This document shows, piece by piece, positions 1 through 64,000 of a stretch of DNA of 64,000 bases; the stretch's first letter is position 1; each line of letters starts with the position of its first letter. The notes under the pieces were generated by a model that was not told the origin of the DNA, did not search any database, and saw only the letters and a list, made by a program, of their open reading frames with translations. The DNA is taken from assembly GCF_963675165.1 (NCBI RefSeq), contig NC_087391.1:1879001-1943000 (forward strand), read 5' to 3'. Position numbers and translations under genes: made by a program. The DNA is from Halichondria panicea. Lineage: Eukaryota > Porifera > Demospongiae > Suberitida > Halichondriidae.

Positions 1-72
1 ATAAACCACAACACAGAATCTAATGTGTCATGTGAGTCATGTGTTGTAAAGAGCACCTCTTGTGTTTTGCAG

Positions 73-1900
73 GTGTGCTAGTAGAAGCCGGCCATATACT
101 GCCCGGTGCGTTCGTGTGCTTTTTCCCAGGAAAAATTGTAAGTCAATTTCCCATAGCTATCACAGCTGTCATGTCGTGCATTTATCATTTCTATTTAGGC
201 GATTATTAAGTAATATTGTTGCCTTGATTTCCCCTCTCAGAAATGTGGGTTTTGATAATGCTTGCTCAGAAAGGAAGTGCTAAATACTTAGGGGAAAACT
301 TAACCCTCAAGCAATTACGCCATACTCTCTAATAATTTCCTATAAAGGTGTTGGTTAGCAAGGCAGAGTGGCACCGTTTATGGATGTGGTTGCTATAGCA
401 GTAAAATCCCTTCGATCACATTGACTCGCTGCCAATTTAGCTGGCGTATGTTGTATTGAACGAATACTTCCCATTAGGTTCAAAACAGGAAATCAACTTC
501 TGCACACAAAATAGTAAATATGGATGAAGCTTACAAAGTTGTGGAAGCTTATAGTTTTAAAGATAGGCCTAACTTCACACAGATCATTATAATCACTCGA
601 TCTCTACTTGTTTCCTTTCCACTGCAGTATGTACCCTCACAGCTGAGAGAGATACCCGGGTATCCTGACATCACTCACGACAACCATTACCTCATGGCCA
701 GGACGGATGGTTCCATCATCGATGCTAAAGATCATATCTCTTCTGAGGTACAAGTACATGCACATGTACATTAATTTTGTATAATAGCATGTCAGTGCAC
801 ATTACACACATTGCACATTACAAGTACTTGTATATATACGTGAAACTTTAAACATGACAGTGTTTACTTTACAATAGGGAAATCCCCTTGCTGTTGGCCA
901 CCTAATCAGGCATCCTCCGAATGGTCAGTGCTAGCAATACCATATACAGTCAGTCTGTCGTACCATATACAATCATACCATATACAGTCGTACAGTATAC
1001 ATTTCTAGAATGTGGCATGAGTCAAATTTTTAAAATATTTATCACTTCTTCGAAACTGCATGTAAATAACACAGCCTGGGCTTAGTTTCTTCTAAATCCT
1101 ACACCACCTGTCTTGATAGTTGCTATTGCATCATCCTTTGATTCCACTTCCCTCGTGTTTGTGTACTAAACACGACATGCTGAAACATCAGCAACTCTGA
1201 CAGCTGTACTGTACACATGTGTACGTGTTTTGCTAATCCCCTTCATTGTGAATGTTGTTTCTGACCAAACTTTGAAAGTTCTTTCAGAGAACTACACTGT
1301 ATAATAAACTCCCACTCCATCCATGTATTACTACTGATTGAATCACATGTGTGTCTAACATCACTATATGATACATGTAGGGACTTCTCCTAATGTGATG
1401 CCATTTTCATTTGACATTAGTGCTGGCTTTCCAATCGACCTCCTCCCGTTAGTCCCCAACATGTGAGAGCTGTAGGTGTAGTAGATTCACTGTCTATCAA
1501 GAATACTAGTGCATGCGGTTCATGATATCATTTAATATGTCTTATATCTTGCCTTACACCTCCAGATATCATCGGAAGCCTGGGTTTCTTTTTTCCAGTA
1601 GACGTGTGCTACTTAGGACGATTGTGTTTGTAGCAACTGAGCACATCAGAAAAGGGGAGGAGCTGTTCTTGAAGTAAGCGTGCTTGCTGTGATAGTGGCC
1701 GCCTAACAGTGGGGAAATTAAATGAGCCTCTAGAATCGCTAAAGGCGAATAATTCTTTTACTGGATCTTTTACGTATGCATGTGCATGTAGCACTATTAC
1801 ATGCACTCTTATGTCTATGTTACCATAGCTATCGGCTCCACCCTGAGTCTACCGTCCCTGATTGGTACAGCAGAGTGGATGGGAATACTGACAACAGAAG
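73..1900 (+). CDS. SETD9-like SET-domain protein, 5' partial, five exons
   Basis: Five exons join in frame: 73-137, 628-747, 878-923, 1381-1462 and 1829-1900, each with AG/GT borders. The joined reading runs from GVLVEAGHILPGAFVCFFPG, through YVPSQLREIPGYPD, RTDGSIIDAK, GNPLAVGHLIRHPPN and SPNVMPFSF, to FPIDLLPLVPNIYR. This order (PG-x-x-V-x-F-x-PG, DG-x-IDA, NPLAVG, FPI-x-L-x-PN) matches the SET domain of SETD9 as I remember it, a putative lysine methyltransferase-fold protein of uncertain substrate. The first exons lie left of the window. If the last exon has no donor at AAG|GTGGGG, it stops at 1914-1916. The usual C-terminal GEEL...Y segment was not found for certain; a stretch at about 2200-2277 reads PLIMPCAVIEKNVE before GTAAG and could be a further exon overlapping a foldback element. 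The family call is good but from memory; function is unproven. Confidence 0.62.
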
Positions 1901-2018
1901 GTGGGGCAAAAACTGACTTGCATCAGTGGGTAAAGATTGTCAAGGCACTAGAACATTAATTGATACGATGATAGCTTGCTTTGATGACGCTTTACCAGCT
2001 AGTGTTACTGTGTAATAT

Positions 2019-2226
2019 CAGAGGAGGATAGTCAGGGTCAAAAGTTCAAATCAGCTTTAATTCCGATTATCTATTTTTTATTTTTTATTTGTTACCTCCC
2101 TCCAACCACAGTAAAGTTTACCAAGGGTTGGAGGTACTAAAGGGATTAGACGATCAGAGTGCAATTAAAATTTCCTCCAGAAGCACATTTTAATTAAGAC
2201 CTTTTGACCTTGACTATCCTCCTCTG
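2019..2226. mobile_element. Foldback MITE with ~27-bp inverted ends
   Basis: The left end CAGAGGAGGATAGTCAGG is repeated in inverse at the right end with one change in about 27 bp. A second inverted pair sits inside (ACCTCCCTCCAACC against GGTTGGAGGT), so the whole 208 bp folds. It lies just after the SETD9-like exons. It has no coding capacity. Its right arm continues into an open frame that may be a SET exon, so the element may have been exonised or may itself be an inverted copy of exon sequence. Confidence 0.5.
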
Positions 2227-2613
2227 GTGGATCTGCCACTGATTATGCCTTGTGCCGTTATTGAGAAAAATGTTGAGGTAAGCCGCCTCTTACAGCTGCT
2301 TTTGTCTTGATTTCATGTAATTTACAATCACGTTAGCGTAAATGTGTCAGAAAGGTTTTATTAGCACTCGATCTCCTTTCCTACTTGTTATAGACATTGA
2401 CTGGTGTAATATAATACTTTAACTGTAGGATTTGCTGGCAGAAAAAAGTCCCCTTGGATGTGAGCCAAGACACAAGGCACAGTTATTTTGGCCTTTGGGG
2501 TTTTTATCTGACTTGCATCCAAAGGTCCTCTATAACCATAAATTATCTAACAATGCTACTCACCCTCACTGACACTTAACTGTACTGGTTTTAGTCTGGC
2601 AACTACCGTCATA
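2227..2613. other. Non-coding stretch, possible end of SETD9-like gene
   Basis: A GTAAG donor-like site follows an open segment at about 2277. A second AG-preceded open stretch begins near 2430 (DLLAEKSPLGCEP). Neither could be tied to a known protein. Nothing else is recognised. Confidence 0.25.
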
Positions 2614-3164
2614 ATGAAAGCACTGCGGGTGCTGATGCCTCGGTGGAGGTCAAAGCTACATAACATAAAGCTATAGCTTTTATAATAATTGTACACACAT
2701 TATAATCATGATGAACATTAATTTTGAAACAGGGAAACTCAAAGAGTGGGTAATGATCAACCACGATTGTTGTTAAAAACGATCGATGCCAAAACTTCAA
2801 ATCTAATGGCTGCATCAGCAGAGCTTTGCAGCTCTCTTCTCACTCGTGTAGCTAACATTCTAGTGCAGAGCCAACTACTAAGTAGAGTAGCAACACTCGG
2901 TGAACAAGTTTTGCTACGGACTCTTTTGAAAAGGCTGCAATGGCATTCCAAGTAAGCAAAACTAGGCATAACTCGAGAACAAAGCTTTATTTTGCAAATC
3001 CAAGAATACAAATCCAAGAAAACATGACTAGAAGCCTATAGAAACTCTTACTTGCACTTCATTGATCCTTGAGCAGCTGTAACAGTCTACACAGACAGAC
3101 ACCCACACACACACACACAAACACACTACCGTATACCTCGCTTGCGCATGCGCACCGAGGCATA
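2614..3164. mobile_element. ~550-bp element with ATGCCTCGGTG ends, copy 1
   Basis: The same sequence recurs at 35249-35773, where it is a clean insertion relative to the matching intron of unit 3. Both ends carry ATGCCTCGGTG in inverted orientation; the right end also has the palindrome TTGCGCATGCGCA. Short open frames on both strands are not conserved between copies in a coding manner. Partial copies occur near 50470-50520, 28540-28900 and 50900-51215. It is best read as a non-autonomous inverted-repeat element. Confidence 0.55.
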
Positions 3165-3385
3165 ATTATTTATTCTTTGTGTAAAACAAAGCCTTGATTA
3201 AACAGCGTGGAAACATGGATTGTTGCGAGGTGCTCCCGTTTCCAATCCCTGGGCCCTTTTTCCTTTATCTATGGTATAATCATGGTCACTCTTGTTATAA
3301 AATACATCCTGTTTGTATATATGAAACAGAATTCTACAAACAACCTAATGAGATTAATAGTTCAGAGTTACACTATCATAATTAT

Positions 3386-4195
3386 TCAGGGTTTTGATAG
3401 GAGCCTGCACTTAGATGGATCGATGCTTGGGTCGTGATACAGCACAGGCATCAATACTGATCCCGTTTGATCCGGGTTTACTTTACTCCTATCAATTAGT
3501 ACCGTATATACTTCAGTGTAGGTTGGCCACTTTGCTTTATCTTCTGGCAACTTTTTCACCACGTCTTCAACAAGAAAAACTGAAAAATCGCGACGAGTAG
3601 AGAAGTCTGTATTGGAAGGATTTTCAATGGCTGTTGGTATAGTGGGATCAACTGCTGATAGTGCTATTCCTTTTCCTTTATAAGTTGCTGGCTTCTCACC
3701 AGGTGCAACGAACATGACCCCCCCATGACAAGCATGAATAAACATTGACAAATTCACTTTCGGAGCAACGGTGGATACGATAGCACGAAATTCTGTATCA
3801 AAGAACTCATCCACGAGATTTCCATCACTGTTGAGAGTTTTAAGGGATCCCCAGTGTCCATTGCGCTGAATAAATTTCTTTGTTTCAGGGTCTTGATAAG
3901 CAATACCATGACCGCAGAAGTAGAAGAGAAGACTGTCACCTGATTTGTCTGCATTTGTAATGAGATCAGTGAGAGCCTGGATGACATTTTGTTTGCTCGC
4001 CATCTTGAAATCAGTTTTCCAGTCTGTGAGTATCACACATTGGTCTTCACTGAACACTCCTTTCAAAACCAGGTTCTGCTTAAACTTTTTTGCATAGATG
4101 AAGGGGATAACACCAAGTGGTGTAGGTAGCGCTGTCTTCATGTTTTCATAGGTAATTCCTATAAAAACAGCTTTCACCTTAGAACTGGGATTCAT
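3386..4195 (-). CDS. Metacaspase-like cysteine protease (C14 family), single exon
   Basis: The 269-residue open frame has the caspase-fold signature of metacaspases: a hydrophobic strand VKAVFIGITY at residues 7-16, the histidine motif LLFYFCGHG with His96, and the cysteine motif MFIHACHGG with Cys156. The dyad is therefore present. The family cuts after Arg or Lys, usually needs calcium, and acts in the cytosol in proteostasis or cell death; that is family knowledge, not seen here. The p10-like end covers about residues 200-260. There is no prodomain and no signal peptide. The ATG at 4195 lies directly before the fold, and a TATA-like box stands about 100 bp upstream. Compared with plant and fungal type I enzymes it lacks the N-terminal proline-rich or zinc-finger region. 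It could equally be named a caspase-like orphan. Confidence 0.82.
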   Translation of the reverse strand: MNPSSKVKAVFIGITYENMKTALPTPLGVIPFIYAKKFKQNLVLKGVFSEDQCVILTDWKTDFKMASKQNVIQALTDLITNADKSGDSLLFYFCGHGIAYQDPETKKFIQRNGHWGSLKTLNSDGNLVDEFFDTEFRAIVSTVAPKVNLSMFIHACHGGVMFVAPGEKPATYKGKGIALSAVDPTIPTAIENPSNTDFSTRRDFSVFLVEDVVKKLPEDKAKWPTYTEVYTVLIDRSKVNPDQTGSVLMPVLYHDPSIDPSKCRLLSKP

Positions 4196-4293
4196 TGTGA
4201 AGTGTTAAAAAACACAGGTTACCAGGAAAAGCTTTAGTAGACTTTACTAGCAAACACTTTAATACATCACAAATCTCCAAGAGTGACCCTGCC

Positions 4294-4302
4294 TTTATAT
4301 AA
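4294..4302 (-). promoter_or_regulatory. TATA-like box upstream of metacaspase gene
   Basis: On the minus strand TATATAAAG lies about 100 bp before the metacaspase ATG, inside a small palindrome (GCCTTATATAAAGGC). The position fits a core promoter with a short 5' leader. No transcription data support it. Confidence 0.35.
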
Positions 4303-4875
4303 GGCAATGAGCACATGACCATCTAGGTTGACCACGTCCTGAGAGTCTAATAATACATCTATGTTGTAATAATAATTATACTATATATAGCAGTAACTGG
4401 TGAACTGTTGACTAGATCTATAATTTACGGTGGCCCTGAGTGTTACTATAATTATAGCAGTTGACATTCGTAGTTGAAAGTTCAGATACTTAATACTTCA
4501 AACATGATATTTCGTAGTTCGTACTCTTCCTATAGATATAGATATCTAGTTTGCAGTTGCAATTAGTATTTCGTACTTGCTAGTTCGTATTTGGTAGTCC
4601 GTGGCCTTAAACTTTTGCCCACTTCATGAATTATTGATATTAAAAGTGCTATGGATAGACCTGTTACTCAATAAGCTATAGCTATGATTATGTATTGCCA
4701 GTAGTGTATGAATCCTCCTGGTATTGCAGACATGCCGTGTTGCTGTCTTATATGCCAGTTATATAACAATGTTGTAGGACTGTAGTATATAAATTATAGT
4801 AGATTATTGCCAATGCACTTCCTTTGATCTTACAACGATTCACTTTTCCAAAATTTCCATACATGCGTTTAGAAG
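4303..4875. other. AT-rich spacer, no gene seen
   Basis: The stretch holds short repeats of the form TAGTTCGTA between about 4490 and 4600 and otherwise random AT-rich sequence. No coding frame, splice pair or known element was recognised. Confidence 0.4.
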
Positions 4876-5396
4876 GTATGCATTAGTATATAATCGCATG
4901 TTGTCCTATTATTCACTGTGATTCATACAGTGATTAATCGCGTATCAGTAATTGCACGTCGTCATTAACGACGTGCAATTACTGCCTTGAGGACCGCACA
5001 TTTGAATAACGGCCGCAGCTAATTTTTTTTACTGAAACTGCAGCTAAAAATGTCCTTAAAACTGCATCACAAATGATTAACAATCAATAGTATGGTTAAG
5101 AGTGCAATATGGGATTAATAGCACGAGTAACAAGCAATGGCAAGGCTACTAATTGCACGAGGCGTAGCCGAGTGCTAATGACCTTGCCAGTGCTTGTTAT
5201 GAGTGCTATTAATCTCTTTTGCACGAGTAACCATACTAATCGTGTATGATGAAGTTCTCTGTAGTTTTATTAACATTTTCGGCAGCGGCCGTCATTCGAA
5301 ACAATACGCTGTTAATGACGATGTGCAATTACTGGTAATACGGGATTTTTCAGTCACTAATAGGACACCATACGATTAAAGTGACCTCATGCATAC
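4876..5396. mobile_element. Foldback element, ~520 bp, long imperfect inverted ends
   Basis: The ends GTATGCAT and ATGCATAC begin inverted arms of about 150 bp that share GTGTCCTATTA, AGTAATTGCAC(G/A)TCGTCATTAA and CGGCCGC in the same order. The core holds a second inverted pair (GATTAATAGCAC). A 16-base perfect hairpin arm lies at 4946-4984. It is non-coding and fits a non-autonomous foldback transposon. Confidence 0.6.
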
Positions 5397-5769
5397 AAGG
5401 TGAACACAATTAAACTCAATGCTACAAAAACAGCACATAACTTGAGTCCAACAGTCTCTTCCACCACTTGTACTTGAAGTCTTGCGGTCAAGCACACAAA
5501 ATTTAATTAATTACAATTACTCTAGATCTACATCAAGAGTGCACTGTTGCTACTATTTATAGCCACACAATGTACAAACAAGTACAGTATACTGTCTGTA
5601 ATGTGTATAACATCCTACACATTATTAGCACATGTACATATATGCAAGTACAATACACACACACACTCATTATATATATATAGACTGTGTATTTTTATAT
5701 GGATGCTTGTATATATTATTACAATCATGGAACAGGTGTGTTGGCCATGGTATCTTGTTATAGCCTATG
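5397..5769. other. Spacer with CA-rich stretch
   Basis: It contains a short (AC)n run followed by (TA)n near 5655-5685. No coding sequence or element end was recognised. Confidence 0.35.
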
Positions 5770-6174
5770 GAACAGTGGTATTTTTTGGGGCCACATCTTT
5801 ACCTGCAGTGCAAGCAGCAACCACGAAAATATTATCCACGAAGTGACTACCCTACAGCGGATTTTATTCAACTCGAAAACGGTGATTTTCGTGAGTAAAA
5901 ATTTTGTTTGACTTCATTGCCTGCACTGCGTTCCGGTAAGCCATGCCTGCAATTTCATGGGGAAAATTTTTGTGGAGGTCAGCTTGCCCACGAAAATAAC
6001 AAATATTTTACTCCACGAAAATTACACGCTATACGGTAAATATTGATCAAACCACAAATATTTTGCCCCCCGAAAATTACCTGCTATAACGGTAGTAGAA
6101 TAAAGACGCTATACGGTAAATATTGCTCAAACCACGAATATTTTGCCCCCCGAAAATTACCCGCTATACGGTAG
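5770..6174. repeat. Clustered copies of the CGCTATACGGTA repeat family
   Basis: The motif CGAAAATTAC(C)CGCTATACGGTA ends two direct copies (about 5995-6095 and 6105-6174), preceded by a fragment with CTGCAGTGCAAGCAGCAACC. The same words recur near 7318, 12199, 15245, 27016, 42408 and 50095. Inverted ends of the form TACCGTATAGCGGGTAAT define a MITE family; this locus is a tandem or nested cluster. Confidence 0.55.
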
Positions 6175-6176
6175 TA

Positions 6177-6605
6177 CAGTAGACTCTCGTTAATCCGGCC
6201 ACCCTTGGGACCATGCAGCTTGGCCGGAATAGCGAGGTGGCCGTACTTTAGATAATTAGCCGCGGCTTAAAAACGACCTTACCTCGAATCTAATCACTGA
6301 TTTGCAGTTCTTGTCTCGAGGATAATGAAAGATAATGAATCATTCTGCTCTCTATTTAAGTGTAATCCAATTTTATTTACTAAACCACACCCAAAACATC
6401 ATATCCGGCCGTAATACACGTATAAAATTACATTGAAAACGTTATTTGGGACAGCCAGCACTGGCTGGTAAACGGAATAGCGAGTGGCCGTACTTCAGGG
6501 TGAGTTTTGTGCAGTAAACATAGAGGTAGCATTCCGTGCCAAACCAAATGGCCGGTATATCGAGGTGGCCGTACTTCAGAGAGCTGGAATAGCGAGAGTC
6601 TACTG
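6177..6605. mobile_element. pogo/Tigger-like MITE with TA target duplication
   Basis: The ends CAGTAGACTCTCG and CGAGAGTCTACTG are inverted and each is flanked by TA. CAGTAG(A/G) ends with TA duplication are typical of the pogo branch of Tc1/mariner elements. No transposase frame remains in the 429 bp. A second copy ends at 11260. Confidence 0.7.
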
Positions 6606-7317
6606 TAGAATAAAAAAGGAGAAGTGCACAATTTTAGACCAGTAACAATGAATGGAAGTAATGTCTTCACTTTCAGTACCTTTTCATCCTCCAGCTCCTC
6701 CTTTGTCTTCTTGACAGCTGGTGGCTAAACATCCTCCAACTTCCGCTTTTTCCTATGCACATAACATAATTCGTGAGGTATTACATGTATAGTTATAGAG
6801 ACGGCTAATACATTAGACGGGCCCTCACATTTTCCCTTTGCTTTCAGTTTCACTAACATGCAGCTTCTTCAGTTCTGTGAACACTGGGAAGTCTGTCCGC
6901 TGCCACACCCACAGTATCCAAATTGTCAGAAAAACAGTAACCACGAATGACACCTCTGAACTTTTCTTGTCTCTGGGTGATCTGGATCTTACCAATAAGC
7001 TCTATGCAGTAATAAGAATCTTGGCTTGTAAATATTAAAGTATCAAGTACATGGGGTATCTATGTAGTGCTGCTCTGTTGGACACGTGTACTAATTAATA
7101 GGTATTCCTCCCCCTGTTACTCACCCCACCCATCCCCTTCCCCCCGTGATCCACATGACCAAATGCTAGACCAAAATGCTATTTAACCACTTGTGGCACT
7201 TCATCCCACAAACATTCTGACATAATACCGAACTGGAACTCTTTATCCCTCAGTTTCATCATTTAAATCAAACCTCAGTAATTTCAACGATGTGTAGATT
7301 CTAATCTTTGCTTTCTG
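6606..7317. other. Spacer with exon-like pieces, no assignable gene
   Basis: On the minus strand an open segment at about 6860-6985 reads ITQRQEKFRGVIRGYCFSDN, and another near 6675-6725 reads KKTKEELEDEK before a GT. They could be exons of an unknown gene or chance. No family was recognised. Confidence 0.2.
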
Positions 7318-7572
7318 TAACTTTATAATAATAGCGGGAATTTTAGTGGGTGCAAATGTTTGCCCTTTGGCTCCAGAGCACTCAGCAGATATTTTCGTGG
7401 GTTCTAATATTCGCGTCACAATGCCAGGAAACCACACCCACCAATAGCTTTGCTTGTGAAATACCGGTGCTGCATGGGAAGTTTATCTCAGTTTTAATGT
7501 TCGCGTTCGCTGCTCTGCCCTTGAAAAACACAAAATTTTGCACCTAACAAAAATTTCTCACTATACGGTAGC
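7318..7572. repeat. MITE of the ACTATACGGTA family, copy 3' of transporter 1
   Basis: It starts with AATAGCGGGAATTTTAGTGG and ends with TTTCTCACTATACGGTAG. A near-identical copy lies at 12199-12434, in the same place relative to the second type I transporter, so it was carried along by the tandem duplication. Confidence 0.55.
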
Positions 7573-7677
7573 TGTTTTGTCCATTAATTGCTTTCTGTTT
7601 TCGTGGGTTGTTCAGGGGAAGTCTTCACACTACAATATAGCCATCTGACCTACCTGACCTACCCTAATGCACACCCT

Positions 7678-7886
7678 GCAGGGTTTCATCTAGTGGGGGG
7701 GGGGGTCAGCTTCTCCCCAAAAAATGTTTTACAACAATGACATCATTACATTAAGTACTACATGTCACACACCATACGTACTATGCGTTAGGCTAAGCAT
7801 GTAATCAACAAAAGTGGGCGTAGCCAAACATTTTGTGACGTGCACATCTTCCCCCCCCAAATTTTTGATCTTAGATGAAACCCTGC
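7678..7886. mobile_element. Short MITE with GCAGGGTTTCATCTA ends
   Basis: GCAGGGTTTCATCTA at the left and TAGATGAAACCCTGC at the right are perfect inverted ends, each followed inward by a run of G or C. A duplicate lies at 12542-12760. It is non-coding. Confidence 0.65.
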
Positions 7887-8107
7887 CCTGGTTTTGCAAT
7901 AAGAAAAGCACAAAAGGACAACACAAAAGATGATTTCTTACAAAAAAATATTTTCAGGCTACAAATGTCAGACTACACACCTCGTCTATAAATAAACAGA
8001 GCCACAACACACTGATCTATTTTACACAATGTAAATTATTAAGCCACAACGCACAATGTCATTAAACATATTAGATCTATTTTAGATTGAGTACACACAC
8101 TATACCG

Positions 8108-9766
8108 TTAATTGTCAGAAGCGAGATATTTTTCATAGGCATCTTCCACCCACCTGTGTGGAGTAGCTATATCATCTCGCACTCTCATCTTGTACCAGCG
8201 GCTCAATATTCCCAACAATACGAAACCAGTGACACTCCAGAGAGTTGCCATCGAGCTGTAGGCAATCGAACAGTATCGAGGGTCAGAACACACTGTGTGA
8301 AATACCCCTGCTAAAACGTTAGCAACAATATTTGACATATAGTAGTTTGACCACATATAGCCAATCATAAGCCCTTTCATTTGGTGTGGAGATTGTGCAC
8401 AGACAAACTCAATGGCAGAAGTTAGCAGGATCGCTTTTAGAGGGGCTGAGATCAGAGAATGCATGATCCAAAACCAGTCCGAGTCGTAAGGATCTGTTAG
8501 CTCTTTGTTATGGTCTAGACCTGAGGCCACTAAGGAGATACCATTTACAACTATCGTAAGAAATGAGGCAAATCCGATTTTCTTCAAAATAGAAGGTATA
8601 ATGGGCACTGCAAATGGATAAATGAGAAACTCATAGATTGCTATAAAACCAACAACCCAGAGAGACGTTTCATAGGAGAATGACCTGATCATGACATCTG
8701 TACAATTTTGGGAAGCCAATATCGTGGATTCAAAGTCTTTCACATACGCAAACTGCTGAAAAAGATAGTATGAAGTGAAAATAAAGCCAAAGGACACACT
8801 GAGAGCAAGCATTCGCAAAACAGTTTTAACATTTTCAACTTCCTCAGTCGTAAATGGACCTCCATATCTCGATTTACCCAAGTCAATTCTAGAGGGTATA
8901 GCATCTTCGTAGTAAGTGAGAGCACTGCGATTGAGGGGAGCCTTGTGCTTTTTAGCAAACTTGAGAACTTTGAAGATCATTTGGAAGGATTGAGGACGCT
9001 TGTTTTCTAAAATAAGCAACTTATTCGAAAGCAAAAAATCGGAGCACAATACAATGCATAACGAAACTACTGACACAAGAGACATGACTTGCAAAGAGCT
9101 GTTTCCCTCGCCTGCCCAGCAGTCGGTTAGAACTCTCTTAAATAACGAGTTGATCCAGTTCCCAGCATAGAGACAAGCCACAAACCATACAACGTAACTA
9201 GCTACATTAGCCGAAGATGCATCTGGCATTTGATCAAGACCTAACTGCATTGATGTTACCAAAATCATGGCTCGACCAGCAAAACCCACAAAATGAATCA
9301 ATGTTGACAAAATTGAAGATGGAGCATACACACGGTCTTCGGCAATGGGTGAATCAACGCAAAGTTGGAGTACAGAGGCCATTATTGAAGCTACAAAGTA
9401 AATCAAAACACCAGCTCTCACCATAGTGAAGTTGCCACACTTAGTATCAGCTATCCATCCAGACAGTAATGCAAACACAAACCATGGAACATAGGGCAGA
9501 AAGATAACGTAATTAACTGGATTAAGATGCTCTCTATTTTCAAACACTGTTAGAAATGCTGTGAACAGGTTATCCAAAGAGCCAAAACCAATACTAACAA
9601 GAAGTGTCCACAGCAAAATTAGGTAAGCACCTTTTGAAGTAATCCACTTAAATCTGTACCTTATTTTATAGCATCGCCATCTTGTAAATTTAGGCTCCTC
9701 AGTATGTACAATAGGTTGATTGACTGGTAGATCAAGAGTGCCAAGAAGTTCATGATCACTAGCCAT
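8108..9766 (-). CDS. Type I POT/SLC15-like transporter, copy 1
   Basis: A single exon encodes 552 residues with about 12 hydrophobic segments. After a cytosolic N-tail of about 45 residues come helix 1 (AYLILLWTLLVSIGFG), the MFS-like loop GWIADTKCGNFTMVRAG, and the POT-type segment LDQMPDASSANVASYVVWF. A central loop with SALTYYEDAIPSRIDLG and YGGPFTTEEVENVKTVLR links the two halves, and EFVCAQSPHQMKG corresponds to the E-x-x-x-SQAP region of the C-terminal half. POT proteins move di- and tripeptides, histidine or other solutes with protons; the substrate here is unknown. The ExxER motif of helix 1 is absent (GFGSLDN stands there), so proton coupling by the usual route is doubtful. The ATG at 9766 starts the stretch conserved in its neighbour at 13008-14693, which is nearly identical. 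Confidence 0.83.
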   Translation of the reverse strand: MASDHELLGTLDLPVNQPIVHTEEPKFTRWRCYKIRYRFKWITSKGAYLILLWTLLVSIGFGSLDNLFTAFLTVFENREHLNPVNYVIFLPYVPWFVFALLSGWIADTKCGNFTMVRAGVLIYFVASIMASVLQLCVDSPIAEDRVYAPSSILSTLIHFVGFAGRAMILVTSMQLGLDQMPDASSANVASYVVWFVACLYAGNWINSLFKRVLTDCWAGEGNSSLQVMSLVSVVSLCIVLCSDFLLSNKLLILENKRPQSFQMIFKVLKFAKKHKAPLNRSALTYYEDAIPSRIDLGKSRYGGPFTTEEVENVKTVLRMLALSVSFGFIFTSYYLFQQFAYVKDFESTILASQNCTDVMIRSFSYETSLWVVGFIAIYEFLIYPFAVPIIPSILKKIGFASFLTIVVNGISLVASGLDHNKELTDPYDSDWFWIMHSLISAPLKAILLTSAIEFVCAQSPHQMKGLMIGYMWSNYYMSNIVANVLAGVFHTVCSDPRYCSIAYSSMATLWSVTGFVLLGILSRWYKMRVRDDIATPHRWVEDAYEKYLASDN

Positions 9767-10060
9767 CTTTTCTCTCTCACTGCACTATACACATGTAAGC
9801 CTAGGTGTGTCCACATGCACTCTATAATTATATGCTTTAAACAATGAAATCACAAGATCACAGATAATAATGATAATAATAACAAACGATGCTTTACTAC
9901 AATCATAGTATGTGCATATTTGCCTATATAGTACGCAGTACACTGTTCTAATGGCTTGTGTTTGAGGACCTAAGTACATTCAACTGCAAGGGAAAAAGAC
10001 AACAACAAAAAGTCAAAGCACTATGCCAAAAGTTGTTTGGGCTTCTGAGAGTTGGCTGGC
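9767..10060. other. Conserved upstream flank shared with the three cassettes
   Basis: From the end of the transporter leader to about 10020 the sequence matches 18430-18580, 32030-32230 and 54595-54795 (for example ACAAACGATGCTTTACTAC and GTACGCAGTACACTGTTC). In those places it links a type I transporter to the 3' end of CCT4. Here the match breaks off and a reverse-transcriptase fragment follows, so this locus was once next to a CCT4 copy as well. Confidence 0.6.
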
Positions 10061-10790
10061 TCAGTTAACTCTGTCCATTAGGGGTTTCAGGGCAATGGCG
10101 TACATGGGCATTGCCAATTGGTCACCCTGGGTAGTACCTTCCTGGGATAACAGAGTGGATCCATCGATGAACAGTTCGGTGTCCTGGCGGTAGGTATTGA
10201 GAATGGTGAAGATGGATGGACAAAAAACCCTGACATTTCTAAGTGCCGTCTGATGATTGAGAGCATTGCTAGCAACGACCAAAAGAACAGCATTTTCGCA
10301 TTTTCTTCCTTTAGAGTTAAATGCGAGGTTCATAGCATGGACTGCAGCCTCAGTACCAGCTTTTTGGCCTGCACAAAGTTGGGTAGAGCCAGCAGCATCT
10401 TGGATGTCATCACTTGTGACTGTGAGTACGGCCTTCGCAACGATTCTGCAGACTGTCTCACAGAGTTCGATAGGTTGCACGCCTGGGTTCTTGTTGAGGA
10501 CTATTAAACGACAGGCCAGGAGCGGACTGAGTCTTTCAGAGTCCACGAAGGTCGTGCAAATATTTCGGGTTAGAAGGGCTAATGAGTGGCAATATCATCG
10601 GAGGCAGACTTAAAGGAGGTACATATCCTCCTCCATCCATATGCGTAAATCCCTGAAGGTCCAGCTGCTCCATTCGTGCGTAGGGCTGCTGAGCGTATGG
10701 TCTTCCCATCGATGCTGTCAAAATAATAGGGTGAATGGCTGGTGGGTCGTTCACCTCATCCATGAGGGTGGTTGGGTCCACTGGTTGGCC
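10061..10790 (-). pseudogene. Reverse-transcriptase fragment of a retroelement
   Basis: The first open piece (10061-10546) reads MDSERLSPLLACRLIVLNKN, then CAGQKAGTEAAVHAM, LLVVASNALNHQTAL and LSQEGTTQGDQLAMPMYA. These are fingers and palm parts of a reverse transcriptase of a non-LTR or related type. A second piece in other frames continues upstream (GQPVDPTTLMDEVNDPPAIH; IRSAALRTNGAAGPSG), so there is at least one frameshift. The catalytic aspartate of motif A, expected as LLVDASNAFN, is replaced (VVASNA). The FADD box is missing. It is a dead, truncated copy; exact clade unknown. Confidence 0.7.
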
Positions 10791-10884
10791 TGAGGGGAAC
10801 AGAGGGCAATTATAATTATGCAAATTTACACAGAGAGTACAGAAAAAGAAGTGGTAAAAGTTGTTGCGGGTTCTTGTCTCGAGG

Positions 10885-11014
10885 TAGCCTCGTTCCCAGG
10901 CCAATCCGTCTCCAATTGAACGCTAGTTGACCTAGCGTTCAATTGGAGACAGATCGGCCTGGGAACCCTCGTCAACTAGCGTTCAATTGGAGACGGATTG
11001 GCCTGGGAACGAGG
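10885..11014. mobile_element. Nested foldback element, TAGCCTCGTTCCCAGGCC end
   Basis: A segment of about 44 bp (CCTCGTTCCCAGGCC... CAATTGAACGCTAGTTGAC) is followed by its inverse and then by a second inverse copy. The outer end word TAGCCTCG(T/A)TCCCAGGCC is the same as that of the 1.1-kb element at 48791-49882, so this is a minimal relative. It sits inside a degraded copy of the pogo-like MITE (sequence CTTGTCTCGAGG on its left and the next part of that MITE on its right). Confidence 0.6.
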
Positions 11015-11260
11015 ATGATGAATGATAATGAGTCATTCTGCTCTATATTACCCAAAACGTCATATCCAGCCGTAATAAACTTACATTGAAAACCTAGTTT
11101 GGGACAGCCAGCACTGGCCAGTATACAGAATAACGAGTGGCTGTACACTTCAGGGTGATTGTGCAGTAAACATAATTTAGCTAGCAATCCGTGCCAAACC
11201 AAATGGCCGGTATATCGAGGTGGCCGTACTCCAGAGAGCCGGAATAGCGAGAGTCTACTG
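11015..11260. repeat. Truncated second copy of the pogo-like MITE
   Basis: It matches 6318-6605 and ends CGAGAGTCTACTG followed by TA. The left part is interrupted by the foldback element at 10885-11014. Confidence 0.6.
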
Positions 11261-12198
11261 TATAATTATATTATGCGCACAATATTTATTATGATAATAA
11301 GAACAATGAGGAAACATAATGATTATACTATTAATACATGTAGCTATTAATGATGTAAATAGACTATATATACACTTGTGAGTAGCACTAGATCTATAGT
11401 TATAGACACTCACTCATAGAGGTGCTGATCAGGTGGACTGGGAGTAACGCCATTGAAGAGCAACGGGGGGGGGGGGGGGGTCACTGTCAGAAGAATCTCA
11501 CAGAAATCTGGTGTCCCTACTATACTCTATAGCGCATGATGTACTGAGTGACTCTGCGGCCACCATCGTCAGCCAGGAGAGACTAAGACTAGTAGCACTC
11601 ACACCCACACCAGTCAGGAGGGCATTAAAGAGGGAGAGGGGTGAAATAACACTCATGTATACTAGCTACAATTTCGTAATAATGTATGCAATATATACTC
11701 ACGAACCACTAGAATTTGACTGGACACACTTTCTGAAAAATTTCCCGGGAGTTGCTCCTGGCAACCCGAACGCTGTACCCTTACCCTGACCCCTTTCCCT
11801 GTTCAGTGAACGTGTATGTGAGGGTGGTGGGCTCAGATACTATGTTCTCTTGGATTTTGATTCATGGATTAGCAAACTAAAGCTTCTTTCTCGAGTTATG
11901 GCTAATTTGATGTCTGTGCGAATGCCAACGCCGTTGCTATCAGGCTGATAAACCAAGCTTCAGGTGGAGAGGTTGTGGCAACACTTGGAACAGGGCTATA
12001 AAGAGGGAGAGGGGAATGTGTTATTCGCTGAGGATGTGTGAGGTGTGTGGGGTGTGTGTGTGTGTGAGGTGTTTGGGTTAATGTGCGTGCGTGTGAGGTG
12101 ATATGAAACTATTACTGAACACTCACTATTATTATTACTAACATTCATTCCGAGCGAAGCGAGGCTCTAATCGGGTCACGTTGAAAAAAGACGGCGAC
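11261..12198. other. Spacer with poly-G run and GT-rich repeat, no gene seen
   Basis: There is a homopolymer run of G at about 11465-11480 and a (GT)n-like stretch at 12030-12100. Short open frames near 11510-11790 show no family likeness. Nothing else was recognised. Confidence 0.35.
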
Positions 12199-12434
12199 TG
12201 TAACTTTCTAATAATAGCGGGAAATTTTGGTGGGTGAAAATTTCGCCCATTGGCTCCAGAGCACTCAGCAGATATTTTCGTGGGTTCTAATATTCGCGTT
12301 ACAATGCCAGGAAACCACACCCACCAATAGCTTTGCCTGTAAAATACCGGTGCATGGGAAGTTTATCTCAGTTTTAAGGTTCGCGTTAGCTGCTCTGCCC
12401 TCGAAAAACCCGAAAATTTCTTGCTATACAGTAG
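12199..12434. repeat. Duplicate of the MITE at 7318-7572
   Basis: It shares AATAGCGGGAAATTTTGGTG and the downstream text with the copy next to transporter 1, including AGCACTCAGCAGATATTTTC. It is part of the tandem duplication of the transporter locus. Confidence 0.55.
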
Positions 12435-12541
12435 CTGGTTTTGTCCTTTATTTGCTTTCTGTTTTCATGGGTTGTTCAGGGGAAGTCTTCACACTACAAT
12501 ATAGCCATCTGACCTACTTGACCTACCCTAATGCACACCCT

Positions 12542-12760
12542 GCAGGGTTTCATCTAATGGGGGGGGGGAGGCAGGGGTCAGCTTCCCCCCCAAAAGGTTT
12601 TACAACAATGACATCATCACATTAAGTACATGTCACACATCATAAGGTACATCTACTATGCGTTAGGCTAAGCATGTAATCAACAGAAGTGGGCGTAGCC
12701 AAACATTTTGCGACACGCAAATCTTCCCTCCCAAATTTTTGATCCTAGATGAAACCCTTC
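12542..12760. mobile_element. Duplicate of the GCAGGGTTTCATCTA MITE
   Basis: The same inverted ends occur as at 7678-7886, with one change at the right end (AAACCCTTC). It lies at the same place relative to the transporter. Confidence 0.6.
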
Positions 12761-13007
12761 CCTGGTTTTGCAATACAAAAGGACAACACAAAAGATTATT
12801 TCTTACAAGAAAACAAACATTTTCAGACTACAAATGTCAGACTACACACCTTGTCTATAAATAAACAGAGCCAATAAACAGAGCCACAACACACTGATAA
12901 TTATTAGATCTATTTTACACAATGTCAATTATTAAGCCACAACGTATAATGGCATTAGATCTATTTTACACAATGTCATTAAACATATAAGTACACACAT
13001 TATACCG

Positions 13008-14693
13008 TTAATTGTTTTGATTGTCGGAAGCGAGATACTTTTCATAGGCATCTTCCACCCACCTGTGTGGAGTAGCTATATCATCTCTCACTCTCATCTT
13101 GTACCAGCGGCTCAATATTCCCAACAATACGAAACCAGTGACACTACAGAGAGTTGCCATCGAGCTGTAGGCAATCGAACAATACCGAGGGTCAGAACAC
13201 ACTGTGTGGAATACCCCTGCTAGAACGTTAGCAACAATGTTTGACATATAGTAGTTTGACCACATATAGCCAATCATAAGCCCTTTCATTTGGTGTGGAG
13301 ATTGTGCACAGACAAACTCAATGGCAGAAGTTAGCAGGATCACTTTTAGAGGGGCTGAGATCAGAGAATGCATGATCCAAAACCAGTCCGAGTCGTAAGG
13401 ATCAGTTAGCTCTTTGTTATAGTCTAGACCTGAGACCACTAATGAGATACCATTTACAACTATCGTAAGAAATGAGGCAAATCCGATTTTCTTCAAAATG
13501 GAAGGTATAATGGGCACTGCAAATGGATAAATGAGAAACTCATAGATTGCTATAAAACCAACCACCCAGAGAGACGTTTCATAGGAGAATGACCTGATCA
13601 TGACATCTGTACAATTTTGGGAAGCCAATATAGTAGATTCGAAGTCTTTCACATACGCAAACTGCTGAAAAAGATAGTATGAAGTGAAAATAAAGCCGAA
13701 GGACACACTGAGAGCAAGCATTCGCAAAACAGTTTTAACATTTTCAACTTCCTCAGTCGTAAACGGACCTCCATATCTCGATTTACCCAAGTCAATTCTA
13801 GAGGGTATAGCATCTTCGTAGTAAGTGAGAGCACTGCGATTGAGGGGAGCCTTGTGCTTTTTAGCAAACTTGAGAACTTTGAAGATTATTTGGAAAGATT
13901 GAGGACGCTTGTTTTCTAAAATAAGCAACTTATTCGAAAGCAAAAAATCGGAGCACAACACAATGCATAACGAAACTACTGACACCAGAGACATGACTTG
14001 CAAAGGGGTATTTCCCTCGCCTGCCCAGCAGTCGGTTAGAACTCTCTTAAATAACGAGTTGATCCAGTTCCCAGCATAGAGACAAGCCACAAACCATACA
14101 ACGTAACTAGCTACATTAGCCGAAGATGCATCTGGCATTTGATCAAGACCTAACTGCACTGAAGTTACCAAAATCATGGCTCGACCAGCAAAACCCACAA
14201 AATGAATCAATGTTAACAAAATTGAAGATGGAGCATACACAAGATCTTCGGCAATGGGTGAATCGACGCAAAGTTGGAGTATAGAAGCCATTATTGACGC
14301 TACAAAGTAAATCAAAACACCAGCTCTCACCATAGTGAAGTTCCCACACTTAGTATCAGCTATCCATCCAGACAGTAATGAAAACACAAACCATGAAACA
14401 TAGGGCAGAAAGATAACATAATTAACCGGATTAAGATGCTCTCTATTTTCAAACACTGTTAGAAATGCTGTGAACAGGTTATCCAAAGAGCCAAAACCAA
14501 TACTAACAAGAAATGTCCACAGCAAAATTAGGTAAGCAGCACCTTTTAAAGTAATCCACCTAAATCTGTACCTTACTTTATAGCATCGCCATCTGGTGAA
14601 ATTAGGCTCCTCAGTATAAACAACAGGTTGATTGACTGGTAGATCGAGAGTGCCAAGAAATTCATTACTGGATTCAAGAGATATGGCAGCCAT
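13008..14693 (-). CDS. Type I POT/SLC15-like transporter, copy 2
   Basis: A single exon encodes 561 residues, almost identical to the product of 8108-9766 from the N-tail (LGTLDLPVNQPVVYTEEP) to the C-terminus (RDDIATPHRWVEDAYEKYL). Differences include the start (MAAISLESSNEF against MASDHELL), two extra residues before helix 1 (LKGAAYL against SKGAYL) and four extra residues at the end (QNN after SDN). Twelve hydrophobic segments, the SRIDLGKSRYGGPFT linker and FVCAQSPHQMKGLM are kept. Membrane solute transport is inferred from the family; the substrate is unknown and the helix 1 ExxER motif is missing. Near identity suggests recent duplication or gene conversion. The MAAISLESS start recurs in the remnant near 44190, which supports the chosen ATG. 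Confidence 0.83.
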   Translation of the reverse strand: MAAISLESSNEFLGTLDLPVNQPVVYTEEPNFTRWRCYKVRYRFRWITLKGAAYLILLWTFLVSIGFGSLDNLFTAFLTVFENREHLNPVNYVIFLPYVSWFVFSLLSGWIADTKCGNFTMVRAGVLIYFVASIMASILQLCVDSPIAEDLVYAPSSILLTLIHFVGFAGRAMILVTSVQLGLDQMPDASSANVASYVVWFVACLYAGNWINSLFKRVLTDCWAGEGNTPLQVMSLVSVVSLCIVLCSDFLLSNKLLILENKRPQSFQIIFKVLKFAKKHKAPLNRSALTYYEDAIPSRIDLGKSRYGGPFTTEEVENVKTVLRMLALSVSFGFIFTSYYLFQQFAYVKDFESTILASQNCTDVMIRSFSYETSLWVVGFIAIYEFLIYPFAVPIIPSILKKIGFASFLTIVVNGISLVVSGLDYNKELTDPYDSDWFWIMHSLISAPLKVILLTSAIEFVCAQSPHQMKGLMIGYMWSNYYMSNIVANVLAGVFHTVCSDPRYCSIAYSSMATLCSVTGFVLLGILSRWYKMRVRDDIATPHRWVEDAYEKYLASDNQNN

Positions 14694-15244
14694 CTTTTCT
14701 GTCTACACAGGAGTTCCACATTCTATGTGGTTTACACTTTAACCATAATCATAAGATTGCATGGGAACTTGGGATTCACTAGACCACAGATTAGTATACC
14801 ATGGGCGTATAAAAGAACAGAGGGCATGCAACAGAACTCACTATCTAGTAGACGTAGCTAGCAGAATTCATGAACTCTGCTTTATTACTCTTTTATACGA
14901 CAGAAGTAGTGCCAATCCAAGTCAGATGTGTCTATTCATGTGGCTATACTGCATTGGTAGAGGCGTTTCCCAGATGAAGCTCGTCAAAACACGGCAACCT
15001 GAGCGACATCTAACTATAGTGGGATTCTTCCTTCTTGTAGAAAATAATACTTTTTGCGGACTATTAAAATACTGTGCTTTTCTACTTTAACAATATTTAA
15101 TATGACGTGTTCTGACAATACTTGACATTCATCAATTATAGTGACATAATGATTGCATGCACATGTAACATTTCTGAGTATCACGGAAAAGTGGCGGGTT
15201 CGACCAGACGTCCTTCCCTCTTCGACGGCTGCTTGCGAGACTAG
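14694..15244. other. Spacer with a short repeat tail, no gene seen
   Basis: The minus strand near 15178-15235 has GAGGGAAGGACGTCTGGT, a word that recurs at about 50716 in the other orientation and looks like part of a dispersed repeat. Open frames here lack any family signature. Confidence 0.3.
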
Positions 15245-15405
15245 TACCATATATATAATTATAGCGGATAATTTTCGTAGGGTAAAGTTTTCATGGTTGA
15301 AGGTTTGACCACGAATATTTTACCCATGAATAAAGCAACCTTGTCTACCTTTACCTGCAGTGCAAGCAGCAACCACGAAAATATAATAATAAACGTTATA
15401 CCATT
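15245..15405. repeat. Degraded MITE of the TATAGCGG family
   Basis: TTATAGCGGATAATTTTCG at the left, CCACGAATATTTTACCC inside and CAAGCAGCAACCACGAAAAT near the right place it with the repeats at 5770, 27016 and 42408. Confidence 0.45.
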
Positions 15406-15503
15406 AATTTTTATCATAACAGATTAGTATACAGTATTTTCATAATAATAGCTGTTAAATGATATGATAGTCACATTGACAAATAGATGGTGTGGCCTTT
15501 TTA

Positions 15504-15615
15504 GTAATAATAATATATAATTATTAGTAATAATAATATATAATATATAATTAATAATAATTATTAATTATAATAATATATAATAAATTTTTAGTAATAA
15601 TAATATATAATTATG
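15504..15615. repeat. AT microsatellite, TAATAATATATAAT pattern
   Basis: Simple alternation of TAATAATA and TATATAAT units over about 110 bp. No function is suggested. Confidence 0.7.
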
Positions 15616-15755
15616 ATCAAGTGGATGGTCTATACCTACCAATATTGTAGTGTGCATGCTCAAGTGTCAGCCAAAACACATGCAATGTCATGGTTCTTTA
15701 ATTATTACCAGAGCATGTACATTAAACAGACCCATAATTAAATAGCCTAAAATGT

Positions 15756-16936
15756 TTTGATTGTCATAGAAGCGAGATATTTTTCATAGGCATATCTTCC
15801 ACCCACCTGTGTGGAGTAGCTATATCATCTTGTACCAGCGGCTCAAAATTCCAAACAATACGAAACCGATGACACTCCAGAGAGTTGCCATCGAGCTGTA
15901 GGCAATTGAACAATACCGAGAGTCAGAACACACTGTGCGGAACCCCTGCTAGAACGTTAGCAACAATGTTTGATATAAATTTTAGATATAGCCAATCATA
16001 ATTATAAGCCCTAGCTCTCATTTGGTGTGGAGATTGTGCACAGACACAAACTCAATGGCATAAGTTAGCAAGATCACTTTTAGAGGGGCTGAGATCATGA
16101 TCCAAAACCAATCCGAGTTGTAATTAACACTGTCATAGTCTAGACCTGAGACCACTAATGAGATACCATTTACAGCTATCGTATAATTATAGAAATGAGG
16201 TCAAAATGGAAGATATAATGGGCACTGCAAATGAGAAACTCATAGATTGCTATAAAACCAACCACCCAGAGCGACGTTTCATAGGAGAATGACCAGATCA
16301 TGACATCAGTACAATTTTGGGAAGCCAATATTGTGGATTCAAAGTCTTTCAAAATAAAGCCAAAGGACACACTGAGAGCAAGCATTCGCAAAACAGATGA
16401 AACTAGCTACATTAGGCAAAGATGCATCAGGCATTTGATCAAGACCTAACTGCACTGAGAAGTTACCAAAATCATGGCTCGACCAGCAAAACCCACAAAA
16501 TGAATCAAAATTGAAGATGGAGCATACACAAGGTCTTCGGCAATGGGTAAATCGACGTAAAGTTGGAGTATAGAGGCCATTATTGAAGCTACAAAGTAAA
16601 TCAAAACACCAGCTCTCACCATAGTGAAGTTCCCACACTTAGTATCAGCTATCCATCCAGACAGTAATGCAAACACAAACCATGGAACATAGGGCAGAAA
16701 GATAACGTAATTAACTGGATTAAGATGCTCTCTATTTTCAAGAAATGCTGTGAACAGTGTTATCCAAAGAGCCAAAACCAGAAATGTCCACAGCAAAATT
16801 AGGTGTATTAAAGCACCTTTTGAAGTAATCTGTATTTCACTTTACAGCATCGCTATCTGGTAAATTCAGGCTCCTCAGTATGTATAATATAGGTTGATTG
16901 AGCGGCATATCTGGATTCAGGAGACTTGGCAGTCAT
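15756..16936 (-). pseudogene. Type I transporter remnant (unit 1)
   Basis: The start (ATG ACT GCC AAG TCT CCT) and scattered blocks match the type I genes: HLNPVNYVIFLPYVPWFVFA, WIADTKCGNFTMVRAG, then a jump to MLALSVSFGFIL and KDFESTILASQNCTD. About 160 residues between helices 5 and 7 are gone, and further small deletions and frameshifts break the frame many times. It sits at the left edge of unit 1. Similar remnants begin units 2 and 3, so it was part of the ancestral cassette. Confidence 0.8.
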
Positions 16937-17027
16937 CTTTTCTCTCTCAGTGCACTATACACATGTAAGGGTGTGTTCACATGCACTCTATATATGCTAC
17001 AATGAGATCACAGATAATAATGATAAT

Positions 17028-17585
17028 AATCCGACTAGAAAAACATTTGCAATGTGAAAAATTGCTAGGATTGGCCAGGGGAACCACAAAAAAGCGTGGG
17101 AACAAGAAATCAGACGAGAGCATAACTCCAATCCGTTACAACGTCAATCACATGTATACTGGTAGTTTTCCCATGTTTTCCCAGCCAATATGCCACGCAA
17201 TTTTTACTGGTGGAGTGATGACCAATCCCTATATATATTTATTATACATCCATTTTAGAATGTGGGGCACATAATCATGATGATTTGTGATGAATTGATG
17301 TTCCTAATACATGCAGTGTTGAGCACAGGTGCACACAGTCCATCCATGCGTAGTAACATGCACGGACCGTACTGGTGACTGCATGGAATGATGTGGTGGA
17401 TGGAAGCTGATAGGTGGATCTGGAACACAGTCTATTATTTAATATACTATGTATTGTACATGTTCATGACGTTGTAACGGATTGGAGTTATGCTCTCGTC
17501 TGATTTCTTGTTCCCACGCTTTTTTGTGGTTCCCCTGGCCAATCCTAGCAATTTTTCACATTGCAAATGTTTTTCTAGTCGGATT
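17028..17585. mobile_element. TIR element with 119-bp perfect inverted ends
   Basis: Bases 17028-17146 and 17467-17585 are exact inverse copies as far as I can read them. The ends are AATCCGACTAG... The 320-bp core shows no transposase. The element starts exactly where the conserved flank (GATAATAATGATAATAAT) of the other units is interrupted; that flank resumes near 18433. No clear target duplication is visible. Perfect arms imply a young insertion or conversion between arms. Confidence 0.75.
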
Positions 17586-18921
17586 CCCTTTCTTTTTCAG
17601 TACAGTTTACGTATCATGACATGCATAAGTGGAACGTTAAGAGGCAGTACAAGAAGAGAAGACAGGACTAATCAGATATCTTCTAGAATATCTCTGGACT
17701 AATAATTATAGTATAATGAGTAATAATTTATTGCTTGATAATTATGTTGAATTTGCGAATCAGTATTAAATGACAGCCATTTTAAGAGCATGATATCTAG
17801 CCAGTGCATATAGCATGCCTTTCAGAGAAAGGGAGCTAGAGCTGAACAGTGTGAAGAAAAGGAACACCTCAGGCTCTGGAAAAGCACTGCTGCACTGATT
17901 TTAGGCGCACGGTTTATTAGCCACGCCTATCTATTATTATTGGCCACAACACAATTGCTGAGTCATTAAAGATGGCGGAATTGTCTAGGTAAGAGAAATA
18001 GAGACTGAGAGGTCATCTGCCTTGTGGAAGCAATCGCAAATCTGAAGAAGCGCTTTGTAATCCAGGTTGTAGTCGTTTGGAAACCCTGTGCAGAATGTCC
18101 TGGAGATGGCTGTACTTGGAGTAAATGCTGGGCAAGAAACTTACTTACTTACTCACTTACTTAGTCAGTCAGACAAAGAGCGGTGAAACGTCGAAATAGT
18201 GCAATTTTTAAAATGAAAATATTCATTCATTAAAATGTTTATGGATTATGAAATGAGAGATACAAATAGAGAAAAGGCTAAATAAACTATCTGTTCAGCC
18301 AGTTTCTTGATGTGGCCTTTCCCTGCAGAGATAGAACAGTTTGAACATGAGTCAAAATAATTGAAATATTGCTAAACACAGGCAAACCCACTGCCAATCC
18401 TATGTAAAACCTACTGGTTTTACTGGTTTTACTAATAACAAACGATGCTTTACTACATATAGTATGTGCATACGTTAACTTATATAGTACGCAGTACACT
18501 GTTCTAATGGCTGACTATGCATGTCCTCACCTAAGTACATTCAACTGCAAGGGGAAAAGACAACAACAAAAAGTCAAAGCATCACCCAAAACTTAATTAC
18601 AGTATGCAGGTAGTCCGTAGATACATTGTAACAGTATGTGAAGATTAATCCACTAGCTATGATCTCCAGCAGCAAACTTATAGACAACTACCATGTACAT
18701 GCACTTTACTATTGTGAAATTAAATTTCGCGGAATGCTCAAAAATAAACATTTCTTTTTGAAGATAGAGCTAACGACCACACTCCTAGAGTATAGAGACT
18801 GGAAGTAAACAATGCTAAATTTTGAAGTTGGAGGCCAATCCATAACGCTATTTTGTACAATTACATGTATAAGCGTCAACGATTGGATAATTATTTAGGC
18901 AGGAAGTGGTGTAAAACTCAC
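17586..18921. other. Insert-specific spacer, then shared CCT4 3' flank
   Basis: From 17586 to about 18430 the sequence is absent from units 2 and 3. It holds a start-like site, AAGATGGCGGAATTGTCTAG before GTAAGAG, at 17971 (+), and a minus-strand open segment at about 18000-18128 that reads FCTGFPNDYNLDYKALLQIC after an AG. Neither could be named. From 18433 to 18921 the sequence is the conserved flank downstream of CCT4. The short last coding exon expected for CCT4 was not found. Confidence 0.35.
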
Positions 18922-19712
18922 AATGTCGTCAATTTTCAAGATGCTCCGGACAGTCTCTGAGGCCAGCTGTATGGCTGACGTGGACACTAACAGAGGCTGC
19001 ACCACATTCTCCTCAAGAATATCAGTTATGGTGCCCTATAGGGAAACAACAACTGATATTAAAGACATAAGGCATAATACCATAAAACACTTAGCACTTC
19101 GCTTCGCAGATCGTTCAACCTAAACATTTTGCAAATTAGGATAGAGGTTCAAATGACCACAACCCTACAGTTCAATACTGGAAGCAAACAATGAGTCAAA
19201 GTTCAAGGTCCATCCACCAAAATTATTTTTTTGCTTCTCGCGCTATGCGGTATATATTAGGGTACTCTATATTACCAACACTGTCCTATGCAATGGTGTA
19301 CGTGACTGAATTATAAGGTCTAGTTTCGAGATCATAAGAAAGAACTACATGTAGACAATCTTCTATGACTTGAGAAAATGATGTGAAATTTAACACGCCT
19401 CAAACAGATGCCTAAACCGTATCAATATAGCAAGTTTCTGGAAAGGTTTCAACCACTGAGTACTAGATGGAACCTGCTGGATACTTGCAAGAAAACACTC
19501 CGTTAGTCTCTGCAGCAAGAAAAGAATTGTTGCACTCAGTTGAAATCAAAAATGGGCCACCATAATTATTGCATTTTTAGTTTAGACAGTGGCATCGCCC
19601 ACACAAGTAATAAATACACATATTGCTGCCTTACGTGCAATGTCACGTACTGTATACTGTACTCTGGTGGGTAATGCACTAAAGTTCATGCAAACACCAC
19701 CAGCACATTCTA

Positions 19713-19984
19713 CAGTAGAACATTGATTATCCGGCTCTCCATATTCGGTCGGGCAATTTTCTCTACGATAGGGTCAAACTTCAAACTAATAACCAGAAAA
19801 TGGATGCATTCTTTAAAATTAATGTGTATGCACAGTTTATCTTATGCAGTTGTGCAGACGATCACGTGCATCTACATTCGCACTTCTGTTTATTAATTAA
19901 GTGGGTGGATCAAGGTATGGTTTATCCATTCAATTATCCGGCATAAAGCCTGCCTCTGTAACAAAGATGTCCGACGTTCTACTG
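19713..19984. mobile_element. pogo-like MITE in the last CCT4 intron (unit 1)
   Basis: CAGTAGAACATTGATTATCC at the left and the inverse of CAGTAGAACGTCGGACATC at the right are each flanked by TA. The same element occupies the same intron in units 2 and 3, so it predates the duplication. Confidence 0.7.
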
Positions 19985-20410
19985 TATGCACCTCTACAGT
20001 ACACACATGCAGTGTCACTCACCTTCCTCACGTTGATCCCGGCCGTCTTCTCCCCATTAGCATGCCTCTTCCTAAGCTCAGTAACCACACCAATAGGGTT
20101 GAGACCAGCATTCTCTGCCAGAGTGTAGGGGATCACCTCCATTGCATCGGTAAACCCACGGACACAGTAGGCCTCCATCCCACTCAGAGTCTGAGAGTAC
20201 TCCAATAGACGCAGGGCCACCTCTGTCTCAGGAGCACCCCCACCTGCAATCAGAGCCCTGCACACATGATACGAGAAAATCATTAGGGAGATATGGACAC
20301 CCTGATCATACAGTATAATTTGAATGGACATTAATAGTGAAACCTTATAGATTCCAAGGGGGCCCCAAACTGTGCCAGTATACAGCAAGATTCAATGTAT
20401 TGCCCACATA

Positions 20411-20545
20411 ATTGTAGACAATACTTTTATGACTCGAGAGTACTGATGAACCTCTCAAGTCTCAAACAGCAGTCTTCATTTGTTGTAGCAAGATTCAAGA
20501 AAGGCAAAACCACAATGGTCTAGATAATGCCTGCTGGATACTTGC
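20411..20545. repeat. Single hybrid copy of the CCT4 intron repeat (unit 1)
   Basis: This ~135-bp repeat (ATTGTAGACAATACTTTTAT to GGATACTTGCA) exists twice in units 2 and 3, flanking three CCT4 exons. Here it exists once. Its left flank (CAATGTATTGCCCACAT) belongs to the first copy, while GATGAACCTCTC and CATTTGTTG inside it and the right flank belong to the second copy. Confidence 0.8.
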
Positions 20546-22691
20546 ACTGTATACCAAAACATATAATGGAAGGCAGTCAGCTCAACATATCAATATGATC
20601 GCAAACAAAGGACGATGGTGCACTTCTACAAAGTAAAGCTGTCTACATAGAGTTATGAGCCATACTCAACAGACACTCAGTTTTACTCCATTATGATCAG
20701 TAAGGATGACTGCTACACGCATGAAAACTCCCTAAGTTAAATAAAAGCTAAAGAGAAACACACACACACAGACACAGACCAACTCTTGAAGACACATACC
20801 TGAGAATAGACTTCTGGATGAGCAGCACGTTGCAGCCTGCCTTCTTAATCTTCTTGCAGATGTTGAGAATGTACTGTCTCTCTTCTTTGAGGATGCGGTC
20901 CATCTGAGAATAGTCTGACACTATCACCTGGTTCTCCATCTGCAAACAGAATCGTTGCCGTAGTTGCGGTGACACAATACATGCAGAATATCAGACTAAT
21001 TGTGCTAGAGCCAGAATAAAATGTTCCATTGCCAATCTCAGACACCAAAGCAGGCAACAAAATTAATTGCTGATTTTTACCATAGAAAACGCCTATTAAT
21101 TTTGGCTAGGCATTGAAACAATAGAGTACAATTTGACCATCTCGTCTTTACATAAAAATGTCTCCTAGTTTTAAAACGGATGCTCCATACTCGAGTTAGG
21201 CCCCCTAGAGTGTACCTAGCAAAAACGCAAACAAAAATTCAGGCCTTGCCCACTTAGCTAGCGTAGGCAGCATACTCACGTCTGTCTTTGGTGGTGAGAT
21301 ACAAAACTGAATGAGTCCTATTTTAGCCTTCTCCACACGAGTGACCCCTCCAGCCAAGTGAGAGGCCTTCTGGTCCAACACTAGTCCCTCTACCAGCTCA
21401 GTGTCCTCAACTGTACCCCTGCAGGAAAAAGAATGGCTTAGTCACTGCAAAGAAAAGTAATGCATGGCTACTACTGCAAGGCAATGGATTCGTTATCCAC
21501 AAAGGTATTTCATATTTAATAACAACTACACAAGGATTGTAACTGCACAGTGTGTATACTCAATGCTATAAGCACTTAGGTGTATGCAAGCCACAGTAGA
21601 GTGGCCATTTACACTCCACGCTAACTATACTTGTGTGGAGTACATGTAAATGTTTTCGTGCAGTGTATTTGCAGCATCATGAACTACGTGTAATGTGTAA
21701 CTTACCCCAGTTTCCTCACAAGTTTAATATTGTTGAGGTCGACATTGGTAGCAGTGGCGGGGTCGATCACCTTAAGTACAGCATCCACCGAGAGTGGAGC
21801 CAGCAGGCTGGAGTACTGGGACACCACCTGCACACCAGTGTATGTGAATAGGGAGAGAGAGGGGGTGTTGATGATGGGCAACTGGTACAATAGCAGACGA
21901 GGGGGAGGTATAGTTGTAAAGGAAACCGTACTATGAATGGAAAGTGTGACGCAAGTGCACTTTTCTATGAGCATACGTCTACATGTATAAGACCTTAGAG
22001 TTGAGTGAAGTGGTGGCGCTCTTGAGGAGGGACTCACGGTCGTCAAGGGTAACTGGGGTCGACATCTTAGTGAGGACCTCGGTGGCTTTGACAGCTGCCT
22101 TCTGGAACGAGTCGGAAATTGTTGTGGGGTGGATACCTGTAAAATGGAGCAAGAATTGTTAAAGGGTGCCATACGGAGGGGAAAAGGGGGGATACCCCCC
22201 CCCCTCAAAATGTGCATTCATGTACTAGTACATTAATGTCCATAGCTGGGGTATTGAAATAACAGTTGACCTTTTTTTTAACAAAATTTTCTGGTTACTT
22301 TTCTTATTTCCCCCCTCTACTTCAAAATCCTGTATGACACCCTGTTTATGCTCTCTGTGATCCGGCACAGGGATAAAATGTTTGAGGCCACAGTACAGAA
22401 CACCCCATTAAGATACCTTTCTCCAGCAAGTTCTGACTGGTGTTGAGCAGGCTTCCTGCAATGACCACCACAGAGGTAGTTCCGTCGCCAGCCTCAATGT
22501 CTTGTGCCTTGGAGAGCTCCACCAGCTGAGCAGTGTGGTTGTGTGTGGGTGGGAGAGTAATACTGTCACTGAGCACAGGCTAAGCATACGTAAAGGACTA
22601 CAGCTCATAAATTTCTTTATTTCACTTATGTTTATTGTTAATATTTTCTTTAAAAGGAAATTAATAGACATTATCTACATGTAGCCAATAA

Positions 22692-24313
22692 TTATGTAGC
22701 CAATATAAATTTTATCACATTGATAATATAATAATATAAAACAAAAACCAGTTCATTCTCTTCATTCTCTGAGAGGTATCGGTCATAGGCATCCTCCACC
22801 CATTTTTGAGGGGTGGCTATGTCGTCTCTCACTCTCCTTTTGTAGCAGCGGGCCAGGAGGCAGTCCAACACAAACCCAGCAAGACTTAACAAAGCAGCCA
22901 GTCCAGTATACAGTATCACTATCCACGGGTGAGTTGATCTAAGATCATAAAGTACTTTGAACAATAATTGAGCTAAAATGTATGTGACTACATAGATACA
23001 CCACACATAGCCGAGCAGAAGGCCTCTCATATTGTAGGGCGACTGGGCACACACAAATTCCATAGCGGAAGTCAGTAACGAGATAAGAAGAGCGGCCACG
23101 ACAATAGAGTGAGCATACGCCAAACTATGTGGACAGGGTGGTTCGTCACATAGTAGTAAATACTCAGATGTACACACACAAAGTTCACGATAAAATCACA
23201 AAGGCTATAAGGCCAATTCGTCGTATGGAGCTTAGAAATATGTGACAGATCAGAGGGTACATGAATAGCTCATAAACTACTACTAGAACAATGCACCACA
23301 GGTCCTATTGATAAGTGAAGTAGGTCAGTACAGTTGTGGTACAGTTAGAGGCTCCATCGAAATGCAGCTCATAATCAAAGAGAGCAAAAATGTTCAGAAA
23401 CATATGAAAAGCGACGAGGATTATCCACATGGGTGAGGTAAGAGCTAAAATTCGAAAGAGAGTTTTCACATCTTCAACTTGCTCTGTAGTGAACGGTCCA
23501 CCATACCTTGACTTGCTCATGTCCATTCACTGTGATTGATAGGAGCCTTGTGTTGCTTAGCAAACTTGAGAACTCGATAAATAATTTTCAGAGACTGCGA
23601 TGACTTTGGTTCAATTATCAGCCATTTTGGAGTTATAAAAACATCAGAAATGAGAACAATAGACATGCAAATCACTGGAAACAAGCTAAAACAAGAGCAT
23701 ACTCCGACCCAATACACTAAAGACCAACATTTAAAGAAACTTCGGCTAACCAAAACCCACCAAACACAGAAGCGACAAACCAGGCGATGAAACTGGTAAT
23801 GTTAGTTGATGAAGACTCAGGCATCTGATCCAGACCAACTTGAGGCAACGTCACTGGAATTATGGCACTACTGCCATGCCCAATAAACTTGACTATAGTA
23901 ATTAGTGCAATTACCAGGCTAGCATCGATGTCAACGGCATTTTCAACAACAAACAGAAAAGATTGAAGCAAAGCTGTCACAAACATTAAAACCATCCCCA
24001 TCTTAGCAACACGGTACTGCCCTAAATATGTGTCCGCCAGCCAACCAAAAAAGACGGCACTGAACGGCCACAGGATATAAGGGACAACACTAACAATCAC
24101 ACTGCCCTCCACTTCAGACACACCAACGTACTTATAGGTCATAGCATTGATCATTACAGAGAGAAAGAAGTTCCAGATGAGAACTAACAGGACTGACTTG
24201 GAAGAAAATTTTCTCCATCTGGGCTTGAAGCATTTCCTGTAGTTGGGCTTAAGCTGCTGAATACATACAGGTGGTTCAAATTCTTCAGATATGCCAGCCA
24301 AATTTTCAGACAT
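22692..24313 (-). pseudogene. Type II POT-like transporter, unit 1, multiply broken
   Basis: It aligns end to end with the intact gene at 60393-62000. Lesions include a one-base loss in an A run near 23690, a deletion of about 34 bp near 23528 (loss of ALTYWEEDIPSR), a TGG to TAG stop just before 23305 (after TVLTYFTYQ), and a scrambled stretch near 23190. The pieces still show SSKSVLLVLIWNFFLSVM, GWLADTYLGQYRVAKMG, DQMPESSSTNITSFIAWF and EFVCAQSPYNMRGLL. No full-length product is possible without joining frames. Confidence 0.88.
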
Positions 24314-24659
24314 GTTAATGTTTTAGTTGTCTTTACAGATAGGCTACATTCGTCAATAAGCAATGGCTACTGATTAGCACGTGCTACACATATTGTTCGA
24401 GTGAAACAATGGTAGACAATGTTTTTAACAACTTATGCGACTGTATGTACAATACACCACAAAAACATTGTCAAATGCCCCAAGGATACATATATAGTGG
24501 CAACCATTGTATTCCTGCAGAACACATACAGTTATTATATTGTTCTCCAGTTAGAAATGTATGTAGATAACTTATTCTTGGAAACTTTTTCATGGAAAGT
24601 ATCAACAAAAACGAAAACGTTCAAAGCAACTTAATATAAAAAATACTGGCCAGTACGTG

Positions 24660-26360
24660 CTAGAGTACAGATCTATTTGAGATATATCTGTCATAGACTT
24701 CTTCAACCAAAGTATGAACGTTGACTATGTCATCTCTTTCTCTCCTCTTGTACCAGCGAGCAAGTAGACAAAACAGTACAAACCCAACCAAAGTCACCAC
24801 CGTAATAAAGGATGAGAAAATCAATATGTGTTGCGCTAAACCGTCTTTAAAAAACGAGAAGGTGGTTATAAGTTCGGCTATTGGATAAGAAATGATGACA
24901 ATACACCACAAGTAGCCCTGCAAAAGACCGCGCATATTGTAAGGTGACTGAGCAGAGACAAACTCCATTAAAGAAGGATATAGTATCGAATAAATGATAG
25001 CTACACACAAAGCATGGATGTAGACTAGTGCAATGTGAACATCATGGTTGAAATAGAAGTACACACAGATCAATACGCATAAGAAGGAGGTGATCACAAT
25101 TAACAGGAAAGACACACCAATACGTCGGATTGAGCTTGGAGTCAAATGTCCAAATAGTGGGAAAATAACGAGCTCATGCACAACAAGGAACAGGGAAGGA
25201 AGCAAATTCAGGTCATAGGTGAAAAACTTAATCACATGTGAGTGGCATCGTTGGCTGTCTGTTGTATTCGCAACATTGCTAGAATCAGCTTTGAGTATAT
25301 TTATAATGTTCGATTGCATTTGGAATGAGAAAAAGCTCAGCCATAAGGGTGCAGTGAGAGCTAATATTCGTAAGAGAGTTTTCACATCTTCAACTTGCTC
25401 TACTGTAAACGGTCCACCATACTTGGTCTTCCCCAAGTCTATTCTAGAAGGTATGTCTTCCTCCCAGTATGTGAGAGCACTGCGATTAGTAGGAGATTTG
25501 TGCTTTGCAGCATATTTCAAGACATGATAGACCATCTTCATACACTGTGGACATTTTGGTTCAATAATAAGCCATTTTGGAGTGAGGAAAAGGTCTGAGA
25601 TGAGAACAATTGACATGCAAACTACAAATAACAAGCTCCAAACTGTCTCAAAGTTAATTCCGAAACACACTGAGCCCGTGTTATAAGAGAAATCACTAAA
25701 CCAATTACCGAAATACACAGAAGCGACAAACCATGATATGAAACTGGTGATGTTGGAGACTGAGCTGTCAGTAATTTGATCCAAACCAATTTGCGATAGG
25801 GTGACAAATAAAATAGCAACACTACCGTATCCTAGAGACGAAGTGAACGTTACTAACCCAATACTCAAACTAGGTGAGTACTCCATGATAGACTGTCTAA
25901 CTATCACCAATATACACTGCAGAATGGAAGTTACAAACAACAGTATGAATGCAATCTTCGTTGATCGGTATCGCCCAATAAAATTATCGGCAATGTATCC
26001 AGAAAGTAAAGCCACCAGGACAAACATGACCCCAGGCACAACAGTGGGAATTAGCTCATAATTCAACTTAAACAGTATCATAAAATTGTCCAGTGATCCA
26101 AATGTACAGTTGACAAGAACAGTCCAAATGAGCACTAATACAGCTGCCTTTGAAGAAATCTTTCGCACTCTGCATTTAGGCTTGAGGTACTGACTGCGCC
26201 TTAGGATCATGTCCTCTGCCACAGATTGCTTGATTAAACACTTTTGAGAATTCACTACACCTGGCTCAGTATCATTAGTAAGAGCCCTGGACGCAAACAC
26301 CACACGCTTTGTTGATGTGCCAGACTCAGAACTACTCATACTCAAGCTTGGGTCTGCCAT
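24660..26360 (-). CDS. Type III POT/SLC15-like transporter, unit 1
   Basis: A single exon encodes 566 residues. The cytosolic N-tail of about 75 residues is long and Ser/Thr-rich (MADPSLSMSSSESGTSTKRV), ending KCRVRKISSKAAVLVLIW at helix 1. About 12 hydrophobic segments follow, with GYIADNFIGRYRSTK in the first half, LDQITDSSVSNITSFISWF, the linker ALTYWEEDIPSRIDLGKTKY and GGPFTVEQVEDVKTLLR, and EFVSAQSPYNMRGLLQGYLW in the second half. The end RREERDDIV-like stretch (RRERDDIVNVHTLVEEVYDR) is shared with types I and II. By family it moves peptides or related solutes across a membrane; the substrate and the compartment are unknown. The ExxER motif of helix 1 is not present (TFGSLDN). It lies about 350 bp from the broken type II gene on the same strand. 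Confidence 0.82.
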   Translation of the reverse strand: MADPSLSMSSSESGTSTKRVVFASRALTNDTEPGVVNSQKCLIKQSVAEDMILRRSQYLKPKCRVRKISSKAAVLVLIWTVLVNCTFGSLDNFMILFKLNYELIPTVVPGVMFVLVALLSGYIADNFIGRYRSTKIAFILLFVTSILQCILVIVRQSIMEYSPSLSIGLVTFTSSLGYGSVAILFVTLSQIGLDQITDSSVSNITSFISWFVASVYFGNWFSDFSYNTGSVCFGINFETVWSLLFVVCMSIVLISDLFLTPKWLIIEPKCPQCMKMVYHVLKYAAKHKSPTNRSALTYWEEDIPSRIDLGKTKYGGPFTVEQVEDVKTLLRILALTAPLWLSFFSFQMQSNIINILKADSSNVANTTDSQRCHSHVIKFFTYDLNLLPSLFLVVHELVIFPLFGHLTPSSIRRIGVSFLLIVITSFLCVLICVYFYFNHDVHIALVYIHALCVAIIYSILYPSLMEFVSAQSPYNMRGLLQGYLWCIVIISYPIAELITTFSFFKDGLAQHILIFSSFITVVTLVGFVLFCLLARWYKRRERDDIVNVHTLVEEVYDRYISNRSVL

Positions 26361-26383
26361 ATCAACAGTTATGATTTCCCTAT

Positions 26384-27015
26384 TAATTTGCTAATACAAG
26401 AGCTTTAAGATGCATGTGACTAGCCAAATATAGGAACTCACTATCAGTATCAATTATAAACAATACCCTTCCTGACCACTATACTCCTCGGGTTCTCAAT
26501 ACAACTAAGACACCTAACATTTACTTTCACTATAATATCATTTGTAAAAGAGCTTTAAAGCTCTTGTATTAGCAAATTATTATATAGAAGTGAAAGTAAA
26601 TATATAACTGTTTATATGGCGGACTCAAAGCTGAGTATGTGTACTTCAGAGTCTGATGTAGAGGGTTTATCAACAAAGCGTTGTGTCCAGGTCTCTTACT
26701 AATGATACTGAGCCCTGGACTATGATCTACGTACGTCATAGAAGCTACAACAATTCTAATGTGCATGCCATGCCTTGAACCTGAGCCTACTATAATGCTA
26801 TAACAGTTGGAGTAGGTGCATGTAGTAGGTGTCTTAGTTGTATTGAGAACCCGAGGAGGGTACAGGAAGGGTTCCTATATTTGGCTAGTCACATGCATAT
26901 CCTTAAGGATATGCATGTGACTAGCCAAATATAGAAACTCACTAATAATGTCAAACAAATGCCCTTCCTGTGTACTACTCATAACATATAATAGGCTTGA
27001 GTTCAAGGCATGGCA
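26384..27015. repeat. Nested inverted duplications around the type III 5' end
   Basis: TTAATTTGCTAATACAAGAG just upstream of the type III ATG reappears inverted at about 26556-26581. A 60-bp perfect palindrome without spacer lies at 26875-26934 (arm CTATATTTGGCTAGTCACAT... ). Outside it, CATGCCTTGAAC near 26770 pairs with GTTCAAGGCATG near 27004. Unit 2 has only the simple, non-duplicated version of this flank (42241-42420), so the inversion is specific to unit 1. Confidence 0.7.
26616..26730 (+). pseudogene. Head-to-head inverted copy of the type III N-terminus
   Basis: Read on the plus strand, ATG at 26616 begins MADSKLSMCTSESDVEGLST, followed after a frameshift by SRSLTNDTEP. This matches the N-tail of the type III transporters (MADPSLSMSSSESGT... 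and ALTNDTEPG). The copy faces away from the intact type III gene, with about 255 bp between the two start codons. It is only about 35 codons long and broken. Confidence 0.75.
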
Positions 27016-27191
27016 TACCGTATAGCGGGTAATCTTCGGGGGAGGGGGGGGGCAAAATATATTCAGCCAGTTCGTGAATCTTATTTTTGTGGTTGCTGCT
27101 TGCACTGTGGGTAAAGTCAAGTTCGCTTCATTTGTGGGTAAAATGTCATACTTCACTGCTACGAAAATCCCGAACATTTTTCCCCTAGGAA
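27016..27191. repeat. MITE of the TACCGTATAGCGGGTAAT family
   Basis: It begins TACCGTATAGCGGGTAATC and ends CCCTAGGAAATTACCAGT, with a G-rich run after the left end. The same element sits at the matching place in unit 2 (42408-42611). Confidence 0.5.
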
Positions 27192-27535
27192 ATTACCAGT
27201 ACACAGAAATGAAACAAATAACATTAAAAATTTGTCAACACAATTAAAGCATTTGGTATAACACATTTGGATGGTGACAAGAGAAAAACAATTGAGTGTA
27301 TGTCACTGACATACATGTAATCAATTAACATCAGGTTTTTCGGGGAGATATCGGTCGTACACTTCTTCCACTCACATATGAGGAGTCGTAACGTCATCTC
27401 TAACTCTCCCCGTATACCAGCGAGCAAGCAGACCGAACGATACCAACCCAATCAGACTGAGCAGAGCAGATATAACAGTGTGCACTAATAACACAAGTCT
27501 TTTATTGTCAAAAATCACACGTCATGTAATAGACC

Positions 27536-27854
27536 TGTTGTTATTATTATGTGTATGTGTGTGCACTTGACTAATGTGTACATTGTTTACTTAGTTAATT
27601 TGTACTGTAGCTATGGTTTCTGTTATAGGTATGTTAAGTAGGTTAATTACTTCCTGTGGAGCAGAGCCTCCTTTTGTGTTAACAATAGATTCTTTGTTGT
27701 AAAGAGGCCCTGCGCGTCTCTCTTGTTTTTGGTGCATGTATGATCTCTGTTTTGTCAGTTGTTACTTTTGTCTATCTTGTTCAATGTTAAATCCTTGTCA
27801 AATCTTGAGCTGACTCCGCCGCTTAGCTAGTTCTAGCACTCAACTCTGCCAACA
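27536..27854. mobile_element. Solo LTR, 319 bp, with 5-bp target duplication AGACC
   Basis: The insert begins TGTTG and ends CAACA and is flanked on both sides by AGACC (27531-27535 and 27855-27859). The matching unit 2 sequence reads GTAATAGACCAGGCTGG with no insert. TG...CA ends and a 5-bp duplication are the marks of an LTR retrotransposon that lost its body by recombination. No coding sequence remains. Confidence 0.82.
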
Positions 27855-28042
27855 AGACCAGGCTGGCGATTGAAGAATTAATGCACCACACAGCCAAGAA
27901 GGAGACCACGCATATTGTAGGGAGACTGAGCAGACACAAACTTGACTAAAGCAGTCAACATCAACAAGGCGATCAGACACACACTGAACGTGTGGCCATA
28001 AGCCATCACAATGGGAATATAATTCGTGTAATAGTAGTAAAT

Positions 28043-28268
28043 TTTTTTTATTTTTTTCAATCCCCAGTATGGGGCCAACATGTATAATAATTATAGTGCA
28101 GATACAGAAATAAAAATATATGCGTGTATTAGTTATAATTATAGAACCTAAACTTCAGTAGTTTGTAGGTGTCCTTCTGCAGATTGAAGGGAAATTGGTT
28201 CACGAAGTGCTCCGTGTTTAATGGAGGACCTGGCCCCCCTGATAGCCATGATGGTGGATCTCAGTAGG
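28043..28268 (-). mobile_element. Poly(A) retroposon, 13-bp target duplication
   Basis: AATAGTAGTAAAT stands on both sides (28030-28042 and 28269-28281) and occurs once in unit 2. On the minus strand the insert ends GGGGATTGAAAAAAATAAAA, an A-rich tail directly at the duplication. This is the product of LINE-driven retroposition, either a SINE or a 5'-truncated LINE; the 226-bp body has no clear tRNA-like box. Confidence 0.75.
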
Positions 28269-28424
28269 AATAGTAGTAAATGGACAGAAATATGCAAAGA
28301 ATGCAGTGAGCACAGTTGCTGCACCAATACGTCGAATGCTGCTTGTAACTATGTGCCCAAATAGCGGGTAAATCACCAGCTCGTAAATCACAATGAGAAT
28401 CATAGCAACCAAGTACCAATCATC

Positions 28425-29163
28425 GACGTCCCCCCCCCCCCCCCCCTGTATGAAGCCCTGAGTTAAGGGTTGTAAAGTGCTGAGTCAGCAATACTTCAGC
28501 TATAAGCGCTAATTAGTCATGTTTTCTTGTAGCAAAATAATGCTTTGTTCTCGAGTTGGCTAGGTTTATCAACTCTGAAGGCCATTATACAGAATATTTA
28601 TAGCACTCGCTTGCGGCAAAATCTGTACTTCTTAGTAGTTAGCTCTACACTAGAACACGAGCTATAGTGGTAGCTGCAAGAGTCAGCTGCACTGCTTCAT
28701 AAACCTGCAGCCATTAATAAGTATCGACTTTGAACTTTCGGCATCCTTTTCATGGTCGATCATTTTCCACTCTTTGCACCATGAAAATGTAGAATTGTAA
28801 ATTGTACTGTTAGTTTAATATTAGTCTGTTATAGTACTGTAGCTTCATTATTATATTGCCGTAAAGCTTTGGCGCCTACACTGAAGCATCAACACCCATA
28901 TGCATAGTGCTTTCATTTGATCAAAAATGGTATTATGAAGACTTAGTATTATGACCAATGCTTACGTACACATCCAATTACATAATACATCTACATGTAT
29001 GAAGTTCGACATTTCCAACTCAACCTACGGTAGTGATTACACCCACACCTTGTCATCACTATTACTAAATGCTCAGTCCCTAACTAGTATACCAGAAACT
29101 GAGAATGACAACGGAAACTCAAATTAACTCTAATGCTGTACACAGAGTGAATGCACGTACCAC
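28425..29163. other. Spacer with poly-C run and old repeat pieces
   Basis: A C homopolymer lies at 28429-28446. From about 28530 the sequence matches 50930 onward in unit 3, which sets the left border of the unit 2/unit 3 duplication. Pieces of the ATGCCTCGGTG element family occur at 28540-28900. No gene was seen. Confidence 0.4.
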
Positions 29164-29527
29164 CTTCATGCCGATGTAAAGAGTGTCCTTGTACTGTTGC
29201 CCGTGCTCCTCAAACTCAAAGGAACCGTTGTAGCCAACACTCCAGCTATCGCTATTATCAACTGGTGGTGCATGGGGGGGGGAGGGGAAAAGTATAAATA
29301 TTGGTAAACCTTAATGTTATCCGGGTATACGAATTTTAGCAAATTTGTAATAACGCTAAATTCAACCTAAAAACTCATACATCTTTTCAATTATTGTGCT
29401 AATGAATTTGCTGCTATTAGCATCATAAAACCAGAGAAAAATCTGAAACACTAAAATTACTACCTGTCGTATAGTAACCTTAATGTATAGTGCAAGGCCA
29501 ACAAAGACAGATTACTACACTGATATA

Positions 29528-29857
29528 CCATAAGACCTCGATTTAAAGCGATACTTTTGAAGCCAGAGGTCGCTTCTTTTGGAGGTTGAAAAATTATATT
29601 GAAGTCCTAGTCGCATATTTAGAGGGTCGCATCTAATTAGAGGTAACTTTACAGAGTCTACTTGCCTCGATTTCAGGCTGCTTAAAAACACTGATTTTCC
29701 AGTGGGCTACAATCGAGGCTAGGGAGTGGCTACATTTAGAATGCGACATTAAAAAATAATTGTCAACGCAGCTGTCGCTATTTTTAGAGGTCAGAAAATT
29801 GCAGAAGCTCCTGGATGTCGCATATTTGGAGGGTCACCTTAAATCGAGGTCTTACGG
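29528..29857. mobile_element. TA-flanked MITE with CCRTAAGACCTCGATTTAA ends
   Basis: Left CCATAAGACCTCGATTTAA and right TTAAATCGAGGTCTTACGG are inverted, and each is flanked by TA. It lies in a POMT2-like intron. The unit 3 copy keeps the right end but has lost the left. Confidence 0.7.
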
Positions 29858-30309
29858 TAATTATTTGATATGTAGCTATGGTAATGAATACTACAACAAT
29901 GGCACCGTACATTACAATAACTATGACCAGATATCTTACTGTCTAAAAGATCAGAGTTGACTACTACACACGCTTTTCCAGTATAGAGAAGACAGATTAA
30001 GCCACTTATAATAATTAGATCTACATGTACAGACAGACAGCTTTGAAATATCATTTACAAGAAGCTCCACAACCCTAAGCAAACCATATGGCTCACCTTT
30101 CCCAGTGGAGGGTGGACATCAAAGAAGAACCTTCCCTGAATGTACCAGCTAGATGGCGTATTCACCAAAGTGGGTCTCATCTCATCTATAGAGTGCATTT
30201 GTGGAAATTTTATGTAACCTAATTGTTCTATGCAATTTATTGAGTAATACAACCTCCTTGCACAGTCTATAGCCGAATATAAATATACGCATTCTCAGTA
30301 AGGGGGACA

Positions 30310-30376
30310 GTATAAAATAGAATGTGCCATGTAGCGTAAGTCCGACTTACGCTACATGGCACATTCTATTTTATAC
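30310..30376. repeat. Perfect 33-bp-arm palindrome in POMT2-like relic
   Basis: Arms 30310-30342 and 30344-30376 are exact inverses around one base. It covers the place where the first POMT2-like block should meet its donor site. A copy with one mismatch lies at 52470-52536, so it is not an assembly artefact of a single site. Confidence 0.85.
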
Positions 30377-30570
30377 AGTCTAGTTGCTATGGACACCAGA
30401 GGGATGACAGGCAGTCCAACATAGTAGGCCGCATCCAGGTCATCTAACGAAGAGCTATACACAATTGTGTGAGAAGGACGGTATTTATACCAGGTCCAGA
30501 AACGGAGTCTTTGTCGCAGGGTGATGGAGTGATTGACTCTGAGGTTCTCTCTTTCTTCAGGGGATGCCAT

Positions 30571-31304
30571 GTAGAGATGGTTGCCTGGGGGTAGGTATAT
30601 TACTTGCAAGGGTTGTGAACTTGGTTGTGTTGAAGTTTGACTTCGCTTGCAGATCAGCTTTCACAGAATTATTCAGGAGCACATGAGGAGATGTTGGCTT
30701 TTTCTATGGCTTTTGCATGCAGCAGCCTTTCTAATACTAGCCGCAGCTATACCTTCAACAACTTTTGGGGAAATAATTATTTTTGATTATGTTGTAGCTT
30801 ATTCTATACAATGGTATCAACACTTCAATCTTGAGCATTTAGGTATATACAACTACCCACCTATTGTGGTATTCTACTCTCTAGACTGGATGTGCACTGT
30901 GAGAGTCACGATTATTAATTAATTATGTCTCAGTGATCTTGCATGTGTTAGACTAGTCTGTTAGTTAATGCCATCCCATCACAGAATGATCAAGATTTTT
31001 TCTTTTGTGCATGTGCGTTTATCATGTCTGCCAGTTGCACAAAAAGAGGGGAAAAATTATCCTTTTTTTGCTACCCATTATCTTGAAAAACGTGCCTATT
31101 ATTATTCTGACATAATTATACAAAAGACGTTACACGTTACGGTAGGCCATCACTGACGAGTGTCCTGGCCCCCCTGCATGATTTAAGTGCAATAAATTAT
31201 AGGACTGGTATACAAGCTGGCACAATGAAGCCAATTGAAAACACGGTTTCTTAAACACATTTTTTTTTATATACTTCCATATTATATATAAATAATTATA
31301 GCTG
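30571..31304. other. Spacer upstream of POMT2-like relic, no gene supported
   Basis: A plus-strand open frame at 30647-30922 looks hydrophobic but is broken in the unit 3 copy, so it is probably chance. A TTACGGTAGGC repeat edge occurs near 31136. Nothing else was recognised. Confidence 0.35.
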
Positions 31305-31312
31305 TTAAATGA

Positions 31313-31985
31313 TGATTGTCAGAAGCGAGATATTTTTCATAGGCATCTTCCACCCACCTGTGTGGAGTAGCTATATCTCTCATCTTGTACCAGCGGCTCA
31401 ATATTCCCAACAATACAAAACCAGTAATACTCCGGAGAGTTGCCATCAAGCTGTAGGCAATCGAACAATACCGCGAGGGTCAGAAAACACTGTGTGGAAT
31501 ACCCCTGCTATAATGTTAGCAACGATGCTTGACATAATAGTATAGTTTGACCACATATAGCCAATCATAAGCCCTTTCATTTGGTCTGGAATAATCAACT
31601 TATTCACAAGCAAAAAAATCGGAGCACAACACAACACATAACGAAATTACTGACACTAGAGACAGGATTTGCAATGGGGTGTTTAATTCCCTCGCCTACC
31701 CAGCAGTCGGTTAGAACATAACGAGTGGATACCGTTCCCAGCATAGAGACAAGCCACAAACCATACAACGTAACTTGTCACATTAGCCGAAGATGCATCA
31801 GGCATTTGATCAAAACCTAACTGCACTGAAGTTACTAAAATCATGGCTCGACCAGCAAAATGAATCAACATTAACAAAATTGAAGGTGGAGCATACACAT
31901 GGTCTTTGGCAATGGGTGAATCGACGCAAAGTTGGAGTACGGAGGCCATTATTAAAGCTACAAAAACACCAGCTCTCAAGCTTCC
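31313..31985 (-). pseudogene. Type I transporter remnant (unit 2)
   Basis: The C-terminal part (QMKGLMIGYMWSNY, then VFHTVFSDPR) is joined after a deletion of about 220 codons to NKLII and then to the N-terminal half (LGFDQMPDASSANVTSYVVW, RAGVFVALIMASVLQLCVDS). Several frameshifts are present and the first ~100 residues are missing. It is the same remnant as at 53450-54545. Confidence 0.8.
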
Positions 31986-32522
31986 ACATGTGGCACTCGT
32001 GCATGTGTCACAACTATTACATATACATGTATGCTTTAAACAATGAAATCACAAGATCACAGATAATAATGATAATAATAACAAACGATGCTTTACTACA
32101 TAGTATGTGCATACGTTAACTTATAAATGCCTATATAGTACGCAGTACACTGTTCTAATGGCTGACTAAGCATGTCCTCACCTAAGTACATTCAACTGCA
32201 AGGGAAAAAGACAATAACAAAAAGTCAAAGCACCACCCAAAACTTAACTACAGTAAGTAGCTACATTACCATTAGCTATAATCTCCAGCAGCAAACTTAT
32301 AGACAACTACCATGTACATAGCACTTGAAAACGAACGAAAAAAAATTATTTTTTGAGGATAGAGGTTCAAATGACCACACCCCTAGAGCATAGAGACTGG
32401 AAGTAAACAATGCTAAATTTTGAAGTTGGAGGCCAATGCATGAAATTTTAACGCTATTTGGTACTTTACTGTACAAGCGTCAACGATTGGATAATTTAGG
32501 CAGGAAGTGGTGTAAAACTCAC
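31986..32522. other. Conserved flank between type I remnant and CCT4 3' end
   Basis: It matches 18430-18921 and 54546-55065. It includes ACAAACGATGCTTTACTAC and ATTCAACTGCAAGGGAAAAA. No exon for the last CCT4 residues was found. Confidence 0.45.
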
Positions 32523-32783
32523 AATATCATCAATTTTCAAGATGCTCCGGACAGTCTCTGAGGCCAGCTGTATGGCTGAAGTGGACACTAACAGAGGCTG
32601 CACCACGTTCTCCTCAAGAATATCAGTTATGGTGCCCTATAGGGAAACAACAACTGATATTAAAGACATAAGGCATAATACCGTAAACACTCAGAGCTAA
32701 TATTTCGCAGATTGCTCAAACTAAACATTTTAGGATAGAGGTTCAAATGACCACAATCCTATAGTTCAATACTGGAAGCAAAC

Positions 32784-33848
32784 TAGAGCACTGAAGTGCA
32801 AACCCTCGGCTGGTGACAAGAAACCAGAAGAGTGATATAATGCAGTGCATGTAGTGATGTATGGCTGAGCTGTCTAGCACAGCAACTCAGGAGCAATAAA
32901 ACTAAACCAGACTGGAGACATGCTGAAACATTGAGAACAGAGTTTTAGTGGTACATGAGGTGAACTAGGTCCTAGTCTAGGATCACAGCAAAGAATCTCA
33001 GAGAAGTATGACTCTTGGATGGAGTAGGATCCCAGAGTCAGCTAACAGAGCAACAAACAAGTCACAATTCTAGCTTTCTATTGTAGTGACCCTTTTCCAC
33101 TGTTTTTGGTACGGGATCACTTCAGCTGTAAATACGGAGGGTGCCTCGAATAAAGGCCGCGTGTATAGTGTTAGCCTGCCAACGTGCAATCAAGCTTCTT
33201 AGTTTATGCTCGCTTTTATTCAACAACAAAGCTCTAACATAGAAATCTACTATTGTTAAAACTAATAACTTATTGTGTGAAGGCTATCCATGCTGTAAAC
33301 GCAGTGCTGTGGCAGCCAGGTGAGCAGATCCTGAACTTACAAACAGACAAACAAGGTTTCGAGAAGGGCATTTCTTCAAGTGTTCAGTAGTCTTCCAGAT
33401 CCAGATAGCATATAGATGAGAGTAGTCTCTAGCTCTGCATAGTTGGGCGGAGTCCAACCAACGCTGCGCTCTGGACTCCGCCCAACTAAGCTCTGCATTG
33501 GTAGTCTTCAGTGAACTAAAACCACGTGGATGGGCTTGGTTATCACCATGCGCATGTGTAGATGATCATTAAAACTGTATCGAATAAGAGCCGTGTGTAA
33601 CAGCTGTTAGGCTAGCTAGCCAGCCAACGTGAAAGTTCCAAGTTCCTTAGCTTTTATTCTACAACAAGCTTTAACATAGAAATCTGCCATTGTTAAAACT
33701 AATAACTTGTTGTGTGAAGGCTATCCATGCTGTAAACGCAGTGCTGTGGCAGCCAGGTGAGCAGATCCTGAACTTACAAACAAACAAACAAACAAACAGA
33801 CAAACCAAACGACTACTATAACCCGTGGCCGCCCACGCGCCTCGGGTT
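32784..33848. mobile_element. 1.07-kb insertion in the last CCT4 intron, unit 2 only
   Basis: Units 1 and 3 read GGAAGCAAACAATGAGTC here; unit 2 has GGAAGCAAAC, then 1065 bp, then AACAATGAGTC, with AAC on both sides. Inside, a module of about 180 bp occurs twice in direct order (about 33175-33355 and 33610-33795, sharing AAGGCTATCCATGCTGTAAA). The right end has (CAAA)n followed by CCCGTGGCCGCCCACGCGCC. No terminal inverted repeat was seen and the element class is unknown. Confidence 0.6.
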
Positions 33849-34350
33849 AACAATGAGTCGAGAGGTTCAAGGCCAATCCGCGAAAACCATTATTTTTGCT
33901 TTTCGAAAATAAAGCGGCTATGCGGTATATATCAGCCTAATAGGGTACCTATGCAACAGTGAATTATAAGATCATAGTTTCGAGATCATAAAAAAGAACT
34001 ACATGTAGACAATCTTCTATGACTTGAGAAAATGACGTGAACTTTAACAAGCCTCAAACAGATGCCTAAACCGTGTCAATATAGTAAGTTTCAAGAAAGG
34101 TTTCAACCACTGAGTACTAGATTGAACCTGCTGGATACTTCCAGGAAAACACTTCACGTAACGTCTCCATAGCAAGAAAAAAATTATTACACTCAGTTGA
34201 AATCAATATTTTCAGTTTAGATAGTGGCATGGCCCACACAAGTAATAAATAATACACCTATTGTCGCCTTACGTGCAATGTCACGTACTGTATACTGTAC
34301 TCTGGTGGGTAATGCACTAAAGTTCATGCAAACACCACCAGCACATTCTA

Positions 34351-34606
34351 TAGTAGAACATTGATTATCTGGCTCTCCATATTCGGGTGGGCAATTTTCT
34401 CTACGACAGGGTCAAAGTTCAACTAATAACCAGAAAATGGATGCACTCCTTAATGCGTATGCACTTACGCGATTGTGCAGACGATCACGTGCATTAAATT
34501 CGCACTTCTGTTTATCAATTAAGTGGGTGGATCAAGGTGTGGTTTATCCATTCGCATAAGGCCTGCTTTTGGAACCAAGGCGTCTGGATAATCGAGGTTT
34601 GTACTG
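34351..34606. mobile_element. pogo-like MITE in the last CCT4 intron (unit 2)
   Basis: TAGTAGAACATTGATTATC at the left (first base changed from C) and GATAATCGAGGTTTGTACTG at the right, flanked by TA. Same site as in units 1 and 3. Confidence 0.65.
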
Positions 34607-35044
34607 TATACACCTCCACACTATAAACATGCAGTGTCACTCAATCTCACCTTCCTCACGTTGATCCCGGCCGTCTTCTCCCCATTAGCATGCCTCTTCC
34701 TGAGCTCAGTAACCACACCAATAGGGTTGAGACCAGCATTCTCTGCCAGAGTGTAGGGGATCACCTCCATTGCATCGGCAAACCCACGAACACAGTAGGC
34801 CTCCATCCCACTCAGAGTCTGAGAGTACTCCATTAGACGCAGAGCCACCTCTGTCTCAGGAGCACCCCCACCTGCAATCAGAGCCCTGCACACAAGATAC
34901 GAGGAAAATCATTAGCGAGATATGGACACCCTGATCACACAGTAATTTGAATGGACATTAATAGTGGAACCTTATAGATTCTAACTATCCCAAGGGAGCC
35001 CCAAACTGTGCCAGTACAGCAAGATTCAATGTATTGCCCACATG

Positions 35045-35180
35045 ATTGTAGACAATACTTTTATGACTCGAGAGTACTGATGAATCTCTCAAGTCTCAAA
35101 CAGCAGTCTTCATCTGTTGTAGCAAGATTCAAGAAAGGCAAAACCACAGTGGTCTAGATAATGCCTGCTGGATACTTGCA
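35045..35180. repeat. CCT4 intron direct repeat, first copy (unit 2)
   Basis: About 136 bp starting ATTGTAGACAATACTTTTAT, with GATGAATCTCTC and CATCTGTTG as diagnostic variants. Its partner is at 36986-37121, and three CCT4 exons lie between. Confidence 0.8.
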
Positions 35181-35248
35181 CAGCATACCAAATACACACA
35201 CTAATCAAACACAATTATTAGGAGTGGCTTAATAATAAAAAATACACC

Positions 35249-35773
35249 AATGAAAGCACCGCAGGTGCTGATGCCTCGGTGAAGATGCCAAAGCTACATA
35301 ACATAAAACTACTGATAATTTTGCTGCATGCCAAAACTCACAGAGTGGGTAATGATCGACTATTATTATTGTTAAAAACGATCTATGCCAAAAGTTCAAG
35401 TCTAAAATTAATGGCTGCATTAGCAGAGCCTTGCAGCTCTCTTCTCACTCTTGCAGCTACCAATAGCTAGCGTTTTAGTGCAGAGCTAACTACTAAGTAG
35501 AGTAGCAACACTCAGTAAACAAGTTTGGCTACGTGCTCTTCTGAAAAAGCTGCAATGGCATTCCAAGTAAGCAAAACTAGGTATAACTCGAGAACAAAGC
35601 ATTATTTTGCAAATCCACGAATTAAAATCCAAGTAAACATGACTAGAAGCCTATAGAAACTCTTACTTGCACTTGATTCATCCTTGAGCAGCTGTAGCAG
35701 TCTACACAGACAGACAGACAGACACACAAACACGCTACCGTATACCTCGCTTGCGCATGCGCACCGAGGCATA
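35249..35773. mobile_element. 525-bp element with ATGCCTCGGTG ends, copy 2
   Basis: Unit 3 reads TACACCAACAAAGG; unit 2 has this element between TACACCA and ACAAAGG. Its right end is only about 23 bp from the donor edge of a CCT4 exon (35797). It is the relative of 2614-3164. Confidence 0.65.
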
Positions 35774-36985
35774 ACAAAGGAAGTACAGAACTGCACCTTG
35801 TTTTGACGAGGCACCTGATGACACAGAGGGCGTCATGAATGGAGCGGCCAGCTTCTTCCAGCACAAGCTTGTTAGAACCTCGCACGCACACACTCACAGT
35901 CTTCGCAGTAGACACCATGCCGGTGATCTAGGCACAAATTAATGAGACCACATGAAACTCATAAGAACACTAAGTAGTGTACTACCGTACCCTCACAAAA
36001 ATAAACTCATCCCCTTTGAAGTTTTTGCACAAGGGATCTTGACTCTAAAATACACGCAAACAGAACGAAGAGTTTGAGCATGCGCATGTAGTCCCACTAA
36101 AACGAAACAACCGGAAACAAAAGTCAATAACGGGCTAGACATTTCAGACTGAGTCTACATCTTACAATCGATTCTACGACACAAGAATTTAGTTCGCATT
36201 CACACAGGAACTGCTTTCGTCTGCAATTCCTATACATTGTTTGTACTTTACAAGTTTTCCTCATTACTCAAATAATTATACTTACCTTGACAATTTTGCT
36301 GGTTCCCATCGGAATCTCCTCGACCAGAGCGGCACTGGCAAGGTGCTCGGGGAGAAAATGGTCCAGACTGGCTACTGGTCGGCAGCCCAGGGTCTACAGA
36401 GGAAAGTACCTAACATTACCACTGTAGCCAGTAGCTTTGACTAGGAACGTCAAGAACAGGCAAGACAAGCTCTTTAACAGTATCGAACATTAATTGAAGT
36501 ACATGTACACAACTTCTCTGAAAGCTATCAATCTTCCCCTAGGCACACTCTAAACTAAAATATGTACATACTGTCCGTATGTAACTCTTAGATATACCAA
36601 GCACGGAGATAAAGTGATGGTGACCTCCCCTCCTTTACAAAGGCACGGTATACTACTACCACTCACTCACCCTGCAGATGAACTCCACGTCTGTTCTCTC
36701 AATGTCCTGGACCACGAGGATCTTCATCTTGGCCAGGAAGTGCAGGGCCATCTCATTGGTAGCATCTCTGTAAAGGAAAGGACAAAACACACTGAAACCT
36801 TTAAGAGGACACTTTAGGTAGTTATTGGTTATTATTGAGCACCCTGGTCTCGGGGGTAGGTGCTCTACTTTAGGGGGGGGGGGTTCTACTGAAGTATGCC
36901 ACCAATTTTATTCACTTTCCACATAAAATTTAACATCCGCAATTAATATAATAATTATACTGCCCGTTTATACATGTACATGTAC

Positions 36986-37121
36986 ATTGTAGACAATACT
37001 TTTATGACTCGAGAGTACTGATGAACCTCTCAAGTCTCAAACAGCAGTCTTCATTTGTTGTAGCAAGATTCAAGAAAGGCAAAACTACAGTGGTCTAGAT
37101 AATGCCTGCTGGATACTTGCA
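36986..37121. repeat. CCT4 intron direct repeat, second copy (unit 2)
   Basis: Same ~136-bp sequence as 35045-35180 but with GATGAACCTCTC and CATTTGTTG, the variants also found in the single unit 1 copy. Confidence 0.8.
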
Positions 37122-38591
37122 AATCATATAATTGCTAATGGAAGGCAGTCAGCTCAATAGATACAATATGACCGCCATCTGCCCAAGTCGCAAATAAAGG
37201 ATGATGGTGCACTTCTACAAAGTAAAGCCGTCAACATATAGTTATGATTGAGCCATACTCAACAGACACTCAGTTAGCAAAAAGTTATTCAATATCCTGT
37301 GGTAACAATGCCTGCTACAAGCGTGAAAACTTCCTAGGCTAATGAAAGCTAAGGAGAACACACAAACTCTTGAAGACACATACCTGAGAATGGACTTCTG
37401 GATGAGCAGCACGTTGCAGCCTGCCTTCTTGATCTTCTTGCAGATATTGAGAATGTACTGTCTCTCTTCTTTGAGGATGCGGTCCATCTGAGAATAGTCT
37501 GACACTATCACCTGGTTCTCCATCTGCAAACAGAACCATTGCCATAGTTACGGGGTGACACGTACAGTACATGCAGAATAACAGACTAATTGTGCTAGAG
37601 CCAGAATAAAATATTCCATTGCCAGTCTCAGAAACCAAGGCAGGCAACAAAATTAATTGCTGATCTTTACCATAGAAAACACCTATTTGGCTAGGCATTG
37701 AACACAATAGAGTACAATTTGACCATTTACAGAAAACTGGTTTTAAGCCCCCTAGAAGGTACCTAGCAAAAATGCAAACAGAAATTCAAGCCTTGGCCAC
37801 TTAGCTAGCGTAGACAGCATACTCACGTCTGTCTTTGGTGGTGAGATACAAAACTGAATGAGTCAGTCCTATCTTAGCCTTTTCCACGCGAGTGACCCCT
37901 CCAGCCAAGTGAGAGGCTTTCTGGTCCAACACTAGTCCTTCTACCAGCTCAGTGTCCTCAACTGTACCTCTGTAGGAAAAAGAATGGCATTTACGAGTTA
38001 GTCACTGCAAAGAAAAGTAATACATGGCTACTACTGCAAGGCAATGGATTTGTTATGCACAAAGGTATTATATATTACACAACAAAATTAATTTGCTTGA
38101 GTTCCATCGCTAAGCGAAAAGGCACCCAAAATACACCATAATTGAGTATTAATCAGTACGTGTACTTATGTAAGCTATACGTAACCATGCATAATATTAT
38201 GTTAGGTTAACTATTCAGGAATGTTGTGCCAAAGTTCCAAACTTTAGCCGAAAACGATTGGTCTTTTCCATTGCTAAGCGATTGTCCACTATAGAAAAAT
38301 GTTGGTGTTATATAAACCAACACATACCCACCACCTTTGATTGCCATGGAAATCTTTTTGGATATGTTTTAGATAATTTGTTCACCAACACAATGTTATC
38401 ATCATATTATTTTTCTTAGAAATGTTCCAACCCCAAAATATTTACATTTATGCACCAATACACACCAAATTGCGTTTATTTACTCTCTAAGCTGAATGCA
38501 CTGTAAAAGGAAATTAATAAAATTATCTACATGTAGCCAATATAAATTTTATCACATTGATAATATAGTTATATATAAAACAAAAACCAGT

Positions 38592-40192
38592 TCAATTGCG
38601 TTCATTCTCTTCATTCTCTGAGAGGTATCGGTCATAGGCATCCTCCACCCATTTTTGAGGGGTGGCTATGTCGTCTCTCACTCTCCTCTTGTACCAGCGG
38701 GCCAGGAGGTAGTACAACACAAACCCAGCAAGACTTAACAAAGCAGCCAGTCCAGTATACAGTATCACTATCCACGGGTGAGTTGATCTAAGATCATGAA
38801 GTACTTCGAACAATATTTGAGCTAAAATGTATGTGACTACATAGATACACCACACATAGCCGAGCAGAAGGCCTCTCATATTGTAGGGCGACTGGGCACA
38901 CACAAATTCCATAGCGGAAGTCAGATAAGAAGAGCGGCCACGACAATAGAGTGAGCATATGCCAACACTATGTGGACAGGGTGGTTCGTCACATAGTAGT
39001 AAATACTCAGATGTACACACACAAAGTTCACGATGAAGATTGCAAATGCTATAAGGCCAATTCGTCGTATGGAGCTTAGAAATATGTGACAGATCAGAGG
39101 GTACATGAATAGCTCATAAACTACTACTAGAACAATACACCACAGGTCCCATTGATAAGTGAAGTAGGTCAGTACAGTTGTGGTACAGTTAGAGGCTCCA
39201 TCGAAATGCAGCTCATAATCAAACAGATCAAAAACGCTCAGAAACATATGAAAAGCAACGAGGATTATCCACATGGGTGAGGTAAGAGCTAAAATTCGAA
39301 AGAGAGTTTTCACATCTTCAACTTGCTCTGTAGTGAACGGTCCACCATACCTGGACTTGCTCACGTCCATTCTTGAAGGAATGTCTTCCTCCCAGTATGT
39401 GAGAGCACTGCGATTGATAGGAGCCTTGTGTTGCTTAGCAAACTTGAGAATTCGATAAATAATTTTCAGAGACTGCGGTGACTTTGGTTCAATTATCAGC
39501 CATTTTGGAGTTATAAAAACATCAGAAATGAGAACAATAGACATGCAAATCACTGGAAACAAGCTAAAAACAAGAGCATACTCCGACCCAATACACTGAA
39601 CACCAACATTAAAAGAAACTTCGGCTAACCAAAACCCACCGAACACAGAAGCGACAAACCAGGCGATGAAACTGGTAATGTTAGTTGATGAAGACTCAGG
39701 CATCTGATCCAGACCAACTTGAGGCAACGTCACTGGAATTATGGCACTACTGCCATGCCCAATAAACTTGACTATAGTAGTTAGTGCAATTGCCAGGCTA
39801 GCATCGATGTCAACGGCATTTTCAACAACAAACAGAAAAGATTGAAGCAAAGCTGTCACAAACATTAAAACCATCCCCATCTTAGCAACACGGTACTGCC
39901 CTAAATATGTGTCCGCCAGCCAACCAAAAAAGACGGCACTGAACGGCCACAGGATATAAGGGACAACACTAACAATCACACTGCCCTCCACTTCAGACAC
40001 ACCAACGTACTTATAGGTCATAGCATCGATCATTACAGAGAGAAAGAAGTTCCAGACGAGAACTAACAGGGCTGACTTGGAAGAAAATTTTCTCCATCTG
40101 GGCTTGAGGCATTTCCTGTAGTTGGGCTTAAGCTGCTGAATACATACAGGTGGTTCAACTTTTTCAGATATGCTAGCCAAATTTTCAGACAT
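38592..40192 (-). pseudogene. Type II POT-like transporter, unit 2, one 7-bp deletion
   Basis: The frame is open for 423 residues from MSENLASISEKVEPPVCIQQ through the linker PINRSALTYWEEDIPSRMDV to helix 10. There TCAGTAACGAGATAAG of unit 1 has become TCAGATAAG (at about 38924), losing 7 bp. The last 110 residues (EFVCAQSPYNMRGLLLGYVW to RYLSENEENERN) continue in another frame. Apart from this the copy is nearly identical to the intact gene at 60393-62000. It could be a very recent pseudogene or an assembly error. Confidence 0.85.
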
Positions 40193-40530
40193 GTTAAAGT
40201 TTTAGTTGTCTTTACAGCTAGGCTACATTCGTCAATAAGCAATGGCTACTGATTAGCACGTGCCACTACACATATTGTTCGAGTGAAACAATGTTTTTAA
40301 CAACTTATGTGACTGTATGTACAATATACCACAAAAACATTGTCAAATGCCCCAAGGATACATACATAGTGGCAACCATTGTATTCCTGCAGAACACATA
40401 CAGTTATTATATTGTTCTCCAGTTAGAAATGTATACAGCCAACTTATACTCGGAAACTTATTCATGGAAAGTATCAACAAAACGAAAACGTTCAAAGCAA
40501 CTTAATATAAAAAATACTGGCCAGTACGTG

Positions 40531-42240
40531 CTAGAGTACAGATCTATTTGAGATATATCTGTCGTAGACTTCCTCAACCAAAGTATGAACGCTGACTATG
40601 TCATCTCTTTCTCTCCTCTTGTACCAGCGAGCAAGTAGACAAAACAGTACAAACCCAACCAAAGTAACCACAGTAGCAACGGATGAGAAGATCAACTTGT
40701 GATGCGCTAAACCATACTTAGAAATCGAGAAGGTAATTATCAGTTCGGTTATTCCACTAGAAAACATGACAATACACCACAAGTAGCCCTGCAAAAGACT
40801 GCGCATGTTGTAAGGTGACTGAGCAGAAACAAACTCCATTAAAGAAGGATATAGTATAGAAAAAATGGTAGCTACACTCAAAGCATAGATGTAGGCTAGT
40901 GCAATGTGAATATCATGGTAGAAATAGAAGTACACACAGATCAATATGCAGAAAAAGGAAGCGATCACAATAAGCAGGACAGACATACCAATACGTCGGA
41001 TTGAGCTTGGAGTCAAATGTCCAATTAGTGGAAAAACAACGAGCTCATACACAACAAGGAACAGAACAGTAAGCAAATTCGACTCATAGGTGAAAAACAT
41101 GATCACATGTGAGTGGCATCGTTGGCTGTCGGTAACATTTCCAAATGGATCAGCTTTGAGTACAATATTATATACAATTTTCAATTGCATTTGGAATGAA
41201 AAAAAGGTCAGCCATAAGGGTGCAGTGAGAGCCAATATTCTTAAGAGAGTTTTCACATCTTCAACTTGCTCTACTGTAAATGGTCCACCATACTTTGTCT
41301 TCCCCAGGTCTATTCTAGAAGGTATGCCTTCTTCCCAATATGTGAGAGCACTGCGATTAGTAGGAGATTTGTGTTTTGCAGCATACTTCAAGACACGGTA
41401 GATCGTCTTAATAGATTGTGGAGATTTTGGTTCAATAATAAGCCATTTTGGAGTGAGGAAAAAGTCAGAGATGAGAACAATCGACATGCTAACTACAGAT
41501 AACAAGCTCCAAACTGTCTGAAAATCATCTCCGAAACAAAACAAGCCCGTGGTAGAAGAGAACTCACTAAACCAAACACCAAAAAACCAAGAAGCGACAA
41601 ACCACGCTATGAAACTGGTGATGTTGGAGACCGAGTTGTCAGTCATTTGATCCAGACCAATTTGCGGTAGAGTGACCAATAGAATAGCAAAACTACCAAA
41701 TCCCAGAGATGAAGTGAACGTTACTAATCCAATTCTCAAACCCAGTGGGTACTCCACGATCGACTGTTTGGCTGTCACCAATATACACTGCAGAATGGAA
41801 GTTGCAAACAATAGTATGAATGCAATCTTTGCCGATTTGTATCGCCCGATAAAGTTATCAGCAATGTAGCCTGAAAGTAAAGCCATAACGACAAATACGA
41901 CCGCAGGCACAATAGCAGAAATCAGGTCATCGTTCAAATGAAACAATATTGTTAGATTGCCCAAATATCCGATTACAGATATGGCTAGAACAGTCCAAAT
42001 GAGCACTAATACAGCTGCCTTTGAAGAAATCTTTCGTACTCTGCATTTAGGCTTGAGGTACTGACTGCGCCTTAGGATCATGTCCTCTGCCACGGGTTGC
42101 TTGATTAAACAGTTTTCTTCTCTAAGAGAATTCAATGTGCCTGGCTCAGTATTATTGGTTAGATCTCTGGACGCACGCTTTGTTGGTGAGTCCTTCACAT
42201 AATACTCAGAAGTACTCATACTCAGCTTCAGGTCCACCAT
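40531..42240 (-). CDS. Type III POT/SLC15-like transporter, unit 2
   Basis: A single exon encodes 569 residues with the same plan as 24660-26360: N-tail MVDLKLSMSTSEYYVKDSPT, a basic stretch KCRVRKISSKAAVLVLIW, about 12 hydrophobic segments, the linker TYWEEGIPSRIDLGKTKYGG and the second-half motif EFVSAQSPYNMRSLLQGYLW. The C-terminus RRERDDIVSVHTLVEEVYDR is kept. Substitutions concentrate in the N-tail and the large luminal or outer loop after helix 7 (PFGNVTDSQRCHSHV). The open frame with many amino-acid changes from its two relatives suggests that selection has kept it. Solute unknown; no ExxER motif in helix 1. Confidence 0.83.
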   Translation of the reverse strand: MVDLKLSMSTSEYYVKDSPTKRASRDLTNNTEPGTLNSLREENCLIKQPVAEDMILRRSQYLKPKCRVRKISSKAAVLVLIWTVLAISVIGYLGNLTILFHLNDDLISAIVPAVVFVVMALLSGYIADNFIGRYKSAKIAFILLFATSILQCILVTAKQSIVEYPLGLRIGLVTFTSSLGFGSFAILLVTLPQIGLDQMTDNSVSNITSFIAWFVASWFFGVWFSEFSSTTGLFCFGDDFQTVWSLLSVVSMSIVLISDFFLTPKWLIIEPKSPQSIKTIYRVLKYAAKHKSPTNRSALTYWEEGIPSRIDLGKTKYGGPFTVEQVEDVKTLLRILALTAPLWLTFFSFQMQLKIVYNIVLKADPFGNVTDSQRCHSHVIMFFTYESNLLTVLFLVVYELVVFPLIGHLTPSSIRRIGMSVLLIVIASFFCILICVYFYFYHDIHIALAYIYALSVATIFSILYPSLMEFVSAQSPYNMRSLLQGYLWCIVMFSSGITELIITFSISKYGLAHHKLIFSSVATVVTLVGFVLFCLLARWYKRRERDDIVSVHTLVEEVYDRYISNRSVL

Positions 42241-42407
42241 ATAAACAGTTATACACTTACTTTACGTTCACTATAATATCAGCTAATACAAAAGCTTTAA
42301 GGATATGCATGTGACTAGCCAAATATAGAAACTCACTACCAATGTCAAACAATGCCCTTCCTGTGTACTACTCATAACATACAATAGGCTTGAGTTCACG
42401 GTATGGC

Positions 42408-42611
42408 ATACCGTATAGCCAGTAATCATCGGGGGGAGGGGGGGAAAAATCTTCGGGTTTAAGCTAGTCAGTTCGTGGATCTTATTTTTGTTTTTGCTGC
42501 TTGCACTGCAGGTAAAGGTAGTTAAGTTCGCTTCATTTGTGGGTCAAATATTCGTGGTCCAGTGTTAAACCACGAAAATCCCAAATATTTTTTGTTTCCC
42601 GGAAATTACCA
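42408..42611. repeat. MITE of the TACCGTATAGC family (unit 2)
   Basis: TACCGTATAGCCAGTAATC at the left, a G-rich run, CTGCTTGCACTGCAGGTAAA inside, and GGAAATTACCAGTACACAG at the right. Same place as 27016-27191 of unit 1. Confidence 0.5.
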
Positions 42612-42724
42612 GTACACAGAAATGAAACGAATAACAAATTACCACTCAACACAAAAAAGCATGGACTTTGGTATACATATTAAGGGTGGTGACAAGGGAA
42701 AAACAATTTTGAGTGTATGTGACA

Positions 42725-43280
42725 TACATGTACATCAGATTTTTCGGGGAGATATCGGTCGTATACTTCTTCCACCCACATATGAGGAGTCGTAACGTCA
42801 TCTCTAACTCTCCCCGTATACCAGCGAGCAAGCAGACCGAACGATACCAACCCTATCAGACTGAGCAGAGCAGATATAACAGTGTGCACTAGTAAAAACA
42901 ACTTTGTTATATTCAAAGCCACGCGTCATGTAATAGACCAGGCTGGCGATTGCAAATGTGAAAGAATTGATGCACCACACAGCCAAGAAGGAGACCACGC
43001 ATATTGTAGGGAGACTGAGCAGACACAAACTCGACTAAAGCAGTCAACATCAACAAGGCGATCAGACACACACTGAACGTGTGCGCATATGGCCATAAGC
43101 CATCACAACGGGAATATAATTCGTATAATAGTAGTAAATGGACAGAAATATGCAAAGAATGTTCAAAATTGCAGTGAGCACAGTTGCTGCACCAATATGT
43201 GCCCAAATAGCGGGTAAATCGCCAGCTCGTAAATCACAATGAGAACCATAGCAACCAAGTACCAATCATCGTCCGTCCCC
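42725..43280 (-). pseudogene. Type IV transporter C-terminal fragment (unit 2)
   Basis: It reads VAMVLIVIYELAIYPLF-like text, then YGHTFSVCLIALLMLTALVE, FVSAQSPYNMRGLLLG and, in another frame, SLIGLVSFGLLARWYTGRVR and WVEEVYDRYLPEKSD. The N-terminal ~400 residues are absent and there are at least two frame changes. It supplies the empty sites for the LTR and retroposon of unit 1. Confidence 0.8.
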
Positions 43281-43339
43281 CCCTGTAATATGAAGCCCTG
43301 AATTAAGTGTCATTCATTAATAAGACTGGTATACAAGCT

Positions 43340-44194
43340 AGCACAATGAAGCCAATTGAAAACTGCTGAAAAAGATAGTATGAAGTGAAAATAAAGCCAA
43401 AGGACACACTGAGAGCAAGCATTCGCAAAACAGTTTTCACATTTTCAGTTGTAAACCGACCTTCATATCTCGATTTACCCAAGTCAATTCTAGAGGGTAT
43501 AGCATCTTCGTAGTAAGTGAGAGCACTGCGATTGAGGGGAGCCTTGTACTTTTTAGCAAACTTGAGAGCTTTAAAGATCATTTGGAAGGATTGAGGATGC
43601 TTGTTTATAAGCAACTTATTCAAAAGCAAAAAATCGGAGCACAATACAATGCATAACGAAACTACTGACACAAGAGACATGACTTGCAAAGAGCTGTTTC
43701 CCTCGCCTGCCCAGCAGTCGGTTAGAACTCTCTTAAATAACGAGTTGATCCAGTTCCCAGCATAGAGACAAGCCACAAACCATACAACGTAACTAGCTAC
43801 ATTAGCCGAATATGCATCAGGCATTTGATCAAGACCTAACTGCAATGAAGTTACCAAAATCATGGCTCGACCAGCAAAATGAATCAACATTAACAAAATT
43901 GAAGACGGAGAATACACATGGTCTTCGGCAATGGGTGAATCAACGCAAAGTTGGAGTACGGAGGCCATTATTGAAGCTACAAAGCAAATCAAAACACCAG
44001 AAGAAATGTCCACAGCAAAATTAGGAGAGCGCCTTTTGAAGTAATTTTATCCGAGTCCACATAAATCTGTACCTTACTTTATAGCATCACCATCTGGTGA
44101 AATTAGGCTCCTCAGTATAAACAACAGGTTGATTGACTGGTAGACCGAGAGTGCCAAGAAATGCATTACTGGATTCAAGAGATATGGCAGCCAC
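43340..44194 (-). pseudogene. Type I transporter remnant between unit 2 and the ligand gene
   Basis: The N-tail AAISLESSNAFLGTLGLPVN is present but its ATG has become GTG at 44192-44194. After FTRW the first helices are deleted. A long open piece (43303-44013) then covers helices 3 to 7, including DQMPDAYSANVASYVVWF, ALTYYEDAIPSRIDLGKSRY and MLALSVSFGFIFTSYYLF. The C-terminal half is missing. It abuts the type IV fragment. Confidence 0.85.
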
Positions 44195-44490
44195 CAAGCA
44201 CATATTCAACAGCAAGGGGAAAAGGACAGAAAAAACAGCTAAAACACCACCCAAAAACTGGCAACCAACTGGCAACCACTCTTATTATGAACATCTTATG
44301 TGTATAATTTGCGATACCTTGAAAATGACAATGTATGCGCATCATTTACTATATGAAAGGGTCTACACACTTAATTTTACCGTGTGACACAGTATACAAT
44401 ACTCTGCTATGATTTGAGATAATTGTACAGCAATTAAGAAAGAAAGCATACAGTTAATTGGGAATACTATAGTGATGTCGTGTGAGTACA
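44195..44490. other. Spacer, no gene seen
   Basis: AT-rich sequence between the transporter remnant and the tandem repeats of the ligand gene. No element end or open frame of note. Confidence 0.4.
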
Positions 44491-44750
44491 TAGTGATATC
44501 ACATCATTAGTCTAAAAGGACACGTTGAAAGGTTACTGTATGTATAGTATAGTGATATCACATCATTAGTCTAAAAGAACACTTGAAAGGCAGTATAGGA
44601 ACATGGAGTACATATAATTATAGTGATTTCACATCATTAGTCTAAAAGGACACGTTGAAAGGTTACTGTATGTATAGTATAGTGATATCACATCATTAGT
44701 CTAAAAGAACACTTGAAAGGTTACTGTATATATAGTATAGGAACATGTAG
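44491..44750. repeat. Tandem repeat upstream of the DSL-like ligand
   Basis: Four units begin AGTGAT(A/T)TCACATCATTAG at about 44492, 44550, 44622 and 44680. They alternate between AAAGGACACGTTGAAAGG and AAAGAACACTTGAAAGG, giving a 130-bp unit repeated twice. The second type contains CACTTG, an E-box-like word. The array ends about 25 bp before the ATG of the ligand gene, so it lies in the promoter or 5' leader. Confidence 0.75.
44726..44736 (+). promoter_or_regulatory. TATA-like sequence before the ligand gene
   Basis: TATATATAGTA lies about 45 bp upstream of the ATG at 44775, inside the last tandem unit. Position and sequence suit a core promoter, but transcription start is unknown. Confidence 0.3.
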
Positions 44751-44774
44751 TTGGGCAATGTAGCTAGGCAAAAC

Positions 44775-47418
44775 ATGAAGATTAATTTTGTATTGTTTTG
44801 GAGTGTGGCAGTCAGTGTGTGTGCAAGTTTCACCACAGTGAGTTATACTAGCTGTAGCATCCACTTATATATAATTATGTGTATGAGTACAGGTGAGAGG
44901 TGAATTTATATTATCAGTGAATTTCATCAACTACACCAACCCAACCGGACTGTGTGCTGAATGTGAGACTGAATTGGGAGATGTGACAAGTGCTGACCAG
45001 CTAGTACCAGTGTGCTGTGATGAGCTACCATTCATAAACACCAATTGTGACAACACAGGAGAGGGGAGATGTGACACCAGGTTCCGTTGGACCATCAGAC
45101 AATTTGGTGCTACGCTAGAGACACGAGCCCTTAGTATGCGCTATCCTAACGCTTCTTCCTACTTCTTTACCAACTGTAACAACGCACACGGCACTTCTTG
45201 CCCATTCAGTGAAATGAGCACAACATTCGGTCAAGGTCCAACAGCACTACTGGGAGTAACACCCAATCCTCTGCCTGTTTCAAAAACAGATTTTACTGTG
45301 TGGATGGTATGTGGTGTTCAATCTTATACCATTTTGATATGATTGAACTTTTTATATATAGGGACGAATCCAGTTTTTCATAGAAGCCGTGGACAGTGGA
45401 CTCCTGAACATAATAGACAGTCTATTGATTGACCTGGACAGTCTCCAACTTGGAGCAGGCTTCACAGAGGAGATGACATTCACTGGATTCCACAACATAT
45501 CTCACATGACCATGAGTTTCAGAGTCGAGTGCTCTCCTGGTTTCTGTGGACCTGACTGTTCCACAACACCTCAGAACAATCCACGAGTGGCGACATGTCA
45601 AGCTGATGGTACTCTAACATGTACTAACAACCGATTAGACCCTTCACCTCTTGTAGCCTGCAACAACTGCCTCTACAACCTGAATATTACTACTGGCTGC
45701 TCCTGCGTACAGACCAACTATGACCCAACCAACAATTGCACAGCCTGTCTTCCTGGGTATGATATTTCCCAAAACTGCTTACAATGTATCAACACGAAAT
45801 ATAATCCTGATGCAAATTGCTCTGTATGCATTATAGGCGTAAGATATGACCCATTTACCAGCTGTTCGTCATGTGTGGACACAAACTTCAATCCTTTTGA
45901 TGGCTGTACAACATGCTTGGAATTTTACGATTCGCTAAGGAGCTGTACCCAATGTCTACCCAACAGAGATCTATCTACCAACTGCACCCAGTGCCTACCC
46001 AACAGAGATCCCTCTACCAACTGCACCCAGTGTCTACCCAACAGAGATACCTCTACCAACTGCACCCAGTGCCTACCCAAAAGAGATCCCTCTACCAACT
46101 GCACCCAGTGCCTACCAGGCTGGAACATCACCTCGGACTGTACTAGTTGCCTACTCAACAGAGATCCCTCTACCGACTGTACCCAGTGCCTACCCAACAG
46201 AGATCCCTCTACCAACTGTACCCAGTGTCTACCAGGCTGGGACATCACCTCAGACTGTGCTAGTTGCCTACCCAACAGAGACCCAGTCACCAACTGCTCC
46301 CTCTGCCTACAACCAGACAGGTTCACTGATACAGACTGCAGTGTGTGTGTGCTCTACCAGGAGGGGACCCAGCAACACTCTGTCAAACATGCTTGGATAA
46401 CTTTAATCCTACCTGCACTGAGTGTGTGGCTAACTATGATCTGAACACCAAATGTTTGTCTTGTCTACCAGGCTATGATATTAATAGTGTATGTACAATA
46501 TGCCTTCTAGGACGAAATATATCCACAAGATGTACTACCTGCCTGTCTAGATTCACTGGAAGTAACTGTGAACCTGGTGAGTGCTATACACAACACTATA
46601 CATGTACACAGTCAACACAGAGTGTGCTTGGCATATAAACAAAAGCATCGATAACCAAAAATAATTACACTTGCTATAGAATCTATAGAAACTTTACTAA
46701 GTGTGGGACTGGTGGGTGGTATCGCTGGAGGAGTGGGTGGAGCTTTGCTACTCATCATTCTAGTAATGGCCATGCTCCTACTTACAGTCCGTATCAGAAA
46801 GAGTGGTAACCAAGACATCAGTACTGCCACTACTACAGGTGAAGCACTAGACACATGCACTAGCTATGCACTTGCTACATAATGACTTCAGAAATTTTCA
46901 TCGATGCACGCAGCAATTAGCATTGATCAACACTAGTCTGACTGCTTTAAGCTTTTTAAATCCATGCAGACAAAAAAGTTACAGAAGTCATGGAAATGAG
47001 TCAAAACCCCGTGTACATCAGTATGAGTACAGCTGAAACACATACCACGGACCATGAACCCATACAAACATGTCCTAACATACTCAAAGGGATCAATGCT
47101 GAGGCTAACCACACCCACCAGTACAAGACTGTGGACACACCCATTGAAATGAATCAGAACCCTGTGTACAATATTGAAGCTGACTATGAGAACAATGATC
47201 TGGGACCGACAAGAAATGAGCAGCTACTATGGGGTGTTATCTGTGTCAAAATGACTATGACAATGTACACACGCGTGCATTCATATGCACATTACAATAT
47301 GCATGTCAACATGCATATGCACGTTACAATATGCATGTCAACATGCATATGCACATACAATAAGCATGTCAACATCCATATGCACGTTACAATATGCATG
47401 CATGCAACATGCATATGA
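44775..47418 (+). CDS. DSL (Delta-like) transmembrane protein with CxxC-repeat stalk, five exons
   Basis: Exons 44775-44837, 44893-45306, 45362-46576, 46680-46838 and 46970-47418 join with GT-AG borders and matching phases. Exon 1 encodes a signal peptide (MKINFVLFWSVAVSVCAS). Exon 2 resembles the MNNL/C2 region of Notch ligands (GEFILSVNFINYTNPTGLCA). Exon 3 begins the DSL-like module (FRVECSPGFCGPDC, then TCQADGTLTC); the usual YYG is FCG and one later cysteine is absent, so it is divergent. About 22 repeats of ~13 residues of the type LPNRDPSTNCTQC follow in place of clear EGF domains. Exon 4 holds one membrane span (GGALLLIILVMAMLLLTV). Exon 5 gives a short tail with NPVYIS, NPVYN and DYENN, then runs into minisatellite up to a stop at 47416-47418. 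A two-base excess in the GT run 46341-46350 shifts the frame between repeats 17 and 18. Notch-pathway ligand is an inference; a scavenger or adhesion receptor is also possible. Confidence 0.7.
45950..46275 (+). repeat. Coding minisatellite, 39-bp unit
   Basis: CTACCCAACAGAGATCCCTC with ACCAACTGCACCCAGTGC makes a 39-bp unit repeated in frame about eight times, with variants for LPGWNITSDCTSC. High identity between neighbouring units points to recent unit turnover; repeat number may vary between individuals. Confidence 0.85.
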
Positions 47419-47640
47419 TCTGAACATTATATACAACATGCATATGCACGTTACAATATGCATGCAACATGCATATGATCTGAACATTACAACATATTGT
47501 ATGTGCATATGCACATACAATATGCATGTCAACATCCATATGCACGTTACAATATGCATGCATGCAACATGCATATGATCTGAACATTACAACATGCATG
47601 CATGTCAACATGCATATAATTATTATACACATTTACAGTA
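47285..47640. repeat. Minisatellite of ATATGCATGTCAACATGCAT units
   Basis: Units of about 30-36 bp built from TGCACGTTACAATATGCATG and CAACATGCATATG are repeated some ten times. The first part is read through as the end of the ligand open frame (NMHVNMHMHV...), which is unlikely to be functional protein. The same satellite appears inverted at 48590-48790 and 49883-49940. Confidence 0.8.
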
Positions 47641-48018
47641 TTATGCTGCATGCATGGGATTAATTATTGACAATTATACCTCCAGCAGCATAATTATACA
47701 CTTACACCCAATAATATGCATATACATGTCCATATAATAATGATTGGTATAGACTGGTTGGCACACACAACATTGATTGTGGATGACTCCTACAAGACTC
47801 CAATTTGAGCTGGAAAAGACGCCGCAATAATTAGTTTGTTAGTAGGTGTGACATCTTGACTTGATTGTGCACGTGCGGTAAAGATATAAGCCCACTCCAC
47901 ATGTACCGACTCTTCTTCTTCTTCTTTGTAGCCTCCAATTAATGAAGAGTAGCCCATTGGGCAGACGAAAAAGAATATTGAAATTGGGTATTATAACACG
48001 CAGCAAGAGGGTGGAGCT

Positions 48019-48290
48019 TTAAACCAATGTGCGTGTGAGAAGGAGATCAGCGCGGGTTTGCCTTAGATCTTTGATGAAGAGCAAGAGCCACTCTTGCGCG
48101 TGGGCAGCTTTCAGCCAGACAAGGCCTTGCAGGAGATTGTAGAGGGTGTCATGTAGTGCCCTTGGGTCGTGGGGGAGGTGAACACTGACGCAGGTTGGGG
48201 CATCCTGCAGGAGAGCATGTCTGCGCGCTGAGAGAGCAGGGCAACTTACTAAAAAGTGTGAAGGCGACACGTGGAGAGTGGGCTTCTAAA
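48019..48290 (-). pseudogene. LINE reverse-transcriptase C-terminal fragment
   Basis: SPSHFLVSCPALSARRHALL is the typical post-RT segment of non-LTR retrotransposons (HFLL-x-CP-x-x-x-x-x-R). The remaining 60 residues end at 48019. Only the 3' tail is present. Sequences at about 47905-47960 and 48300-48355 (TTCTTCTTCTTC then GCCTCCA...GAGTAGCC) are roughly inverse to one another and may be the ends of the unit that carries it. Confidence 0.6.
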
Positions 48291-48589
48291 TATAATCTGC
48301 CCTCGTTGGCTACTCTCCAAATCTGGAGGCGAGAAAAATAAGGAAGAAGAAGAAGTACCGGCAGTGTATCAGACTCTATAGCTAGCTAGTTATAGCTGTG
48401 ATATAAATGGCTGACAAGATTACTCGCGCCAGCGAGATAATATAAATTTATTGTGCTAGTCCTATTATATAATGAGCACTTGCACTTTGACCCAATGACC
48501 ACATAATCTAGACTCCACCCTTTCTGCCTACAAAATTACAGTGTAATTACTCTCAATATCCGGATACATGCATATTGTGTAATGTGTAA

Positions 48590-48790
48590 GTATACATGCA
48601 CATGCATACTAGTAATTATTATTGACTTGATAATTGTGTAACGAGTACATGCATGTTGTAATGTGTATATATTATGTTGGCATGCATGTTGGCATGCATG
48701 CATGCATGTTGCATGCATGCATGCATATTGTAAGGTGCATATGCATGTTGCATGCATGCATATTGTAAGGTGCATATGCATGTTGCATGC
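48590..48790. repeat. Inverted block of the GCATGC minisatellite
   Basis: GCATATGCATGTTGCATGCA and CATATTGTAAGGTGCATATG are the reverse complement of units at 47285-47640. It is directly left of the 86-bp-TIR element and supplies its 9-bp target site GTTGCATGC. Confidence 0.7.
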
Positions 48791-49882
48791 TAGCCTCGAT
48801 CCCAGGCCGAGTTTTCGCTTTTATAACGGTTAGGCAAACAACTGGGCCTGGTACTAGTTGTCTGCGCATGCGTCAATCGTTCGTCAGATTCTGACGAATG
48901 GATATTCTCGTTCACTTTCGTGACATTTATATTCGTGTACTATCGTGTACTAGAAGTCAGTTCCCGTTTTATTATTATTGGAATCGATTGGAATGGCTCT
49001 TAGCTGAAGCTTCTCTCTTCTCTGAAGCTTATTCTGAAGACTGAACAACAAGGGAAGAGGTATAAAGCTTTGTCAAGCTTGTTAAGGTCAAATATTTTTG
49101 TGTGGGCCCTATGGCCGGCTATGCTATCAAGTCTTGTTCATGTTTGGCAAGAATGTAGGTAGACTATAGTTTCATCATTAATTAATATGGTGGATCAAGA
49201 GATCAAGTGAAGAGTGTGAGCTAGAGAACTTGGTGCTGCCATCATCAGCTCGTCGACAATGACACTATAACTGAGAAATTTAATATGTATAGATCTACAC
49301 GTATTTAAAATGTCTACTTCTCTGTACAGGAGCAATGGCTAATATCCAGCTATCCCAACAGTGCTCCTCTTGGCTATACTAACTGACGAGACTGGACAGT
49401 TTGAGGTAAGGGTTTAACTGTCTTTGGTTTCTTTTAATATTGTCCTATACTCACAGACACAGGACTGGAGTATGACCTGCTCATTCGAGCGTTGCTGGGT
49501 AGCTCAGAGACATCAAGAGAATCTACATTTTCTCAAGCAATGAGTTACGAGTTGGGGCCTAGAATCAGAGAAGTCCAGCAGCCTGCTAAATCTTTTTGAA
49601 ACGTAATTTGAAGGCATTCAATCATCCTGAAGTTGCCCTGGGTCACTGTAATTGTGCTGCAGCACAACTGGCAACTCCCCAGGCCTTTGTGAAGCAGCTC
49701 CCTATGTGCATCTTTTGTGTACTCACTCTGTGCATTTTCTGTGTACAAATTTCGATTATTGAATATTTTTGCCCACCACAAATATACAATGAAAATTTGA
49801 CGCATGCGCAGACAACTAGTACCAGGCCCAGTTGTTCGCCTAACCGTTATAAAAGCGAAAACTCGGCCTGGGATCGAGGCTA
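48791..49882. mobile_element. 1.09-kb DNA element, 86-bp inverted ends, 9-bp target duplication
   Basis: Ends 48791-48876 and 49797-49882 are inverse copies with one mismatch, starting TAGCCTCGATCCCAGGCC. GTTGCATGC stands on both sides (48782-48790, 49883-49891), although the surrounding satellite weakens that evidence. Long ends with a 9-bp duplication suit a Mutator-like (MULE) element. No transposase is present. The core has two exon-like pieces with splice-type borders (LLLAILTDETGQFE before GTAAGG at about 49405; DTGLEYDLLIRALLG after CACAG at about 49458), which might be captured host sequence. Confidence 0.72.
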
Positions 49883-49992
49883 GTTGCATGCATATTGTAT
49901 GTGCATATGCATGTTGGCATGCATATTGTAATGTGCATATGTGTACATTGTCATAGTCATTTTGACACAGAAAACACCCCATAAGCTACCGC
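49883..49992 (-). repeat. Inverted copy of the ligand exon 5 tail and satellite
   Basis: On the minus strand it reads TATGGGGTGTTTTCTGTGTC then AAAATGACTATGACAATGTA, the same text as 47224-47272 of the ligand exon 5, followed by satellite. The 3' end of the gene therefore sits at one arm of a broken large inverted duplication (47224-47640 against 48590-49992). Confidence 0.75.
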
Positions 49993-50094
49993 CGGAATAC
50001 AATTATATTCAAGTGTGAAACTATAATACAGCCTATTTCCTTTTATTCTTGCTATTACTTTTCTGCCAATGTGTGTAGAAAAGTCTATGGCATA

Positions 50095-50239
50095 CCGTAT
50101 AGCGGGTAATTTCGTTGGTGCAAATTTTCGTACAAATTATTCTTTTCGTACAGCTCGGATAGTGACGTTGAATTTATTGCGGTAAATAATTTCGTAGTTT
50201 TAATTTTTGTATTTAATATGAAATATTCCGCTATACGGT
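50095..50239. mobile_element. Short MITE with CCGTATAGCGG ends
   Basis: CCGTATAGCGGGTAATTTCG at the left pairs with TATTCCGCTATACGG at the right. It is the most compact complete member of this family in the window (about 145 bp). Confidence 0.65.
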
Positions 50240-51465
50240 GACAATTTACACATTCCTATGACATCACGTATGACATCATATCGAGTGCACTATCACGGGA
50301 TTAATTTTATCCACGAGCATCATGTAACTGATAATTATGCTACTACAGAACTTCCGTGGCCATTCTTAGACTTTTAGCTAATCTGAAGCTATTACTCTAT
50401 GATGATGATTTAGCATAGAGACAATAAACACCCATAAAAGGTCAATCAACCACCTGCCAATACTGGTGAACCGCAGGTGCTGATGCCTCGGTGGAGGCGC
50501 CAAAGCTTTTAAATTATGGCAATGAAGCTACAGTACTAGCAGACTATTTAAATACACACATGTACAACTATACGTTACACACGCAGAGAATGGTGGAAAA
50601 GAGTAGGAAAAGATCGACCATGATTGTTGCTAAAAAGGGTCTCAAATCCATAATTGTTAATGGGTGCAAGCTAATCGCTTTGCAGCTTTTTTATTTATCT
50701 CGCGAGCACAGCCGTCAGAAGGGGGAAGGACATCTGGTAGAAGTGGCCGCTTTTCCATGGGCCCATTTCGGAATGTTGTAGCATCAATCAGATTGCCGAT
50801 TTCTAATAATTGGATGTGGTTTTACATAACCTGTAGAAACGCTATACAGCTAGATTTAGAAGCCTAGAAGCTAGATTAAAATATTAAGCTGCTGTTATTA
50901 GTGCCACGAAGTTCAAGTAAGAGCTTCTTCTAGTCATGTTTTCTTGGATTAAAATAATGCTTTGTTCTCAAGTTAGTACTAGAACGCGAGCTATAGTGGT
51001 AGCTGCAAGAGTCATAAACCTGCAGCTATTAATAAGTATCGACTTTAAAAACTTTCAGCATCCTTTTTATGATCGATCATTTTCCACTCTTTGCACCATG
51101 AAAATGTAGAATTGTAAATTGTACTGTTAGTTTAATGTTAGTCTGTTATAGTACTGTAGCTTCATTGCCGTAAACTTTGGCGCCTACACCGAGGCATCAA
51201 CACCCGCGGTGCTTCCATTTGATCAAAAATGGTATTATGAATACTTAGTATTATGATCAATGCTTACGTACACATCCAATTACATAATACATCTACATGT
51301 ATGAAGTTCGACATTTCCAACTCAACCTACGGAAGTGATTACACTCACACCTTGTCATCACTATTACTAAATGCTCAGTCCCTAACTAGTATACCAGAAA
51401 CTGAGAATGACAACGGAAACTCAAATTAACTCTAATGCTGTACACAGAGTGAATGCACGTACCAC
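50240..51465. other. Repeat-derived spacer, left edge of unit 3
   Basis: Pieces of the ATGCCTCGGTG family occur at 50470-50520 (GCTGATGCCTCGGTGGAGGC) and 51180-51215. GGGAAGGACATCTGGTAGAA at about 50716 recurs inverted near 15200. From about 50930 the sequence follows unit 2 from 28530. No gene was seen. Confidence 0.4.
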
Positions 51466-51669
51466 CTTCATGCCGATGTAAAGAGTGTCCTTGTACTGTT
51501 GCCCGTGCTCCTCAAACTCAAAGGAACCGTTGTAGCCAACACTCCAGCTACCGCTATTATAAACTGGTGGTGCATGGGGAGGGAGGGGAAAAAGTATAAA
51601 TATTGGTAAACCTTAATGTTACTATTATCCGGGTATATGAATTTTAGCGAATTTGTAATAACGCTAAAT

Positions 51670-51990
51670 TCAACCTTAAAGCGACACTTTGGAAGCCAGA
51701 GGTCGCTTCTTTTGGAGGTTGAAAAATTATATTGAAGTCCTGGTCGCATATTTAAAGGGTCGCATCTAATTAGAGGTAACTTTACAGAGTCTACTTGCCT
51801 CGATTTCAGGCTGCTTAAAAACACTGATTTTCCAGTGGGCTACAATCGAGGCTAGGGAGTGGCTACATTTAGAATGCGACATTAAAAAATAATTGTCAAC
51901 GCAGCTGTCGCTATTTTTAGAGGTCAGAAAATTGCAGAAGCTCCTGGATGTCGCATATTTGGAGGGTCGCCTTAAATCGAGGTCTTACGG
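51670..51990. mobile_element. Left-truncated copy of the AAGACCTCGATTTAA MITE
   Basis: It matches 29545-29857 and keeps the right end AATCGAGGTCTTACGG, but the left inverted end seen in unit 2 is deleted. Confidence 0.6.
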
Positions 51991-52469
51991 TAATTATCTG
52001 ATATGTAGCTATGCGGGTAATGAATACTACAATGGCACCGTACATTACAATAACTATGACCAGCTATCTTACTGTCTAAAAGATCGGAGTTGACTACTAC
52101 ACACGCTTTTCTAGTATAGAGAACAGACAGATTAAGCCACTATATAATTATATGTACAGACAGACAGCTCTTTGAAATATCATTTACAAGAAGCTCCATG
52201 CATGCATGCACCACAACCCTAAGCAAACCATGGCTCACCTTTCCTAGTAGAGGGTGGACATCAAAGAATAACCTTCCTGAATGTACCAGCTAGATGGCGT
52301 ATTCACCAAAGTGGGTCTCATCTCACCTATACAGTGCATGTGTGGAAAATTTATGTAACCTGACTCTGTGATAAATCACTAATTGTTCTATGCAATTTAT
52401 TGAGTAATACAACTTCCTTGCACAGTCTATAGCCGAATATAAATATACGCATTCTCAGTAAGGGGGACA

Positions 52470-52536
52470 GTATAAAATAGAATGTGCCATGTAGCGTAAG
52501 TCCGACTTATGCTACATGGCACATTCTATTTTATAC
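52470..52536. repeat. 33-bp-arm palindrome, one mismatch (unit 3)
   Basis: Same palindrome as 30310-30376, with ACTTATGCTAC in place of ACTTACGCTAC in the right arm. Confidence 0.8.
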
Positions 52537-52728
52537 AGTCTAGTTGCTATGGACGCCAGAGGGATGACAGGCAGTCCAACATAGTAGGCCGCATCCAGGT
52601 CATCTAACAAAGAGCTATACACAATTGTGTGAGAAGGACGGTATTTATACCAGGTCCAGACGGAGTCTTTGTCGCAGGGTGATGGAGTGATTGACTCTGA
52701 GGTTCTCTCTTTCTTCAGGGGATGCCAT

Positions 52729-53449
52729 ATAGAGATGGTTGCCTGGGGGTAGGTATATTACTTGCAAGGGTTGTGAACTTAGTTGTGTTGAAGTTTGACT
52801 TCGCTTGCAGATCAGCTTTCACAGAATTATTCAGGAGAGATGTTGGCTTTTTCTATGGCTTTTGCATGCAGCAGCCTTTCTAATACTAGCCGCAGCTAAT
52901 ACCTTCAACAACAACTTTTGGGGAAATAAATTGTAGCCAATGGTATCAACACTTCAATCTTGAGCATTTAGGTATATACAACTACCCACCTATTGTGGTA
53001 TTCTACTCTCTAGACTGGATGTGCACTGTGAGAGTCACGATTATTAATTATGTCTCGGTGATCTTGCATGTGTTAGACTAGTCTGTTAGTTGTGCTGTGT
53101 TAATGCCATCCCATCACAGAATGATCAAGATTTTTTATTTTGTGCATGTGCGTTCATGTTTGCCAGTTGCACAAAAAGAGGGGAAAAATTATCCTTTTTT
53201 TGCTCCCCATTATCTTGAAAAACGTGCCTATTATTATTCTGACATAATTATACAAAAGACGTTATACGGTAGGCCATCACTGACGAATGTCCTGGCCCCC
53301 CTGCATGATTTAAGTGCAATAAATTAATAGGACTGGTATACAAGCTGGCACAATGAAACCAATTGAAAACATAATTATGGTTTCTTAAACATGATATCAC
53401 TGATCTATAATATATACTTCCATATATAAATAATTATAGCTGTTAAATG
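52729..53449. other. Spacer matching 30571-31304, no gene supported
   Basis: Diverged copy of the unit 2 spacer, with indels that break the hydrophobic plus-strand frame seen there. Nothing else was recognised. Confidence 0.35.
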
Positions 53450-54545
53450 ATATGATTGTCAGAAGCGAGATATTTTTCAAAGGCATCTTCCACCCACCTG
53501 TATGGAGTAGCTATATCTCTCATCTTGTACCAGCAGCTCAATTGTGCACAGACAAACTCAATGGCAGAAGTTAGCAGGATCACTTTTAGAGGGGCTGAGA
53601 TCAGAGAATGCATGATCCAAAACCAGTCCGAGTCGTAAGGATCTGTTAGCTCTCTGTGATAGTCTAGACCTGAGACCACTAATGAGATATACCATTTACA
53701 ACTATCGTAAGAAATGAGGCAAATCCGATTTTCTTCAAAATGGAAGGTATAATGGGCACTGCAAATGGATAAAATGAGAAACTCATAGATTGCTATAAAA
53801 CCAACCACCCAGAGCGACGTTTCATAGGAGAATGACCAGATCATGACATCTGTACAATTTTGGGAAGCCAATATATCGTGGATTCAATCTTTCACATACA
53901 ATAACTGCTGAAAAAGATAGTATGAAGTGAAAATAAAGCCGAAGGACACACTGAGAGCAAGCATTCGCAAAACATTTTCAACTTCCTCAGTCGTAAACGG
54001 ACCTCCATATCTCGATTTACCCAAGTCAATTCTAGAGGGTATAGCATCTTCGTAGTAAGTGAGAGCACTGCGATTGAGGGGAGCCACTTTTTAGCAAACT
54101 TAAGAACTTTGAAGGAAGGATTGAGGAAGCTTGTTTTAAAATAAGCAACTTATTCACAAGTAAAAAATCGGAGCACAACACAACACATAACGAAATTACT
54201 GACACTAGAGACAGGATTTGCAATGGGGTGTTTCCCTCGCCTACCCAGCAGTCGGTTAGAACATAACGAGTGGATACCGTTCCCAGCATAGAGACAAGCC
54301 ATAAACCATACAACGTAACTTGTCACATTAGCCGAAGATGCATCAGGCATTTGATCAAAACCTAACTGCAATGAAATTACCAAAATCATGGCTCGACCAG
54401 CAAAACTTAATCTACATTAACAAAATTGAAGGTGGAGCATACACATGGTCTTTGGCAATGGGTGAATCGACGCAAAGTTGGAGTACAGAGGCCATTATTG
54501 AAGCTACAAAGTCAATCAAAACACCAGCTCTCACCGTAGTAAAGT
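53450..54545 (-). pseudogene. Type I transporter remnant (unit 3)
   Basis: It retains more of the gene than the unit 2 remnant: ILASQNCTDVMIWSFSYETS, ELTDPYDSDWFWIMHSLISA, IEFVCAQ joined directly to SCWYKMRDIATP (helices 11-12 deleted), NRSALTYYEDAIPSRIDLG and GFDQMPDASSANVTSYVVWF. Multiple frameshifts and the missing N-terminus make it non-functional. Confidence 0.82.
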
Positions 54546-55065
54546 TTCCACATGTGGCACTCATGCATGTGTCACAACTATTACATATACATGTATGCTT
54601 TAAACAATGAAATCACAAGATCACAGATAATAATGATAATAATAACAAACGATGCTTTACTACATAGTATGTGCATACGTTAACTTATAAATGCCTATAT
54701 AGTACGCAGTACACTGTTCTAATGGCTGACTAAGCATGTCCTCACCTAAGTACATTCAACTGCAAGGGAAAAAGACAACAACAAAAAGTCAAAGCACCAC
54801 CCAAAACCTATTACAGTAAGTAGCAAATACAGTACATTAGCTATAATCTCCAGCAGCAAACCTACCATGAAAATGAAAATTTTCACGAAAAAAAAAATTT
54901 GTTTGAGGATAGAGGTTCAAATGACCACACCCCTAGAGCATAGAGACTGGAAGTAAAAAATGCAAAATTTCGAAGTTGGGGCACGAAATGTTAACGCTAT
55001 TTGGTATTTTACTGTACAAGCGTCAACGATTGGATAATTTAGGCAGGAAGTGGTGTAAAACTCAC
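54546..55065. other. Conserved flank between type I remnant and CCT4 3' end (unit 3)
   Basis: Matches 31986-32522 and 18433-18921. No coding exon was found. Confidence 0.45.
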
Positions 55066-55829
55066 AATATCATCAATTTTCAAGATGCTCCGGACAGTCT
55101 CTGAGGCCAGCTGTATGGCTGAAGTGGACACTAACAGAGGCTGCACCACATTCTCCTCAAGAATATCAGTTATGGTGCCCTATAGGGAAACAACAACTGA
55201 TATTAAAGACATAAGGCATAATACCGTAAACACTCAGAGCTAATATTTCGCAGATTGCTCAAACTAAATTAGGATAGAGGTTCAAATGACCACAATCCTA
55301 CAGTTCAATACTGGAAGCAAACAATGAGTCGAGAGGTTTAAGGCCAATCCGCGAAAACCATTATTTTTTGCTTTTCGAAAATAAAGCGGCTATGCGGTAT
55401 ATACCAGCCTAATAGGGTGCCTATGCAACAGTGAATTATAAGATCATAGTTTCGAGACCATAAAAAAGAACTACATGTAGACAATCTTCTATGACTTGAG
55501 AAAATGATGTGAACTTTAACAAGCCTCAAACAGATGCCTAAACCGTGTCAATATAGCAAGTTTCTGGAAAGGTTTCAACCATTGAGTTCTAGATTGAACC
55601 TGCTGGATACTTGCAGGAAAACACTCCACGTAACGCCTCCGTAGCAAGAAAAGAATTATTACACTCAGTTGAAATCAATATTTTTAGTTTAGATAGTGGC
55701 ATGGCCCACACAAGTAATAAATACACATATTGCCGTCTTACGTGCAATGTCACGTACTGTATACTGTACTCTGGTGGGTAATGCACTAAAGTTCATGCAA
55801 ACACCAGGAGCACATTCAAAAACCTACTA

Positions 55830-56085
55830 CAGTAGAACATTGATTATCCGGTTCTCCATATCCAGCTAGGCAATTTTCTCTACGATAGGGTCAAAGTTAA
55901 ACTAATAACCAGAAAATGGTTGCACTCCTTAATGCGTATGCACTTACGCGATTATGCAGACGATCACGTGCATTAAATTCGCACTTTTGTTTATCAATTA
56001 AGTGGGTGGATCAAGGTATGGTTTATCCATTCACATAAGGCCTGCTTTTGGAACCAAGGTGTCTGGATAATCAAGGTTTGTACTG
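55830..56085. mobile_element. pogo-like MITE in the last CCT4 intron (unit 3)
   Basis: CAGTAGAACATTGATTATCC and GATAATCAAGGTTTGTACTG ends with TA on both sides, at the same site as in units 1 and 2. Confidence 0.7.
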
Positions 56086-56517
56086 TATACACCTCTACAG
56101 TACAAACATGCAGTGTCACTCACCTTCCTCACGTTGATCCCGGCCGTCTTCTCCCCATTAGCATGCCTCTTCCTGAGCTCAGTAACCACACTAATAGGGT
56201 TGAGACCAGCATTCTCTGCCAGAGTGTAGGGGATCACCTCCATTGCATCGGCAAACCCACGGACACAGTAGGCCTCCATCCCACTCAGAGTCTGAGAGTA
56301 CTCCATTAGACGCAGGGCCACCTCCGTCTCAGGAGCACCCCCACCTGCAATCAGAGCCCTGCACACATGATAAGAGAAAAATTATTAGGGAGATATGGAC
56401 ACCCTGATCATACAGTAATTTGAATGGACAATAATAGTGGAACCTTATAGATTCTAACTATCCCAAGGGAGCCCCAAACTGTGCCAGTACAGCAAGATTC
56501 AATGTATTGCCCACATG

Positions 56518-56654
56518 ATTGTAGACAATACTTTTATGACTCGAGAGTACTGATGAATCTCTCAAGTCTCAAACAGCAGTCTTCATCTGTTGTAGCAAGA
56601 TTCAAGAAAGGCAAAACCACAGTGGTCTAGATAATGCCTGCTGGATACTTGCAC
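56518..56654. repeat. CCT4 intron direct repeat, first copy (unit 3)
   Basis: ATTGTAGACAATACTTTTAT, with the variants GATGAATCTCTC and CATCTGTTG, as in the first copy of unit 2. Confidence 0.8.
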
Positions 56655-58063
56655 AGCATACCAAATACACACACTAATCAAACACAATTATTAGGAGTGG
56701 CTTAATAATAAAAATACACCAACAAAGGAAGTACAGAACTGCACCTTGTTTTGACGAGGCACCTGATGACACAGAGGGCGTCATGAATGGAGCGGCCAGC
56801 TTCTTCCAGCACAAGCTTGTTAGAACCTCGCACGCACACACTCACAGTCTTTGCAGTAGACACCATGCCGGTGATCTAGGCACAAATTAATGAGACCACA
56901 TGAAACTCATAAGAACACTAAGTAGTGTACTACCGTACCCTCACAAAAATAAACTCATCCCATTTGAAGTTTTTGCACAAGGGTATCTTGACTCTAAAAT
57001 ACATGCAAACAGAACGAAGAGTGTGAGCATGCGCATGTAGTCCCACTAAAACGAAACAACCGGAAACAAAAGGCTAGACATTTCAGACTGAGTCTACGTC
57101 TTACAATCGATTCTACGACACAAGGATTTTAGTTCGCATTCACACAGGAACTGCTTACGTCTGCAATTCCTATACATTGTTTGTACTTTACGAGACTAAA
57201 TGATAAACACTCCACAAGTTTTCCTCATTACTCAAATATACTTACCTTGACAATTTTGCTGGTTCCCATCGGAATCTCCTCGACAAGAGCGGCACTGGCA
57301 AGGTGCTCGGGGAGAAAATGGTCCAGACTGGCTACTGGTCGGCAGCCCAGGGTCTACAAAGGAAAGTACATAACATTACCAATGTAGCCAGTAACTTTGA
57401 CTAGGAACGTCAAGAACAGGCAAGACAAGCTCTTTAACATTATCAAACATTAATTGAAGTACATGTAAACAATTTCTCTGAAAGCTATCAAGGGTGGTAA
57501 AAGGGTGAAATTGAGAGTGGGCAGGTACACGTTGAGATATTGGACTGCCCACCTCGATCTCTATATGACTAATAAACTGTGTGGACATGCAATCTTCCCC
57601 TAAATACGTACATTGAAGAACATGTACACAATTTCTCTGAAAGCTATCAATCTACACTCTAAACTAAAATATGTACTGACTGTCCGTATGTAACTCTTAG
57701 ATATATCAAGCACAGAGATAAAGTGATGGTGACCTCCCCTCCTTCACAAAGGCACGGTATATTACTACCCCTCACTCACCCTGCAAATGAACTCCACGTC
57801 TGTTCTCTCAATGTCCTGGACCACGAGGATCTTCATCTTGGCCAGGAAGTGCAAGGCCATCTCATTGGTAGCATCTCTGTAAAGGACAAAATACACTGAA
57901 ACCTTTAAGAGAAGACACTTTAGGTAGTTATTGGTTATTATTGAGCACCCTGGTCTCGGGGGTGTAAGTATGCCACACATTTTATTTACTTTTTGCAATT
58001 AATATTAAAGCAGTATACTGCCCGTTTATAGATGTACATGTAGTGTACTGTTTTTACAAGTAC

Positions 58064-58200
58064 ATTGTAGACAATACTTTTATGACTCGAGAGTACTGAT
58101 GAACCTCTCAAGTCTCAAACAGCAGCCTTCATTTGTTGTAGCAAGATTCAAGAAAGGAAAAACCACAGTGGTCTAGATAATGCCTGCTGGATACTTGCAC
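58064..58200. repeat. CCT4 intron direct repeat, second copy (unit 3)
   Basis: Second copy with GATGAACCTCTC and CATTTGTTG, followed by ACTGTATACCAAAACATA, which is the right flank found in unit 1. Confidence 0.8.
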
Positions 58201-60392
58201 TGTATACCAAAACATAATTATAATGGAAGGCAGTCAGCTCAACATATCAATATGATCGCAAACAAAGGACGATGGTGCACTTCTACAAAGTAAAGCCGTC
58301 TATAGAGTTATGAGCCATACTCAACAGACACTCAGTTTTACTCCATTATGATCGGTAAGGATGACTGCTACACGCATGAAAACTCCCTAAGTTAAATAAA
58401 AGCTAAAGAGAAACACACACACACACAGACACAGACCAACTCTTGAAGACACATACCTGAGAATGGACTTCTGGATGAGCAGCACGTTGCAGCCTGCCTT
58501 AATCTTCTTGCAGATGTTGAGAATGTACTGTCTCTCTTCTTTGAGGATGCGGTCCATCTGAGAATAGTCTGACACTATCACCTGGTTCTCCATCTGCAAA
58601 CATAATCGTTGCCGTAGTTACAGTGACACAATACATGCAGAATATCAGACTAATTGTGCTAGAGCCAGAATAAAATGTTCCATTGCCAATCTCAGACACC
58701 AAAGCAGGCAACAAAATTAATTGCTGATTTTTACCATAGAAAACGCCTATTAATTTTGGCTAGGCATTGAAACAATAGAGTACAATTTGACCATCTCGTC
58801 TTTACATAAAAATTTCTCCTAGTGTTAAAACGGATGCTCCATACTCGAGTTAAGGCCCACTAGAGTATACCTAGCAAAAACGCAAACAAAAATTCAGGCC
58901 TTGGCCACTTAGCTAGCGTAGGCAGCATACTCACGTCTGTCTTTGCACGGTGGTGAGATACAAAACTGAATGAGTCCTATCTTACACGAGTGACCCCTCC
59001 AGCCAAGTGAGAGGCCTTCTATAGTCCCTCTACCAGCTCAGTGTCCTCAACTGTACCTCTGCAGGAAAAAGAATGGCATTTAGAACTTAGTCACTGCAAA
59101 GAAAAGTAATGCATGGCTACTACTGCAAGGCAATGGATTCGTTATGCACAAGGGTATTTCATATTTAATAACAACTACACAAGGATTGTAACTGCACATT
59201 GTGTATACTCAATGCTATAAGCACTTAGGTGTATGCAAGCCACAGTAGAGTGGCCATTTACACTCCACGCTAACTATACTTGTGTGGAGTACATGTAAAT
59301 TTTTTGTGCAGTGTATTTGCAGCATCATGAACTACGTGTAATGTGTAACTTACCCCAGTTTCCTCACAAGTTTAATATTGTTGAGGTCGACATTGGTAGC
59401 AGTGGCGGGGTCGATCACCTTAAGTACAGCATCCACCAAGAGTGGAGCCAGCAAGCTGGAGTACTGGGACACCACCTGCACACCAGTGTATGTGAATGGG
59501 GAGAGAGAAGAGGGGGTGTTGATGATGGGCAACTGGTACAATAGCAGAAGAGGGGGAGATATAGTTGTAAAGGAAACCGTACTATGAATGGGAAAGTGTG
59601 ACGCAAGTGCACTTTTCTATGAGCATACGTCAACATGTATAAGACCTTAGAGTTGAGTGAAGTGGTGGCGCTCTTGAGGAGGGACTCACGGTCGTCAAGG
59701 GTAACTGGGGTCGACATCTCAGTGAGGACCTCGGTGGCTTTGACAGCTGCCTTCTGGAACGAGTCGGAAATTGTTGTGGGGTGGATACCTGTAAAATGGA
59801 GCAAGAATTGTTAAAGGGTGCCATACAGAGGGGAAAAGGGGGGATACCCCCCCCCTCAAAATGTGCATTCATGTACTAGTATAATGTCCATAGCTGGGGT
59901 ATTGAAATAACAGTTGACCTTTTTTTTAACAAAATTTTCTGGTTACTTTTCTTATTTCCCCCCTCTACTTCAAAATCCTGTATGACACCCTGTTTATGCT
60001 CTCTGTGATCCGGCACAGGGATAAAATGTTTGAGGCCACACTACAGAACACCCCATTAAGATACCTTTCTCCAGCAAGTTCTGACTGGTGTTGAGCAGGC
60101 TTCCTGCAATGACCACCACAGAGGTAGTTCCGTCGCCAGCCTCAATGTCTTGTGCCTTGGAGAGCTCCACCAGCTGAGCAGTGTGGTTGTGTGTGGGTGG
60201 GAGAGTAATACTGTCACTGAGCACAGGCTAAGCATACGTAAAGGAATACAGCTCATAAATTTCTTTATTTCACTTTCGTTTATTGTTAATATTTTCTTTA
60301 AAAGGAAATTAATAGACATTATCTACATGTAGCCAATATAAATTTTATCACATTGATAATAATTATAATAATATAAAACAAAAAAAACCAGT

Positions 60393-62000
60393 TCAATTGC
60401 GTTCATTCTCTTCATTCTCTGAGAGGTATCGGTCATAGGCATCCTCCACCCATTTTTGAGGGGTGGCTATGTCGTCTCTCACTCTCCTCTTGTACCAGCG
60501 GGCCAGGAGGCAGTACAACACAAACCCAGCAAGACTTAACAAAGCAGCCAGTCCAGTATACAGTATCACTATCCACGGGTGAGTTGATTTAAGATCATAA
60601 AGTACTTCGAATAATATTTGAGCTAAAATATATGTGAATACATCTATACACCACACATAGCCGAGCAGGAGGCCTCTCATATTGTAGGGCGACTGGGCAC
60701 ACACAAACTCCATAGCAGAAGTCAGTAGCGAGATAATAAGAGCGGCCACGACAATAGAGTGAGCATACGCCAACACTATGTGGATAGGTTGGTTGCTCAC
60801 ATAGTAGTAGATACTCAGAAGTACACACACAAAGTTCACGATGAAGATTGCAAAGGCTATAAGGCCAATTCGTCGTATGGAGCTTAGAAATATATGACAG
60901 ATCAGAGGGTACATGAATAGCTCATAAACTACTACTAGAACAATACACCACAGGTCCCATTGATAAGTGAAGTAGGTCAGTACAGTTGTGGTACAGTTAG
61001 AGGCTCCATCGAAATGCAGCTCATAATCAAAGAGAGCAAAAATGTTCAGAAACATATGAAAAGCGACAAGGATTATCCACATAGGTGAGGTAAGAGCTAA
61101 AACTCGAAAGAGAGTTTTCACATTTTCAACTTGCTCTGTAGTGAACGGTCCACCATACCTTGACTTGCTCACGTCCATTCTTGAAGGAATGTCTTCCTCC
61201 CAGTATGTGAGAGCACTGCGATTGAGAGGAGCCTTGTGTTGCTTAGCAAACTTGAGAACTCGATAAATAATTTTCAGAAACTGCGGTGACTTTGGTTCAA
61301 TTATCAGCCATTTTGGAGTTATAAAAACATCAGAAATGAGAACAATAGACATGCAAATCACTGGAAACAAGCTAAAAACAAGAGCATACTCCGACCCAAT
61401 ACACTGAAGACCAACATTTAAAGAAACTTCGGCTAACCAAAACCCACCAAATACAGAAGCGACAAACCAGGCAATGAAACTGGTAATGTTCGTTGATGAA
61501 GACTCAGGCATCTGATCCAGACCAACTTGAGGCAACGTCACTGGAATTATGGCACTACTGCCATGCCCAATAAACTTGACTATAGTAGTTAGTGCAATTG
61601 CCAGGCTAGCATCGATGTCAACGGCATTTTCAACAACAAACAGAAAAGATTGAAGCAAAGCTGTCACAAACATTAAAACCATCCCCATCTTAGCAACACG
61701 GTACTGCCCTAAATATGTGTCCGCCAGCCAACCAAAAAAGACGGCACTGAACGGCCACAGGATATAAGGGACAACACTAACAATCACACTGCCCTCCACT
61801 TCAGACACACCAACGTACTTATAGGTCATAGCATTGATCATTACAGAGAGAAAGAAGTTCCAGACGAGAACTAACAGGGCTGACTTGGAAGAAAATTTTC
61901 TCCATCTGGGCTTGAGGCATTTCCTGTAGTTTGGCTTAAGCTGCTGAATACATACAGGTGGTTCAAATTCTTCAGATATGCTAGCCAAATTTTCAGACAT
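60393..62000 (-). CDS. Type II POT/SLC15-like transporter, intact copy (unit 3)
   Basis: A single exon encodes 535 residues. The N-tail of about 38 residues (MSENLASISEEFEPPVCIQQ) ends in a basic patch before helix 1 (ALLVLVWNFFLSVMINAM, about 41-58). Then come helix 2 and the loop GWLADTYLGQYRVAKMG (about 90-106), LDQMPESSSTNITSFIAWF, the central linker NRSALTYWEEDIPSRMDV with SRYGGPFTTEQVENVKTLFR, and EFVCAQSPYNMRGLLLGYVW in the second half. The C-terminus is RRVRDDIATPQKWVEDAYDR. About 12 membrane spans are expected. It is the only unbroken type II gene in the window; copies in units 1 and 2 are dead. Family role: solute transport, often proton-linked peptide or histidine uptake; substrate unknown and the helix 1 ExxER motif is absent (MINAMTY). 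Confidence 0.86.
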   Translation of the reverse strand: MSENLASISEEFEPPVCIQQLKPNYRKCLKPRWRKFSSKSALLVLVWNFFLSVMINAMTYKYVGVSEVEGSVIVSVVPYILWPFSAVFFGWLADTYLGQYRVAKMGMVLMFVTALLQSFLFVVENAVDIDASLAIALTTIVKFIGHGSSAIIPVTLPQVGLDQMPESSSTNITSFIAWFVASVFGGFWLAEVSLNVGLQCIGSEYALVFSLFPVICMSIVLISDVFITPKWLIIEPKSPQFLKIIYRVLKFAKQHKAPLNRSALTYWEEDIPSRMDVSKSRYGGPFTTEQVENVKTLFRVLALTSPMWIILVAFHMFLNIFALFDYELHFDGASNCTTTVLTYFTYQWDLWCIVLVVVYELFMYPLICHIFLSSIRRIGLIAFAIFIVNFVCVLLSIYYYVSNQPIHIVLAYAHSIVVAALIISLLTSAMEFVCAQSPYNMRGLLLGYVWCIDVFTYILAQILFEVLYDLKSTHPWIVILYTGLAALLSLAGFVLYCLLARWYKRRVRDDIATPQKWVEDAYDRYLSENEENERN

Positions 62001-62332
62001 GTTAAAGTTTTAGTTGTCTTTACAGATAGGCTACATTCGTCAATAAGCGACTGATTAGCACGTGCCACTACACATATTGTTCGAGTGAAACAATGGTAGA
62101 CAATGTTTTTAACAACTTATGCGACTGTATGTACAATACACCACAAAAACATTGTCAAATGCCCCAAGGATATATACATATACCATTGTATTCCTGCAGT
62201 ACACATACAGTTATTATATTGTTCTCCAGTTAGAAATGTATGTAGACAACTTATTTTTGGAATTTCAAATATGTTTAATGTACACGTATATATATAACGT
62301 AATACAATAATCAGTAAGTGCTAAAATACAAA
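62001..62332. other. Intergenic region between type III and type II genes (unit 3)
   Basis: It matches 24314-24659 and 40193-40530. It is the 3' flank of type III and 5' flank of type II. No TATA box or element was recognised with confidence. Confidence 0.4.
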
Positions 62333-64000
62333 TCAATTTGGGAGATATCTGTCGTAGGTTTCCTCGACCAAAGTATGAACACTGACTATGTCATCTCTTT
62401 CTCTCCTCTTGTACCAGCGAGCAAGTAGACAAAACAGTACAAGCCCAACCAAAGCCACTGCAAAAGTCACGGATGAGTAGATCAACAGGACAAGCGACAA
62501 GCTATCTTTAGAGAATGAGAAGGAGTTTATCTCATAATTAATCAGAAAGGCTATTGAAACAGAAGATGTGAAAATAGACCAATAATGACCCTGCAAAAGA
62601 CAGTGCATATTATAAGGTGACTGAGCACAAAGAAACTCCATTAAAGAAGGATATAGTATCAAAGTAACGATAGCTACACTCAAAGCATGGATGCAGGCTA
62701 GTGCAATGTGAATATCATGGTAGTAATAGAAGTACACACAGATCAATATGCAGAAGAAGGAGGTAATCACAATAAGCAGGAAAGACACACCAATACGTCG
62801 GATTGAGCTTGGAGTCAAGTGTCCAAATAGTGGGAAAATAACGAGCTCATGCACCACAAGGAACATAGCAGCAAGCAAATTCGGGTTATATGTGAAAAAC
62901 TTAATTAAATGTGAGTGGCAGTGTTGGCTCTCTGTTGCATTCGCACCAATGCCAGGAAGAAATGGCTCAGGTTCTAACACATCTAAAATGCTCGATTGCA
63001 TTTGGAATGATAACAAGCTCAGCCATATAGGTATAGTCAGAACTATCATCCTTAAAATGGTTTTCACATCTTCAACTTGCTCTACTGTAAATGGTCCACC
63101 ATACTTTGTCTTCCCCAGATCTAGTCTAGAAGGTATACCTTCTTCCCAGTATGTAAAGGAACTGCGATTAGTAGGAGATTTGTGTTTTGCAGCATACTTC
63201 AAGACACAATAGATTGTCTTCATAGACTGTGGACATTTTGGTTCAATAATAAGCCATTTTGGAGTGAGGAAAAAGTCCGAGATGAGAACAATTGACATGC
63301 TAACTACAGATAACAAGCTCCAAACTGTTGCAAAATCACTTCCGAAGCAAAACGAGCTCGTGGTAGAATAGAACTCACTAAACCACATACCAAAAAGATA
63401 AGAAATGACAAACCATGTTAAGAAACAGGTTATGTTGGAGGCTGAGCTGGCAGGCATTTGATCCAGACCAAGTTGTGGCACAGTGACCAGTATAGCTGCA
63501 CTACCATATCCTAGAGACAAAGTAAACGTTACTATCCCAATACTCAAACTATGTGGGAAATCCACAATGGACAAATGTTTGTTTATCACCAATATACACT
63601 GCAAAATGGAAGTTACAAACAATAGTATGAATGCAATCTTCGCCGATCGGTATCGCCCAATAAAGTTAGCAGCAATGTAGCCAGTAAGCAAAGCCACAAT
63701 GACAAATATGACTTCAGGTACAATAATGAAAATCGGGTCATCGTGTAAATTAAGCAGCATCGTAAGATTGTCCAAAGATCCATACACAGAGTTGACTAGA
63801 ACAGTCCAAATGAGCACTAACACAGCTGCCTTTGAAGAGATCTTTCGTGCTCTGCATTTAGGCTTAAGGTAATGTCTGCGCCTTAGGATAACGTTTTCTG
63901 TCACAGGTTGCTTGATTGAAATGTTTTCTTCTGTTAGAGAATTCACTGTACCTGGCTCAGTATCATAAGTAAGAGCCCTGGACGCAAAAACCACACGCTT
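62333..64000 (-). CDS. Type III POT/SLC15-like transporter, unit 3, 5' partial
   Basis: The frame is open from the stop near 62333 to the window edge. The GTG at 63994 is not the start: the preceding codons read KR and match STKRVVFASRAL of the unit 1 gene, so about 20 N-terminal residues lie beyond base 64000. The body has the basic stretch KCRARKISSKAAVLVLIW, GYIAANFIGRYRSAK, LDQMPASSASNITCFLTWF, the linker TYWEEGIPSRLDLGKTKYGG and EFLCAQSPYNMHCLLQGHYW. It ends EETYDRYLPN, slightly shorter than its relatives (NRSVL missing). The loop after helix 7 is longer (PGIGANATESQHCHSHL). It is the most divergent of the three type III copies and has no lesion. Confidence 0.8.
   Translation of the reverse strand, partial: KRVVFASRALTYDTEPGTVNSLTEENISIKQPVTENVILRRRHYLKPKCRARKISSKAAVLVLIWTVLVNSVYGSLDNLTMLLNLHDDPIFIIVPEVIFVIVALLTGYIAANFIGRYRSAKIAFILLFVTSILQCILVINKHLSIVDFPHSLSIGIVTFTLSLGYGSAAILVTVPQLGLDQMPASSASNITCFLTWFVISYLFGMWFSEFYSTTSSFCFGSDFATVWSLLSVVSMSIVLISDFFLTPKWLIIEPKCPQSMKTIYCVLKYAAKHKSPTNRSSFTYWEEGIPSRLDLGKTKYGGPFTVEQVEDVKTILRMIVLTIPIWLSLLSFQMQSSILDVLEPEPFLPGIGANATESQHCHSHLIKFFTYNPNLLAAMFLVVHELVIFPLFGHLTPSSIRRIGVSFLLIVITSFFCILICVYFYYYHDIHIALACIHALSVAIVTLILYPSLMEFLCAQSPYNMHCLLQGHYWSIFTSSVSIAFLINYEINSFSFSKDSLSLVLLIYSSVTFAVALVGLVLFCLLARWYKRRERDDIVSVHTLVEETYDRYLPN

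Follow-up and report, generated by a model that had tools for sequence, protein, structure and literature searches.

A clustered sponge gene family with a Delta-type head and a CxxC-repeat stalk as a candidate repertoire of surface recognition receptors

We lean, with modest confidence and on sequence grounds, towards reading a family of at least 43 paralogous genes in the sponge Halichondria panicea as a repertoire of single-pass surface recognition receptors with a Delta-type Notch ligand as their ancestor, of which the gene examined here would be a decaying member. This gene lies in a stretch of 64,000 nucleotides, hereafter the window, and the original prediction had described it as a Delta-like ligand, or possibly a sponge-specific ligand or receptor class, carrying a stalk of CxxC repeats where EGF repeats are expected. 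The window gene is spliced, lies on the + strand, starts at 44775 and comprises five exons with GT-AG borders. Its parts, in window positions, are as follows.

44775..44837, + strand: exon 1, the ATG and a hydrophobic leader (signal peptide by eye), donor GTGAGT; the frame runs on into exon 2
44893..45306, + strand: exon 2, 138 residues, the N-terminal stretch of an MNNL/C2-like domain, which aligns to the Delta-type genes found in this genome
44965..45006, + strand: hypervariable loop HV1 of exon 2, between C-A-E-C and V-C-C-D
45362..46576, + strand: exon 3, which completes the MNNL/C2-like domain and holds the DSL-like module and the CxxC stalk; its frame breaks at 46342-46351
45518..45661, + strand: DSL-like module (FRVEC ... 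VAC), without the third DSL cysteine and the GHY-type loop, with one additional cysteine
45662..46576, + strand: CxxC stalk, 22 CxxC motifs in total, family consensus CLPNRDPSTNCTQC
46342..46351, + strand: TG run, one TG longer than in 28 pattern-matching paralogs, frame break
46680..46838, + strand: exon 4, putative membrane span followed by basic residues, 98% identical to paralog L011
46985..47227, + strand: first part of exon 5, tail with two NPVY motifs and DYEN
47228..49983, no strand: inserted element (ends inverted), flanked by the duplicate AGCTAC at 47222-47227 and at 49984-49989; L011 has the site without it
49990..50018, + strand: rest of exon 5, moved away by the element; by eye it codes for the C-terminal tyrosine motif and the stop

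The order that had been predicted, namely a leader, an MNNL/C2-like half, a divergent DSL-like module, a stalk, a membrane span and a tail, was seen in the gene. The hydrophobic leader was recognized by eye and the one long hydrophobic span by reading in the window protein and by hydropathy in paralogs, a layout that may be that of a type I membrane protein. CNNC, the first stalk motif, runs across the end of the DSL-like module. The predicted number of about 22 repeats agrees with our count of CxxC motifs, 17 before the frame break and five (by eye) after it in another frame, and a 39-bp unit at 45943-46233 scores 373 in Tandem Repeats Finder. The sequons of the form N-C-T or N-C-S, which had also been claimed, were found eight times in the window stalk and in 189 of the 548 stalk units counted family-wide. 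Direct repeats of about 59 bases, possibly promoter repeats, lie 5' of the start codon at 44480-44740 (44612-44740 by tandem finder, the rest by eye). Around the gene, six long open frames that resemble each other and are rich in hydrophobic stretches lie on the - strand (8111-9784, 13011-14702, 24663-26390, 40534-42261, 60396-62009 and 62336-64000), which by eye are possibly a tandem transporter family, and another - strand open frame at 3389-4204 reads by eye like a caspase-type peptidase domain.

The reading frame is broken by the TG run at 46342-46351, which holds one TG more than in 28/28 paralogs that match our search pattern (42 paralogs were fetched, 14 of which do not match it). The gene end claimed at 47418 was wrong, because an element of 2,756 bp, which contains that stop, occupies the last exon from 47228 and the rest of the tail lies at 49990-50018. 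The inverted ends of the element measure 88 bases and are 78% complementary, the 6-bp duplication AGCTAC flanks it on both sides, and L011 represents the empty site; a second, tighter and nested-looking inverted pair lies within the element (48790-48876 and 49797-49883, 99%). The ending EY[DN]Y[IV]QV is carried by 15 of the 17 tails listed of the type found in the window (type A, below), and its counterpart in the window gene is the displaced piece beyond the element. L011 is the nearest copy, with 98% nucleotide identity in exon 2, and has its own, different frame break in exon 3. The window gene is a damaged, decaying copy of its family, and therefore this particular copy may do nothing.

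The paralogs, counted as exon-3 loci, number 41 on contig C15 and two on C6. Those on C15 fall into groups of 14 at 1.07-1.13 Mb, 10 at 1.26-1.32 Mb, two at 1.92-1.96 Mb and 14 at 2.19-2.30 Mb, with a single one at 0.04 Mb, and the total is a lower bound which leaves out fragments such as C15:1094034 and C15:1114032. Two Delta-type genes (C15:2178079 and 2184612) adjoin the 2.19 Mb cluster and a third (C15:1340709) is some 20 kb away from that at 1.26-1.32 Mb; an MNNL match at C15:53425-53589 (E 3.8e-5) is not far from the lone member, L052. A motif rule finds exon 3 open to its expected end in 32/43 members and fails the other 11, among which L037 and perhaps L023 seem, by eye, to be failed wrongly. 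The 32 open members carry 2 to 58 CxxC motifs (median 14), the longest stalks being those of L039, with 58 motifs in a single open exon of 862 residues, and L022, with 48 motifs and 731 residues. Analyses of exon 2 covered 41 of the 43 members, as L022 (exon 2 outside the fetched stretch) and L025 (alignment start not at residue 1) were dropped, and joint analyses of exons 2 and 3 covered 40, L028 being dropped too for a stop in exon 3.

Taken as a single sequence, the window protein matched neither MNNL nor DSL in Pfam, even at E 10, and a PDB search gave no match; its weak Pfam matches (DUF4313, Mucin-like, Headcase, SIT and others) were below their cut-offs. Hence, of what had been expected of a Delta-like N-terminus, the direct match to MNNL or DSL did not appear, and the absence of a clear match to any other family held. 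Among 11 family members compared with Pfam none matched MNNL and one touched DSL at E 0.079, and one of the 11 heads touched EGF_PEAR1L at E 0.48. Scans of the genome gave 26 DSL and 29 MNNL matches, none of them at the 43 family loci, and a profile of the 11 members found two chance-level matches in the PDB, one of them a Notch EGF at E 1.8, so that family membership was not based on these. Since the family loci gave no direct match, five matched Delta-type genes of the same genome, L053-L057 (L053 and L054 being 93% alike), were taken as a yardstick; all five match both MNNL and DSL in Pfam, and their profile matches solved Delta and Jagged structures (best 7alk, 6.2e-32).

The family profile, built from 11 of the 43 members, aligned end to end with the yardstick profile over 199 columns with a score of 124.7 (hhalign, E 5e-19), as against 26.3 for the best of 81 controls (reversed, 13.6; 40 column shuffles, at most 21.5; 40 shuffles with cysteines fixed, at most 26.3). 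Each part alone also aligned to its own place: exon 2 at E 3.5e-4, with a probability of only 37%, the rest of MNNL at E 1.3e-6 and the DSL part at E 3.5e-9. Furthermore, the second intron of the window gene is in phase 0 and follows W-M, and a phase-0 donor after W-x was found in all nine MNNL-type genes checked, the next exon opening with a G codon in eight of them (L066 is the exception). The profile alignment with its controls, together with this intron common to Delta-type genes, bears out the predicted Delta-like N-terminus and shows the family head to be a diverged MNNL/C2-DSL head of, as far as sequence can tell, Delta-type descent. A tree of 12 members and eight Delta-type genes placed the family in one group (100/99), with long branches elsewhere. 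L055 came nearest to it as a possible parent gene; its placement is weak, with long branches, an unsettled bootstrap and a support of 86/77, and we therefore name no parent. A single-sequence AlphaFold model of window exon 3 was uninformative (pLDDT 31.5), and two peptide patterns run against prokaryote contigs yielded no relative that could be confirmed.

The homology of the head to Delta-type genes over its whole length raises the alternative that the proteins are diverged Notch ligands or decoys, whose heads would make contact with Notch, either in trans or in cis, and whose many copies would tune signalling. The genome does hold a Notch-type gene, on C10, with LNR by Pfam and the EGF, membrane and ankyrin parts by eye; this gene was taken in preference to an LNR pair on C17, which by its looks is presumably phosphotransferase-like. 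The GHY-type loop, which we take to be the loop that bears F204 in Drosophila Delta, stands before the fourth DSL cysteine in 8/8 Delta-type genes and in 0/40 family members. The third of the six DSL cysteines is missing in 40/40 members as well, and all 40 have a new cysteine five residues after the first. According to PMC8490980 the DSL loop with F204 binds Notch, and PMC6040629 places Notch-like genes in choanoflagellates also. Since the Deltas of Amphimedon likewise have no bilaterian Notch-contact residues, according to PMC3482393, which also describes AmqDelta4 as free of EGF repeats, the loss of the GHY-type loop and the cysteine makes Notch binding by the family less probable rather than impossible. 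Besides these losses, the window protein has no detected EGF repeat, and a family of 43 or more copies in which a loop diversifies does not resemble a single conserved interface. We consider the Notch-ligand alternative unlikely, and the 'ligand' of the original prediction is not supported, given the loss of loop and cysteine and the lack of an EGF match in the window protein; its other term, 'receptor class', would seem to fit the family better.

Several further DSL and MNNL loci were noticed in the genome. L058, L059 and L060 and matches on C12, C14 and C6 represent more MNNL-type clusters without a DSL match, of which the three that were fetched run into EGF repeats by eye; together they look as if MNNL genes had radiated more widely in the genome. 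L062 (C4:5456800-5458600) has three DSL matches in series in one exon, an arrangement of three that recurs at C4 5.594 Mb. A cluster of DSL matches at C2:2043085-2083484 includes L061 (C2:2061000-2065500), in which by eye one frame leads from a DSL module through a serine/threonine-rich stretch to a hydrophobic span, without EGF repeats.

With the limit at E 10, the window protein had no EGF family among its Pfam matches. Of the 548 stalk units, 362 place nine residues between their first and second cysteines, with the consensus CLPNRDPSTNCTQC. A score matrix made from distinct units was run over 11 loci, eight with DSL modules and three MNNL-type, and its peaks fell on the last DSL loop and the residues after it in L055 (CFQGYMDPSTNCTQC, 31.2), L063 (29.8) and L057 (27.7), as against a maximum of 15.9 in 30 rounds of shuffles. 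The last DSL loop of L061 scored weaker, 17.9, little above the shuffle maximum, and has no final cysteine. Such a stalk-like loop was thus found in just four of the eight DSL-bearing loci scanned; L053 scored -1.5 and L054 2.4, and in L056 and L062 the last DSL loop was not among the top-scoring rows. EGF repeats were rejected as the source of the stalk, the EGF-type windows of the scanned genes scoring at most 5.9. In L036 and L052 a unit of this kind joins the DSL-like module straight to the stalk. From the peaks of the matrix we infer, with good support, that the stalk probably arose by repetition of the last DSL loop, of the kind seen in L055, L057 and L063, with a CxxC link, each unit presumably holding one disulfide. 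The predicted CxxC stalk in the place of EGF repeats is consistent with these results.

Variation among the copies, followed here across the paralogs of one genome, affects a loop of the head, the length of the stalk and the kind of tail. HV1 (exon 2 columns 25-39) takes 36 distinct forms in 40 members, with lengths of 4 to 15 residues in 41 members. Its pN/pS over 20 disjoint pairs is 1.50 (bootstrap 1.28-1.81), a value that misalignment or gene conversion may inflate, since the loop has indels; the same pairs gave 0.49 in exon 2 outside both loops and 0.34 in exon 3. A second loop (exon 2 columns 79-93) has four lengths and a pN/pS not above 1. By our mapping HV1 would correspond to the beta1-2 loop of the C2 domain and the second loop would lie within the long loop after strand 2. 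According to PMC5538765 and PMC8490980, the beta1-2 loop of Delta and Jagged is variable and has a role in binding phospholipids, and known ligands form Notch site 1 with the long loop that comes after strand 2.

Exons 2 and 3 differ in their relationships. The nearest neighbour by exon 2 is also that by exon 3 in only five of 40 members, and the two sets of distances correlate weakly (Mantel r 0.28, p 0.024), some tail labels in this comparison coming from the cluster and a weak exon 4 match rather than from tail-by-tail reading. Despite an intron of some 50 to 70 bases between them in most copies shown, the trees of the two exons reject each other (AU p 1.4e-4 and 2.5e-37), which shows that the exons have been mixed between copies, by recombination or gene conversion.

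About five kinds of tail were told apart by hand from examples in the clusters.

Tail A: window type, NPVY twice
Tail B: 2.19 Mb cluster, long and tyrosine-rich
Tail C: some members of the 1.07 Mb cluster; L033 has LVYSNI and LVYDYV
Tail D: C6
Tail E: 0.04 Mb, VEYATI

Motifs were counted in five tails picked and cut by hand and in one Delta-type tail, that of L055, which has neither NPxY nor ITIM-like motifs. NPxY occurs once or twice in the example tails A, B, D and E, as against a mean of 0.02-0.10 after shuffling. ITIM-like motifs occur in tails A, C and E and not in B and D, with 0 to 2 per tail as against 0.1 to 0.8 expected; the candidates among these five tails are LEYDYI in A (L012), LVYSNI and LVYDYV in C and VEYATI in E, that of tail A hinging on the L found in L012 and L013, as most A tails read PEYDYI. 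A YDYI/V-like element is present in the example tails A, B, C and D.

These features may also be read in terms of adhesion proteins, homophilic or heterophilic, that sort tissues, in which the stalk is a spacer and the variation is the drift of a tandem family. The putative single-pass build and the cysteine-rich stalk, of very variable length and rich in N-glycosylation sequons, would suit such proteins; we nevertheless think this improbable, as exon 3 is strongly constrained, pN/pS exceeds 1 in one loop only and the example tails bear tyrosine motifs of the signalling type. We give little credence to the view that the family is mostly dead, its diversity feigned by slippage and transposons and the window copy a plain pseudogene, for although the window copy has its frame break and insertion, L011 is frame-broken too and 11/43 members fail the intact-exon-3 rule, 32/43 pass it, one or more of the failures (L037) seem mistaken on inspection by eye, pN/pS stays at 0.34 for exon 3 and at 0.49 for the part of exon 2 outside the loops, and the type A tail ending is kept in 15/17.

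We thus return to a recognition-receptor repertoire of Delta-type descent as the preferred reading, in which the function in recognition is inferred from the features described. In such a repertoire the proteins would be displayed at the surface and would not act as Notch ligands. The diversified C2 tip would bind varied partners, be they self markers, microbes or both, and a disulfide-bonded, probably N-glycosylated stalk would set the reach from the membrane. Tyrosines of the tail (NPxY, ITIM-like, YDYI), once phosphorylated, would recruit PTB or SH2 proteins. To our knowledge, the genes for self/non-self discrimination in sponges are largely unknown. More tentatively, it is possible that an early-branching animal performs recognition of self/non-self or of microbes with dozens of clustered C2-DSL receptors, built on the scaffold of a Notch ligand, that have a positively selected and recombined tip loop, stalks of duplicated DSL loops and both activating and inhibitory tyrosine tails. 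If the repertoire reading is true, the mapped loci would be candidates for grafting and expression studies, a developmental ligand would be convertible to a variable receptor repertoire, and a new protein stalk could come from one disulfide loop of an adjoining domain.

Our literature search, which took in few subscription papers and no preprints, gave studies of Delta in sponges (PMC3482393) and in choanoflagellates (PMC6040629), no hypervariable family derived from Notch ligands or DSL proteins and no invertebrate recognition family with a DSL head. The Alr proteins of Hydractinia are an invertebrate recognition family with tyrosine motifs in some members. An expansion of the SRCR family in a sponge is reported in PMC10855680. 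Both resemble the present family as expanded and variable surface receptors but belong to other domain families. ITIM-bearing paired receptor families likewise combine a common ectodomain with differing tails and clustered genes, some tails of the present family being assigned by cluster only. Receptors of the MEGF10/Draper type share a cysteine-rich stalk and NPxY or YxxL-like tail motifs; they have EMI and EGF-like repeats and are not known to have an MNNL/DSL head. AmqDelta4 is, like the family, a sponge DSL protein without EGF repeats, but in the accessible text of PMC3482393 it has detectable MNNL and DSL, and neither a CxxC stalk nor an expansion is described there. With the DSL-type Notch ligands as a whole (Delta and Jagged/Serrate, including AmqDelta1-5) the family shares an MNNL/C2-like domain followed by a DSL-like module, one putative membrane span and a tail with linear motifs, and with the Delta-type genes of its own genome the phase-0 intron. 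It differs from these ligands in that it has a CxxC stalk with no EGF repeat found, is without the GHY-type loop, the third DSL cysteine and the strand-2 cysteine of C2, is missed in both domains by the Pfam cut-offs, and numbers at least 43 copies, most of them in clusters, in which one loop diversifies.
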